Of a stretch of 64,000 bases of DNA, positions 1 through 64,000 are shown piece by piece; the first letter of the stretch is position 1, and every line of letters starts with the position of its first letter. Both the position numbers and the translations under genes were made by a program. Under the pieces are notes generated by a model. It worked only from the letters and a program-made list of their open reading frames with translations, searched no databases and was not told the DNA's origin. The stretch is from Tetradesmus obliquus. Taxonomy: Eukaryota > Chlorophyta > Chlorophyceae > Sphaeropleales > Scenedesmaceae. Where the stretch lies: positions 682,001-746,000 of the forward strand of contig CP126206.1 of assembly GCA_030272155.1 (NCBI GenBank), given 5' to 3'.

Positions 1-2632
1 GGTGGCAGCTTCTGCTCAGTTGGCGGACTGAAGTCTGGAAGCAGCGAGGCAGGCATAACTGGCCAGAGTCACATTGTTGGTGGTGCGCGCTCGGTGTGGT
101 TTTGACAGGTGACAAGTTTGGGTGGCAGCAAGGGTGGTGGCAGCAAGGGTGGGTGACAGCAGCAGCTGTTGGCGAGGAGATTGGCATTGGCTGCTGCAGA
201 GAGGATATGGGGCTGAGCCCAGGTGGTGCTTGGTGCTGTTGTTAGGGCGCCTGGGCAACGTGTACAGTCAGAGGGTGCAAACTGTTAGGCGATCATGCAT
301 TTGCCGACGCACGGACTCGTGACAAGTACAGCGTCGGCACAAATGGAGGTGGTTGCGGCAGGGCCCGGCTGTGCATGGCAGTAGCCAGGCTTTGCGGCGC
401 AGGTTGCAGGTTACAAGTGCGCAGGTTGCACCCAGTTGCGCAGCAGCAGCAGAGGAAGTGGTCAGCTGATTGAAAGGCAGGTGGTAGGTTCTGCACGGTC
501 ATCACGTTAAAGTTTTTGTCTGGCAGCAGCTGGGCTTTGCGGCGGCGGGTTGCACCCAGTTGCGCAGGCGGCATAAAGGCATGAAAGGCGCGCAGCAGCA
601 GCAGAGGGTATAGTCAGCCATAGAGGCATGAAAGGTGCACAGCAGCAGCAGAGGGTGCAGTCAGCCGATCAAAAGGCAGGTGGCAGCTTCTGCACAGTCA
701 TTACGTTGAAGTTATTGTCTGGCAGCAGCCGGCATTGTGGCAGCAGGTGGCCCCCGCTGGGTCCGCAGGTGACCTGCGGAGGCTCCACATGCGCAAGGGT
801 GAACAGATGGGAATGGTAGGAGGTGTGAAGGCGCATGGGGTTTACTCATCGTCACACACACACACACACCCTCCCTTAACTTAGGCGGGTGGCGACTTTC
901 AACACACCACGCGTAGCTGATCCATTCATTCACAGGTGCGGGGCAGCAGCACAGGCAGTGGTCAGCCAGCTGACAGGCATTGGCAGCATGAGCAGAGTCA
1001 ACGGGCCAATGTAAATGTTGGTGGCCCACCTGCATGTGACGCCGGCAAGGCATGAGAGGCAGCCAGCAGCGGCACATGCAGTGGTGAGCCAGCAGACAGG
1101 AAGTGGCAGCATGAGCACAGTCACCAGGCCGACACCCGCTGTGTGTGTCTGGGGCAGCAGGCGCTGGCAGCACTGCAGCTGGCAGCGGCCAGAGCAGCTG
1201 GCAGTGATCAGATTAGTGGCCAGAGCAGTGGTAGATGCAGGTGTTGGCAGCAGCAGGCACTGGCAGCAGTGCAGCAGGCAGTGGCAAGAGCAGCGGTAGC
1301 TGGGTGCAGATGTTGGCAGCAGCAGGCGCTGACAACAGGGCAGCTGGTGGTGGCAACAGCAGTGGTAAGGGTGATCTCAACAGGCAGGTGTTGCAGCAGC
1401 AGCAGCAGCAGCAGCAGCAGCGTGGCGTCTATGCTGGAAGCTGCAGCATCCTACAAGTGGGGCTGGGTGATGGAAGGGGCCACACGGGGCAGTGGAGGCT
1501 GGCATCCTATCTGCAGTGTAACAAGCCTGCAGCATTGAAAGGGCGGTAGCAGTGGCTTGAATGGAGTAAAGATGGTCCTTAAATCAGTGGTGGCAGCGCT
1601 GTGGCATGTCTGCGGCTCCTTGCACCGGCCTGCCATGACGCCCGGAAGTGCAAGCAGGCCATAGAAGAAGATTTAAGGCAGAAGAGAGTGTGTGGCAGCA
1701 TCTGCAGCTGTCACTGCGCACGGGCATTGTGACAGTAGAGAGCAGGGAGGAGGACATGGGCTGCAGCAGAAAAGGGCAGCAGAAGGGCAATGTCGGACAC
1801 TTGTCAGGTGGACAGCAGCAGAAAGGGCAAATGTTGACGCTTGGCAAGTGGGCAGCAGCAGACAAGGGCGGAGTCGGACACATGGCAGGAGAGCAGCAGC
1901 AGACAAGGGCAATGTCGGACACCTGTCAAGTGGGCAGCAGCCGACAAGGGCGGTGCCAGACGCTTGGCAAGTGGGCAGCAGCAGCCAAGGGCGGCGTCAA
2001 GTGCTTTGCAGGTGGGCAGCAGCCGACATTGGCGGTGCCATAATCAGGCACCTGGCAGGTGGGCAGCAGAAGACAGAGGCAGGTGGGTGGCGGCGCACAC
2101 AGTCAGCAAGGTGCTACCCCGCATGGCTGGCGGCGGATCATGGAGCAATGGTGGCAGTGGTCCTAAAGCAATGTTGTTTCGTCTGCAGCGCGGCCAGGCC
2201 CCTCAGCAGGTAGGCACATTAGTAGGCGGGCAGGAGCAGGCCTTGTGTGCGTCACGAAGTGCAGATATTCTGCTCTAGAGGCAGCAGCAAGTACGGAGGT
2301 GGCGTGAGCGTTGGAGAGAGGGACTTCAACTCTACGTGCGCAGACTGCCAGTGCAAGCAAGGGTGGGTGGCAGATAGATTGGCATTGGAAATAGAGTGGC
2401 GCTGGGATACAGAGTGGGTGGCAGCAGGTGGCAGCAGGTTGGCATTGGCTAAGCTGGTGGAAGGGAAAGGGTGCTGAGGCATAAACCCATACACCCACAC
2501 CCACCCTACAACAGCACAATAACACACCCACACAAACACCCAGACCCACACCTCACATGATTGTTGCCCAGGCACAACTGCGCACAGGAAAGCACGCACA
2601 AAAGCACACATACACCCACCGCATCCACTCAC
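1..2632. repeat. Degenerate GGTGGCAGC-rich minisatellite region, probably intron 2 of MYB gene A
   Basis: No exon with a recognisable domain was found on either strand. The stretch is made of decayed tandem repeats built on GGTGGCAGC/GGCAGCAGC; the clearest block (about 1,690-2,080) repeats a roughly 40-bp unit with the core GTGGGCAGCAGCAGACAAGG. The motif GGCAGCAAGGGTGGGTG near 130-155 recurs in intron 2 of gene C (about 19,280-19,330), which suggests this is the expanded second intron of gene A. The third MYB exon expected here (LPGR...KNHW signature) was not seen and may lie left of the window. Confidence 0.5.
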
Positions 2633-3509
2633 CTGTTTCCTAGCTGGCTGTGCAGGGCTGCGACGCGCACTTCTTCACCCAAGCTCCAGTTGTCCTGGCA
2701 GCAGCAGCAGCAGGACACAAACATGCGGCAGCAGCAGCAGCAGCAGGAATGCAGGTGAGCTTGTGCTGAATGTTGCAGGCAGGGATAATTGTCATGCGGC
2801 GCTTGCAGCACCCTGCCAGCAGCCATCATGCGCAGCGGCAACTCACCTCATCTACTGCAAGCACTGTAGCTGTGTGTCACTGTGTCGGCGGATGTGCAGC
2901 CAATGACCCACCCACGAGTTGTCGAGTCATGTAGGCAACCCATGCATGGCTCAGCAGCTGAAACTATCATGGCAACCCATGGCAAACCCATGGCAACCCA
3001 TGGCAAACCCATGGCAACCCATGGCAACTATCATGGCAACCCCATGCATGGCTCAGCAGCTGAAACTATTCGTCACCAACACGTGTGTGCCATGGCATGG
3101 CAGCGCCGTCTGGAACTTCCAGTTGTCCAGTAGTGACTAATGCAGTTGGCACGACATGGAAAGCACGCACCTGCGCCACCATGGCCATGTGTGTCATGTA
3201 GCGCTCCCTGCACTGCCGGGCGCTGCGCCCAGGCAGCTGCGCAGCCACTGCCCTCCAGTTATGCCTCCCATGCTGCTCCACCAGAGCCAGCAGCCGGGCG
3301 TGCTGCGCATCAGTCCAGCCCTGCTGCCCGGCTGGCACTGCTGCTGCGTCCTCCTGCAGGTTTGCAGGGTGGCCTTCAGGGTGACCTTCAACGCCTTGCA
3401 CTGGGCCAGCTTGCTCAGCAGGCTGCTCTGCTAGCTGCTCAGCAGGATGCTCTGCTGGCTGCTCAGCAGGTGGGGCATCTCCAGCCATTTCATGCAGCTC
3501 TTGCGCCAT
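2633..3509 (-). CDS. MYB-like protein, gene A (partial: two exons seen, third MYB exon not in window)
   Basis: Exon 1 is 3,509-3,171 (113 codons from ATG) and exon 2 is 2,694-2,633 (62 nt), joined across a 476-nt intron with donor CAG|GTGCGT and acceptor GCCAG|GAC. Residues 65-113 form a first MYB/SANT repeat (GWTDAQHARLLALVEQHG, then LPGRSARQCRERY). Exon 2 opens the second repeat (DNWSLGEE...LHSQLGNR) and ends in phase 2 at GTGAGTGG. Length and phase of exon 2 match genes B and C. Upstream, AEQAGPVQG...LQEDAAA matches the paralogues, but the long spacer before the MYB repeat is missing, so this is a shortened paralogue. The codon after the second exon should supply the Trp of repeat 2, but no such exon lies in 1-2,632. 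It is either continued off the left edge or a truncated gene. A DNA-binding nuclear role is inferred from the domain only. Confidence 0.7.
2880..3065. repeat. CATGGCAACC tandem repeat in intron 1 of gene A
   Basis: Overlapping copies of ATGGCAACCCATGGCAAACC, plus two copies of GCATGGCTCAGCAGCTGAAACTAT (2,944 and 3,046 regions) that bracket the array. It lies inside the inferred intron 2,695-3,170. Confidence 0.7.
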
Positions 3510-4977
3510 TTGAATCTGCGCCTGGGTCTGCGAGTGATGCAGCCAAATGAGTGCTGTGAGTCAAGCGCTAAAAGGTTCAAGATAGATTTGAATATTATAG
3601 AAGCGCTGCAGGCTGGCTGATCACACGTCACTGGCAATTTGACTGGACGAGTGCGTGGTGGTTGTGATGGTTGATCCTGAACATGCAGGAAAGCACAGCC
3701 TGGGCGGATGATGCGCTTCGAGATGCGTCAAACAGCTATTTGCGCACTTGCTGGCTTGGCAGAGCAAGAGTATTGCATGATCTGCTGGTAAACAAACTTC
3801 CAGCTGTTCTGAACCAATGGCGTTGAGGCGAGCACGCTACGCCTTGCAAGGCATGCTCAGCACACGCAATGCATAAGCTCTATTCCGCACCCTTTTCGGT
3901 CGTTGTTCAAGTCTCTTCGAGCCGATGTCACCGTGCAGGGTGAATGGGCTGTATGAGGCTCTGCTGCTGTATGCGCAATACGCTTACAACATGAAGTTGT
4001 TCAATGGGTATATCTTAGAGGCGGTGGAGAAACACGATGTATCTGATAGACCTGGCCATCACCTGGTCAAAGTGACTCACTTGTCACATGTCACATTGTG
4101 GTTCACCCCATCATACTCAAGCAACAAGCCCAGGACACCAAGTGTCATCTGCATGCTACGGTTATCATCAATCGAGGGTGGGCTGTGGCTAGCACACTCA
4201 GGCCAGGCCCGCATACACATGCCTGCGCACATCAGGCACTGATGCACTGCGATGAGCACAGTCAACATGCCATGCCATATCGTCATGCATGACTTGTGTA
4301 GTCCCCAGAAGCATCTGCTGCAGCTTGACTGGGCCTACCAGTCCCAGTGGAAGCGATGGTGCTGAAATGGTTCTGGGCAGGAATATCTGAGATATTCCTG
4401 CACAGTGCACACTGTGCAGGAATATCCGATATTCTCAGAGTCTGAGGTATTCCTGCCCAGAACTTCAGCTTGAAGAGCTTGCAAAGATTGCTGGGGGTGA
4501 CATCGGAGGCCATTGGATATCACATGAATAACAGATCAACGTCACCTCATGCATACATGTTTCTGCATGCCCTGCAAGATGACACGCGTGCTTGCCTCAA
4601 CATGTGTAGCTGTACACCGTCGTTGTGAGTCAAGAAGCTGAACATGCGTTAACCTTGCCCTGCCAAGGCAGAAAGTGCGCAAATTACATTTACTTGCAAT
4701 TTCTTATGGATTGTAAGCTGCGGCTTTGCAATACTGCATGTTCGGGTTTAACCACCACGCACTCAACGCCCAGTCAATCTGCCAGCGAAGCGTGATAAGC
4801 CCACCTGCAGCGCTACCAAAGACTACACATGTTGCTTGTAGCCTTCAGAGGGTAAAGGAACGCTGCGAATTGACTGCATCACAGCCTCGCCCTGCAGAAA
4901 ATTTCAAACTCCTGGTCAAGTCCTCGCCGATGGTTCACGGCTGACGGGTCGCTGGCGAGGCCCATCTGAAGTACGCA
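3510..4977. promoter_or_regulatory. Divergent 5' region between MYB genes A and B
   Basis: A (minus) and B (plus) are transcribed away from each other. The block upstream of A (about 3,600-4,140), the block upstream of B (about 4,630-4,900) and the block upstream of C (about 22,570-23,170) are homologous when read in each gene's own direction; A and C share the longest stretch. Shared landmarks are a TGCCAAG..AG.AAGTGCGCAAAT stretch, an ATG within GCATGTTC followed by AACCACCA (ATG at 3,684 minus, 4,738 plus, 22,696 minus), CAGTCAA, CCTGCAGCGC, and a shared CTGCATCAC...CGCAG or CCCTGCAG acceptor just before the main exon. This could be a promoter plus a short first exon; no TATA box was identified. 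Confidence 0.5.
4371..4462. repeat. Nested palindrome / large imperfect hairpin in the A-B divergent region
   Basis: The outer arms are TTCTGGGCAGGAATA and TATTCCTGCCCAGAA. Inside lie CAGGAATATCT-G-AGATATTCCTG (a perfect hairpin on its own) and CACAGTG-CA-CACTGTG at the centre. The 92-bp segment can fold as one long imperfect stem or as a cruciform of smaller palindromes. It could be a foldback element or MITE remnant, or a structured transcript. Confidence 0.75.
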
Positions 4978-7214
4978 ATGTGGCCGTACCCAGATGCCGG
5001 TGCAGCAGCTGCTGCTGCAGCAGCATCGGAAACAGTGGCACCCGCCCCGTTGCCTGCAGGGCACCCAGCTGGGTACACTTATCAGATCCAGCAGGATAGT
5101 TTCAAATCAATGGAGTATCAAAAGGAGGTGGCTGTTGCGCCCGGTATCCGCCCAGGCATGACAGCTTCACAGCAGCAGGCCCCAGCAGCAGCACACCCCC
5201 AGCAGCAGGTACTGGCAGTGCGCCCGCCACACCAGCAGCAGCAGCAGCAGCAGCACAGGGAGGGCAGAGATTTGATGTCAGGCGATCCTAAGCGGATGAA
5301 GACGCTCATGGCAACCCCGCAGCAGCAGCAGCAGCAGTTTTGGGAGGTGCTGGCTGGTTTGAAAGGAGCCCAGGCAGCTGGGCAGCCAGCACAGCAGCTT
5401 GCTGAGCAGGCTGGCCCAGTGCAAGGCATCACAGGAGATCTGGGGAACCTGCAGGATGCTGCAGCAGGGCCAGACTGGCAGCAGCAGTTGCTGCGGCACC
5501 AGGACTGGTCAGCATTCACACACCCGTGCGCTCAGCAGCAGGAGTGGCAGCTGCTGCAGCAGCAGCAACAGCAGTGGGAAGGCGCATCAGCAGCACCAGG
5601 CATGCCTCAACGCACCTCCTGGGATGCTGCTGCTGCTGCTGCTGCCCCCAGTGTTGCTTACAGACCAGCAGGCCTGGATGGATACAGCCTGCAGACAAAC
5701 GACACAGCAGCAGCAGCAGTGACAGCTGCTATGCCTAATACGAGCCACCCAGCAGCAGCAGCTGCTGCTGCTGGTGGGCCCAGGGTCATGCAGCAGGGGC
5801 TGCAGCCTGCAGGCCTCTCCAGGCAGCCCGTGGTGCCTGCAACACAGCAGGCACAGCAGCGCACACCAGCAGCAGCAGCGGCTGCAGCTGCACCAGCTGC
5901 TGCTGCTGCTGCTGCCGCTGCTGCAGCGCCAGAGGCTGTCGTGTTTGATGGCTTGCTGCCAACCCCTTCGGCACGCCTACATGGTTGTGGTGCTGTTGAG
6001 GGCAGTGCTGACAGGCACAGCAGCTACCCTGTTGCAGCAGCAGCAGCAGCAGGCAATGCAGCACCTGGGGCTGCAGCCGGCAGCAGCAGCAGCAAGAAGC
6101 CGCCGCCGCAGCAGCAGCAGCAGGAGCTGCCCAAGCAACAGCGCAACTGCTGGTCTGACGAAGAGCACGCCAAGCTTGTGGCGCTGGTGGAGCGATACGG
6201 GCGCAACTGGGCGAGGGTGGAGTTGCACTTGCCTGGCCGCACTGGCAAGCAGTGCAGGGAGCGTTACTCGGCACAAACAGACAGGGAGAAGCGGGTGCGT
6301 GCTGGCGGTGTGCTGTTTGTCTGTCTGTTGGTTTGTTTGTTTGTTGGTTTACGAGTGCGAAGCGGGTGCGTGCTGGCGGTGTGCTGGTGTTGTGCTGTTT
6401 GTCTGTCTGTTAGTCTGTTTGTGTGTTTACGAGTGCGTGCTGGTGTTGTGCTGGTGTTGTGCTGGTGTTGTGCTGGTGTTGTGCTGGTGTTGTGCTGGTG
6501 TTGTGCTGTTTGTCTGTCTGTTTGATTGTTGGTTTGTTTGTTTACGAGTGCGAGCGGGTGCGTGTTGGCGGTGTGCTGGTGTTGTGCTGTTTGTTTGTCT
6601 GTTTGTTGGGTGGTTTGTTGGTTTACGAGTGCGAAGCGGTTCGTGCTGGCGGTGTGCTGCTGGCCTGCTGCTGTAATGCAAATGGTCCTCCAGTGCGAGC
6701 GATATGGTGAAAGCTAGTGACAGCTGTTGAGTGCAGCAGTAGAGTATGTGCTGGCAAGGGTATGTTGTCCACGCGACAAGTTGTGTGAGGGGAAGTGACT
6801 GCGAAGGCACAGCAAGTTACTGCAGAAGTGCAGCAGGTGCGGCTGGTGTGGTGTGCTGCTTTGAAACACACGCTTGTCCTATGGCTTTAAAGCATTATGC
6901 ATGGAATTTTATACATACAGTTGAGGACGACTGCGGGTGTGCTGAAGTAGGCGTGCTGCCTGGCAGTGTGCCTGTGTTGTGAATGAAGCAGTGCGCCAAT
7001 CGATACACAACTGATGCGTCATGCATTTGCGGTGGCGAGGATGTGTCACCTACAAGTAGCCATTTTGCCAATGTCGGCCGCTTGCAAAAGTGCACCTGTG
7101 TAACTCAGCAGCATTGCATGAGGGGGCAATGCGGCTGCAACGCCTGCACATGGCAGCCCTGTGTTTGCAGTCCCTGCCTGCCCGCATTGTCAGGCGTGAG
7201 CTCACCTTTCTTTG

Positions 7215-7247
<33 letters not shown>

Positions 7248-8068
7248 AGGGCAACTGGACTGTCGCGGAAGAGTACCGCTTGGCCCTGCTGCACTCGAGG
7301 CTGGGCACCCGGTGAGCGCAGTGACCCGCATTGTTATACAATTGTGTTTTCACTTTCAGAGCTTGTGAGTGCTGTGGTGGTGCCCTACTGGGCTGCAGTG
7401 TCACCCCCTTGATGCCGAGTGTTACGTGCCTGCCTGGCGTGTCCTTCTCCATTGGCCTATGCAACAAGTGCGCTCCTACGCTTGTGTATGGGGACAGCTT
7501 GCGCTTGCGTGAAGACAGCTTGCAGGACAGGTTGCAGGACAGCCTGCAGGGCAGCTTGCAAGACAGCTTGAAGGACACCATTGCACAGCAGGACAGCCTG
7601 CAGGACAGCTTGCAGGACAGCGTGCAGGACGCCATTGCACAGCAGGACAGCTTGCAGGACAGCCTGCAGGACAGCTTGCAGGACGCTTGCACTGCAGGGC
7701 AGCTTGCAAGCTTGTGTGTGAGAACCATTGGCAATCGCGCCTGGGCAACTGCCCCCACAACACACCTGCAAGCACACCACACCCTCTCCGCTGCCCGCCC
7801 TACCCCTAACCTCTGCCCTGGCCACCGCCACCTACCGCGCTGTCTCCTGCTTCAAGCTGCTGCCACTGTTAATTGAGAGGGTAGTTACATGCGGGTCCTG
7901 ACACCATCTTGGCAGGTATGAGCCACAACAGGTTGAACACAAGGTCTGAGACCAGAAAAGGAGAGTGAGCACCGTAAAACACAATGCACACCCTTGAGCA
8001 CCGATTTTCTGTTAATGGCGCCGCCCACCACATCCGCTGCTGCTGCTCGCAACTGCCTGACCACACCC

Positions 8069-8115
<47 letters not shown>

Positions 8116-9233
8116 GCAATCCTCCCTTTGCACTTGCAGGTGGGTGCAGATTGCCGCGGCGCTGCCCGGGCGCCACAAGCTCTGCTGCAAGAACCGCTGG
8201 AATGCAGTGATTCGCGCTAAGTGCGCGAGCAAAACCTTCAGAATCACCAGCAGCGGCGAAAGCAACTTCCTCTGGCTGTACGCCCGCGGCCTTGACAAGA
8301 AGACACCTGCTGCGGCACTGGCGGCAGCAGTGGCGGCGGTGCCGGCATCACAGCAGCACCTGCTCACAGAGGAAGACCAGCAGCAGCAGCAGGAGCAGCA
8401 GCAGGATGTGGCTGCTGCTGCTGCTGCTGCTGCTGCAGTGCCGGCAGCAGCAGCAGCAGTGGGTAAGGGAGGTGCCAGGCGCCTGCTGGCCGAGGCAGAC
8501 CAGCAGCAGCAGGATGTGGCTGCTGCTGCAGTGCCGGCAGCAGCAGCAGCAGCAGCAGCAGGTGGCGTAGGGCGTCAGGCTCATCCTGTAGAGGATCCTC
8601 GCCTCACCAGTGCGGCCGAGTCTTCGGGAGCTGCTGCTGCTGCTGCTGCCGTTGCTCTTACAGCAACAGCAACCGCCCAGGCCAGGGCAAAGGGGCTGGA
8701 CCAGCCGGCTTTGGAGTCCCTGGCAGCAGCAGCAGCAGCGCTGGCAGCAATGATGGCAGCCGAACAGGAATCATTTTCAGCTGCTGCTGCTGACGCTGGC
8801 GCCACACGCTCTGCAGCATTGCCGCCGGCAGCAGCAGCAGCAGCAGGCGGTGGTGTCGGCACACAGCAGCGGGCTTCCGCAGCTGCAGCAGCAGTGGCAG
8901 CAGCGAACGCAGCTGTTGTGCAACACGCTGCCGCTTACCCAGCAGCAGCAGCAACAACAGCAGGCAGCCCGGCTGAGTCAGCGCCGCCTGCTGCTGTGGC
9001 AGCAGCTAACACAAGTGTCTTGCGGCAGACTGTTGCTGAGGCACCTGCTGCTGCTGCTGCTATGGCAGCAGCCGCGGCGCCGTACCAGGGCCCGGCTGAG
9101 TCAGCGCTGCCTGCTGCAGAGATGCCAGATGCACACAGCAGCCAGCAGCAGGAGGCGGCTCAGTGCAGGGTGACAATGAGCTGGCAGCAGCAGCAGCAGC
9201 AGGAGTGGCAGTTGGGGATGACAATGAGCCGGC

Positions 9234-9266
<33 letters not shown>

Positions 9267-11335
9267 CGCAGCGGAAGTTAGCCCACCAGGCGCTGATGGG
9301 GGCGGTGTCGGCTGCTGCACCCGAAGCAGCAGTGGCGGTGGTGCCTGACTCCGTGAGGCAGCTGCTGACTGAGGCAGACCTCCAGCAGCAGCAGGGTATG
9401 TCTGCTGCTGCAGTGCCAGCAGCAGCAGCAGCAGCAGGAGCAGTAGGTGGTGCTTGCCGCCATGCTGCTGCTGCTGGGGATCTACGCCACATCAGTGGGC
9501 CCGACCCTTTGCAAGCAATTGCTGCTGCCCAGGCCAGTGGCGGGCAATTGCCCAAGCCCAGTGTAGCGGCCCTGCAAGCAGTAGCATTTGCCGTTGCAGC
9601 AAACAATTCACGGAACAGAGAGAGCGCACATACCGCTGCTGCTGCTGCTGGCGAACGTGCCGCACCCGCAGCGCCACCAGCGGCAGCAGCAGCAGCGGCA
9701 GGCGGTGGCGTCGGAACACAGCAGCCGGCCTCCGCAGCAGCAGCAGCAGCAGCGAGTGCAGCTGTCGTGCAACACGCTGCTGCTGTGGACGCGGTTCCAC
9801 GTGCTGCTGCTGCTGCGGCAGCAGCCGTGTCAGGGGCAGGGGTGGGTGCTGCTGCTCAGTACTGGAGTGAGCAGGTAGGGTCTGTTGATGCAGCAGCAGC
9901 AGCAGCAGACGGCCCGGCTGAGTCAGCGCTGCCTGCTGCAGAGATGCCAGATGCCCACAGCAGCCACCAGCAGGAGGCGGCTCAGTGCAGGGTGACAATG
10001 AGCTGGCAGCAGCAGCAGCAGCAGCGGAAGATGATCCACCAGGCGCTGATGGCACAGATGCTGGCTGCTGCACCTGAGGCTCCCCTGCCTGAGCTGTCAC
10101 CAGCAGCAGCTGCTGCTGGTGCTGGCTTTGAGTCAGCAGCAGCAAACCCTCAGGTCTGCGCGCAGCCGCCAGCAGCAGCAAACCGGCACGTCCAAGCAAA
10201 GCTGCCAGCAGCAGCACACCCTCAGGCCCGCGCACAGCCGCCAGCAGCAGCACACCCTCAGGTCTGCGCGCAGCCGCCAGCAGCAGCAAACCGGCACGTC
10301 CAAGCAAAGCCGCCAGCAGCAGCACACCCTCAGGCCCGCGCACAGCCGCCAGCAGCAGCACACCCTCAGGCCCGCGCACAGCCGCCAGCAGCAGCACACC
10401 CTCAGGTCTGCGCACAGCTGCCAGCAGCAGCAAACCCTCAGGCCCGCGCACAGCCGTCAGCAGCAGCAAACCCTCAGGGCTGCGCACAGCCGCCAGCAGC
10501 AGCAAACCCTCAGGCCCGCGCACAGCCGCCAGCAGCAGCAAACCCTCAGGGCTGCGCACAGCCGCCAGCAGCAGCAAACCCTCAGGCCCGCGCACAGCCG
10601 CCAGCAGCAGCAAACCCTCAGGGCTGCGCACAGCCGCCAGCTGCAGCAAACCCTCAGGCCCGCGCACAGCCGCCAGCAGCAGCACACCCTCAGGCTCGCG
10701 CACAGCCGCCAGCAGCAGCACACCCTCAGGCCCGCGCACAGCCGCCAGCAGCAGCACACCCTCAGGTCTGCGCACAGCCGCCAGCAGCAGCAAACCCTCA
10801 GGCCCGCGCACAGCCGTCAGCAGCAGCAAACCCTCAGGGCTGCGCACAGCCGCCAGCAGCAGCAAACCCTCAGGCCCGCGCACAGCCGCCAGCAGCAGCA
10901 AACCCACAGGCCAGGGCACAGCCGCCAGCAGCAGCACACCCTCAGGGCTGCGCACAGCCGCCAGCAGCAGCAAACCCTCAGGGCTGCGCACAGCCGCCAG
11001 CAGCAGCACACCCTCAGGTCTGCGCACAGCCGCCAGCAGCAGCACACCCTCAGGCCCGTGCACAGCCGCCAGCAGCAAACCGACACGTCCGCACACAGCC
11101 GCCAGCTTGTGCCTCCCAGCCCTACGGCGAGCTGCAGCAGGCGCAGCATGATCAAGCTGCTGCTGATGCAGCAGGCAAGGCGCGCAGCACTGCTGCAGCG
11201 CTGTTCACTGCACAGAGCCTGGATCGGCACGGTGCCGGCAGCGTCAGCCCACAGTCGCAGCACTGCCGCAGCACTGCCGCAGCACTGTTCACTGCGCAGA
11301 GCCTGGCTCAGCACGGTGGCTACAGCGTCAGCCCA

Positions 11336-11366
<31 letters not shown>

Positions 11367-12117
11367 GGCAGCAATGGGTTGACAGAGCTGCCTGGGCACC
11401 AGCGCATGGCGGCATCAGCGGCCAGCAGCCGGCTGCTGCTGCTGCTGCTGGTGCTGCTGCTGGGTGTGCTGGTGGCAGCCTGCCACAGAGGCCGCAGATG
11501 CCAGCTGGTGCTGCTGCTGGCAGCTGGCAGCAAAAGCAGCAGCAGCAGGTGGAGTGTGCTGTCGACAACAGCACCCCTGCAGGGCAGCAGTGGCAGCAGC
11601 AGCCGTTCTGCCTTCTTGCCACTAGTGCAGTGTATGATGGCGGCTACAGGGCAGCAGTACATGGCGGCAACAGTGAGGCCTGTCTAGGCCAGCAGAGGGC
11701 CACGGAACAAATGCTGTCGGCAAAGCAGGGCACAGATGCTGCTGCTGCGGCGGCTGCAGCTACAGCCGCAGATGGCGCATCTGCTTACCTGACATGTCTG
11801 CAGCAACAGCAGCAGCAGCAGCAGCAGGCGCGCTGGCAGCAGCAGCAGGAGGAGGGGGGCTGGCAGCAGCAGCAGCAGCAGAAGGCGGCGGGCTGGCAGC
11901 AGCAGCAGCAGGCGGGCTGGCAGCAGCAGCAGCAGGCGGGCTGGCAGCAGCAGCAGCAGGCGGGCTGGCAGCATCAGCAGCAGGCGGGTTGGCAGCAGCC
12001 GCAGGAGGCGGGTTGGCAGCAGCAGCAGCAGCAGGCGGGCTGGCAGCAGCAGCAGCAGGCGGGCTGGCAGCAGCAGCAGCAGCAGGCGGGTTGGCAGCAG
12101 CCGCAGGAGGCGGGTTC

Positions 12118-12152
<35 letters not shown>

Positions 12153-13003
12153 CGGGCTGGCAGCAGCAGCAGCAGCAGGAGGCGGGCTGGCAGCAGCAGG
12201 AGGCGGGCTGGCAGCAGCAGGAGGTGGGCTGGCAGCAGCAGCAGCAGGCGGGCTGGCAGCAGCAAGATGAGTGGCTGGATGTCAAGACGGAAGATGCTGC
12301 TGCTGTTGCAGAGGCAGATCCTGCTGCAGCTGCAGCAGCAGCAGCCGCAGCTCCCTTTGTGTGCATTGACTTGACAGCTGACTCGCCCGCCAAGCCGCAG
12401 CGGCCGCTGCCATCAGCTGCAGCAGCAGCAGCAGCAAGCCCCAAAGTTGCTGCTGCTGCTGCTCATTTTGATCAGATGAGTCAGGCTGAGAAGGATCTTA
12501 TGCTGCTGAAGTATGTGCAGGATCTAGGACTGATGCCTGCCGATGCAGCACCAGGCAAGCAACTGAAACTATCCTTAACACTGCCACCAGCAGGAGCAGC
12601 AGCAGGAGCAGATCTGAACATTGTTGTCACAGTGCAGCCAGCTCCAGCAGCAGTGGCTGCGAAGGAGGCGAGCCCTGCTGCTGCTGCTGCTGTGGCGGCG
12701 GGTGGGGCTGCAGTGCAGCGCAGGAGCCCCTGCAGCAGCCGCAGCGGTGACAGCAGAGAGAACATGGCCGGCCTGCATGTCAGTGTGCTGGGCTCTGCTG
12801 CTGACACATACAAGGGCCGCAGACCCACTGCTGCTGCTGCCAGTCCATCAGAGGGGAGGGCGGCTGGTGGCGCAGCACAGCCGGCAGTCGGCAGCAAGCG
12901 GCCCGCCAGTGTGTTCCTGCATGGCAGCGTGCCGGCTGCAACGGTGGCGGCTGCCAAGCGCGTGCTGCGGGGTGCGCCGCAGTGGAGGGGCGGCGAGCAG
13001 TGA
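4978..13003 (+). CDS. Two-repeat MYB protein with giant Gln/Ala-rich tail, gene B
   Basis: Three exons: 4,978-6,294, 7,250-7,311 and 8,140-13,003, giving about 2,080 aa. Donors are CGG|GTGCGT and CCCG|GTGAGC; acceptors are CTGCAG|GGC and TTGCAG|GTG. MYB repeat 1 spans residues 392-439 (WSDEEHAKLVALVERYG, LPGRTGKQCRERY). Repeat 2 (440-490) is rebuilt only across the two introns: GNWTVAEEYRLALLHSRLGT, then RWVQIAAALPGR and KNRWN. A conserved helix follows (SNFLWLYARGL...). The rest is low complexity: 36-bp repeats encoding QPPAAANPQARA variants (10,135-11,100), 24-bp AGWQQQQQ repeats (11,830-12,265), and a partial internal duplication (PAESALPAAEMPDAHSS occurs twice). Near residue 1,867 is a SUMO-interaction-like VCIDLT...DSP, and the last 35 residues are nearly identical to gene C. 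An in-frame TGA at 4,942-4,944 lies where gene C continues, so I start at ATG 4,978 (MWPYPD, conserved in C). Probable nuclear DNA-binding regulator; target unknown. Confidence 0.8.
6295..6715 (+). repeat. Minisatellite in intron 1 of gene B, beginning at the splice donor
   Basis: A longer repeat made of GAGTGCGAAGCGGGTGCGTG, GCTGGCGGTGTGCTG and a run of GTTTGTCTGT-type sequence occurs about four times, with an internal 11-bp array (GTGCTGGTGTT, about 6,440-6,510). The exon-intron junction AAGCGG|GTGCGTGC is itself the first repeat edge, so donor look-alikes recur downstream near 6,360, 6,550 and 6,630. Confidence 0.8.
7490..7695 (+). repeat. 12-bp tandem repeat in intron 2 of gene B
   Basis: About 15 copies of GGACAGCTTGCA and variants (AGCCTGCA, GCCATTGCACAGCA), inside inferred intron 7,312-8,139. 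It stays open in several frames and yields Gln/Asp/Leu or Cys/Pro pseudo-peptides that I did not call. Confidence 0.8.
10135..11100 (+). repeat. 36-bp coding minisatellite in gene B (about 27 copies)
   Basis: The unit begins CAGCCGCCAGCAGCAGCA and continues with AACCCTCAGGCCCGCGCA. It encodes a 12-residue unit alternating two versions, NPQARA and NPQGCA/HPQVCA. The period is a multiple of three, so the reading frame is kept; the array is open on several frames and explains long antisense ORFs. Confidence 0.9.
11830..12265 (+). repeat. 24-bp coding repeat (Gly-Trp-Gln-n) in gene B
   Basis: Repeats of GCGGGCTGGCAGCAGCAGCAGCAG encode AGWQQQQQ with variable Gln number and occasional PQE or QE substitutions. 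Regular Trp residues in a Gln background distinguish it from plain poly-Q. Confidence 0.85.
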
Positions 13004-13060
13004 TGTGCATGCGCTGCTACCAGCCGACGTGTTACACAATACCCCTCAGCACTGTGTGAA

Positions 13061-13065
13061 TGTAA
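13061..13065 (+). terminator. TGTAA polyadenylation signal of gene B
   Basis: TGTAA starts 58 nt after the stop codon. Gene C has TGTAA at the same distance in a homologous 3' region (GTGTGAATGTAAATGTGCG), so the spacing is conserved between paralogues. Confidence 0.6.
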
Positions 13066-16000
13066 ATGTGCGTGCAGCCTGGCAATTGCGGTGGTGCCTG
13101 GCAATTGCGCAGTGGATGAGCAGCGAGCAGTGATGTGCAGTTGCTGCGACCAGCCGACGTGTTTCGAATGCAATAGGATGTTAGGTGAAGAGAGTGAAGA
13201 TCCGGCTCTGCTTCGCGGCTGGACTGCGGTTGTTTCTGACAGCTTAAAAAGCCTGTGCCCCCTTGTTCTTGTGCACCGCTCTGTGGGCTGCTGCAATATT
13301 CCTCTGGCAAAGCAAATGACAATGGTTGTGGCTCTGTCTCTGTGTGGGCTGCACACACTAGCATTGCGCAGCGCCTGTCGTGCTTTTCTGTTTTCTCAGC
13401 ATGCGTACGCACGGCGTGCATGCCTGCACCAGGTCTGGGGGCATGGGCTTGCAAGAAACCAAACCATGCAGGCTTGCGCTGCAACATGTGCATGCCCAGG
13501 TGCATGCATGTCAAAGCCGGCTATGAGTATCAAGGCCGCCTGTCAGCATCGGCTGTGCTTGCCTTGAGGTTTGTAATGCAGCAGATTTGCTGAGCTCGCG
13601 CATGCGCGCTTGGAGGGGTGTGCTTCATGGTCATTGACAAAGGCCGAGAGGCCTTGTGCTGCATGTGCATGTCAAGAGGATGTTTCAGCATGTGTATGGC
13701 TGCAAGATGCCATACCCGGAATTGCGTGTGCAGCATAAACAGGCCAGGTAATGTATCAGATGGCTTGCACATGCATGTGCGCACGCGCTGTCCACATGGT
13801 CTTGCATGGACATGTTTTCGTGTGTATCAGGGACGCAGCGCCGTTGCAGCTGCAAGCGCCCAACTGGTGCGTGTGCGCCGCGCTCATGTGAGCAACCACA
13901 TATACTTTCACCTACACAGAAAAGCAGTGCATGTCAATACATAAGCAAGACACAGAAGCACAGCAAATTGTGTCCGATACAGTACTGTTACCTTTTGCTA
14001 CTACAGGTCTTCACTACAGCACGGCAGGAAGATGCTTTTGTATGTTTTCTTCATGCATGCTACTCGTAGCATGCACGAGTCATGGTGTGAGTGCAGGCAC
14101 TGCCAGCAACAGCGGCCGCTGCCCTGACCAGCATGCTGTGCAGGCATCTGGCTTGTTTGGCGTGGAGTATCGAAGTGGGCTGGTGCTGGGGACATTGTGG
14201 AAAAGACTAATGTTGGCGTGTCATGCTGGTGTCAGCGGTGCCTAGGCCTCCGGCAAACGGGATCGCTTGATTGCTGTGTATGGCCAGCCAGTAGCGGTTT
14301 TGCTAGCCTTGGTAACAACAGAAATGGGCGGATGCTTCAGGCAGCTGCCGCACTGAAGGCGAATTATGTTGGTCACGCTTGTGCTGAGCATTATACCGGC
14401 AGCCGCACAGCTTCAGCGGCCATGCTGCAGTCGCCCCTGGGGTTGAACCTCAGAGTGACTGCCCGAGCTGAGCTGCTTGCAGCTTCCTATTTTACCAGGT
14501 GTCTGTGGTGGCGTATGCCGCATGAACACACCGTGTACCCCCTCTATCTGCCTGCCACACAGCGTCGCCTCAGCAGACGCGGTCCAGCTGTTGTGTGCAG
14601 CTGCAGCGCTGGCGTTCACTTTGTAACAGCGAACTGCACGCAGTTCAACAGTGTTCCGCTTTGCTTTGCGTGCGGCGTGGTCCGGTATCAGCAGCGGCTG
14701 CTGAGCCATGCCACAACTTGCAACTGTACAAGGAGCACATGGCGGCCGAGCGTCAAAGTCGTTGTCATTTACGCTCCATGTACACCCAGCTTTTGTGAGT
14801 GTTTGCAGTGACCGCATTTTGACCATGCAGCTGCCTGTACTACAGCACACGACACCTGCAGCTGCCAGTTACAAAGGTCAACCAGCACAACAGCTGCAGG
14901 CGACTGCTGCACGCGCTGCATCCACAGAGGTGCAGCCGTACAGCGTTGCGATGACCGTTGATACAACTCATATGTTGATGCATCAACACACTCATACCCC
15001 ACACCATTCATCGCCAGCGGTGCACCTGCCTTCATCATATGTTGCCAATTGAGTGCTGTGGGGGCCACATCGGCTGCGGCAACCGCACTCCTGACAGTAC
15101 GACATGCACAGTTGTCTTTCTCTGGCATGCTGCAAACAACACCAAGAGTGACGTGCTTAACATCCGACAGCAACACGTCATGCCACTAGCCCCGCTTCTG
15201 CCTCCCTAGCTGTACCCAAACACTCACAGCCCTGCACACACGTGCATATGTAAGCCCCCTCCTTGTAAGCACCGTACGCAAGAGGATGCCATACGCTGAC
15301 AGCATTTCAGAGCAAAACAAATCGGTGAAGTGACATAGGCAACAAGCGGGAACGCTGTGTGGTACTACCAAGTATTGTGGCATGCGACTACCACCACTAC
15401 TGATGGCAGCAGTTGGGCACCAATCCCTGCCGCAGCACACTAGCGTGCATGCATATCATCATTGCGTTTTGGGTGCCCCTCTTGTGCTCTACGCACATAT
15501 GCATGTTCCCAACTCCTGATGCAATCCATACGCACTTCAGCATGGTGTGCAAACATGCATACATGTGCATGCTCCCAGGTTTTAATGCATGCCCTCCAGT
15601 CGCTCTGGCTGTTCGATGAGCGACCGTGCTCTCTCAAATGGCTGTGCCCTGTGTGTGTGTCCCGAGGCCTATGCATATGATGCAAAATGCATCAGGCTCT
15701 CGCCGCCTCAGTTGCTTCTTGCGCTGCTCTGCACAGCGGCAGCAGCAGAGCATGTGGGGTGTTATTTGACTACAGCAGCAGCACACACACAAATATGGCT
15801 CACAGACACAGCACAGCCTGGGTGATGTATGCAGCCACTTTACACGACACACAACAGCCTGTTTGTATGACACACGCACAGACATACATTTTTTGTCGCC
15901 ACGCACAGCAGATTCTGTTGTCTGTCGCGGCTGCTGCAGCCACACTGCAGCAACAGCTTTGCCGGCCACAAAGCAAACAGCAGCCACACTGCACAAACCA

Positions 16001-16339
16001 CCATCACCTCAACATCAGCAGCCACCGCGAGCTGATCAATCAAAACCAGAGCAGCAGCAGCCTCAGCAGCCAGTTCAACCGCCAAACGACAACACCTCCA
16101 CAGCAGCGTTCATAAGGCTGCACCAACCTCTGCCTGCCTGCAAACTTTTTTCACTGCCGCTGCAGCACTGCTTCCATGGATCAGTCCAGGCTGCAGCCAC
16201 GTGCATTGCGGAAACCACCCGCAGGCTGCATTTATGTGCAAACAAAGCTGCCGTCAGGCTGCATCAAAACAGGATCGTTGCTGCAGCCTGCTACCATGTG
16301 CACCCCCGCACCACCGCAATTGCCAGGCTGCACGCACAT
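13066..16339. other. Convergent 3' region between MYB genes B and C, no gene supported
   Basis: About 3.3 kb between the ends of B and C. A short 3' duplication occurs at about 12,995-13,030 and 13,120-13,165 (AGCGAGCAGTGATGTGCA...CAGCCGACGTGT). An open frame at 14,197-14,811 (plus) has no recognisable domain, no repeat support and no paralogue, so I do not call it. I see nothing else I can name. Confidence 0.4.
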
Positions 16340-16344
16340 TTACA
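16340..16344 (-). terminator. TGTAA polyadenylation signal of gene C
   Basis: TTACA on the plus strand, 58 nt beyond the gene C stop. It is embedded in sequence shared with the gene B 3' end. Confidence 0.6.
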
Positions 16345-16401
16345 TTCACACGGTGCTAAAGGGCATCGTGCAACATGTCGGCTGGTAGCAGCAACTGCTC
16401 A

Positions 16402-17575
16402 TCACTGCTCGCCGCCCCTCCACTGCGGCGCGTCCCGCAGCACACGCTTTGCAGCCGCCACCGTTGCAGCCGGCACGCTGCCATGCAGGAGCACACTGGC
16501 GGGCCGCTTGCTACCAACTGCCAGCTGCGCTGCGCCACCAGCCGCACTCCCCTGCAATGGGCCAGCAGCAGCAGCAGCAGAGTGCTGCTGGGCTGTGCGG
16601 CCCCTGTGTGTGTCAGCAGCAGAGCCCGGCACGTTGTTGTCCCTGCTCTTGCTGCTGTGGCTGCTGCCGGAGCTTGCGCGCTGCACTGCCGCAGCAACGG
16701 CAGCAGCAGCGGCAGCAGAGGGGTGAGGCCCCATCATACCCAATGCTGCTGCTGCTGCTGTTGCCTCTGGTTTAGGCTTCGCTGGAGGTGCTGCTGCTGT
16801 TGCTAGTGGCAAATATATGGGTATGTTCAGCGGCATGCCTGCTGGTGCATCAGCAGACACCAGCCCCAGATCTAGCGCCAGCTGCAGCAGCATGCGGTGC
16901 TTGTCAGCAACGCTCAGCTGATCAACATCAGCAGCAGCAGCGGCAATGCGCGCTGCTGCTGCTGCTGGTGGCGGCGGCTTAAAGGGTGAGTCAGTTAAAT
17001 CAATGCACTCATGGGGAGTCGCCGCCACCACTGCTGCAGCGGTTGCAGCAGCATCTGCCTCTGCGGCAGCAGCAACAGCGGCTTCTTCTGCCCGATAGTC
17101 CAGCCACTCATCCTGCTGCTGCTGCTGCTGCTGCAGCTGCCAGCGCGCCTCCTGCTGCGGCTGCCAGCCCGACTGCTGCTGCTGTTGTTGCTGCCAGCCC
17201 TTCTGTCGCGCCTGCTGCTGCGGCCACAGCTCCCGTTTCAGCTGCCGATGCTGCTGGAACGTTTGGTACGCAGACGCACCGCCCGCAGCAGCAGCAGCAG
17301 CAGCATCAGCGGCGCCCTGCTTTGCTGACTGCAGCTGCTCCACAGCCCTCTGCTGGCCCTGACGGGCCTCAATGCCGCTGCCATCTACTGCTGCTGCTGC
17401 TGTCACGCATTCACCATCAGCCAATGCACCAGTGGCAGGCCTGCAGAGCCGCCGCCGCTGCTGCTGCTGCCGTGCAGCAATCATGTTGTCGACTGCACCC
17501 TTGCCCTGCTGCTGCCAGCTGCCAGCAGCAGCAGCTGGCATCTGCGGCCTCTGTGGCAGGCTGCCACCAGCAAAC

Positions 17576-17612
<37 letters not shown>

Positions 17613-20094
17613 TCTTGCCGCTGCTGCTGCTGGCATGCCAGGGCGCAGAGGAAATACTGCCACCACACTGCTGCTGCTGCTGCTGCTGCTCCTGCTGACT
17701 GCCGCTGATACACCTGAGGGCGGCGAACAGCACGTTGACAGCACCGGCGCGGTTGCCTGCTTTTGCTATTGCCGCTACGTCATGGATCGCCTGCAGCAGC
17801 CCACTGTCAACAGGAGTGGCTGCTGCCGCATCATCATCATCAGCAGCAGCAACAGGTGCTGCAGCCGCTGCTGCAGGGTCCACCACTGGCGCCTGCTGCT
17901 GCGCTGGCAGCTCCAATGCTGCAGCAGCAGCAGCTGCTGCTGGTGGCAGCTCAGGCAGGGGTGCCTCTGGCTCCCCTGGAACCTGCGGGGGCAGGGTCTC
18001 CTGTGCTGCAGCAGCAGCAGCTGCTGCATACTCAGGCTGGGGTGCCTCAAACTCTGCTGGCATCTGTGCCGTGAGCGCCTGGTGGCTGCTGCACCACTGC
18101 ATGTGCTGCTGCATGCTGCTGTGCATGCGTGCAATCTGCTCTGGAGGCTGCACCCAATCGGCCTCTGCTGCTGTAGCAGCAGGCAGCTCATTCCAGTGGT
18201 GAGCAGCAGGTGCTGCTGCTGCTGCTGCTGCTGCGTTTGCGGCAGCAGAGTTCTGCTCAACAGCCGCATTCAGTGCTGCCGCCTCCTCTGCAGGCGGTGC
18301 CGACTTAGCCTGCCGCTTGGCTGCGGCAGCAGCAGGCAGCTCATTCCAGTGGTGGGCAGCGGCAGCAGCAGCTGCAGCTGTTGCTGCTGCGTTCAAAGCA
18401 GCAATGTCCTGCTCAACAGTCGCATTCGCTGCTGCCACTGCTGCAGCAGCTGCCGCCGGCTGCTGCTCAGGGCCTGCCCAGCCACCTGCAGCAGGCGCAG
18501 CGCCCGCGCTAGCAGCAGCAGCTGCTGTTTTCTGTGCCGCTGTGGCCTTTGTCATTGCAGCTGTCATGGCAGCACAAGCTGTTGTCAGGGCCTCCAGAGC
18601 GGGCTGGTCCGGCACCCCGGTACAGGCCTTGACGGCTGCTACTGCTGCTAAGACACGGGCAGCATCAGCTGCCAGATCGGCAGCCATGACGGCCTCGTTT
18701 GCAGCCGCTGCGGCATGCGCCTGGCCGCCTCTTTCACCCACTGCTGCTGCTGCTGCTGCTGCTGCCGGCTCTACAGCAGCAGCAGCCGCCGCCACACCCT
18801 GCTGCTGCTGCTGCTGCGGCGGCGGCTCATCTTTCTCAGTCAGCAGGTGCCGCTCACGTGCCGGCACCTTTGCCACTGCTGCCGCCAGTGCCTCAGCGGA
18901 CTCCATCCCGCGCTGAACCCCACAGATGTACCACCACAGAAAGTTGTTGATGGCGCTGCTAGTGCTGCTGGGGATGTCTTTCAGGCGCTTGGATTGCTTC
19001 ACGGCGTTCCAGTGGTTCTTCACACACTGATTGGAGCGTCCGGGCAGCTGCTTTGCAATGGCCACCCATCTGCAGCGGTGGCACAGAGGTAGCAAAGGCC
19101 AGCAGTAGCAGCAGCAGCAGAGGTCGTGGCAGTCAGTTCAAAGGCAGACATGTGAAAGCTGCTTGGATACAGCGTCAGCATAGTAGGCAGACTAGAAGTT
19201 TGAAACCAGCAAAATAAGTGCCTATCCTTGATGGAATTGAGCAGTGCTCAAATGCATGCTCGTTGAGGTTATTCTTGGGTGGCAGCAAGGGTGGGTGGCA
19301 GCAAGGGCGGGTGGCAACAAAGGGTGGGTGACAGCAATGGCACAGCACTGGAAAGCCAAATGCGGGCATTAGTAGATGCTGGTACGCTACCCACTCCTTG
19401 TGCAAAACACATGCACACATGCTCGCACGAACAGACATGCACAAATTGGCTGGATAGTTGCACAGACACAAGCGCCCACAAACAGCACACAGCCCCACAG
19501 CCGCTGCATCCGCTTACTTGTCCGGACCCAGGTGCGCACAGAACAGCACACATGGCAGCACACAGCCCCACAGCCGCTGCATCCGCTCACTTGCCCGGAC
19601 CCAGGTGCGCACATAACAGCACACATGGCAGCACACAGACCCACAGCCGCTGCATCCGCTCACTTGTCCGGACCCAGGTGCGCACAGAACAGCACACATG
19701 GCAGCACACAGACCCACAGCCGCTGCATCCGCTCACTTGTCCGGACCCAGGTGCGCACAGAACAGCACACATGGCAGCACACAGCCCCACAGCCGCTGCA
19801 TCCGCTTACTTGCCCGGACCCAGGTGCGCACAGAACAGCACACATGGCAGCACACAGCCCCACAGCCGCTGCATCCGCTTACTTGCCCGGACCCAGGTGC
19901 GCACAGAACAGCACACATGGCAGCACACAGCCCCACAGCCGCTGCATCCGCTCACTTGTCCGGACCCAGGTGCGCACAGAACAGCACACAGAACAGCACA
20001 CACAGACCCACAGCCGCTGCATCCACTCACTTGTTGCCCAGGCGGCTGTGCAGCGTCGCTAGCCGGAAATCTTCGGTGAGGGTCCAATTGCCCT

Positions 20095-20138
<44 letters not shown>

Positions 20139-22507
20139 TACGGAGGTGAGCTTGTGTCTAGATGCAAGCAGGCAGGCGCGACTGTCGTGCGGCGCTTGCA
20201 GCACCCCGCCATCAACCACCGTGCGCAGCTCAATTCATCTGGTGCATGCAACACACCCTGGCCAAAGGACACACAGCAAACACCAGCTGCCCCCAGCTGT
20301 CACCCTAGACACGGCTTTGCCCTCTCAGAGGCTGGAACTCTCATTACAGCCGCACACCGCAATTCATACATGTGCGTTACAGCCGCACACCGCCAATCAC
20401 ACATGTGCATTACAGCCGCACACCATGCACACATGTGCATTACAACAGCGCACTGCCATGCACACATGTGCATTACAACAGCGCACTGCCATGCACACAT
20501 GTGCATTACAACCGCACACCGCCACCAACTCGTATGCATCACAACAGCACACCGCCATCAACTCGTATGCATCACAACAGCACACCGCCATCAACTCGTA
20601 TGCATCACAACAGCACACCGCCATCAACTCGTATGCATTACAATAGCACACAGCCATCGACTCGTATGCATAACAACAGCACACCGCCATCAACTCGTAT
20701 GCATCACAACAGCACGCCGCCATCAACTCGTATGCATTACAACATCACACCGCCATCAACTCGTATGCATTACAACAGCACACCGCCATCAACTCGTATG
20801 CATTACAACAGCACACCGCCATCAACTCGTATGCATAACAACAGCACACCGCCATCAACTCGTATGCATCACAACAGCATGCCGCCATCAACTCACCCGC
20901 TTCGTCTTGTCCCTGCACATGTGGAACCGCTCGTAGCACTGCCTGCCGTTGCGCCCATGCAGATGCTCGGCCAATACGTTCCAGTTGCTCTGGCCGTACC
21001 GAGCCACAAGCGCCACTAGCTGGGCATGCTCCTCGTCGCTCCAGCGCTGCTGCTTGGCCTGCTGCTGCCTGCCGTTGCCGCCGGCGGGCGCTGCATTGCC
21101 AGCAGCAGCAGCACTACTGCCGCGCGGCGGCTGTGTGGCGCTGCGCGGCGGGCAGTCCTCGTCATCATCGTACAGATACTCGTCACTGAGCTCGTGATCC
21201 GCGCTGTCCTCCTCCTCCGCTGCTGCTGTGTAGTCAGAGTCGTCATCTGAAGCACCGGCTGCTGCGCCACGCTGCCGGCGCTGCTGCTGCTGCTGCTGCT
21301 GCTGGGTTGCGCTGGGGTTGCCAGCGGCCAGCTCACTGAGGGAGGCGCGTCTGCCACCACAAGCATGCGCGTCTGTAGCGGCTGCTGCTGCTGCAGCAGC
21401 AGGGTAGCAGCCGTGCCTACCGCCATGCGCATTGAAGCCGTGCATGCGCGCTGGTGGGATTGGCTGGAAGCCATCAAAGCCTGCAGCAGCGCCCGCTGCT
21501 GCTGCTGCTGGCGTGCGCTGCTGCATGTGCATGGCAGGCATCAGTGACTGCCTAGGGAAGCCTGGCTGTGAAGGCCGCTGTCCCTGGAGCATGCTCATGG
21601 GCCTTGCAGCAGCAGCAGCAGCAGCAGCAGCATCCCATGCGCTGCCTGGAGGCACCCCTACTGCTGCTGCATTCGCTGTTGTTGCTACTGTAGCAGCACC
21701 TCCCCACTGCTGTCGCTGCTGCTGGAGCTGCCACGCTTGCTGCTGCAGTTCAGCCGACCAGTCCTGGTCCTGCTGCACCACCTGCTGCCGCTGCCGGTCT
21801 GGTTCTGCTGCTGCATCCTCCTGCATGTATCCCAGGTCACCTGCAATGCCTGGCACTGGGCCAGACTGCTCAGCAGGCTGCGCTGCTGCCTGGGCACCGT
21901 GGGCACCTGGCCACATCTGCTCCAGGCCCTGCAGCTGCGCCTGCATATCGTTCGTTGGCATCTGTTGCTGTGTTGGCTGTCCACCTGCCCACACCTGCTG
22001 CGCCGACTCCTTGTGCACCTGAACACTGTTCTCGAACATCTGCACTGGCAGTGCCGCGGCGAAGGCTGGATCCTGAGCACCACCAACCCTTGCCCGCAGC
22101 TCCTGCACCATCTGCGTGTGCGCATGTACCTGGTTTTCAAACAGCTCCAGTGCTGCGGCATTTCCTGGATTGGTACTGCCCTGCTGCTGCTGCTGCTGCT
22201 GCCATGGCATGCGTACTGCCTGCTGCTGAGGGTGTGCCGCGGGGGCCTGCTGCTGTGAAGATGTCATGCCTGGGCGAGCTCCCTGTGCAGCAGGCACCTG
22301 CAAAAGGTGTTGAACAGACTCTAGTCTTTGCTGCGGGAAGTGCTGCGCGTAGCCTGCCATAGGAGCTGCGCCTCTCGGTGATGGAACCACTGCTCCAGCT
22401 GCTGCTGGTACTGCTGCTGCTGCTGCAGCAGCTGCACCGACATCTGGGTACGGCCACATGCCGTATTGTGAATGCGCCCCGTCAGAGGCCCGGGAGCCTT
22501 GAACCAT
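16402..22507 (-). CDS. Two-repeat MYB protein with Gln/Ala-rich tail, gene C
   Basis: Three exons on the minus strand: 22,507-20,897, 20,092-20,031 and 19,069-16,402, giving about 1,446 aa. Donors are CGG|GTGAGT and ACAA|GTGAGT; acceptors are CTGCAG|GGC and CTGCAG|ATG. MYB repeat 1 covers residues 489-537 (RWSDEEHAQLVALVARYG, LHGRNGRQCYERF); repeat 2 covers 538-590 (GNWTLTEDFRLATLHSRLGN, then KWVAIAKQLPGR and KNHWN). After it come FLWWYICGVQRGM and a Gln/Ala tail, a CIDLTDSP motif near residue 1,245 resembling a SUMO-interaction motif, a conserved DLGLVSAD block, and the C-terminus VLRDAPQWRGGEQ shared with gene B. The tail lacks gene B's 36-bp minisatellite. The start is ATG 22,507 (MVQGSRA) or ATG 22,459 (MWPYPD); an acceptor-like CCCTGCAG at about 22,540 suggests a further upstream exon. 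Probable nuclear DNA-binding regulator. Confidence 0.8.
19487..20030 (-). repeat. 73-bp minisatellite in intron 2 of gene C carrying splice-donor copies
   Basis: About seven copies of a 73-bp unit. Read on the gene strand, each contains GGACAAGTGAGCGGATGCAG, a near copy of the authentic junction ACAA|GTGAGTGGATGCAG at 20,031. The repeat therefore begins at the real 5' splice site and multiplies donor-like sequences along the intron. Confidence 0.9.
20340..20896 (-). repeat. 33-bp minisatellite in intron 1 of gene C
   Basis: About 16 copies of a 33-bp unit; on the plus strand the core is AACTCGTATGCATCACAACA followed by GCACACCGCCATC. A diverged sub-family with CATGCACACATGTGCATTAC lies at 20,360-20,510. 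The array ends at the donor itself (GGTGAGTTGATGGCGG), so the donor region is part of the repeat unit. Confidence 0.9.
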
Positions 22508-23379
22508 GGGCGACACCTGCTCCAAAAGTTTGAATGTGTCTGCAGGGCAACACCGTGATGCAGTCAATCAGATGCTGTCAGGCACGCAAAGATTACTTCA
22601 AAACGCATTTAAACACCAATGATGCGCTGCAGGCGGCCTAAAGTCATGTTGCTCGCAGATTGACTGGGAGGGGCAGTGGTGGTTGATCTTGAACATGCAG
22701 CGTAGATCAGTCTGCATTGGTAGTGCGTTTCAAATTTCAAACAAGAAACACTTCGACCACTCGCTGGAGTGGCAGAGTACAGGCATCGCATATTCAGTTG
22801 GCTGTGGTGAGCTACCTAGCTGTACAAACAAACGGTGTTGAGGCATGCACGCGTCGTCTTCAAAGGCACGCGCTTCGCAAAATCTTGGATACGGTGATGA
22901 TGCTCACCGTATACGATTGATCTCCAAGTCTCTGCAGGCAGTTTTTTCCCTTGCTGTTGAAGCTGCCGTACGTGGCTCTGCTCCGCAAGCTACGATGCTG
23001 TAAGCAAACATGCATAAGGTGGGCGCACTTTACACTTCAACTGGCTGGAAGAACACAAATTTATCTGAAAGACATGGCCATCACCTGCTCAACAAGTGAC
23101 ACTGTCATGACAAATGGCCAACCACCATGGTGGTTTACCCCTTTGTGCCCAAGAAACAAACCACACCAATCATTGCCCGGCCTGCTGTGGTAACCGCGTC
23201 TGTACTCATGGGTACTGTTAGCGGACGTGACGGGCATGCAATGCCGCCGGCTTAATCAGTATTACGGTTGACCAGGTGTTGACAGGCAGATTCCTATAAC
23301 TACAGGAGCTGATCGAGCACGCACCTGCTGCAGCTCAATTGGGCACTGACGGCGTGACCGCCCCATGGCCCATGGGGCC

Positions 23380-23745
23380 CCGGGGCGATCAATGCTGCAG
23401 CTTCAGCGCTGCGCCGCTGCCGAACATGGGCCATGTTAGGCCCGGCAGCACTCCATCATGTTATTATGTGAACCATAGCAACGTCGCTTTCAGCCATGCG
23501 CCCCACATCAGCGGCTGAAAGAACAGGTGGTACAATGGCGCAGCAACGTCGCCTACCCGCCCCGGGGCGGGCATTGACGTCAATGCTGCAGCTTCAGCGT
23601 TGTGCCGCAGCCGCTGCGGCCCGCCGAACATGGGCCATGTTAGGCCCAGCAACACTCCATCAATATGTGACCATGTGAGCCATAGCAGCGTCGCCTTCAT
23701 CGCTGCGCCCCACATCAGCGGTTGAAGGATACATGTGGTACAACG
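23380..23745. repeat. Tandem duplication of about 190 bp
   Basis: The block 23,388-23,555 is repeated at about 23,578-23,745. Shared landmarks are CAATGCTGCAGCTTCAGCG, GAACATGGGCCATGTTAGGC, ACTCCATCA, and CGCCCCACATCAGCGG. The right copy runs into an inverted retroelement 3' fragment and shares GCGACGCTGCTATGGCT with the end of the retrotransposon at 26,940. Confidence 0.7.
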
Positions 23746-24010
23746 GGCCCCTTCGAAGGGGCGAATTCAGTTGCGAAGTTTGCCGAAGGGAGGGGAGGCA
23801 GCAGTTATTCATCGTCACGATGCAGTGCATGCTGCAGCAGCCATCCCTGTGCACGGGAATTACGTTATTCCGAGCAAGAACAAGGTAGTCAGTAATCAAC
23901 CGAGCAGCCAGCTTGCAAACACCAGCAGCACTGAACGGCAGCGCGGCTCTAAACAGAGGCATTGGGCTGTTGCTGGCTGACTGGACCACGCTGTTGCTGC
24001 TGCGCCTGGC
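23690..24010 (-). mobile_element. Inverted 3' fragment of a non-LTR retrotransposon
   Basis: On the minus strand the frame reads AAGVCKLAARLITDYLVLAR, matching SGVCRLAARLIADYLVLAW near the 3' end of the plus-strand element at 26,790-26,850. The following CTCCC...CTTCG and GCTATGGCT landmarks also match. Only the terminal part is present, as expected for a 5'-truncated or rearranged copy. Confidence 0.65.
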
Positions 24011-24391
24011 CGTGGTTGCTGCTGAGCTGCTGGCACCATCGCGGAACGTGCTGGTGCCGCTCAGCAACTTGCATGATGCAGGGCATGCTAAGTGCACTTG
24101 CATACTTGTGCATCTGCAAACATGCACACCAGCAGCAACCGCGTCTTTGCAAATTGAAGACATGTCCTCTGAGACTACAGCAGCCACATTAGGAGGCAAA
24201 GGAGGAGTCCCTTGGGTAGAGGGCTCCTCAGCCACCTTCAATGCTACACACATCAGCACATCATGTGTGTGGAGTCCACAGCAGCGACACAGCTGTCCCT
24301 GCTGCTCACAGCAACACCAGGGCAGCCAGCAGGACCACACATTGCACGCAAGAACTAGACACCCACCGGCCGGCACACAGCAGCACAAGGT

Positions 24392-24535
24392 ATGCATGTG
24401 TTCACCCTGTTGTGGCTCACCGTGAGCCTCAGTGAGGTGGCACCAATCAAGTTGGCGCCAAACCCACATGCACCAGGAGCCAGGAGCCAGGACGACAATG
24501 GTGTGGTAGCCACACCATTTGTGCAGCAGCAGCAT

Positions 24536-24569
<34 letters not shown>

Positions 24570-24666
24570 CATGGGAGGCAGCAGCGGCGCGGCTCAGGCA
24601 ACAAGTCAGCCCACGTGGGCTACAGCTGCGCTCACAACTTCAGCAGCAATGGCAGCAACAGCAAGT

Positions 24667-24698
<32 letters not shown>

Positions 24699-24901
24699 GG
24701 GAGTCATGGCAGGCAGCGGCTGATCACTATCGGCAGCAAGGTAGGCAGCAGGGTTCGCAGCTGCGCCTGCAGCTGCAACAGCAATGGCAGCAACGGCAGC
24801 AACAGCAGCAGCAGCGCGAGGCATGGCAAGCAGCTGCTAACCGCTTCTCACAGCAGGGTAGCCAGCAGGGCCAACAATTGCGTTTGCAGCTACAACAGCA
24901 G

Positions 24902-24937
<36 letters not shown>

Positions 24938-24979
24938 GAGCAGCAGCAGCAAGAGCAGCAGCAGCAAGAGCAGCAGCAG

Positions 24980-25020
<41 letters not shown>

Positions 25021-26512
25021 AGCACAGCCGACACAGCCGCAGCCACAGCAGACACATCACCGCAGGCCGCGACAGCAGGGGCAGCCTGTGCGTGCAGCAG
25101 TGTCGCAGCAGGAGTCCCCAGCAGCTACGCCACCCCTGTTGCATGAGAGCCAGAATGGTTTCAGGCCGAAGCGTAGCTGTGCGGATCATCAGCTGGTGCT
25201 CAGTGAAGTGTTGAGCGGGCGACAGGCAGAGGGCAAAGAATCATTCTTGTTGTTTGTCGACACTTACAAGGCATTCCCGACTGTGTGGCTTGATGGGTTG
25301 TTCCATAAGCTGTGGGAGAATGGTGTGCGAGGCAAGATGTTCCGTGTGTTGTACAATCTATATCAAGGATCCCGGCGTTTGGTTTCGCATGAGTGTGAGG
25401 TCACAGACAGCTTCAGTTGTGACCTTGGCCTACATGAAGGTGATGTGATCTCTCCTACACTGTACCTGTTCTTCATTGATGACTTGCTGCAGGAAGTGCA
25501 TGCCAAGCACCCAGGTGTCACGCTTCTCGGCCCCTGTGGTGAGCCAGCTACTTCAGTTGTGGCTGCCATGCAAGCTGATGACTTTGTTGCCGTATGTGAC
25601 TCCCTGCAGGAAGCACAAGCAGTAGCTGCGACTGTTTACGCTTACAGTTGCAAGTGGCGCTTTCAGTTGAACAGTCTAAAGTCTGCTGTTATGCATGTAG
25701 TTCCAAACAGCATCCGCAGCCAGTTAACAGATTCTGGCATTGTGTGGAATGGCGTACCCGTGCCCGTGGTCTCTGAGTATTGTTATCTGGGCTTATGGTT
25801 CAATACTGCATGCACATGGGACACACACATCACCAAAATGTTGCAAAAGGCGGCACGTGTGTCTGCTAGCCTTATGCCGATCTGGAAAAGTCGGCGCATT
25901 AGTGTGGAGGTGAAGCGTATTGTGTTGCTGTCGTGTGTTCGACCAATCGTGGAGTATGGTGCTGAAGTTTGGTACCCTCCGCTGTCTGGTGGTCAGGTGT
26001 TGTTGGGCAAGATTGACAAGTTGCAGGTTGATATCATCAGGAGTGCTATGCGGTGTGGCAAAGAGAACCCAGTCGTACCGGGTTTGCTAGCTGAATGGGG
26101 TGTGAAGCCGCTGCATATGTGGCTACACCAGCGCACAATGGAGTATTACTTCAGGGTACAGCGTATGCCTGTATCCAGATTGCCTAAGCAGGTTGTTTCT
26201 GCAGAATGGAGGGCCCAGGGCGGTGCTACGCTGCTAACCGGCTGGCAAAAGTTTGTACACAGCCTTTTGTGCAAATATGGTGTCAATGTTGCAGTTGCGT
26301 CCGGGTCGGCTAAGGAGTGCAAGAATCACATCAGGCGGCAGGTGGCATCCATCTACGCTGATGTGGCGGCTGTTGCTGCCAGCAAGAAATCGACTTTTGG
26401 TACTTACGTCACTCACGTGCATAAAACTCATGTTGATTCTATGCGTTTCAAGGCACCTAGGCCATTTTTGTGTTCAGGTTGTCCTTCACGTGGTATTGAG
26501 CTCCTGATGTGA
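24392..26512 (+). CDS. Reverse transcriptase of a non-LTR retrotransposon with Gln-rich N-terminal repeats
   Basis: An open frame of 706 codons from ATG 24,392. Residues about 45-235 are poly-Gln with three repeats of a unit like EAWQAAANRFSQQG...QLRLQLQQQWQ. From about residue 250 a LINE-type reverse transcriptase begins: NGFRPKRSCADH, FVDTYKAF (Asp290), GLHEGDVISPTLYLFFIDDL, QADD (Asp396, Asp397), a WRFQLNSLKS block and YLGLWF, then the thumb-like VLLSCVRPIVEYGAEVW. The three catalytic Asp residues remain, but the usual YADD Tyr is Gln and KAFD is KAFP. No endonuclease domain was found upstream, so the element looks 5'-truncated or chimeric. The frame ends at TGA 26,510-26,512, although coding similarity continues in the same frame. 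Probably inactive. Confidence 0.75.
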
Positions 26513-26965
26513 GTTCGTCTGCGCTGCTTGTGTGTGCATGCACGTACAAGCAAATATGGTGGCCGTCGGGCCAATCCTACCACTGTCTGTCCTGCACGCG
26601 CTTCTGCTACTGAGACTTTGTCCCACTTTGTTTTGGAGTGTCCTGATACCGCTGATTTGAGGGAATCTATGTACGCAGAGCTGCGAAGGCTGCCAGGTTG
26701 CGCTGAAAAACTGCGCACTTTATTGGCCATGACTGACCCCTCTGCCATGGTGTTGCGTTTTGTTTCTGACGATGTTTGGGGTGGATCTGGTGTTTGCAGG
26801 TTGGCTGCTCGGCTGATTGCTGACTACCTTGTTCTTGCCTGGAATCACAGGAATGTCTGCAAGCGGGATAATGAAATAGTGCTCCCTCCCCTCCCCCCTT
26901 CGCCTGTTCATTCAGCCCCTCCTGTGGGGGGGCCGATGGCGACGTTGCTATGGCTTAAAAGGTAA
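26513..26965 (+). pseudogene. C-terminal zinc-binding segment of the retrotransposon, cut off by an in-frame TGA
   Basis: The reading frame after the TGA at 26,510-26,512 is the same as that of the reverse transcriptase. It contains CPARASATETLSHFVLECPD, which resembles the C-x2-C...H-x4-C knuckle downstream of LINE reverse transcriptases, but the second Cys is Arg. It ends LLWLKR at TAA 26,963-26,965, four bases before the tail. Two lesions in a normally conserved module suggest a decayed copy. Confidence 0.6.
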
Positions 26966-26996
26966 CAGGATGATGATGATGATGATGATGATGATG

Positions 26997-27393
26997 CACC
27001 TATCCTCTCTCAGTTGCTGGCACGGCAAGGGTGCTGGTACGTATCATGATAGGTTCTATCCCAGTAACTGGCCTTGGCTGCTGGCCCTTGTTACTGGCCT
27101 TGCTGCTGGCCCTTGCTGCTGGCATTGGCTTTTCTGCTGCGCTGCACTGCACTGCAGGCGGCCTGCCAGCAGGTCAGTTGCCTGCATCTATGGGCACATG
27201 TGAATGTACATTCAATGGGGAAAGGTTTCCTGCAACTTGCAGTTGAACTTGCTATGTTGAAGATACAGAACAGTGCCGGGCCATAGCCCAGAGGCAGCAC
27301 TGCTGAGCAGCTCAATGTCAAGTCACCTGGTAACTCACAAATCACATCAACCGTTGACAGAGTCTGAGACAGTGTCACTGACACAGATATGAG
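26997..27393. other. Spacer, no gene seen
   Basis: Contains a short CTGGCCCTTGCTGCTGGC-type repeat at about 27,070-27,130. No domain or splice-supported frame was found. Confidence 0.4.
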
Positions 27394-27666
27394 TACCGTA
27401 TTAACTCATATCATTTCGTTAAAATTAAATTCGATCAGGGTAAAAATCACGAATAATACAAAGTAAAGGGAAATGTGGACGTAGCCGGCTCAACCAAAAC
27501 ATTCAAAACTCAACAAAATGTGACTCGGCGGCTGCACCAGATGATGGATAATCACGAAAGTAAAAATTTAGGGAAGTTAGGGGTCGTGTTTTGAGCAAAA
27601 CCGAATAATTCAAGTCCATTCGCATTAGAGTACTCTAGAGTACTCTATTTACTAGTAAATACGGTA
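27394..27666. mobile_element. MITE-like AT-rich insertion with TA flanks
   Basis: Terminal inverted repeats CCGTATTAAC (27,396-27,405) and GTAAATACGG (27,655-27,664) differ at one position and are bordered on both sides by TA, as left by Tc1/mariner- or PIF-type insertion. The interior is strikingly AT-rich against the GC-rich surroundings and has no coding capacity. An internal AGAGTACTCTAGAGTACTCT palindrome lies next to the right end. It is too small to be autonomous. Confidence 0.65.
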
Positions 27667-27953
27667 TCTTAGCTGTGACACTCAGTGCAGTGTGGAACTG
27701 TTCCACTGGCATACACTGGGGTTGTTGGCACTTCAAAGCCACATGCAAATTCTAAGGACATCAGTCTGGTGAAGTTTTGAAAACCTGTACCAGCCCGCTG
27801 CTGACCACTGTACCTGTCAAACTTTGAAAGTGACAAAACCGTTGTAAGCAAATGCCATCAAATGGTATTCAGGAGCACGTAGCTGATAAATGCCGCACAA
27901 AAACAGTTTCGAACGCATTACTCGGCACGTGATCTGTAAGGAACCTGTCGAAC

Positions 27954-28869
27954 ATGAAGAAAGCACCATCTCAAAAGGGTCGCCTGACCCGCAAACCATC
28001 CTTTGGCGGACACCAAGGAGTTTCTTGGGACGTTAACAATGCAAGTGAGTACTATAGGCGCAACAGCAATGCTCCTGCAGCAGGGGTGGTGCTTCAGCTC
28101 CAACTTGCTGTTTGGTCATCTGGTGGTTAGATGTTGACATTCGCTCCTGCGCTGCATTTGTTGCTTCATGCAGGTTGGGTGGCAAGGTAAATGTTTTGTA
28201 TCTACGATCGGCATACAATGGAGACGATCCGCACACAGGGCGGTGTGCAGCAGAGGTCATGTGCTTGCTCTGATGTTCTGCCTCAACTGAACTGCTCAAC
28301 CGACGCTGCAAAGCACGTAACCCATTCGTGACGTGATTGCAGGATCCAATACGCTGGCAACCCGCTGCATGTCGGTGCGTGGCGTGAGCTGGGTCCACAA
28401 CAACCTGCCGCGTGTGTTTGAATCAGCCCGCGGCCGATACATGGCCTGTTTCCCCTTGGTCTGCTTGGAAACCACCGTTTCAGTGCATTGTACGTTCTTC
28501 ACATTGGAGCACAGCCGCACGCTTGTTGTTACATCCAGCACTACAGAAGTACAGCTTTACATCCTGCGCAGGCTGTGCAGCTGCACATGTGCTGGTGCAG
28601 AGCTTGCAGGTGGCACCATTGACAGATATGAATGGCCTCAAGCATAGACGTACCTACACTATGCCAGCAGTGGTTTTACGCCCTATTTGCAGGACGACGC
28701 TTATCCTGCCTGCTGCCTTCATGCTGTGCTGTGCTGCGCTACAGGCTGGTACTATGACAGGATGGCGGCTGCCAAGGCCTACGACAAGGCCGCTGTCTTC
28801 CTGTATGGTGCCAGCGCCATCACCAACTTTGGGATTGCGGCATGCCAGGAGGACCCAACACAGGTGCGC

Positions 28870-28921
<52 letters not shown>

Positions 28922-31216
28922 ATCGTCACTGCGGCGACAGGCGCTCTCTGCGCTATCTGATGCTGCCAACATATGCATGCATGCTGCACCCTGCATTTGG
29001 TGACAGCTGACCGACAGTTTGCCCTCTGTTATGCATTGGCTTGCCTGTGCATGCTGATGGTTACTAGCCCAGTGCCCTGTGTGAAGCACAAGCAACACGC
29101 TGCGCAAGCACCTGCATCACTGCGTGCAAGAACCTGCACTACTGCGTGCAAGCACCTGCATCACTGCGTGCAAGCACAGGCATCACTGCATGCAAGCACA
29201 GGCGTCACTGCGTGCAAGAACATGCACCACTGCATGCAATCACAGGCATGTTTTGCGTGATTACTACTTGCCGCTGCTGGATTGGCTGCAACTGCAGGTC
29301 AGCAGCCTCATCGTACAGGCCTGGGAGGCACTGAAAGCAGCAGAGTACGGGGCAGAGGCAGAAGCCGCGCCAGCTCACGCCAACCCTGAAGACAAGAAAC
29401 AGGAGGTCACGGCCTTCGCCGAGCAGCAGCAGCAGCAGCAGCAGTTTCAGGGGCAAGTTGATTGCATCACTCAGCCTCACTGCATTGCAGATGCTGAAGG
29501 TTTTGCTGCCGCAGAGACAGGGGCAGCACTGCAGAGCTGCATTGTAATGATGCCACCACCTGACCAGCAGCCGCTGCTGCAGCCAGTTCAGCAGCAGCAG
29601 CTGCTGCAGCTGCAGCCTGTGCCCCTGCAGCCTGTTCCGCTGCAAGCTGTGCAGCTGCAGCCTGTGCAGCAGCAGCAGCAGCGGTTTGTTCAGCTGCAGG
29701 CTGTGCAGCGGCAGCAGCCTTTTCAGCTGCAGCCTGTGCAGCAGCAGCAGCCGTTGCTGCGACTGTCAGCTGTACAGCAGCAGCCCGCGCAGCTGCAGTC
29801 TGTGCAGCAGCAGCAGATTGTGCAGCAACATGGTCAGCTGCCTCAAGTGCACCAAATGATGCTGCTGTCAGCTGTGGAGCAGCAACAGCAGCAGCAGCTG
29901 CTGCTGCCACCTGTGCAAGGCACTCAAGGGCAGCTTTCATCAGTGCAAGGGCCGATGGTGCTGTCCATGCCACTGATGAACAGCTTGCAGCAGCAGCAGC
30001 AGCAGCAGCAGCACATGGCTGGTCCTCTGCAGGTGCAGCAGCTTGATGCCAGCAGCTGCATGCAGCAGCAGCAGCAACCTTTCCTGCAAGTCAACGACCT
30101 GCAGCACCTGATCATGGCCACAGCATCCACCACAGCAGAGACCGTGAGCAGCTTCAACAGCAGCCTGCTGTTTGCACCCCAGATCGAAGGCCTGCTACTG
30201 CAGCAGCAGCAGCAGCAGCTGCTGGCTGGCACCCTGCCAGCCCAAAATGTTGATGTTGGCAGCAGCATGCAGCAGCAGCAGGCAGCCCTGCAAGCTGACA
30301 GCCTGCAGCATGTGCTGCTGCCTACAGCATCTACCACAGCAGAGGCTGTGAGCAGCTCCGGCAGCAGCCTAATGATGCCTGCACCCCAGATCGAAGGCCT
30401 GCTACTGCAGCAGCAGCAGCAGCTGCTGGCTGGCACCCTGCCAGCCCAAAATGTTGATGCCAGCAGCAGCATGCAGCAGCAGCATGCAGCCCTGCAAGCT
30501 GACAGCCTGCAGCACTTGCTGCTGCCCACAACATCCATCGCAGCAGAGGTCGTGAGCAGCTTCAACAGCAGCCTAAGGATGCCTGCACCCCAGATCAACG
30601 GCTCGCTGCAGCAGCAGCAGCTGCTGGCTGGCACCCTGCCAGGGCACCATGTTGATGCCAGCAGCAGCATGCAGCAGCAGCAGGGAGCCCTGCAAGCTGA
30701 CAGCCTGCAGCACTTGCTGCTGCCATCGTCTTCCACTATAGCAGAGGCTTTCAGCAGCAGCAGCAGCTCCAGCAGCATGCTGATGCCAGAAGTAATCAGC
30801 CGCAGTATCAGCAGCATCAGCAGCGACACTGGTGACGTTGTGTGCATGTCATCTGCAGCCAGTCCTCTTGCTGCAGCTGCTGCGCAGGCAGCATCACCTG
30901 TACTGCCATTGGGTATGGATTACAGTAGCGAAGTGCCGTTCATGCAGCAGAACTGGTCGCTGCAGCAGAACTGGTCGCTGCAGCTTCTGCCCAAAGAGCA
31001 GCAGCCACTTCAGCTGCCGGTGCAGCTCTTGCCACCAGAGACAGAGCGCCAGCTACTGCAGCTGCTGCCAGTGGAGCAGCAGCAGCAGCTACTGCAGCTG
31101 CTGCCAGTGGAGCAGCAGCAGCAGCTACTGCAGCTGCTGCCAGTGGAGCAGCAGCAGCAGCTACTGCAGCTGCTGCCAGTAGAGCAGCAGCAGCAGCTGC
31201 TGCAGCTGCTGACAGG

Positions 31217-31262
<46 letters not shown>

Positions 31263-31448
31263 AGCTATCCAGAGCCGCTTGATGCTGCAACGCCAGCCTC
31301 TGTTGACTATGATGTGGTGCAACAGGAGCACACATCAGACCAGCCATCACTGCAGCAGCAGCAGCAGCAGCAGCCAAAAGCCTTGATAGTGTCCGCTCCA
31401 CCTGCAGCAGTGCTGTTCGGTGAATTATGTACCAGCAGCCCCACTTGA
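27954..31448 (+). CDS. AP2/ERF-domain transcription factor with Gln-rich activation-type tail (five exons)
   Basis: Exons: 27,954-28,044, 28,174-28,186 (13 nt), 28,343-28,374, 28,745-28,863 and 29,298-31,448; 801 aa. All junctions are GT-AG and keep the frame (phases 1, 2, 1, 0). Spliced, residues 20-74 form one AP2 domain: HQGVSWDVNNA, SWVAR, IQYAGNPLHVG, then WYYDRMAAAKAYDKAAVFLYG and TNF. This matches the three strands (GVSW, WVARI, LHVG) and the helix (AAKAYDKAA) of the family. ATG 27,954 is the first Met after an in-frame TGA at 27,930. The tail is poly-Gln/Leu, with four repeats of about 65-70 residues (LLAGTLPAQNVDASSSMQQQ...ALQADSLQH) at 30,000-30,760 and four LLQLLPVEQQQQ repeats at 31,060-31,200. 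Candidate TGTAA signal at 31,739-31,743. Probable nuclear regulator; target unknown. Confidence 0.85.
28864..29297 (+). repeat. Intron 4 of the AP2 gene with CTG run and 21-bp repeats
   Basis: Begins with a (CTG)n run of about 15 units right after the donor (CAG|GTGCGC) and carries about seven copies of CACTGCGTGCAAGCACCTGCAT variants at 29,108-29,255. The acceptor is AACTGCAG|GTC. Confidence 0.7.
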
Positions 31449-33429
31449 CCCTAATGTATCACGGCATGGCTTGTGCTGCAGCTGCATGGTGAATGCGAGA
31501 GAGGCCAGTACAGTTGCGGATTTGAGATGTTTGATGAGCTTAACGATGTTGCACAGGCCTGAGGGCCGATTGCAAACTAGACGTGCACACCAGCTGCTGA
31601 CAGGTGAGGGCAAGCCGGAGCTATGTGCTGAGCAGCATGACTGTTGTGGCTGTGCACATTTGGTTTCTACTGGCTGTGTTGTTGCAGAAGGTTTGCACGT
31701 GGCTGCATGTTGTGTGCAGCTGTGGCTGCTGCTGAAGCTGTAAACAGACAGGTTGCATGAGCTTGCATTGCACGTGTCAGCAGAGAACACACGCTAGCCA
31801 GCCAGGCACTATGGTGCCAGCATGATGCATCAAATATGTTGGATCAACACATTATGACAAGCGTGAGTGGAGCACCCTGTGTTATTGCTTTGTGTGTCAG
31901 CAGCTGCGGCTGCAGCTTGCGGCTGGGGTTGAAGCACAAGGAGTGACAGCTGGCAGTTGCATTCGGTTGTCTCATTCAGACCAGCCGCAGCTGATGTTAG
32001 GGTTTCTGCATTATCACCTTCAGTAACCAACCTCCGCAGGCCTACCCTGCCACCAACCAACCTCTGCATTCTTATAGTAACCCAGTGGCCCCAACTTCCA
32101 CCTGTAGTCCGTGGTTTGCAGCACTCTGCTGTTGCTGCGTCCTGTTCTGGGGTCACTCATGAGTTGATCAACCCTGAGTATCACATGCCCTGCTTTGTGC
32201 CTGGCTATGGCCAGCGCACTTGCAGTGAAACCTTTTTGGGTGTTGTATGCGTTTCTTCTGTTTGACTGGTGCTTGGTTACTAGCATTTGTGAGCACGTGT
32301 TGTGACCACCGCTGTGCTGCACTGCAGCAGGCTTCATGTCCCTGGATGGTGTCGCTCGTGCGTGTTTGCAGGACTGTTTATGCTGACAGGCTTTGCTTGC
32401 ATTGCCTGTCGGTTGTCTGGTATCTACTACTATAGTATTGTTGGCTTGTGGTGGCTTGCTTGTGCCTCAGTCTTCTCTTTTGGGAGGGGGTGAAGGGCTA
32501 GGCTACACACAGCCTGCCTCATAGGCTTCACTGTGAGCTTTGTTATCATAACATGTCAGTGACATGTGTGCTGCTACAGCCGCAGCATGCTGTGAGTGGT
32601 GCTGGAGCATGGCTGTAAAATGACGAATTCTAGACAAAGCCAGGCTGTGCAATCAGCATGCTTTGGCGTCTGGCACTGCAGCAGCAGCAAGGCACTTTGC
32701 ATGCACTGCTGCTGCAAACAGCGGTTAACTTGTTGGACTGTGCGAGTGTTCCTGCAGTACTACCAGTATTCCAGGGTTATAACGTGCAAGCAGGTCAATC
32801 ATTTCAAGTAAAATGCAGCATAATGAGTACTATCACATGGCTAGAAGTGGCCCCCCACAAGGTCACCCTGGCTGCTGAACCTTAAATTCAATCTTGGCAA
32901 GCATGTGCAGCTCCTGCTTCTGCCAGTGACTGGCCGGTGACAGATGACGGCTGATGGCCAAAGTGGCTGCCTAATAAGCCTGTCATTTGCTTGAAAATGG
33001 GCTGTGTTTCCGCCGTGTGACGTCATTGCATGCACTGTTTTGTGGTTTTACAAGTGGTGAATGCCCCAAGCAGTTGGCAGCCCATCACAATTTGAGTGTT
33101 ACACAACCATAACACAGCCCGTTTTCGAGCCAATGACAGGCTCATTGGGCAACCACTACATCCGCCATCACCACAGGCACTGAGTGTCTCATAATAACGT
33201 TGGTCAACCATTGGCAGCAGTGGCGATCGCTCTCTTCTTCTGGCCCTCTTCTTCAGACCTTGCGTTCACATATCGTGGCTCATAGCAACTTGATGATGCT
33301 ACAACCCACATGTAACTTCCTCACTTTCATTGCTAGCAGTGCGCGCAGCAGCAGCGCACACATAGCAAATAGCTCAACCCAGCATGCCGATGGCGTGCGG
33401 CTGTGAGCTGTTCATAGCAAGCAGGCGCA

Positions 33430-33757
33430 ACACAGCTTCACACTGCATCCTCATGCAACACAGCTTCACACTGCATCCTCATGCAACACAGCTTCACACT
33501 GCATCCTCATGCAACACAGCTTCACACTGCATCCTCATGCAACACAGCTTCACACTGCATCCTCATGCAACACAGCTTCACACTGCATCCTCATGCAACA
33601 CAGCTTCACACTGCATCCTCATGCAACACAGCTTCACACTGCATCCTCATGCAACACAGCTTCACACTGCATCCTCATGCAACACAGCTTCACACTGCAT
33701 CCTCATGCAACACAGCTTCACACTGCATCCTCATGCAACACAGCTTCACACTGCATC
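33430..33757. repeat. 28-bp minisatellite, about 11-12 copies
   Basis: The unit starts CACAGCTTCACACTGCATCC and continues TCATGCAA. Copies are virtually identical. Because 28 is not a multiple of three the same peptide cycle appears in all plus frames, so the open frames over it are not genes. Confidence 0.95.
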
Positions 33758-34049
33758 ATCAACCTTCCACCAACTCACAGCTGTGGTAAGATCCATGCAA
33801 CCTATGCAAGTACTTCAGTTCAAGCACACGATCCAAGCACCCACTACCAACGGCAGCAGCGCTGATCAACGACACCAGGGTGCACCCCAGCCATACTGTT
33901 CAGCCGCTCAAATTCCTGTTATAAACATATTTGCATTTGCAAACATCGGGTACGGCATAATAGCCTATTCACTACCTCCCACCAGCCAAAGATGACGAAC
34001 GTAGATGCACAAAGCAGATGTCACATCAGATGCCACCTTGCACAGCATA

Positions 34050-34310
34050 CATATCAACCGTGGTGATGCCCACACACATGCAACCCGGGCCAACAGCAGG
34101 CGCTTGCTGTGTTGAAGCTCACACACATGTAGCCCAAACCAGCAGCAGGCGTGTGATGCCCACACACCCGCAACCCAAACCAAAGCAGGCGTGTGATGCC
34201 CACACATATGCAACCCAAACCAAAGCAGGCGCAACGCTCAGTATGTTGTAGAAATTGTCACCTTGGTGATGCCCACACACATGCAACCCAAGCCAGCAGC
34301 AGGTGCTGGC
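34050..34310. repeat. Degenerate repeat of about 37 bp, five copies
   Basis: Units contain GATGCCCACACACATGCAAC followed by CCAAACCA and GCAGGCG. Confidence 0.75.
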
Positions 34311-35685
34311 AGCAGCTGACAGTCGCTGTAATTGAGACATTGTTCACATAATGGGAGCTACCCATGCATGTGCCTGCAACAAAGATTTGCAAGCTAATTT
34401 GACGTACTGTCTGAGGCGAAATGCGAAAAACCAAGATGCTGAAACAAGTCCTTCAAAAAGGCGCTTGGATAACACACGCTAGTCAACAGAAGACATGCGT
34501 TCATGCACTCAGGGGAGGGGCCCAGTCAACCCTGGTGGCAGCTGGTATAGCACAGCTGAAAAGTTGCACTATCAAATTCTCCATTCTATCCACATGTCCT
34601 TGCAACGCTGAACCATGTGGCCACCAAAGCACAACAACAGCTGGCGCCTGCAGCGCATACAATGCCATGGAAACAACAGGGAACACCAAGCAGCAAGCAA
34701 TGCCACGTTGCGCTGTGCTGCCAGATTTCACCTCAGCCGCATGTCCACTCAAACAGCTGAGGCATGGCGCCAGGCAAATCATGCTGTGTTGAAAAAGCTA
34801 CAGCGCAAGTATGAATGCAGCAGTGGTGCAACTCAACTGCGCTGTTTGTCTCGCATATATCAAAATACCTCGTATTCGCCTCGTCATACTGTGGCAACCA
34901 CTTTGAACATGGCACCTGCTAGGTTGTTGGACCTACACAATGGATCGTGGGAGTAGCTCCCGGACTTAGGGCAGTTTGCCCTCATTCAATCAAGCAATGA
35001 TGGTGCTTGGACTAGTCAACTTTGCTCAGGCAAGTTGGCGGGGTGCCGTGCAGCTGTGGGTGCTTTGGTGACAACAGTTGCCACCTCTGACTCAACATAC
35101 AGACACGACCCACCTCAAAATCTGAGCAAAAACATCAGAAGCTGACACACGTGGTCTCACAAGGTGTCTGCTCACACAGGACACACGGCGCACGAGCGCC
35201 TGGATATCCACCCTTAGTAACTGAATTCATGACTCCCTCACAGAAGCGAATCAAACACTGCCAGCAAGCGCATGTAGCGCCTGCATTGTGCACGAATTGA
35301 ACGCATGCTGACACAATGTATCGCTCAAAAGGAATTCAAAAAGCTGCCGACAAGAACAAAACTGATCCGAGACGGAAGCCTGCCTTCAGAAATTGACCAA
35401 GCCAGCACAATGCTAGTCAAATGCGAAAGTGCACAGAGGCAGCTGTCAGAAGCGCTTGCCGACACAAGCTTGTAACAGAGTGCATACATTTGTGAAACCC
35501 CAAGCCTCAAGCCAAGAGTGAAAGAAGAGCCAACAGTAATGCTCAAGCGACTATGCCGTTGCACCAACACAACAATCATGCAACAATCACTGCCACACAG
35601 CACATCCAGAGCCTCGATGCACACACCACACCATGGCAGCAACCAGCCAAGATCCAGCACTTGCATTTGTGGCAGCAAACCCTGA

Positions 35686-35945
35686 ATCAGGCAAGCCAGG
35701 ACGCCCCTGCGCATGCTGGGCCAGCCGACAGATATGCTTGGCCTGCTCTATGGCAGACCAAGCAGATCTCTGGCAGCAAACCCTCATCAGGCAAGCCAGG
35801 ACGCTTCTGCGCATGCTGGGCCAGCCGACAGATATGCTTGGCCTGCTCTATGGCAGACCAAGAAAATCTCTGGCAGCAAACCCTAATCAGGCAAGCCAGG
35901 ACGCTGCTGGACAAGCCGACAGATATGCTTGGTCTGCTCTATGCA
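35686..35945. repeat. 100-bp tandem repeat, two full copies and one partial
   Basis: Units start at 35,686, 35,786 and 35,886 with ATCAGGCAAGCCAGGACGC and contain GCCGACAGATATGCTTGG. The third copy has a deletion after GGACGCTGCTGG. Confidence 0.85.
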
Positions 35946-36184
35946 TCTGGAATGCTCCAGCCACGTAAGGGCATTAACTAACTGTAATGACAAGGACGTC
36001 GGTCACTGATGATCATCCGCAACTGTGCTGCACTCCGCTCAGTAGAGCCTGTGTAGTATCAAACAGAAAGTGACCAAAAAGTGCACCCTGCTCAGTGGAG
36101 CCTGCATAGAGATGCGCACCCAATGCATGCAAGCATCCTACATACATGCATATGTGCAGGCAGATACCCCCTGTGCCCTGCCCA

Positions 36185-36340
36185 GCTGCTGCGCTGTGCA
36201 AGTGATGCACCAGCTGTGCAAGTGATGCACCAGCTGCTGCGCTGTGCAAGTGATGCAAGTGATGCACCAGCTGTGCAAGTGATGCACCAGCTGTGCAAGT
36301 GATGCACCAGCTGCTGCGCTGTGCAAGTGATGCACCAGTT
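36185..36340. repeat. GTGCAAGTGATGCACCAGCT repeat
   Basis: Alternating 18-bp (TGTGCAAGTGATGCACCAGC) and longer CTGCTGCG-containing units, about seven copies of the GTGCAAGTGATGCA core, which is itself partly palindromic. Confidence 0.85.
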
Positions 36341-37287
36341 CACATAGGGCAGAACGCAGAAACAGTGAGCATTGCTGCACAGCACTCAATTTGCAAGGTA
36401 CTTGCCAACACTCTCGCAGCACACACGCCAAATACGGCAGCAGCCACCATGCCGGCAGCAGCAGTAAAGCAAGTGGATTCAGAAGTAAACATAGCCTACT
36501 ACTAGCCAAAACAGTGGAGCAGAGGCAGGCGCACACCTCAGCAGCTGACGCGGCCAAAATCCACACCATCAAACGACCTGAAGCCTATTGAAAGCCCACA
36601 AACTCATCACCTGACACGCTATCGCCCCCATGACTGTAATCAGCAGGCCTGATGTTTCCAGGCAACCCAGATGCAAACCTCAGCTGCCCACACACAACCG
36701 ATAATGCACCTACATGAGCTCAATCAGCCCGCAATCTGGAGAACATCAGCCACATTCACGCAGCATGCAGCGGTTCATGCCGCACGTGCAAGAAATCAAG
36801 CAATCAGATGCAATAAATGGCCACGCGCATGCCAGATGCCGCCACAAGTTGCCACCACCACCACCACCACCACATGCAGGCACTCACTGCATCAAAGCAG
36901 GCTATCTACAACGCTTGAATAAAGCTTGAATCAAGATCCAGCAAGGGACTGATTGTGCTTCTGCTCCTGAGTCACCAAAAAAACACGATAACGACCCTGC
37001 AACAGCAGCTGCTCAAGTAGAAACTGCAGCCGAACAGTGTATGGCTGCTGTCCTACTGTTCTTTTGTGCAGCACTTCCTCCAAAATCTGAAGCTGGTGCT
37101 GCTGCCATGTGCTGACACAACACTCAACCACCGCCAGCTCGACTCGATGGCCTGAGGCCAGCATCTCGCTACACACACAATTGAAATCTCTGTGCCATAC
37201 CATCCACGCACCCGCCAGGCACAACACACAGAGATACATGTCATCCACACACACGCCAGGCGCAACACACAGAGGGATCTCCTGAAC

Positions 37288-37292
37288 TTACA
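37288..37292 (-). terminator. Candidate TGTAA polyadenylation signal of the second AP2 gene
   Basis: TTACA on the plus strand about 200 nt beyond the stop codon at 37,491. Support is positional only. Confidence 0.35.
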
Positions 37293-37490
37293 CCCTACAA
37301 ACGGCACATCCCCAGCGCAACAGACAAAGATTAGACCCCGATTTTCCCGGTGCACCGCACATATCTCTGCAGCGCTGAATCACCCACCCTGAACAACTGC
37401 TGGCCACTGGCAAAACGTGGAACGCTGAGCACGAGCATGCCTACACCTGGCAGCACACCCAGCTGCAGTCAACCCTACAACCCTACAGCC

Positions 37491-39911
37491 CTACAACCCT
37501 GCATATGGCTCTGCCGCCAGTGCGCTGCACAGCTGCAGCACAGACACATCTGCTGCACTGCCTTTTGCAGCCAGCTGCTGCAAGCCTGCCAGCCATCCAG
37601 CCACCATCTCCTCACTAATGCTACTGCAGGGCGTTGCACCACAGCCTGCCAGCACCTGCCCGAGGCTAGCCAGTGCAGCCAGCAGGCTATCAACCAGCGC
37701 CTTCACTGCAGGCCTGGCGGCAAGCACACCAGCAGCATACGTGCCGCTGCCGCTGCCGCTGCCGCCGGCGCCGATGCTCTGGGAGAAGACCATCATGAGC
37801 TGCCGCAGCAGCTCGACAGCGCCCTTGCTGCCCTGCTGCTGCCCGCTGCTGTCTGTGCCTGGATCCGCCTCGAGCGCCAGGCGCGCCTGTGACATCCATG
37901 CACACACCTCGCCAAACGCGCAGCTGTTGCCGCTGTGCATCATTAGGCTGGCATTGAGCTGCAGCAGCTGCGCGACACTGACCCGGATGAAGAAGAGCAC
38001 ATCAGAGGGCGTGCTGGTGCCAGCAATGCTCGGCATGACACGGCTGCCAGCAGCAGCTGCAGCAAGCATGGGTGCTGCAGCTGCTGCTGCAGCAGAGCTT
38101 GTGCCCATCAGCTGTGGTGGGCTGCCGCGGCTGCCACGGCCCACCACAGCAGCAGCAGCATGCATGGGTGCTGCTGCTGCTGCTGCTGCTGCAGGGTATG
38201 GAGCTGCCAGCAGTTGTGTGCCTGCCAGCATGTGAGCACTGCTGACGAGCTGCTGCTGCTGCATGAGGTGCTGCTGCTGCTGCTGCTCCTGTAAGTACAT
38301 TGGCAGAGACAGCTGGTGCAGAATCAGGTCCCACTCAGCATCTGTCATAGGCGACGCCATGCAGACGCCAAGCTGCTGCTGCTGCTGCTGCGTGGTATTG
38401 AATGCCTCGGCACTGTGAGCTGACGTGCCGGCTGCTGGCGGCATGCCCACAGCAGCCGGAGGGTACGGCTCAAAGGCAGCCGGCCTCACCCTAGCATGCT
38501 GCTGCTGCTGCAGTGCAGCAAGTTGGTGAGGTGCAACAGCAAAAGGGCTTGATGTATGCCCAACGCCTTGCAGGTACCTGGCTGCTTCATTAGGCCTGCC
38601 TGCTGCCATAACTGGCTGACCTGCCGCTGCCAGCAGCCCCCTGCTGCCATTGCTGCTGCTGCTGTGGCTGGGGCTGCTGCTGCCGCTCCCATCAAAAGCC
38701 ATACGCACATTGGGCGCATAGCCGCATTCAGCTGCCGCATACGTCGGCGCTGCGGCGGCAGCTGCATGCACATCAATGCTGTGTGCTGCTGCCCAGCCCG
38801 GGTCGGTCAGGGGCATTGGTGCATAGTAGCCATAGCTGCCAGCTGCCCCTGCATTGTTTGCTCCATTGCCGCACTGGAATGCTGCCAAGGGCTCCGGGTG
38901 TGTGTAAGGGTAAGGGATGCTGCTGGTGCCCTCATGCATGCCTGCTGCTGCAGCTGCCATCACAGACTGTCCAGGAGATCCAGGGGAGGTGTGCCTGGTG
39001 GCAGCCGGCCCCAGGAAAGCTGGCAGCAGCGCATCCAGCTGCTGCTGCTGCTGCTGGGGCTGAGCAGCTGGCATGGAGTCCAGCATCTGCATAAAGGATG
39101 CTGCTGTCATCAGCTGTTCAGGATCTTGCTGCAGCTGCTGCTGCGCGCTGTTGAGCATGCATGTGAGGCCTGTGAGGCCGCTGCTGCTCCTGTGCAGCAG
39201 CTGCCCTGCCGCAGGCTGCATCATAGCAGCATCGCCAGCAGGGTCAGCTGGTTCTTCCTCCTCTGATGAGCCTGCCTCCTCTTCGATTGGGCTGCCTGGC
39301 AGTTCTTGGCCTGCATGCTTTGCGTACTTGCTTTTGCCGTACTGCTGCTCCGTCTTGAGCACAAACACCTGCACTTTGTCCAGCGCTGCGGCGTCTGTAA
39401 GCTCAAAAAAGCGCCTATCATAGTTTGTGCGTGACCCTGGCCGCAGCTGCCTGATGGCTGCATCGTATGCGAGGCGCGCAATGAATGGATCCTCGAACCT
39501 GCAACGTCAGCAAGCGCAACAGGAGCGGGGTTCGGACTCATGTAAAGGTTTGATGTGTTATTGGGCTGCTTGGATAACAGTAAGGCCAAGCATGCTGCAG
39601 TGATCCCGAAGGCCGTGTGCATCAAGTTGAGTGCAGTGAGCGCCAGCGGTGAGACCATCAATGCGAGAGAAGCCACAGCTAATAACTCATTGAAGCTTGG
39701 ACTTATTTTATATTATACAAAGCAGCCAGCAGGATCAAATGCTGCGACACCACACACGCCCTAGTGCACTTTTCACCCACCTGCCAAGAAAATGCGACCT
39801 GCGGTAGAGGCAAAGGCGCACTTTGAACCAGATACCATCTTTTCTACGCTCCTTGCTGACGCCAATGCCCCACGAGCCCCAAGGCATCTGGATATCATCG
39901 CCAGTAGCCAT
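37491..39911 (-). CDS. AP2/ERF-domain transcription factor with acidic segment and Gln/Ala-rich tail (two exons)
   Basis: Exon 1 is 39,911-39,781 and exon 2 is 39,498-37,491, joined across a 282-nt intron (GGCAG|GTGGGT, TTGCAG|GTT) in phase 2; 712 aa. ATG 39,911 follows an in-frame TAG. Residues 15-70 form the AP2 domain: GIGVSKERRKDGIWFKVRL, RRSHFLGR, then FEDPFIARLAYDAAIRQLR and SRTNY. The first part lies on exon 1 and the helix on exon 2. Residues about 115-140 are acidic (SPIEEEAGSSEEEE). The tail has Gln and Ala runs and Ser-rich stretches; the C-terminal part (RVSVAQLLQLNASLMMHSG and after) is less repetitive and may be folded. The intron sits just before the helix, unlike the four-way split of the other AP2 gene, so the two are not recent duplicates. 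Probable nuclear DNA-binding regulator; target unknown. Confidence 0.85.
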
Positions 39912-42854
39912 GCTTTGCGAATGGTGCGCGCGGTCCTACCGATGCAATTACGATACAGTTTGAAAGTGTACGCTTGTTATTGGGCCGTCACGGCAGGGTG
40001 CCGTCTCTCAATCCAAAGCAGCGCTAGCAGGAGCCTGTTCTTATGAGCACGGGTGGCTAAGCTCGTCATTCATACAATAACCTAAAGTATGCTATGCAAC
40101 TACTTCGTCGATCACACAAGGAGAAAGCAAGAGCGGGCGTAATTGGCCAGGTTCGGCATGTAGGCAGCCGATTGGAACTGTCAGTAACGACTGAACGTGC
40201 GTCGGTCTGCCAGATAACAGCCGGCAAGCGGATTTTTGGAATGAAATGTTACACACAACGTGCAGATCTATCAGTTTTCAGGGCAGGGAACGCTTGCCAT
40301 GCTGCCTGAATTAGCAAATCAGCTGGTACAGTCACTGCTAGTGACCAATTGGTCACGTTGCAACGCCTCAGCCCATGGGCAGTGATAGTGATACATTGTT
40401 GCTTGATGCACAATGCATAACCTGGCATGAACCTGTATGGTGTAGACGTATCCTCTAGCACTGGTTCACGGCCCTGCACGACCAGGTGTGAGCTCAACAA
40501 CCTTACAGCCAGTTACACTGTCTAAGACGCTGTACCGCAGCTCTACTTCTAGTGCAGCCTGGGGACCCGGTAGCTTGTTGCAACGACATCAAACTTTGCT
40601 GGCAGTTCATGCAGGGTTTCTTCGGGTGAGTTGTTGCTCTGTCCTGTAGCATGTGAACCATCATGTCAAGCGATGCACCCGGTGCATGACGGTCATGACG
40701 GTCATGATGATCATGATGTAAAATGATGAATTCTAGACAAAGCCAGGATGCCGAAGCACGCTGGTCATGCACAGCTGCGCACCTTCAAGCAATGCTGAGC
40801 CAGAAGACCCCCGCCAAAGTCTCCTGGCACTCCGAGTGGTCATGATGTGGCCATGATGGCCAGGACCCCAAACTAGCTGTCGTGGCAGACCAGTACTGCA
40901 CTTGTGTTGCACATCACATGCTGGTGAATCGCCTGTGACAGCTTGATGTTGCAGCTTTGTGCTGCTGCCAGCTTACAAACTGCTGACACAAGTGCTGCTG
41001 CCAGCTTCAATGTTGCAGCTGAGCTGCTGCGCAGCGGCGCGCCGCAGCAACTGCTCATGGATTGAAGAGACAAAGCTATACAGTAACTGCACATGCACGC
41101 AATGAATGAATGAATGAATGAGCTACGCGTGGTGTGTTCACATATAACACGCGCGTAAGTTAAGGAAGGGGGCATGCACGCACCTTCAATCAGTGCTGGC
41201 CACCGCATGGTTGTGATGGCCACGTAGCCACATGGGTTCTCCTTCACGCCAGAGTTCTACAACTTGACCTAGGTTTTGGTTCTATGATTTTGCAGCTGAC
41301 ATCACGATGTATCTTGCCGACAGGGACGCCCGTAGTGGCGTCGCAGCCACTGCCAGCTGACCTGTGACGCGTGCATGTTGCGGGCATGTGCAACATTTGC
41401 TTGGTGAGCAGCCACAGCAGCAGTGCAATGCAGCCCAGGGGAGGGGAGAGTAATTCTTGAATCTGCGGAGCTGCATCGTCAGAAAGTGCAGCAACCCACA
41501 CGTATTGAGTGCAGCAACCCACACGTATGGCTGCAATTATAAGAAACTTATGGCTGCAAGAGAGGCAACAAGCTGCTAGCCGGCAATAGGCTGGCACTTG
41601 CCTGTGCATCCAGCTGCAGCTCTGCGCAAGCCTTCAAACCCTGCAGGGCAGGAGCACATGCAGCATGCGATGCAGCAGCACTACAGCCGTCAGCAACAGC
41701 TCTCCCTGCTCAGCAGCCAGCTCTTGATGCGAACCTGAGTCACCGAAGCAAATGATACCACCAAAAATCAAACCAAACCACACAAAAAACCGCAGCAAAT
41801 GATAACTCAGCAGCCAACTCTTGCCGCTAGCCTGCGGCTGGCGCCTGCTCAGCGCCGAGGCACCTCCAGCACAGCACCACCACCATTGCCTGTCACGCCA
41901 GCCTGCCGCCCGTTTCCTGCAAGCTGCGCTGCGCCATGCGCTGCGTGAGTGAGTGAGTGAGTGACTAACCAGGCAGCTCTGCAGCTCCTGGGTAAGTTAA
42001 GGCTAAGAGGGTGTGTGTGGCCATTCGCTGCGTGCCTGCCAAAACCCTGATCATGATCAGGTGCGTGCTGCCCACCCTGCCTGCCGCCTGCTGTGTGGGA
42101 GGCCTGCCACTGGCCAGTAGCTGGCAACAACATGTACGCATAGCGCTCCCTGTTGACCGAAGCAAATCAGCACTCAGCAGCCTCATGATGCTGTGTGTTC
42201 CGTTGACTTGCGTCAGGCCGCCTGATGGCATGCCATGCCATGGTCATGATGGCCAGTGCCACGGCCGGGCCGATGCGGCATGATCCCTGAACAATTCAGG
42301 CTGTTGCTTGCACTAGGTCTGCTTTGCATCCAGCTGCCGCATACTAAAACAGGATAACACGCAAAAACGCGTGTTGGTATTGGTTGCCTTCATGCGTGTC
42401 TTTGTCTGATTTCCAATCGGACGTGTCATCATGACCAGGGATGATCCCGGGGCTCTTTACCCTCGCTGAGGGACCCTGTCCTTTGCCCTCACGCTTAATT
42501 CCGCTCGCTTCAATGGGAGCGTAGACACTTTCACCTTTCAACCTTCTTTCGCTGAGGGTGAGTCAGCGCTTGGTCAGGGCCTGACTGGGGACAATCGGGA
42601 AAACAAACTACTATGCATCCTCTGGCCGTCTGCTGCCATAATGGTTTTTTTGGTCGACTTATCAGGATAGTTAACTATTAGCAGGTTACAGAAGAACCTA
42701 CATGAAGTGTAACCAGGGGTGGTTTCCGAGTGTCGCACGATGATGTAGGTGAATTCTACACAAATAACTTAGAACAAAGTTTTTTATTATTTTGCGTGTG
42801 ACGTGCATGGCGCTGGACTGTTGATCTAGAGGGTTCGTCCTTCCGCTCAGGACA
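39912..42854. other. Gene-free flank with dispersed repeat pieces
   Basis: Includes a copy (40,717-40,747) of the segment at 32,614-32,644. A (TGAA)n-linked segment at 41,100-41,175 recurs inverted at 868-937, and a related (TGAG)n segment lies at 41,945-42,020. Also present is a GGTCATGACGGTCATGATGA run at 40,690-40,720. No gene could be supported. Confidence 0.4.
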
Positions 42855-42884
42855 CAGCTGGGCATGGTACAAATGTAGCGAACA

Positions 42885-43274
42885 AGTGGCCTACATATAA
42901 ATGTCAAGCTTTCAACGACGAATCTAAATCAATTTGAGCTGTTAGCAGTGGCACAGTGTGCTGCAAGAAAAGTGCTAAAACACGTTGCCCTGAAGTGCCC
43001 CGACTCGGCTGTTACATATGTTAACTTGCGCTGTAGAGTGTTGCTGTGGGTGCTGCTGCCTGCAACATGTTTTGATGTGTATTGTAATTCTTCTGGGCTT
43101 CCCTTGCTGGCTGATCAGGCACTGCAGTTCTGGTGTGCCAAGTGCCCTGCCGCTGCTGTTGCGCTCTGCTGCTTGGCGCTGTGCGCTGCACATACAGTTT
43201 CAACTGTCATATCTGTTACATACTGCGCAACACCGCTTCAGGCCCACCGGCAGCTGCTGCGCGCGTGCAGCTAG
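42885..43274 (+). CDS. Unassigned open frame in the 4,280-bp unit (copy 1; repeats in every copy)
   Basis: An open frame from after TAG at 42,876 region to stop 43,274 reads KVLKHVALKCPDSAVTYVN and ADQALQFWCAKCPAAAVALC. It has no ATG at its start and no family I recognise. Another open stretch at 43,380-43,727 (plus) reads LCSWDASKPKQQHWQLCL and CPAETVIACQPLLQQF. These could be exons of a plus-strand gene upstream of the nuclease, since GT-AG candidates exist (for example donor AAAG|GTACGT at 44,109, acceptors TTTACAG near 43,991 and TTTCTTGCAG near 44,295), but no single consistent model emerged. Equivalent positions lie 4,280 bp apart in the other copies. Confidence 0.25.
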   Translation, partial: SGLHINVKLSTTNLNQFELLAVAQCAARKVLKHVALKCPDSAVTYVNLRCRVLLWVLLPATCFDVYCNSSGLPLLADQALQFWCAKCPAAAVALCCLALCAAHTVSTVISVTYCATPLQAHRQLLRACS

Positions 43275-44822
43275 TGTGGCTGCACAGAGTTTGTTGAGTA
43301 CTAGTATTCTACACAGTTTCCTGCAAACATCCTTCTTGTGTGATCAAGGCGAATTCTGGAGCTCAAAATTACTAGCAGTTTGGAGCTGCTGCTGCTGGCA
43401 GGTGAGGCCCTGCTGTGCAGTTGGGATGCAAGCAAACCAAAGCAGCAGCACTGGCAGCTGTGCCTTACTGTGCCTGCCACATACAGCAGGTTGCTATGCC
43501 AGCATGGCTGTCTGCTTGCAAGCTGTGTTGATTTGTTGCAAAATGCAGATGCTGCGTTTGTACCATGCCCAGCTGAGACTGTGATTGCATGCCAGCCTTT
43601 GCTGCAGCAGTTCTTAGCCTGCACTGCATCCCTTCTGTTGCTGTTCCTGGACTTGGTGCCTGAAGTGCACACCTACCTTTTTATGCTATGGCTGATGTGC
43701 TCCTGCTGCTGCTGGGTATGCAGCTGATTTTACTGCGGCAGTAGCACTGTTTGCAATCTATGATATCTGCCTGGGCAGGAGCAGCAGCAGCAGCAGACGA
43801 CAGGAAACGTTACAGCTATGTGTGCTTTGAATCACGGTGGCATGTGCTTTTCAACTGCAGTTGTTGGTGGGCGTGACAGCAGCAGCATGTGCCAGCAGGT
43901 GCCTCACTGCTGCTACCTAATTTTTTTGCGAAGGCTTTCAGTACAGCGCTGTGTTCAACGTCGTTTAATGTTCATTCCAAATTGTTTACAGGTGCTGCAG
44001 CAACGCGATTGAGCTGCAGTGCTCTGGACATCCGTGTTGACCCGTCAGGCTCACCTGCAACGTGGGCTTGCGAGGGCCCTTCAGGATTGGTTTTCTGCCT
44101 CAACCAAAGGTACGTTGCATAATGTGTCGACGATGATGAGTTGGCAGCGTGGCAGCTGTGTGGCTCGGAGCAGGCTTGTTTCAGGGCACCTTTCCGTCTT
44201 GAAGTTCTTCACCATACCGCAGTTTATTTCGGCTCGAGCCATGCTTAAATCAATCATCAAATATAAAAGTTAATTTACCGCAAGGTTTCTTGCAGGCTCC
44301 GTGCATAAAGCTTGGCAGGCCAACAGTCGTCACAACTCACGCGAGTGACAGCAGCAGGAGCCATGTTCAAGAGCTACGAGCGTAGTTGAATTATGCCAGG
44401 AATTTTTCCGTTACATTCGGCAATTCAGCATGACTGCAAATGCCTGTATGTGAAATGGCCACCAAGTGCCTTGCTGCCTTGCAGCAGTTGTTTGAAGCAG
44501 GAACCGCTCCTGACAAGTCTGAGCACCAAAGCACAACATCCACATGTAGTTTACTCATACAATAAGCTTCTGAACATGCCATTTTGTTCCCACACTCGCT
44601 CTCAGGTGAACACCAGGAAGTAACCACCCTACAGCAGCATGGTGCCAGCACCTCCCAAGCCCCGGGCGGTGCGAACATGCAGGACGGCGACAAGCGCAGG
44701 TGCCCTCAAACAGGTGAGCTCAAGGGCTCTCTGAGTGACACCCTGTGCACTGCTGGCTAGCCATCTTGCATGCAGCTGACAGCCACAATCCCTACATGCC
44801 ATGCAGCAGCACAACAGCAGAC

Positions 44823-47026
44823 TCAGCGCTGGTCTTTCCTGGGGTAGTCGCCAGCAGTGCCGCGGCGCTGCTTCCCGTCTCGGCACACACAAAGACTCCT
44901 CTTGCGGCTGCGCACCATGTTCCACAAATCTGGCAGCTTCAATACATCAGCCATGACAGATGCAGCTGTGATCTTCATAAAGGTGTTGTACAGGCCGTGC
45001 TGCAGGTCTCGCGGCTTCACATCAGCACCACCCAGCTGGCAGCTGTTATACAAGTAGTTGCGGAAGGCTGCTTTGAGGCTGCCAAATGCATGTTCAATGG
45101 GCTTGTTGAAATCTGGGGAGTAGGGTGCAAAGTGCAGCAGTTGATCTTCATTGATGCCACCTGCAACCAACATCTGTAGGCCATCCTTCCCCAGGTGAAC
45201 ACTTGGGTTGTCAAAGATGTACAGCGGCGTAGTGCCGCGCTGCGCCTGCTGTTGGTTGGCTATGTCTTTGATCTCCATCATGCAGTGAACAAACTCCAGC
45301 TGAGTCATGCTCTTGGCCTGCTGGGTTGGTTTGTCCTTCAACTGCAGGTGCAAGAATTGCCGGATTGGCAGCGCGCAGCCTTGTTAGCAGCGCAGGAGCG
45401 CAACGCAGCGGTGTGGATGGATGCGATGGGACGCTTCTACATCAGGCTCAGTGCAGACAAGGTCAGATACATCACCAAGTCTATGAGGGGGCAGAGATTG
45501 TTCTGGGGCTTGACTGGCTGCTTGCCAGGTGTGCAGCACTTCAAGTTCTGCGCGCCGCGTGCAGTCGCCACAGCAGCAGCGCTTCAGTGCAAGATGTGTG
45601 CATGTGTGCTGGCTGATATGGTTGGCACATGCATGGGCTACATGCACACAAGCGAGGAGCAGCTGGTGTGCATGCTGTACTGGTTAGGCACCAGCAGCAG
45701 TATGTGTGCTCAGGTAGCAGTGGACTGGTGGGATGGGCGGATTGATTTCCTCCATGCACAGCACAACATGCTGATTCAAGCTGATGGCTCATGTCATGAC
45801 AAGGGTTATTACAGCAGCAGCAGGCAGCTGGTGCTGGAGCGCGACTTTGAGTTCTGCGCTGCAGCATATGACAACTGGCTGCAGCCAGGGGGCAGTGTGC
45901 TGCGCGTGAGCACGCGCGGATGTGACATGCACCAATCCTTGCACATTGGTTTCCAGCTTGCTGCTGCAGGTGGTGTCATTGTACTGTCACCAAGTTACTC
46001 TGCTGTTATGTTCACAGCAGAGGACGGGCAGCGCTGCAGCTTCACTACAGCACTAAAAAAAGCACTGCGGGACTGTTACTACACAGTACAGCAGGGCTGG
46101 CATGTCTTTCAATGGCAGGCGCCTGCGCAGTAGCAGCGCACACTCACCATGTACGGTACATTGAGGTTGCCAACATGGTCCTTGTTGTCTGTTGTGCCGG
46201 TGACAAACTTGCAGTAGACGGGCCCGTGCACAGCGTTGACGGCGCAGACAAAGTGCAACTTGACCGGCTCTGCGTCCTTGCCCTTGCGCATCCATTTGCA
46301 TGGCAGCACAGCATGCACGTTTTCATCGTGTGCATCACAATAGACCTTGACGGAGCCGCCTGCCAGGTCTGACATCCAGAATTTGCACTCATCAATGAAA
46401 TATATGCGCTGCAGCATGTCGGGGTCACTTTGGTACTTCTGCCACAGCGCCGCAGCTGCTGCCTTTCGCCTTTGTTTCTGTATCTTTGTCAAGTCCAGCT
46501 TCACATCTATTCTCCTGCGCACCAGGTCGGGGTCAGCCCATTTCATGTACTTCAGCAGTCTCTTGGGTGTGATGTTGTAGTCAGTGCACAGCTGGCGCAG
46601 TGTGTCATTTTCCTGACATGCGACTTCGATTGAAGTCCACCACACGTGCACATCAACCTTTCTCTTTGATTCTGCAGATGGGTAGGCCTTTACCACCTTG
46701 CCAGCCTTGAATATTGTGCTGGCATGGAAGGCGACAGCATGTGGGACATTTGAGGGCCTGCCGCCATGCTTGGGTGTAGCCACTGTGCCGTTTGCTGTGA
46801 AGTTCTTGTGATGAAGTTTGCAGAACCGGTTCAGGTCCCCGTGTACCTCCTTGGCGTAGTCAGGGTACTGCTCTCTGTAATAATATGCGGGCGTAAACTT
46901 TTCGTCAGCTGTGGTCAAAGCCATTATCACACACACCACCGCCGCCACCCTCATGGCCGTGGTGCTGCGGTTGCTCTTCCATCCTGAAGGGTGCTTGCGC
47001 ACCATGGACAGCCCCCCTGCAGGCAT
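44823..47026 (-). CDS. Tc1/mariner/IS630-superfamily DDE transposase, copy 1 (two exons)
   Basis: Exon 1 is 47,026-46,148 and exon 2 is 45,341-44,823; 465 aa after removal of an 806-nt intron (donor ATG|GTGAGTGTGC, acceptor TTGCACCTGCAG|TTG, phase 0). Residues about 84-165 carry a HGGRPS motif and a helix-turn-helix-like segment (LRQLCTDYNITPKRLLKYMK). The catalytic triad is Asp212 (IYFIDECKFW), Asp337 (LYIFDNPSVHLG) and Glu376 (YSPDFNKPIEHAFGSLK), with 38 residues between the second Asp and the Glu; the usual NPIE is NKPIE. Such enzymes cut and rejoin DNA at transposon ends in the nucleus. No terminal inverted repeat was recognised. The intron separates the first catalytic Asp from the other two and contains an antisense nuclease gene. 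The start could also be Met8 or Met25. Confidence 0.85.
45417..46133 (+). CDS. Vsr/DUF559-like PD-(D/E)XK endonuclease, antisense within the transposase intron, copy 1
   Basis: A 238-aa frame lying wholly inside the transposase intron (45,342-46,147) on the opposite strand. Key pattern: SEEQLVCMLYWLG (Glu80/Glu81), then GRIDFLHAQHNMLIQADGSCH with Asp110, Gln121, Asp123 and His127, then ERDFEFCAAAYDNW and GGSVLRV. This is the order seen in the Vsr/DUF559 nuclease superfamily (E...DF...IEVDG..H...D...N...VLR), with Gln where many members have the catalytic Glu. A CKMCAC cysteine pair precedes it (58-63). The frame is open upstream to 45,195, over antisense transposase exon 2, so the true start is uncertain; I use ATG 45,417. 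The family assignment rests on motif spacing by eye. Possible roles are a homing-type nuclease mobilising the intron, a transposition helper, or a captured gene. Confidence 0.65.
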   Translation: MDAMGRFYIRLSADKVRYITKSMRGQRLFWGLTGCLPGVQHFKFCAPRAVATAAALQCKMCACVLADMVGTCMGYMHTSEEQLVCMLYWLGTSSSMCAQVAVDWWDGRIDFLHAQHNMLIQADGSCHDKGYYSSSRQLVLERDFEFCAAAYDNWLQPGGSVLRVSTRGCDMHQSLHIGFQLAAAGGVIVLSPSYSAVMFTAEDGQRCSFTTALKKALRDCYYTVQQGWHVFQWQAPAQ

Positions 47027-49102
47027 GAATCCAAAACATATGGATATGTTAGCTGTGCTTCTAGCAGCAGTGTGAACAGAAGTAACTGGTCAGGTCAAAC
47101 AACAGCCTGCGGCATCATGGAGTTTGACCGGTCTCAGCTGGGCATGGTACAAATGTAGCGAACAAGTGGCCTACATATAAATGTCAAGCTTTCAACGACG
47201 AATCTAAATCAATTTGAGCTGTTAGCAGTGGCACAGTGTGCTGCAAGAAAAGTGCTAAAACACGTTGCCCTGAAGTGCCCCGACTCGGCTGTTACATATG
47301 TTAACTTGCGCTGTAGAGTGTTGCTGTGGGTGCTGCTGCCTGCAACATGTTTTGATGTGTATTGTAATTCTTCTGGGCTTCCCTTGCTGGCTGATCAGGC
47401 ACTGCAGTTCTGGTGTGCCAAGTGCCCTGCCGCTGCTGTTGCGCTCTGCTGCTTGGCGCTGTGCGCTGCACATACAGTTTCAACTGTCATATCTGTTACA
47501 TACTGCGCAACACCGCTTCAGGCCCACCGGCAGCTGCTGCGCGCGTGCAGCTAGTGTGGCTGCACAGAGTTTGTTGAGTACTAGTATTCTACACAGTTTC
47601 CTGCAAACATCCTTCTTGTGTGATCAAGGCGAATTCTGGAGCTCAAAATTACTAGCAGTTTGGAGCTGCTGCTGCTGGCAGGTGAGGCCCTGCTGTGCAG
47701 TTGGGATGCAAGCAAACCAAAGCAGCAGCACTGGCAGCTGTGCCTTACTGTGCCTGCCACATACAGCAGGTTGCTATGCCAGCATGGCTGTCTGCTTGCA
47801 AGCTGTGTTGATTTGTTGCAAAATGCAGATGCTGCGTTTGTACCATGCCCAGCTGAGACTGTGATTGCATGCCAGCCTTTGCTGCAGCAGTTCTTAGCCT
47901 GCACTGCATCCCTTCTGTTGCTGTTCCTGGACTTGGTGCCTGAAGTGCACACCTACCTTTTTATGCTATGGCTGATGTGCTCCTGCTGCTGCTGGGTATG
48001 CAGCTGATTTTACTGCGGCAGTAGCACTGTTTGCAATCTATGATATCTGCCTGGGCAGGAGCAGCAGCAGCAGCAGACGACAGGAAACGTTACAGCTATG
48101 TGTGCTTTGAATCACGGTGGCATGTGCTTTTCAACTGCAGTTGTTGGTGGGCGTGACAGCAGCAGCATGTGCCAGCAGGTGCCTCACTGCTGCTACCTAA
48201 TTTTTTTGCGAAGGCTTTCAGTACAGCGCTGTGTTCAACGTCGTTTAATGTTCATTCCAAATTGTTTACAGGTGCTGCAGCAACGCGATTGAGCTGCAGT
48301 GCTCTGGACATCCGTGTTGACCCGTCAGGCTCACCTGCAACGTGGGCTTGCGAGGGCCCTTCAGGATTGGTTTTCTGCCTCAACCAAAGGTACGTTGCAT
48401 AATGTGTCGACGATGATGAGTTGGCAGCGTGGCAGCTGTGTGGCTCGGAGCAGGCTTGTTTCAGGGCACCTTTCCGTCTTGAAGTTCTTCACCATACCGC
48501 AGTTTATTTCGGCTCGAGCCATGCTTAAATCAATCATCAAATATAAAAGTTAATTTACCGCAAGGTTTCTTGCAGGCTCCGTGCATAAAGCTTGGCAGGC
48601 CAACAGTCGTCACAACTCACGCGAGTGACAGCAGCAGGAGCCATGTTCAAGAGCTACGAGCGTAGTTGAATTATGCCAGGAATTTTTCCGTTACATTCGG
48701 CAATTCAGCATGACTGCAAATGCCTGTATGTGAAATGGCCACCAAGTGCCTTGCTGCCTTGCAGCAGTTGTTTGAAGCAGGAACCGCTCCTGACAAGTCT
48801 GAGCACCAAAGCACAACATCCACATGTAGTTTACTCATACAATAAGCTTCTGAACATGCCATTTTGTTCCCACACTCGCTCTCAGGTGAACACCAGGAAG
48901 TAACCACCCTACAGCAGCATGGTGCCAGCACCTCCCAAGCCCCGGGCGGTGCGAACATGCAGGACGGCGACAAGCGCAGGTGCCCTCAAACAGGTGAGCT
49001 CAAGGGCTCTCTGAGTGACACCCTGTGCACTGCTGGCTAGCCATCTTGCATGCAGCTGACAGCCACAATCCCTACATGCCATGCAGCAGCACAACAGCAG
49101 AC

Positions 49103-51306
49103 TCAGCGCTGGTCTTTCCTGGGGTAGTCGCCAGCAGTGCCGCGGCGCTGCTTCCCGTCTCGGCACACACAAAGACTCCTCTTGCGGCTGCGCACCATGT
49201 TCCACAAATCTGGCAGCTTCAATACATCAGCCATGACAGATGCAGCTGTGATCTTCATAAAGGTGTTGTACAGGCCGTGCTGCAGGTCTCGCGGCTTCAC
49301 ATCAGCACCACCCAGCTGGCAGCTGTTATACAAGTAGTTGCGGAAGGCTGCTTTGAGGCTGCCAAATGCATGTTCAATGGGCTTGTTGAAATCTGGGGAG
49401 TAGGGTGCAAAGTGCAGCAGTTGATCTTCATTGATGCCACCTGCAACCAACATCTGTAGGCCATCCTTCCCCAGGTGAACACTTGGGTTGTCAAAGATGT
49501 ACAGCGGCGTAGTGCCGCGCTGCGCCTGCTGTTGGTTGGCTATGTCTTTGATCTCCATCATGCAGTGAACAAACTCCAGCTGAGTCATGCTCTTGGCCTG
49601 CTGGGTTGGTTTGTCCTTCAACTGCAGGTGCAAGAATTGCCGGATTGGCAGCGCGCAGCCTTGTTAGCAGCGCAGGAGCGCAACGCAGCGGTGTGGATGG
49701 ATGCGATGGGACGCTTCTACATCAGGCTCAGTGCAGACAAGGTCAGATACATCACCAAGTCTATGAGGGGGCAGAGATTGTTCTGGGGCTTGACTGGCTG
49801 CTTGCCAGGTGTGCAGCACTTCAAGTTCTGCGCGCCGCGTGCAGTCGCCACAGCAGCAGCGCTTCAGTGCAAGATGTGTGCATGTGTGCTGGCTGATATG
49901 GTTGGCACATGCATGGGCTACATGCACACAAGCGAGGAGCAGCTGGTGTGCATGCTGTACTGGTTAGGCACCAGCAGCAGTATGTGTGCTCAGGTAGCAG
50001 TGGACTGGTGGGATGGGCGGATTGATTTCCTCCATGCACAGCACAACATGCTGATTCAAGCTGATGGCTCATGTCATGACAAGGGTTATTACAGCAGCAG
50101 CAGGCAGCTGGTGCTGGAGCGCGACTTTGAGTTCTGCGCTGCAGCATATGACAACTGGCTGCAGCCAGGGGGCAGTGTGCTGCGCGTGAGCACGCGCGGA
50201 TGTGACATGCACCAATCCTTGCACATTGGTTTCCAGCTTGCTGCTGCAGGTGGTGTCATTGTACTGTCACCAAGTTACTCTGCTGTTATGTTCACAGCAG
50301 AGGACGGGCAGCGCTGCAGCTTCACTACAGCACTAAAAAAAGCACTGCGGGACTGTTACTACACAGTACAGCAGGGCTGGCATGTCTTTCAATGGCAGGC
50401 GCCTGCGCAGTAGCAGCGCACACTCACCATGTACGGTACATTGAGGTTGCCAACATGGTCCTTGTTGTCTGTTGTGCCGGTGACAAACTTGCAGTAGACG
50501 GGCCCGTGCACAGCGTTGACGGCGCAGACAAAGTGCAACTTGACCGGCTCTGCGTCCTTGCCCTTGCGCATCCATTTGCATGGCAGCACAGCATGCACGT
50601 TTTCATCGTGTGCATCACAATAGACCTTGACGGAGCCGCCTGCCAGGTCTGACATCCAGAATTTGCACTCATCAATGAAATATATGCGCTGCAGCATGTC
50701 GGGGTCACTTTGGTACTTCTGCCACAGCGCCGCAGCTGCTGCCTTTCGCCTTTGTTTCTGTATCTTTGTCAAGTCCAGCTTCACATCTATTCTCCTGCGC
50801 ACCAGGTCGGGGTCAGCCCATTTCATGTACTTCAGCAGTCTCTTGGGTGTGATGTTGTAGTCAGTGCACAGCTGGCGCAGTGTGTCATTTTCCTGACATG
50901 CGACTTCGATTGAAGTCCACCACACGTGCACATCAACCTTTCTCTTTGATTCTGCAGATGGGTAGGCCTTTACCACCTTGCCAGCCTTGAATATTGTGCT
51001 GGCATGGAAGGCGACAGCATGTGGGACATTTGAGGGCCTGCCGCCATGCTTGGGTGTAGCCACTGTGCCGTTTGCTGTGAAGTTCTTGTGATGAAGTTTG
51101 CAGAACCGGTTCAGGTCCCCGTGTACCTCCTTGGCGTAGTCAGGGTACTGCTCTCTGTAATAATATGCGGGCGTAAACTTTTCGTCAGCTGTGGTCAAAG
51201 CCATTATCACACACACCACCGCCGCCACCCTCATGGCCGTGGTGCTGCGGTTGCTCTTCCATCCTGAAGGGTGCTTGCGCACCATGGACAGCCCCCCTGC
51301 AGGCAT
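49103..51306 (-). CDS. DDE transposase, copy 2
   Basis: Exons 51,306-50,428 and 49,621-49,103. Protein sequence as in copy 1, including the DDE triad and intron junctions. Confidence 0.85.
49697..50413 (+). CDS. Vsr/DUF559-like nuclease, copy 2
   Basis: 238 aa, identical in translation to copy 1; lies inside the copy 2 transposase intron 49,622-50,427. Confidence 0.65.
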   Translation: MDAMGRFYIRLSADKVRYITKSMRGQRLFWGLTGCLPGVQHFKFCAPRAVATAAALQCKMCACVLADMVGTCMGYMHTSEEQLVCMLYWLGTSSSMCAQVAVDWWDGRIDFLHAQHNMLIQADGSCHDKGYYSSSRQLVLERDFEFCAAAYDNWLQPGGSVLRVSTRGCDMHQSLHIGFQLAAAGGVIVLSPSYSAVMFTAEDGQRCSFTTALKKALRDCYYTVQQGWHVFQWQAPAQ

Positions 51307-53382
51307 GAATCCAAAACATATGGATATGTTAGCTGTGCTTCTAGCAGCAGTGTGAACAGAAGTAACTGGTCAGGTCAAACAACAGCCTGCGGCATCATGG
51401 AGTTTGACCGGTCTCAGCTGGGCATGGTACAAATGTAGCGAACAAGTGGCCTACATATAAATGTCAAGCTTTCAACGACGAATCTAAATCAATTTGAGCT
51501 GTTAGCAGTGGCACAGTGTGCTGCAAGAAAAGTGCTAAAACACGTTGCCCTGAAGTGCCCCGACTCGGCTGTTACATATGTTAACTTGCGCTGTAGAGTG
51601 TTGCTGTGGGTGCTGCTGCCTGCAACATGTTTTGATGTGTATTGTAATTCTTCTGGGCTTCCCTTGCTGGCTGATCAGGCACTGCAGTTCTGGTGTGCCA
51701 AGTGCCCTGCCGCTGCTGTTGCGCTCTGCTGCTTGGCGCTGTGCGCTGCACATACAGTTTCAACTGTCATATCTGTTACATACTGCGCAACACCGCTTCA
51801 GGCCCACCGGCAGCTGCTGCGCGCGTGCAGCTAGTGTGGCTGCACAGAGTTTGTTGAGTACTAGTATTCTACACAGTTTCCTGCAAACATCCTTCTTGTG
51901 TGATCAAGGCGAATTCTGGAGCTCAAAATTACTAGCAGTTTGGAGCTGCTGCTGCTGGCAGGTGAGGCCCTGCTGTGCAGTTGGGATGCAAGCAAACCAA
52001 AGCAGCAGCACTGGCAGCTGTGCCTTACTGTGCCTGCCACATACAGCAGGTTGCTATGCCAGCATGGCTGTCTGCTTGCAAGCTGTGTTGATTTGTTGCA
52101 AAATGCAGATGCTGCGTTTGTACCATGCCCAGCTGAGACTGTGATTGCATGCCAGCCTTTGCTGCAGCAGTTCTTAGCCTGCACTGCATCCCTTCTGTTG
52201 CTGTTCCTGGACTTGGTGCCTGAAGTGCACACCTACCTTTTTATGCTATGGCTGATGTGCTCCTGCTGCTGCTGGGTATGCAGCTGATTTTACTGCGGCA
52301 GTAGCACTGTTTGCAATCTATGATATCTGCCTGGGCAGGAGCAGCAGCAGCAGCAGACGACAGGAAACGTTACAGCTATGTGTGCTTTGAATCACGGTGG
52401 CATGTGCTTTTCAACTGCAGTTGTTGGTGGGCGTGACAGCAGCAGCATGTGCCAGCAGGTGCCTCACTGCTGCTACCTAATTTTTTTGCGAAGGCTTTCA
52501 GTACAGCGCTGTGTTCAACGTCGTTTAATGTTCATTCCAAATTGTTTACAGGTGCTGCAGCAACGCGATTGAGCTGCAGTGCTCTGGACATCCGTGTTGA
52601 CCCGTCAGGCTCACCTGCAACGTGGGCTTGCGAGGGCCCTTCAGGATTGGTTTTCTGCCTCAACCAAAGGTACGTTGCATAATGTGTCGACGATGATGAG
52701 TTGGCAGCGTGGCAGCTGTGTGGCTCGGAGCAGGCTTGTTTCAGGGCACCTTTCCGTCTTGAAGTTCTTCACCATACCGCAGTTTATTTCGGCTCGAGCC
52801 ATGCTTAAATCAATCATCAAATATAAAAGTTAATTTACCGCAAGGTTTCTTGCAGGCTCCGTGCATAAAGCTTGGCAGGCCAACAGTCGTCACAACTCAC
52901 GCGAGTGACAGCAGCAGGAGCCATGTTCAAGAGCTACGAGCGTAGTTGAATTATGCCAGGAATTTTTCCGTTACATTCGGCAATTCAGCATGACTGCAAA
53001 TGCCTGTATGTGAAATGGCCACCAAGTGCCTTGCTGCCTTGCAGCAGTTGTTTGAAGCAGGAACCGCTCCTGACAAGTCTGAGCACCAAAGCACAACATC
53101 CACATGTAGTTTACTCATACAATAAGCTTCTGAACATGCCATTTTGTTCCCACACTCGCTCTCAGGTGAACACCAGGAAGTAACCACCCTACAGCAGCAT
53201 GGTGCCAGCACCTCCCAAGCCCCGGGCGGTGCGAACATGCAGGACGGCGACAAGCGCAGGTGCCCTCAAACAGGTGAGCTCAAGGGCTCTCTGAGTGACA
53301 CCCTGTGCACTGCTGGCTAGCCATCTTGCATGCAGCTGACAGCCACAATCCCTACATGCCATGCAGCAGCACAACAGCAGAC

Positions 53383-55586
53383 TCAGCGCTGGTCTTTCCT
53401 GGGGTAGTCGCCAGCAGTGCCGCGGCGCTGCTTCCCGTCTCGGCACACACAAAGACTCCTCTTGCGGCTGCGCACCATGTTCCACAAATCTGGCAGCTTC
53501 AATACATCAGCCATGACAGATGCAGCTGTGATCTTCATAAAGGTGTTGTACAGGCCGTGCTGCAGGTCTCGCGGCTTCACATCAGCACCACCCAGCTGGC
53601 AGCTGTTATACAAGTAGTTGCGGAAGGCTGCTTTGAGGCTGCCAAATGCATGTTCAATGGGCTTGTTGAAATCTGGGGAGTAGGGTGCAAAGTGCAGCAG
53701 TTGATCTTCATTGATGCCACCTGCAACCAACATCTGTAGGCCATCCTTCCCCAGGTGAACACTTGGGTTGTCAAAGATGTACAGCGGCGTAGTGCCGCGC
53801 TGCGCCTGCTGTTGGTTGGCTATGTCTTTGATCTCCATCATGCAGTGAACAAACTCCAGCTGAGTCATGCTCTTGGCCTGCTGGGTTGGTTTGTCCTTCA
53901 ACTGCAGGTGCAAGAATTGCCGGATTGGCAGCGCGCAGCCTTGTTAGCAGCGCAGGAGCGCAACGCAGCGGTGTGGATGGATGCGATGGGACGCTTCTAC
54001 ATCAGGCTCAGTGCAGACAAGGTCAGATACATCACCAAGTCTATGAGGGGGCAGAGATTGTTCTGGGGCTTGACTGGCTGCTTGCCAGGTGTGCAGCACT
54101 TCAAGTTCTGCGCGCCGCGTGCAGTCGCCACAGCAGCAGCGCTTCAGTGCAAGATGTGTGCATGTGTGCTGGCTGATATGGTTGGCACATGCATGGGCTA
54201 CATGCACACAAGCGAGGAGCAGCTGGTGTGCATGCTGTACTGGTTAGGCACCAGCAGCAGTATGTGTGCTCAGGTAGCAGTGGACTGGTGGGATGGGCGG
54301 ATTGATTTCCTCCATGCACAGCACAACATGCTGATTCAAGCTGATGGCTCATGTCATGACAAGGGTTATTACAGCAGCAGCAGGCAGCTGGTGCTGGAGC
54401 GCGACTTTGAGTTCTGCGCTGCAGCATATGACAACTGGCTGCAGCCAGGGGGCAGTGTGCTGCGCGTGAGCACGCGCGGATGTGACATGCACCAATCCTT
54501 GCACATTGGTTTCCAGCTTGCTGCTGCAGGTGGTGTCATTGTACTGTCACCAAGTTACTCTGCTGTTATGTTCACAGCAGAGGACGGGCAGCGCTGCAGC
54601 TTCACTACAGCACTAAAAAAAGCACTGCGGGACTGTTACTACACAGTACAGCAGGGCTGGCATGTCTTTTAATGGCAGGCGCCTGCGCAGTAGCAGCGCA
54701 CACTCACCATGTACGGTACATTGAGGTTGCCAACATGGTCCTTGTTGTCTGTTGTGCCGGTGACAAACTTGCAGTAGACGGGCCCGTGCACAGCGTTGAC
54801 GGCGCAGACAAAGTGCAACTTGACCGGCTCTGCGTCCTTGCCCTTGCGCATCCATTTGCATGGCAGCACAGCATGCACGTTTTCATCGTGTGCATCACAA
54901 TAGACCTTGACGGAGCCGCCTGCCAGGTCTGACATCCAGAATTTGCACTCATCAATGAAATATATGCGCTGCAGCATGTCGGGGTCACTTTGGTACTTCT
55001 GCCACAGCGCCGCAGCTGCTGCCTTTCGCCTTTGTTTCTGTATCTTTGTCAAGTCCAGCTTCACATCTATTCTCCTGCGCACCAGGTCGGGGTCAGCCCA
55101 TTTCATGTACTTCAGCAGTCTCTTGGGTGTGATGTTGTAGTCAGTGCACAGCTGGCGCAGTGTGTCATTTTCCTGACATGCGACTTCGATTGAAGTCCAC
55201 CACACGTGCACATCAACCTTTCTCTTTGATTCTGCAGATGGGTAGGCCTTTACCACCTTGCCAGCCTTGAATATTGTGCTGGCATGGAAGGCGACAGCAT
55301 GTGGGACATTTGAGGGCCTGCCGCCATGCTTGGGTGTAGCCACTGTGCCGTTTGCTGTGAAGTTCTTGTGATGAAGTTTGCAGAACCGGTTCAGGTCCCC
55401 GTGTACCTCCTTGGCGTAGTCAGGGTACTGCTCTCTGTAATAATATGCGGGCGTAAACTTTTCGTCAGCTGTGGTCAAAGCCATTATCACACACACCACC
55501 GCCGCCACCCTCATGGCCGTGGTGCTGCGGTTGCTCTTCCATCCTGAAGGGTGCTTGCGCACCATGGACAGCCCCCCTGCAGGCAT
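53383..55586 (-). CDS. DDE transposase, copy 3
   Basis: Exons 55,586-54,708 and 53,901-53,383. Translation as in copy 1; the single base change of this copy falls in the intron and so does not affect the transposase. Confidence 0.85.
53977..54672 (+). CDS. Vsr/DUF559-like nuclease, copy 3, seven residues shorter
   Basis: CAA becomes TAA at 54,670-54,672, so the protein is 231 aa and ends at WHVF instead of QWQAPAQ. All motif residues precede the change, so function may be kept. Confidence 0.65.
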   Translation: MDAMGRFYIRLSADKVRYITKSMRGQRLFWGLTGCLPGVQHFKFCAPRAVATAAALQCKMCACVLADMVGTCMGYMHTSEEQLVCMLYWLGTSSSMCAQVAVDWWDGRIDFLHAQHNMLIQADGSCHDKGYYSSSRQLVLERDFEFCAAAYDNWLQPGGSVLRVSTRGCDMHQSLHIGFQLAAAGGVIVLSPSYSAVMFTAEDGQRCSFTTALKKALRDCYYTVQQGWHVF

Positions 55587-57662
55587 GAATCCAAAACATA
55601 TGGATATGTTAGCTGTGCTTCTAGCAGCAGTGTGAACAGAAGTAACTGGTCAGGTCAAACAACAGCCTGCGGCATCATGGAGTTTGACCGGTCTCAGCTG
55701 GGCATGGTACAAATGTAGCGAACAAGTGGCCTACATATAAATGTCAAGCTTTCAACGACGAATCTAAATCAATTTGAGCTGTTAGCAGTGGCACAGTGTG
55801 CTGCAAGAAAAGTGCTAAAACACGTTGCCCTGAAGTGCCCCGACTCGGCTGTTACATATGTTAACTTGCGCTGTAGAGTGTTGCTGTGGGTGCTGCTGCC
55901 TGCAACATGTTTTGATGTGTATTGTAATTCTTCTGGGCTTCCCTTGCTGGCTGATCAGGCACTGCAGTTCTGGTGTGCCAAGTGCCCTGCCGCTGCTGTT
56001 GCGCTCTGCTGCTTGGCGCTGTGCGCTGCACATACAGTTTCAACTGTCATATCTGTTACATACTGCGCAACACCGCTTCAGGCCCACCGGCAGCTGCTGC
56101 GCGCGTGCAGCTAGTGTGGCTGCACAGAGTTTGTTGAGTACTAGTATTCTACACAGTTTCCTGCAAACATCCTTCTTGTGTGATCAAGGCGAATTCTGGA
56201 GCTCAAAATTACTAGCAGTTTGGAGCTGCTGCTGCTGGCAGGTGAGGCCCTGCTGTGCAGTTGGGATGCAAGCAAACCAAAGCAGCAGCACTGGCAGCTG
56301 TGCCTTACTGTGCCTGCCACATACAGCAGGTTGCTATGCCAGCATGGCTGTCTGCTTGCAAGCTGTGTTGATTTGTTGCAAAATGCAGATGCTGCGTTTG
56401 TACCATGCCCAGCTGAGACTGTGATTGCATGCCAGCCTTTGCTGCAGCAGTTCTTAGCCTGCACTGCATCCCTTCTGTTGCTGTTCCTGGACTTGGTGCC
56501 TGAAGTGCACACCTACCTTTTTATGCTATGGCTGATGTGCTCCTGCTGCTGCTGGGTATGCAGCTGATTTTACTGCGGCAGTAGCACTGTTTGCAATCTA
56601 TGATATCTGCCTGGGCAGGAGCAGCAGCAGCAGCAGACGACAGGAAACGTTACAGCTATGTGTGCTTTGAATCACGGTGGCATGTGCTTTTCAACTGCAG
56701 TTGTTGGTGGGCGTGACAGCAGCAGCATGTGCCAGCAGGTGCCTCACTGCTGCTACCTAATTTTTTTGCGAAGGCTTTCAGTACAGCGCTGTGTTCAACG
56801 TCGTTTAATGTTCATTCCAAATTGTTTACAGGTGCTGCAGCAACGCGATTGAGCTGCAGTGCTCTGGACATCCGTGTTGACCCGTCAGGCTCACCTGCAA
56901 CGTGGGCTTGCGAGGGCCCTTCAGGATTGGTTTTCTGCCTCAACCAAAGGTACGTTGCATAATGTGTCGACGATGATGAGTTGGCAGCGTGGCAGCTGTG
57001 TGGCTCGGAGCAGGCTTGTTTCAGGGCACCTTTCCGTCTTGAAGTTCTTCACCATACCGCAGTTTATTTCGGCTCGAGCCATGCTTAAATCAATCATCAA
57101 ATATAAAAGTTAATTTACCGCAAGGTTTCTTGCAGGCTCCGTGCATAAAGCTTGGCAGGCCAACAGTCGTCACAACTCACGCGAGTGACAGCAGCAGGAG
57201 CCATGTTCAAGAGCTACGAGCGTAGTTGAATTATGCCAGGAATTTTTCCGTTACATTCGGCAATTCAGCATGACTGCAAATGCCTGTATGTGAAATGGCC
57301 ACCAAGTGCCTTGCTGCCTTGCAGCAGTTGTTTGAAGCAGGAACCGCTCCTGACAAGTCTGAGCACCAAAGCACAACATCCACATGTAGTTTACTCATAC
57401 AATAAGCTTCTGAACATGCCATTTTGTTCCCACACTCGCTCTCAGGTGAACACCAGGAAGTAACCACCCTACAGCAGCATGGTGCCAGCACCTCCCAAGC
57501 CCCGGGCGGTGCGAACATGCAGGACGGCGACAAGCGCAGGTGCCCTCAAACAGGTGAGCTCAAGGGCTCTCTGAGTGACACCCTGTGCACTGCTGGCTAG
57601 CCATCTTGCATGCAGCTGACAGCCACAATCCCTACATGCCATGCAGCAGCACAACAGCAGAC

Positions 57663-59866
57663 TCAGCGCTGGTCTTTCCTGGGGTAGTCGCCAGCAGTGC
57701 CGCGGCGCTGCTTCCCGTCTCGGCACACACAAAGACTCCTCTTGCGGCTGCGCACCATGTTCCACAAATCTGGCAGCTTCAATACATCAGCCATGACAGA
57801 TGCAGCTGTGATCTTCATAAAGGTGTTGTACAGGCCGTGCTGCAGGTCTCGCGGCTTCACATCAGCACCACCCAGCTGGCAGCTGTTATACAAGTAGTTG
57901 CGGAAGGCTGCTTTGAGGCTGCCAAATGCATGTTCAATGGGCTTGTTGAAATCTGGGGAGTAGGGTGCAAAGTGCAGCAGTTGATCTTCATTGATGCCAC
58001 CTGCAACCAACATCTGTAGGCCATCCTTCCCCAGGTGAACACTTGGGTTGTCAAAGATGTACAGCGGCGTAGTGCCGCGCTGCGCCTGCTGTTGGTTGGC
58101 TATGTCTTTGATCTCCATCATGCAGTGAACAAACTCCAGCTGAGTCATGCTCTTGGCCTGCTGGGTTGGTTTGTCCTTCAACTGCAGGTGCAAGAATTGC
58201 CGGATTGGCAGCGCGCAGCCTTGTTAGCAGCGCAGGAGCGCAACGCAGCGGTGTGGATGGATGCGATGGGACGCTTCTACATCAGGCTCAGTGCAGACAA
58301 GGTCAGATACATCACCAAGTCTATGAGGGGGCAGAGATTGTTCTGGGGCTTGACTGGCTGCTTGCCAGGTGTGCAGCACTTCAAGTTCTGCGCGCCGCGT
58401 GCAGTCGCCACAGCAGCAGCGCTTCAGTGCAAGATGTGTGCATGTGTGCTGGCTGATATGGTTGGCACATGCATGGGCTACATGCACACAAGCGAGGAGC
58501 AGCTGGTGTGCATGCTGTACTGGTTAGGCACCAGCAGCAGTATGTGTGCTCAGGTAGCAGTGGACTGGTGGGATGGGCGGATTGATTTCCTCCATGCACA
58601 GCACAACATGCTGATTCAAGCTGATGGCTCATGTCATGACAAGGGTTATTACAGCAGCAGCAGGCAGCTGGTGCTGGAGCGCGACTTTGAGTTCTGCGCT
58701 GCAGCATATGACAACTGGCTGCAGCCAGGGGGCAGTGTGCTGCGCGTGAGCACGCGCGGATGTGACATGCACCAATCCTTGCACATTGGTTTCCAGCTTG
58801 CTGCTGCAGGTGGTGTCATTGTACTGTCACCAAGTTACTCTGCTGTTATGTTCACAGCAGAGGACGGGCAGCGCTGCAGCTTCACTACAGCACTAAAAAA
58901 AGCACTGCGGGACTGTTACTACACAGTACAGCAGGGCTGGCATGTCTTTCAATGGCAGGCGCCTGCGCAGTAGCAGCGCACACTCACCATGTACGGTACA
59001 TTGAGGTTGCCAACATGGTCCTTGTTGTCTGTTGTGCCGGTGACAAACTTGCAGTAGACGGGCCCGTGCACAGCGTTGACGGCGCAGACAAAGTGCAACT
59101 TGACCGGCTCTGCGTCCTTGCCCTTGCGCATCCATTTGCATGGCAGCACAGCATGCACGTTTTCATCGTGTGCATCACAATAGACCTTGACGGAGCCGCC
59201 TGCCAGGTCTGACATCCAGAATTTGCACTCATCAATGAAATATATGCGCTGCAGCATGTCGGGGTCACTTTGGTACTTCTGCCACAGCGCCGCAGCTGCT
59301 GCCTTTCGCCTTTGTTTCTGTATCTTTGTCAAGTCCAGCTTCACATCTATTCTCCTGCGCACCAGGTCGGGGTCAGCCCATTTCATGTACTTCAGCAGTC
59401 TCTTGGGTGTGATGTTGTAGTCAGTGCACAGCTGGCGCAGTGTGTCATTTTCCTGACATGCGACTTCGATTGAAGTCCACCACACGTGCACATCAACCTT
59501 TCTCTTTGATTCTGCAGATGGGTAGGCCTTTACCACCTTGCCAGCCTTGAATATTGTGCTGGCATGGAAGGCGACAGCATGTGGGACATTTGAGGGCCTG
59601 CCGCCATGCTTGGGTGTAGCCACTGTGCCGTTTGCTGTGAAGTTCTTGTGATGAAGTTTGCAGAACCGGTTCAGGTCCCCGTGTACCTCCTTGGCGTAGT
59701 CAGGGTACTGCTCTCTGTAATAATATGCGGGCGTAAACTTTTCGTCAGCTGTGGTCAAAGCCATTATCACACACACCACCGCCGCCACCCTCATGGCCGT
59801 GGTGCTGCGGTTGCTCTTCCATCCTGAAGGGTGCTTGCGCACCATGGACAGCCCCCCTGCAGGCAT
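57663..59866 (-). CDS. DDE transposase, copy 4
   Basis: Exons 59,866-58,988 and 58,181-57,663. Translation as in copy 1. Confidence 0.85.
58257..58973 (+). CDS. Vsr/DUF559-like nuclease, copy 4
   Basis: 238 aa, identical in translation to copy 1; inside intron 58,182-58,987. Confidence 0.65.
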   Translation: MDAMGRFYIRLSADKVRYITKSMRGQRLFWGLTGCLPGVQHFKFCAPRAVATAAALQCKMCACVLADMVGTCMGYMHTSEEQLVCMLYWLGTSSSMCAQVAVDWWDGRIDFLHAQHNMLIQADGSCHDKGYYSSSRQLVLERDFEFCAAAYDNWLQPGGSVLRVSTRGCDMHQSLHIGFQLAAAGGVIVLSPSYSAVMFTAEDGQRCSFTTALKKALRDCYYTVQQGWHVFQWQAPAQ

Positions 59867-61942
59867 GAATCCAAAACATATGGATATGTTAGCTGTGCTT
59901 CTAGCAGCAGTGTGAACAGAAGTAACTGGTCAGGTCAAACAACAGCCTGCGGCATCATGGAGTTTGACCGGTCTCAGCTGGGCATGGTACAAATGTAGCG
60001 AACAAGTGGCCTACATATAAATGTCAAGCTTTCAACGACGAATCTAAATCAATTTGAGCTGTTAGCAGTGGCACAGTGTGCTGCAAGAAAAGTGCTAAAA
60101 CACGTTGCCCTGAAGTGCCCCGACTCGGCTGTTACATATGTTAACTTGCGCTGTAGAGTGTTGCTGTGGGTGCTGCTGCCTGCAACATGTTTTGATGTGT
60201 ATTGTAATTCTTCTGGGCTTCCCTTGCTGGCTGATCAGGCACTGCAGTTCTGGTGTGCCAAGTGCCCTGCCGCTGCTGTTGCGCTCTGCTGCTTGGCGCT
60301 GTGCGCTGCACATACAGTTTCAACTGTCATATCTGTTACATACTGCGCAACACCGCTTCAGGCCCACCGGCAGCTGCTGCGCGCGTGCAGCTAGTGTGGC
60401 TGCACAGAGTTTGTTGAGTACTAGTATTCTACACAGTTTCCTGCAAACATCCTTCTTGTGTGATCAAGGCGAATTCTGGAGCTCAAAATTACTAGCAGTT
60501 TGGAGCTGCTGCTGCTGGCAGGTGAGGCCCTGCTGTGCAGTTGGGATGCAAGCAAACCAAAGCAGCAGCACTGGCAGCTGTGCCTTACTGTGCCTGCCAC
60601 ATACAGCAGGTTGCTATGCCAGCATGGCTGTCTGCTTGCAAGCTGTGTTGATTTGTTGCAAAATGCAGATGCTGCGTTTGTACCATGCCCAGCTGAGACT
60701 GTGATTGCATGCCAGCCTTTGCTGCAGCAGTTCTTAGCCTGCACTGCATCCCTTCTGTTGCTGTTCCTGGACTTGGTGCCTGAAGTGCACACCTACCTTT
60801 TTATGCTATGGCTGATGTGCTCCTGCTGCTGCTGGGTATGCAGCTGATTTTACTGCGGCAGTAGCACTGTTTGCAATCTATGATATCTGCCTGGGCAGGA
60901 GCAGCAGCAGCAGCAGACGACAGGAAACGTTACAGCTATGTGTGCTTTGAATCACGGTGGCATGTGCTTTTCAACTGCAGTTGTTGGTGGGCGTGACAGC
61001 AGCAGCATGTGCCAGCAGGTGCCTCACTGCTGCTACCTAATTTTTTTGCGAAGGCTTTCAGTACAGCGCTGTGTTCAACGTCGTTTAATGTTCATTCCAA
61101 ATTGTTTACAGGTGCTGCAGCAACGCGATTGAGCTGCAGTGCTCTGGACATCCGTGTTGACCCGTCAGGCTCACCTGCAACGTGGGCTTGCGAGGGCCCT
61201 TCAGGATTGGTTTTCTGCCTCAACCAAAGGTACGTTGCATAATGTGTCGACGATGATGAGTTGGCAGCGTGGCAGCTGTGTGGCTCGGAGCAGGCTTGTT
61301 TCAGGGCACCTTTCCGTCTTGAAGTTCTTCACCATACCGCAGTTTATTTCGGCTCGAGCCATGCTTAAATCAATCATCAAATATAAAAGTTAATTTACCG
61401 CAAGGTTTCTTGCAGGCTCCGTGCATAAAGCTTGGCAGGCCAACAGTCGTCACAACTCACGCGAGTGACAGCAGCAGGAGCCATGTTCAAGAGCTACGAG
61501 CGTAGTTGAATTATGCCAGGAATTTTTCCGTTACATTCGGCAATTCAGCATGACTGCAAATGCCTGTATGTGAAATGGCCACCAAGTGCCTTGCTGCCTT
61601 GCAGCAGTTGTTTGAAGCAGGAACCGCTCCTGACAAGTCTGAGCACCAAAGCACAACATCCACATGTAGTTTACTCATACAATAAGCTTCTGAACATGCC
61701 ATTTTGTTCCCACACTCGCTCTCAGGTGAACACCAGGAAGTAACCACCCTACAGCAGCATGGTGCCAGCACCTCCCAAGCCCCGGGCGGTGCGAACATGC
61801 AGGACGGCGACAAGCGCAGGTGCCCTCAAACAGGTGAGCTCAAGGGCTCTCTGAGTGACACCCTGTGCACTGCTGGCTAGCCATCTTGCATGCAGCTGAC
61901 AGCCACAATCCCTACATGCCATGCAGCAGCACAACAGCAGAC

Positions 61943-64000
61943 TCAGCGCTGGTCTTTCCTGGGGTAGTCGCCAGCAGTGCCGCGGCGCTGCTTCCCGTCT
62001 CGGCACACACAAAGACTCCTCTTGCGGCTGCGCACCATGTTCCACAAATCTGGCAGCTTCAATACATCAGCCATGACAGATGCAGCTGTGATCTTCATAA
62101 AGGTGTTGTACAGGCCGTGCTGCAGGTCTCGCGGCTTCACATCAGCACCACCCAGCTGGCAGCTGTTATACAAGTAGTTGCGGAAGGCTGCTTTGAGGCT
62201 GCCAAATGCATGTTCAATGGGCTTGTTGAAATCTGGGGAGTAGGGTGCAAAGTGCAGCAGTTGATCTTCATTGATGCCACCTGCAACCAACATCTGTAGG
62301 CCATCCTTCCCCAGGTGAACACTTGGGTTGTCAAAGATGTACAGCGGCGTAGTGCCGCGCTGCGCCTGCTGTTGGTTGGCTATGTCTTTGATCTCCATCA
62401 TGCAGTGAACAAACTCCAGCTGAGTCATGCTCTTGGCCTGCTGGGTTGGTTTGTCCTTCAACTGCAGGTGCAAGAATTGCCGGATTGGCAGCGCGCAGCC
62501 TTGTTAGCAGCGCAGGAGCGCAACGCAGCGGTGTGGATGGATGCGATGGGACGCTTCTACATCAGGCTCAGTGCAGACAAGGTCAGATACATCACCAAGT
62601 CTATGAGGGGGCAGAGATTGTTCTGGGGCTTGACTGGCTGCTTGCCAGGTGTGCAGCACTTCAAGTTCTGCGCGCCGCGTGCAGTCGCCACAGCAGCAGC
62701 GCTTCAGTGCAAGATGTGTGCATGTGTGCTGGCTGATATGGTTGGCACATGCATGGGCTACATGCACACAAGCGAGGAGCAGCTGGTGTGCATGCTGTAC
62801 TGGTTAGGCACCAGCAGCAGTATGTGTGCTCAGGTAGCAGTGGACTGGTGGGATGGGCGGATTGATTTCCTCCATGCACAGCACAACATGCTGATTCAAG
62901 CTGATGGCTCATGTCATGACAAGGGTTATTACAGCAGCAGCAGGCAGCTGGTGCTGGAGCGCGACTTTGAGTTCTGCGCTGCAGCATATGACAACTGGCT
63001 GCAGCCAGGGGGCAGTGTGCTGCGCGTGAGCACGCGCGGATGTGACATGCACCAATCCTTGCACATTGGTTTCCAGCTTGCTGCTGCAGGTGGTGTCATT
63101 GTACTGTCACCAAGTTACTCTGCTGTTATGTTCACAGCAGAGGACGGGCAGCGCTGCAGCTTCACTACAGCACTAAAAAAAGCACTGCGGGACTGTTACT
63201 ACACAGTACAGCAGGGCTGGCATGTCTTTCAATGGCAGGCGCCTGCGCAGTAGCAGCGCACACTCACCATGTACGGTACATTGAGGTTGCCAACATGGTC
63301 CTTGTTGTCTGTTGTGCCGGTGACAAACTTGCAGTAGACGGGCCCGTGCACAGCGTTGACGGCGCAGACAAAGTGCAACTTGACCGGCTCTGCGTCCTTG
63401 CCCTTGCGCATCCATTTGCATGGCAGCACAGCATGCACGTTTTCATCGTGTGCATCACAATAGACCTTGACGGAGCCGCCTGCCAGGTCTGACATCCAGA
63501 ATTTGCACTCATCAATGAAATATATGCGCTGCAGCATGTCGGGGTCACTTTGGTACTTCTGCCACAGCGCCGCAGCTGCTGCCTTTCGCCTTTGTTTCTG
63601 TATCTTTGTCAAGTCCAGCTTCACATCTATTCTCCTGCGCACCAGGTCGGGGTCAGCCCATTTCATGTACTTCAGCAGTCTCTTGGGTGTGATGTTGTAG
63701 TCAGTGCACAGCTGGCGCAGTGTGTCATTTTCCTGACATGCGACTTCGATTGAAGTCCACCACACGTGCACATCAACCTTTCTCTTTGATTCTGCAGATG
63801 GGTAGGCCTTTACCACCTTGCCAGCCTTGAATATTGTGCTGGCATGGAAGGCGACAGCATGTGGGACATTTGAGGGCCTGCCGCCATGCTTGGGTGTAGC
63901 CACTGTGCCGTTTGCTGTGAAGTTCTTGTGATGAAGTTTGCAGAACCGGTTCAGGTCCCCGTGTACCTCCTTGGCGTAGTCAGGGTACTGCTCTCTGTAA
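61943..64000 (-). CDS. DDE transposase, copy 5 (5' end beyond the window)
   Basis: Exon 2 is 62,461-61,943. Exon 1 runs from 63,268 to the window edge at 64,000 and would need about 146 more bases to reach the start codon. The visible part is as in copy 1. Confidence 0.85.
62537..63253 (+). CDS. Vsr/DUF559-like nuclease, copy 5
   Basis: 238 aa, identical in translation to copy 1; inside intron 62,462-63,267. Confidence 0.65.
   Translation: MDAMGRFYIRLSADKVRYITKSMRGQRLFWGLTGCLPGVQHFKFCAPRAVATAAALQCKMCACVLADMVGTCMGYMHTSEEQLVCMLYWLGTSSSMCAQVAVDWWDGRIDFLHAQHNMLIQADGSCHDKGYYSSSRQLVLERDFEFCAAAYDNWLQPGGSVLRVSTRGCDMHQSLHIGFQLAAAGGVIVLSPSYSAVMFTAEDGQRCSFTTALKKALRDCYYTVQQGWHVFQWQAPAQ

What the first reader, a model, noticed from the sequence alone, without database searches (positions are those of the whole stretch)
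45342..46147. A complete antisense nuclease gene sits inside the intron that splits the transposase catalytic core
The transposase frame breaks between its first and second catalytic Asp at a clean GT-AG intron (donor GTGAGTGTGC, acceptor CACCTGCAG, phase 0). The 806-nt intron is almost filled by a 238-aa opposite-strand frame with Vsr/DUF559-like motifs (IDF, IQADGSCH, ERDF, SVLRV). Homing nucleases in group I introns and inteins follow this logic, but a Vsr-type nuclease antisense within a spliceosomal intron of a DDE transposase is not something I know to be described. It could home into intron-less transposases, assist excision, or represent a composite selfish element.
Basis: partly seen in the sequence, partly recalled or inferred. 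Interest (0 to 1): 0.9.

Follow-up and report, generated by a model that had tools for sequence, protein, structure and literature searches.

The report
Composite transposon with intron-nested nuclease-like frame
In what looks like a green-alga genome, a DNA transposon that has spread as tandem arrays of near-identical copies carries a nuclease-like reading frame backwards inside an intron of its own transposase gene, an arrangement that joins two recently described kinds of selfish DNA, although the nuclease itself is unproven and may no longer be working.

Summary
The geometry is right. The transposase frame (minus strand) is split between its first and second catalytic Asp by an 806-nt GT-AG, phase-0 intron, and a 238-codon opposite-strand frame fills 89% of it. 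Splice sites are identical in 27 of 27 aligned copies.

The window enters a 10-unit tandem array. Single copies elsewhere are 5-kb composite-like transposons: a 721-bp terminal direct repeat (TDR) with inverted ends, a 3,559-bp body, a second TDR. A 29-mer of the frame occurs at 163 places. Matching 3-bp duplications flank 13 of 16 single copies and 9 of 9 arrays tested. TDRs excise, leaving CAG or CTG (28 of 29 joints found). This is the KolobokP architecture with an unrelated, IS630-like transposase.

The "nuclease" is weakly supported: it ranks first of 266 window frames and above 1,000 shuffles with a DUF559 profile, but has no curated hit, has Gln at a catalytic Glu position, could not be folded, and evolves neutrally (omega about 1.5; transposase about 0.5).

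Nucleases in spliceosomal introns ("shintrons") were reported in mirusviruses in 2025. This is a candidate in a cellular transposon, perhaps decayed. New variant of a known kind.

The parts
42855..43575 (+). Terminal direct repeat (TDR), 721 bp, first of the array; inverted ends CAGCTGGGCATGGTACAAA.. (42855-42879) and ..TTTGTACCATGCCCAGCTG (43551-43575)
   Evidence: left edge of the 4,280-bp periodicity is 42855; same segment bounds single copies at both ends elsewhere
42852..42854 (.). Target-site duplication ACA, left side of the array; right side ACA lies outside the window just after C16:768375
43576..47134 (-). Body (internal region) of unit 1, 3,559 bp
46148..47089 (-). Transposase exon 1, open frame (start codon not determined); first catalytic Asp
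45342..46147 (-). Intron, GT-AG, phase 0, 806 nt; no Rfam match at E<=1, so no group I or II intron recognised
44823..45341 (-). Transposase exon 2 with stop; second Asp and Glu (38 residues between); DDE_3 E=2.2e-5 (below cut-off), IS630 E=2.1e-4 (below cut-off)
45417..46133 (+). 238-codon DUF559-like (PD-(D/E)XK-like) frame antisense in the intron; open upstream to 45180
47135..51414 (-). Array unit 2 (TDR 47135-47855 + body)
   Evidence: identical to unit 1
51415..55694 (-). Array unit 3; one base differs (54670), making nuclease-frame codon 232 a stop
55695..59974 (-). Array unit 4
59975..64000 (-). Array unit 5, cut by the window end; the array runs on to C16:768375 (ten units and a closing TDR)

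Best explanation
A composite-like cut-and-paste DNA transposon. SHOWN by sequence: TDR-body-TDR structure; 3-bp target duplications; arrays (TDR-body)n-TDR sitting inside single target duplications; loss of single TDRs leaving CAG or CTG; a transposase split by one GT-AG intron, with more synonymous change than expected in both exons. INFERRED: the IS630-like transposase cuts at any pair of CAG..CTG ends, moving the 5-kb unit or taking out one TDR with a 3-nt staggered break of the Tc1/mariner sort. The breaks, and recombination between TDRs, let a single insertion grow in place into an array. The antisense frame in the intron descends from a DUF559-like (PD-(D/E)XK) nuclease gene. My preferred reading is that it entered as a homing-type passenger: a nuclease gene placed where splicing removes it from the transposase message. 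There it could cut element copies and spread by break repair with co-conversion of the flanking exons, and add to array growth as proposed for the KolobokP nuclease. Since every copy that I examined now carries it, selection on it has lapsed and it is drifting.
For: Architecture and TSDs: (13 of 16 single loci, 9 of 9 arrays with both ends in hand). Footprints: 29 joints = 17 CAG, 11 CTG, 1 CACTG, at nine loci, so not all independent. Splice sites 27 of 27. Exon selection: (pooled omega 0.49, P=0.002). DUF559-like signal: (first of 266 frames, above 1,000 shuffles); motif pattern 0 in 10 Mb random. Homing-like tract: fixed differences between copy group C (5 rows) and the others (16 rows) are 15 in the outer 615 bp but 2 in the middle 1,649 bp that holds the whole intron (synonymous: 10 in 139 sites outside; 0 in 180 exon sites inside). 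Lapsed selection fits the homing-nuclease life cycle (PMC13405050, abstract and passages).
Against: Nuclease activity is unproven: no hit in Pfam, NCBIfam or PADLOC, a meaningless one in PHROGs, own-genome search with Pfam DUF559 empty at E<=1, hhalign probability 26% and only just above the best of 100 shuffles (27.5 against 25.2), alignment columns no better than shuffles, Gln at the catalytic Glu column, folds at pLDDT 30 and 47.5 and no PD-(D/E)XK nuclease recognisable among the 50 PDB matches listed. No purifying selection on it: 11 synonymous of 55 changes, 14.7 expected under neutrality; omega 0.5 rejected at P=0.0005. No joined-exon site found here to serve as a homing target. The intron is inside the tract but is not its lowest point (2 fixed differences; other 806-bp windows have 1), and a random tract of that length would cover the intron by chance roughly four times in ten (my estimate). 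Exon 1 is broken in 4 of 22 rows that cover it.
Confidence: 0.4

Rival explanations
1. Composite transposon as above, but the intron frame has no part in its life: array growth and homogenisation come from transposase-made breaks at TDR ends plus ordinary unequal crossing-over between TDRs. The frame is a dead passenger.
For: TDR excision footprints inside arrays show that breaks were made there at the TDR ends; the frame shows no purifying selection while the transposase does; one single copy and one array (L010, L011) carry a frameshift near codon 213, two other rows a stop at codon 232, one a stop at codon 30.
Against: Four of those five lesions lie downstream of the DUF559-like core; residues 72-190 hold no stop or frameshift in any of 27 rows, though 0 stops against 1.5 expected is not significant (P=0.21). 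A weak nuclease signal placed exactly in the intron needs some origin.
Confidence: 0.33
2. The frame is not a gene at all: a chance open frame in a long CAG-rich intron, with motifs picked out by eye.
For: Length is unremarkable for this genome; substitutions look neutral in this frame; no curated family match; a multiple alignment with DUF559 proteins keeps no more conserved columns than shuffles do (12 against up to 14); shuffles reach 9.2 bits with the small Vsr profile, so 11.7 bits is not a large score.
Against: Best of 266 window frames and of 1,000 shuffles with a DUF559 profile built without it; ordered motif absent from 10 Mb random sequence.
Confidence: 0.22
3. The split is not an intron but a frame-disrupting insertion in a dead transposase.
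For: No transcript evidence; exon 1 has nonsense or frameshift lesions in 4 of 22 rows.
Against: GT-AG and phase 0, splice sites 27 of 27 identical, synonymous excess in both exons, the frame's 29-mer at 163 places, triad complete only when spliced.
Confidence: 0.05

Closest known systems
KolobokP composite-like DNA transposons (Kojima and Bao 2022, PMC9587614; parts 1-4 of 6 read)
   Same: Body flanked by long terminal direct repeats with their own short inverted ends (theirs about 450 or 660 bp, here 721); arrays (LTDR-INT)n-LTDR within one target duplication; single-repeat excision giving INT-INT joints; DDD/E transposase plus a nuclease on the complementary strand; short duplications without a fixed target.
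   Different: Transposase is IS630-like, DD38E, without Kolobok's C/DxxH motif; excision leaves 3 nt (CAG/CTG) whereas KolobokP loses 3-4 bp; nuclease-like frame is DUF559-like, not His-Me finger, and lies inside a transposase intron, not downstream; KolobokP is reported from animals; solo repeats are common there and seem few here, though I did not resolve this place by place.
Shintrons, spliceosomal homing introns of mirusviruses (PMC12768974; abstract, passages and section 9 read)
   Same: GT-AG spliceosomal-type intron without group I or II signature holding an endonuclease-like gene; VSR-like (16) and PD-(D/E)XK (15) types are among their 334; recurrent residence in particular genes.
   Different: Cellular transposon rather than a virus; frame antisense to the host gene (the section read does not state their orientation); nuclease identity weaker; no intron-free homologue found.
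IS630-Tc1-mariner transposons
   Same: DDE_3/IS630 profile matches in exon 2 and triad motifs; CAG..CTG ends and CAG/CTG footprints as recalled for Tc1 and Sleeping Beauty.
   Different: 3-bp duplications of varied sequence, not TA; profile scores below curated cut-offs.
DUF559 / YcjD (PF04480)
   Same: Ordered core DF..xDGxxH..R..VLR.
   Different: Gln for the conserved Glu; no match with the Pfam model; extra N- and C-terminal parts.
Nuclear group I introns with antisense homing genes (Didymium, PMC9548176; abstract read)
   Same: Homing gene antisense within an intron.
   Different: Self-splicing group I intron in rDNA and a proven nuclease; neither was found here (Rfam 0 matches).

Membership tests
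KolobokP | Long terminal direct repeats each with own inverted ends | tested here: met
KolobokP | Multimers sharing repeats inside one target duplication | tested here: met
   9 of 9 arrays with both ends fetched; other arrays not examined
KolobokP | Kolobok transposase with C/DxxH between second D and E | tested here: not met
   no such motif in the 38 residues between D358 and E397 (read by eye); only profile match is DDE_3
KolobokP | His-Me finger nuclease | tested here: not met
   no such Pfam match; weak DUF559-like signal instead
Shintron (spliceosomal homing intron) | GT-AG intron without group I/II signature | tested here: met
   splicing itself not shown
Shintron (spliceosomal homing intron) | Nested endonuclease of a homing type | tested here: inconclusive
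Shintron (spliceosomal homing intron) | Intron-free homologous sites exist | tested here: not met
   0 joined-exon sites with up to 3 mismatches in the own genome; other algae not searchable
IS630-Tc1-mariner | DDE_3/IS630-type catalytic domain | tested here: inconclusive
   E=2.2e-5 and 2.1e-4 but below cut-offs
IS630-Tc1-mariner | TA target duplication | tested here: not met
   3-bp duplications of many sequences
IS630-Tc1-mariner | 2-3-nt excision footprint from the element ends (recalled) | tested here: met
   28 of 29 joints CAG or CTG
DUF559 nuclease | Match above the family cut-off | tested here: not met
   own profile 11.7 bits
Vsr nuclease | Vsr profile match | tested here: not met
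   6-sequence Vsr profile: frame not among the 8 rows printed
Homing endonuclease | Site-specific DNA cutting | not testable with these tools
   needs an assay

The most novel reading that the evidence does not exclude
A spliceosomal homing intron in a cellular genome that parasitises a transposon: a PD-(D/E)XK nuclease gene encoded antisense in the transposase intron cuts element copies, spreads itself by break repair with co-conversion of the flanking exons (the 1.65-kb homogenised tract), and by cutting within arrays drives their growth to tens of units, so one selfish element rides and amplifies another without costing it its transposase.
Probability: 0.25. Interest if true: 0.87.

Novelty: new variant of a known kind. 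Interest (0 to 1): 0.6.

Why it matters
Composite-like transposons with terminal direct repeats and a nuclease were reported from one transposase superfamily in animals. The same design with an unrelated transposase, in what looks like a green alga, suggests the design evolved more than once and that array growth is part of it. If the intron frame is a real homing nuclease, it would show that homing genes can live in ordinary spliceosomal introns of cellular DNA, as proposed for mirusviruses, and would bear on where large introns and tandem transposon arrays come from. The CAG/CTG footprints make excision directly testable.

Tried and rejected
Close relatives elsewhere: none for the frame in viral or genome contigs, none for either exon in viral contigs; those scans use short exact peptide patterns and see close relatives only. 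Own-genome nuclease relatives by a degenerate motif: three hits against three for the reversed-pattern control; two translate to short unrelated frames and the third motif was not located by my script. Of five DDE_3 loci in the genome I fetched three (L029-L031); none resembles this element (tblastn best E=0.23). Group I/II intron: no Rfam match at E<=1. Structure: single-sequence model pLDDT 30.4; model on 30 aligned sequences 47.5, guided by assumed homologues and so partly circular; its best PDB match has E=0.69. MAFFT conserved-column count did not beat shuffles and is not used as support, although the alignment looks attractive. Sliding diversity first suggested the intron is specially conserved; codon analysis points to recency or conversion, not protein constraint. 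L012 was dropped from the second diversity run because its left repeat is rearranged; partial rows were left out. The count of repeat ends (361) hints at few solo TDRs but was not resolved place by place. Positive selection on the frame (core omega 3.2, P=0.02) is not claimed: one of several tests.

Full report
What is there. The window is C16:682001-746000 of an unnamed 104.66-Mb, 17-contig genome; that it is a green alga is my inference from composition and gene structure, not from a call. On the minus strand an IS630-like transposase frame runs 47089-46148, breaks at a GT-AG, phase-0 intron (46147-45342, 806 nt) and continues 45341-44826. The catalytic residues are D233 in exon 1 and D358 and E397 in exon 2, 38 residues between the last two. 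Exon 2 matches DDE_3 at E=2.2e-5 and IS630 at 2.1e-4, both under the curated cut-offs; the spliced protein adds nothing. Donor GTGAGTGTGC and acceptor ACCTGCAG are the same in 27 of 27 aligned rows (21 distinct full-length haplotypes from 33 copies, plus 6 of the partial copies).

From 42855 the window is a tandem array with a 4,280-bp period, five units visible, identical but for one base. With both ends located (C16:724855 to 768375) the length equals exactly ten units plus a closing 721-bp repeat. Single copies elsewhere are about 5,000 bp: a 721-bp terminal direct repeat (TDR), a 3,559-bp body, and a second TDR; each TDR has inverted ends starting CAGCTGGGCATGGTACAAA. Matching 3-bp target duplications flank 13 of 16 single loci examined (not L012, L013, L017; read from the flanks) and 9 of 9 arrays for which I fetched both ends; for two further arrays one end was missed and several arrays were not examined. 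So these arrays grew in place from one insertion or entered as one piece. A 29-mer of the nuclease-like frame occurs at 163 places (the first 100 listed are exact).

Excision. In many arrays two bodies abut without a TDR. A genome-wide pattern search with exact flanks and a gap of 0-12 bases found 29 such joints at nine loci: 17 read GGTCT-CAG-AGACTG, 11 read GGTCT-CTG-AGACTG, one has CACTG. Joints copied within one array are not independent, but the C3, C5 (1.16-1.27 Mb), C12 and C16 (0.92 Mb) arrays each hold more than one kind. Three terminal nucleotides left in either strand's form is what, from memory, Tc1/mariner enzymes such as Sleeping Beauty leave. KolobokP joints instead lose 3-4 bp (PMC9587614). 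Part of the chromosome-12 array largely alternates 4,280- and 3,562-bp units, and its joints are of both kinds, so that pattern is not one excision simply copied along.

The frame in the intron. It is 238 codons from ATG, 317 stop to stop. Length by itself means little here. To test this objectively I fetched E. coli YcjD (DUF559) and Vsr, collected relatives (80 and 6 loci), built profiles from 75 and 6 of them and scored the 266 frames of 80 codons or more in window 1-47158, and 1,000 shuffles. The DUF559 profile puts the intron frame first (E=0.0033; next 1.4) and above every shuffle (11.7 against 6.4 bits). With the Vsr profile it is not among the rows printed, and shuffles there reach 9.2 bits, a reminder that 11.7 is a small score. 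Pfam's own DUF559 model finds nothing in this genome at E<=1. hhalign gives probability 26% and a score just over the best of 100 shuffles. A simple conserved-column count after MAFFT does not separate it from shuffles. AlphaFold failed, and I see no PD-(D/E)XK nuclease by title among the 50 of 334 PDB matches listed for the better model, all with E of 0.69 or more. The likeliest reading is a DUF559-like core that is divergent or degraded, with Gln for the usual Glu; a chance resemblance is not excluded.

Selection. Among the 27 rows, changes in exon 1 and exon 2 favour synonymous sites (19 of 47, and 13 of 28; pooled omega 0.49, P=0.002), although exon 1 also has 3 nonsense changes (1.4 expected) and is broken in 4 of the 22 rows that cover it. 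The intron frame has 11 synonymous of 55 with 14.7 expected under neutrality (omega 1.46, not different from 1). The same data reject omega 0.5 for it (P=0.0005). One haplotype found at two loci carries D110N at the putative catalytic Asp. The full frame is open in 22 of 27 rows; of the five others, two have a frameshift near codon 213, two a stop at 232 and one a stop at 30. So the frame shows no sign of being kept by selection now, in contrast to the transposase.

A possible trace of homing. Copies fall into groups. Group C (five full-length rows) differs from the other 16 full-length rows by 17 fixed sites: 8 in the outer 343 bp of exon 2, 7 in the outer 272 bp of exon 1, 2 in the 1,649 bp between, which hold the whole intron. 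At synonymous sites this is 10 of 139 outside against 0 of 180 in the inner exon parts. The middle was therefore probably exchanged after the groups split. Intron homing leaves such co-conversion around the intron, but ordinary gene conversion would too; the intron is not the lowest point of the tract, and I estimate that a random tract of this size would cover the intron roughly four times in ten. No joined-exon site was found here.

How it most likely works. The transposase cuts at CAG..CTG ends; because each TDR has both ends, the unit can move whole or lose one TDR. Breaks and direct repeats make in-place array growth easy. Kojima and Bao propose that the KolobokP nuclease induces unequal crossover; here the transposase's own breaks would suffice, so the nuclease is not needed to explain arrays. 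I favour an origin of the frame as a homing-type passenger, sheltered by splicing, now drifting after reaching the copies that I examined; confidence 0.4 for the whole chain, much higher for the anatomy.

Novelty. Two published systems bracket it: KolobokP (PMC9587614, parts 1-4 of 6 read) and mirusvirus shintrons (PMC12768974, abstract, passages and section 9 read), whose authors state that such nucleases had not been seen in spliceosomal introns before. My paper searches, several with capped lists of which I saw titles and abstract openings only, showed no IS630-like composite transposon with terminal direct repeats and no homing-type gene in a transposase intron; the library lacks most subscription journals, and Repbase could not be searched. 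I rate it a new variant of a known kind.

Noticed in passing
L027 (C3:7155500-7165400) and C3:7158670-7213596: The C3 array holds bodies in both orientations between TDRs; at the one junction read, the flip lies at the inverted repeat end of the TDR.
   Followed up: partly
C12:3979450-4041983 (L026): Higher-order array in which units of 4,280 and 3,562 bp largely alternate.
   Followed up: partly
window 43576-44826: The left part of the body differs more between copies (about 3.8%) than exons and intron (about 0.8%) or the repeats (1.7-1.9%) (12 copies).
   Followed up: partly
L030 1-712 and 1829-2540: A 712-bp perfect inverted repeat lies near an unrelated DDE_3 transposase frame in the same genome.
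   Followed up: no
L029 3568-4938: A 456-codon frame that looks to me like a LINE-type endonuclease region overlaps, in another frame of the same strand, an unrelated DDE_3 frame (the label is recalled, no search run).
   Followed up: no
L012 and L013 (C6:5916000-5924500, C6:5865000-5873000): Rearranged copies with an inverted or truncated TDR and no matching target duplication; TDR ends read CAGCTAGGTATGG.
   Followed up: partly
window 10134-11106 and 33427-33761: Long minisatellites of 36-bp (27 copies) and 28-bp (12 copies, 99% match) units.
   Followed up: no
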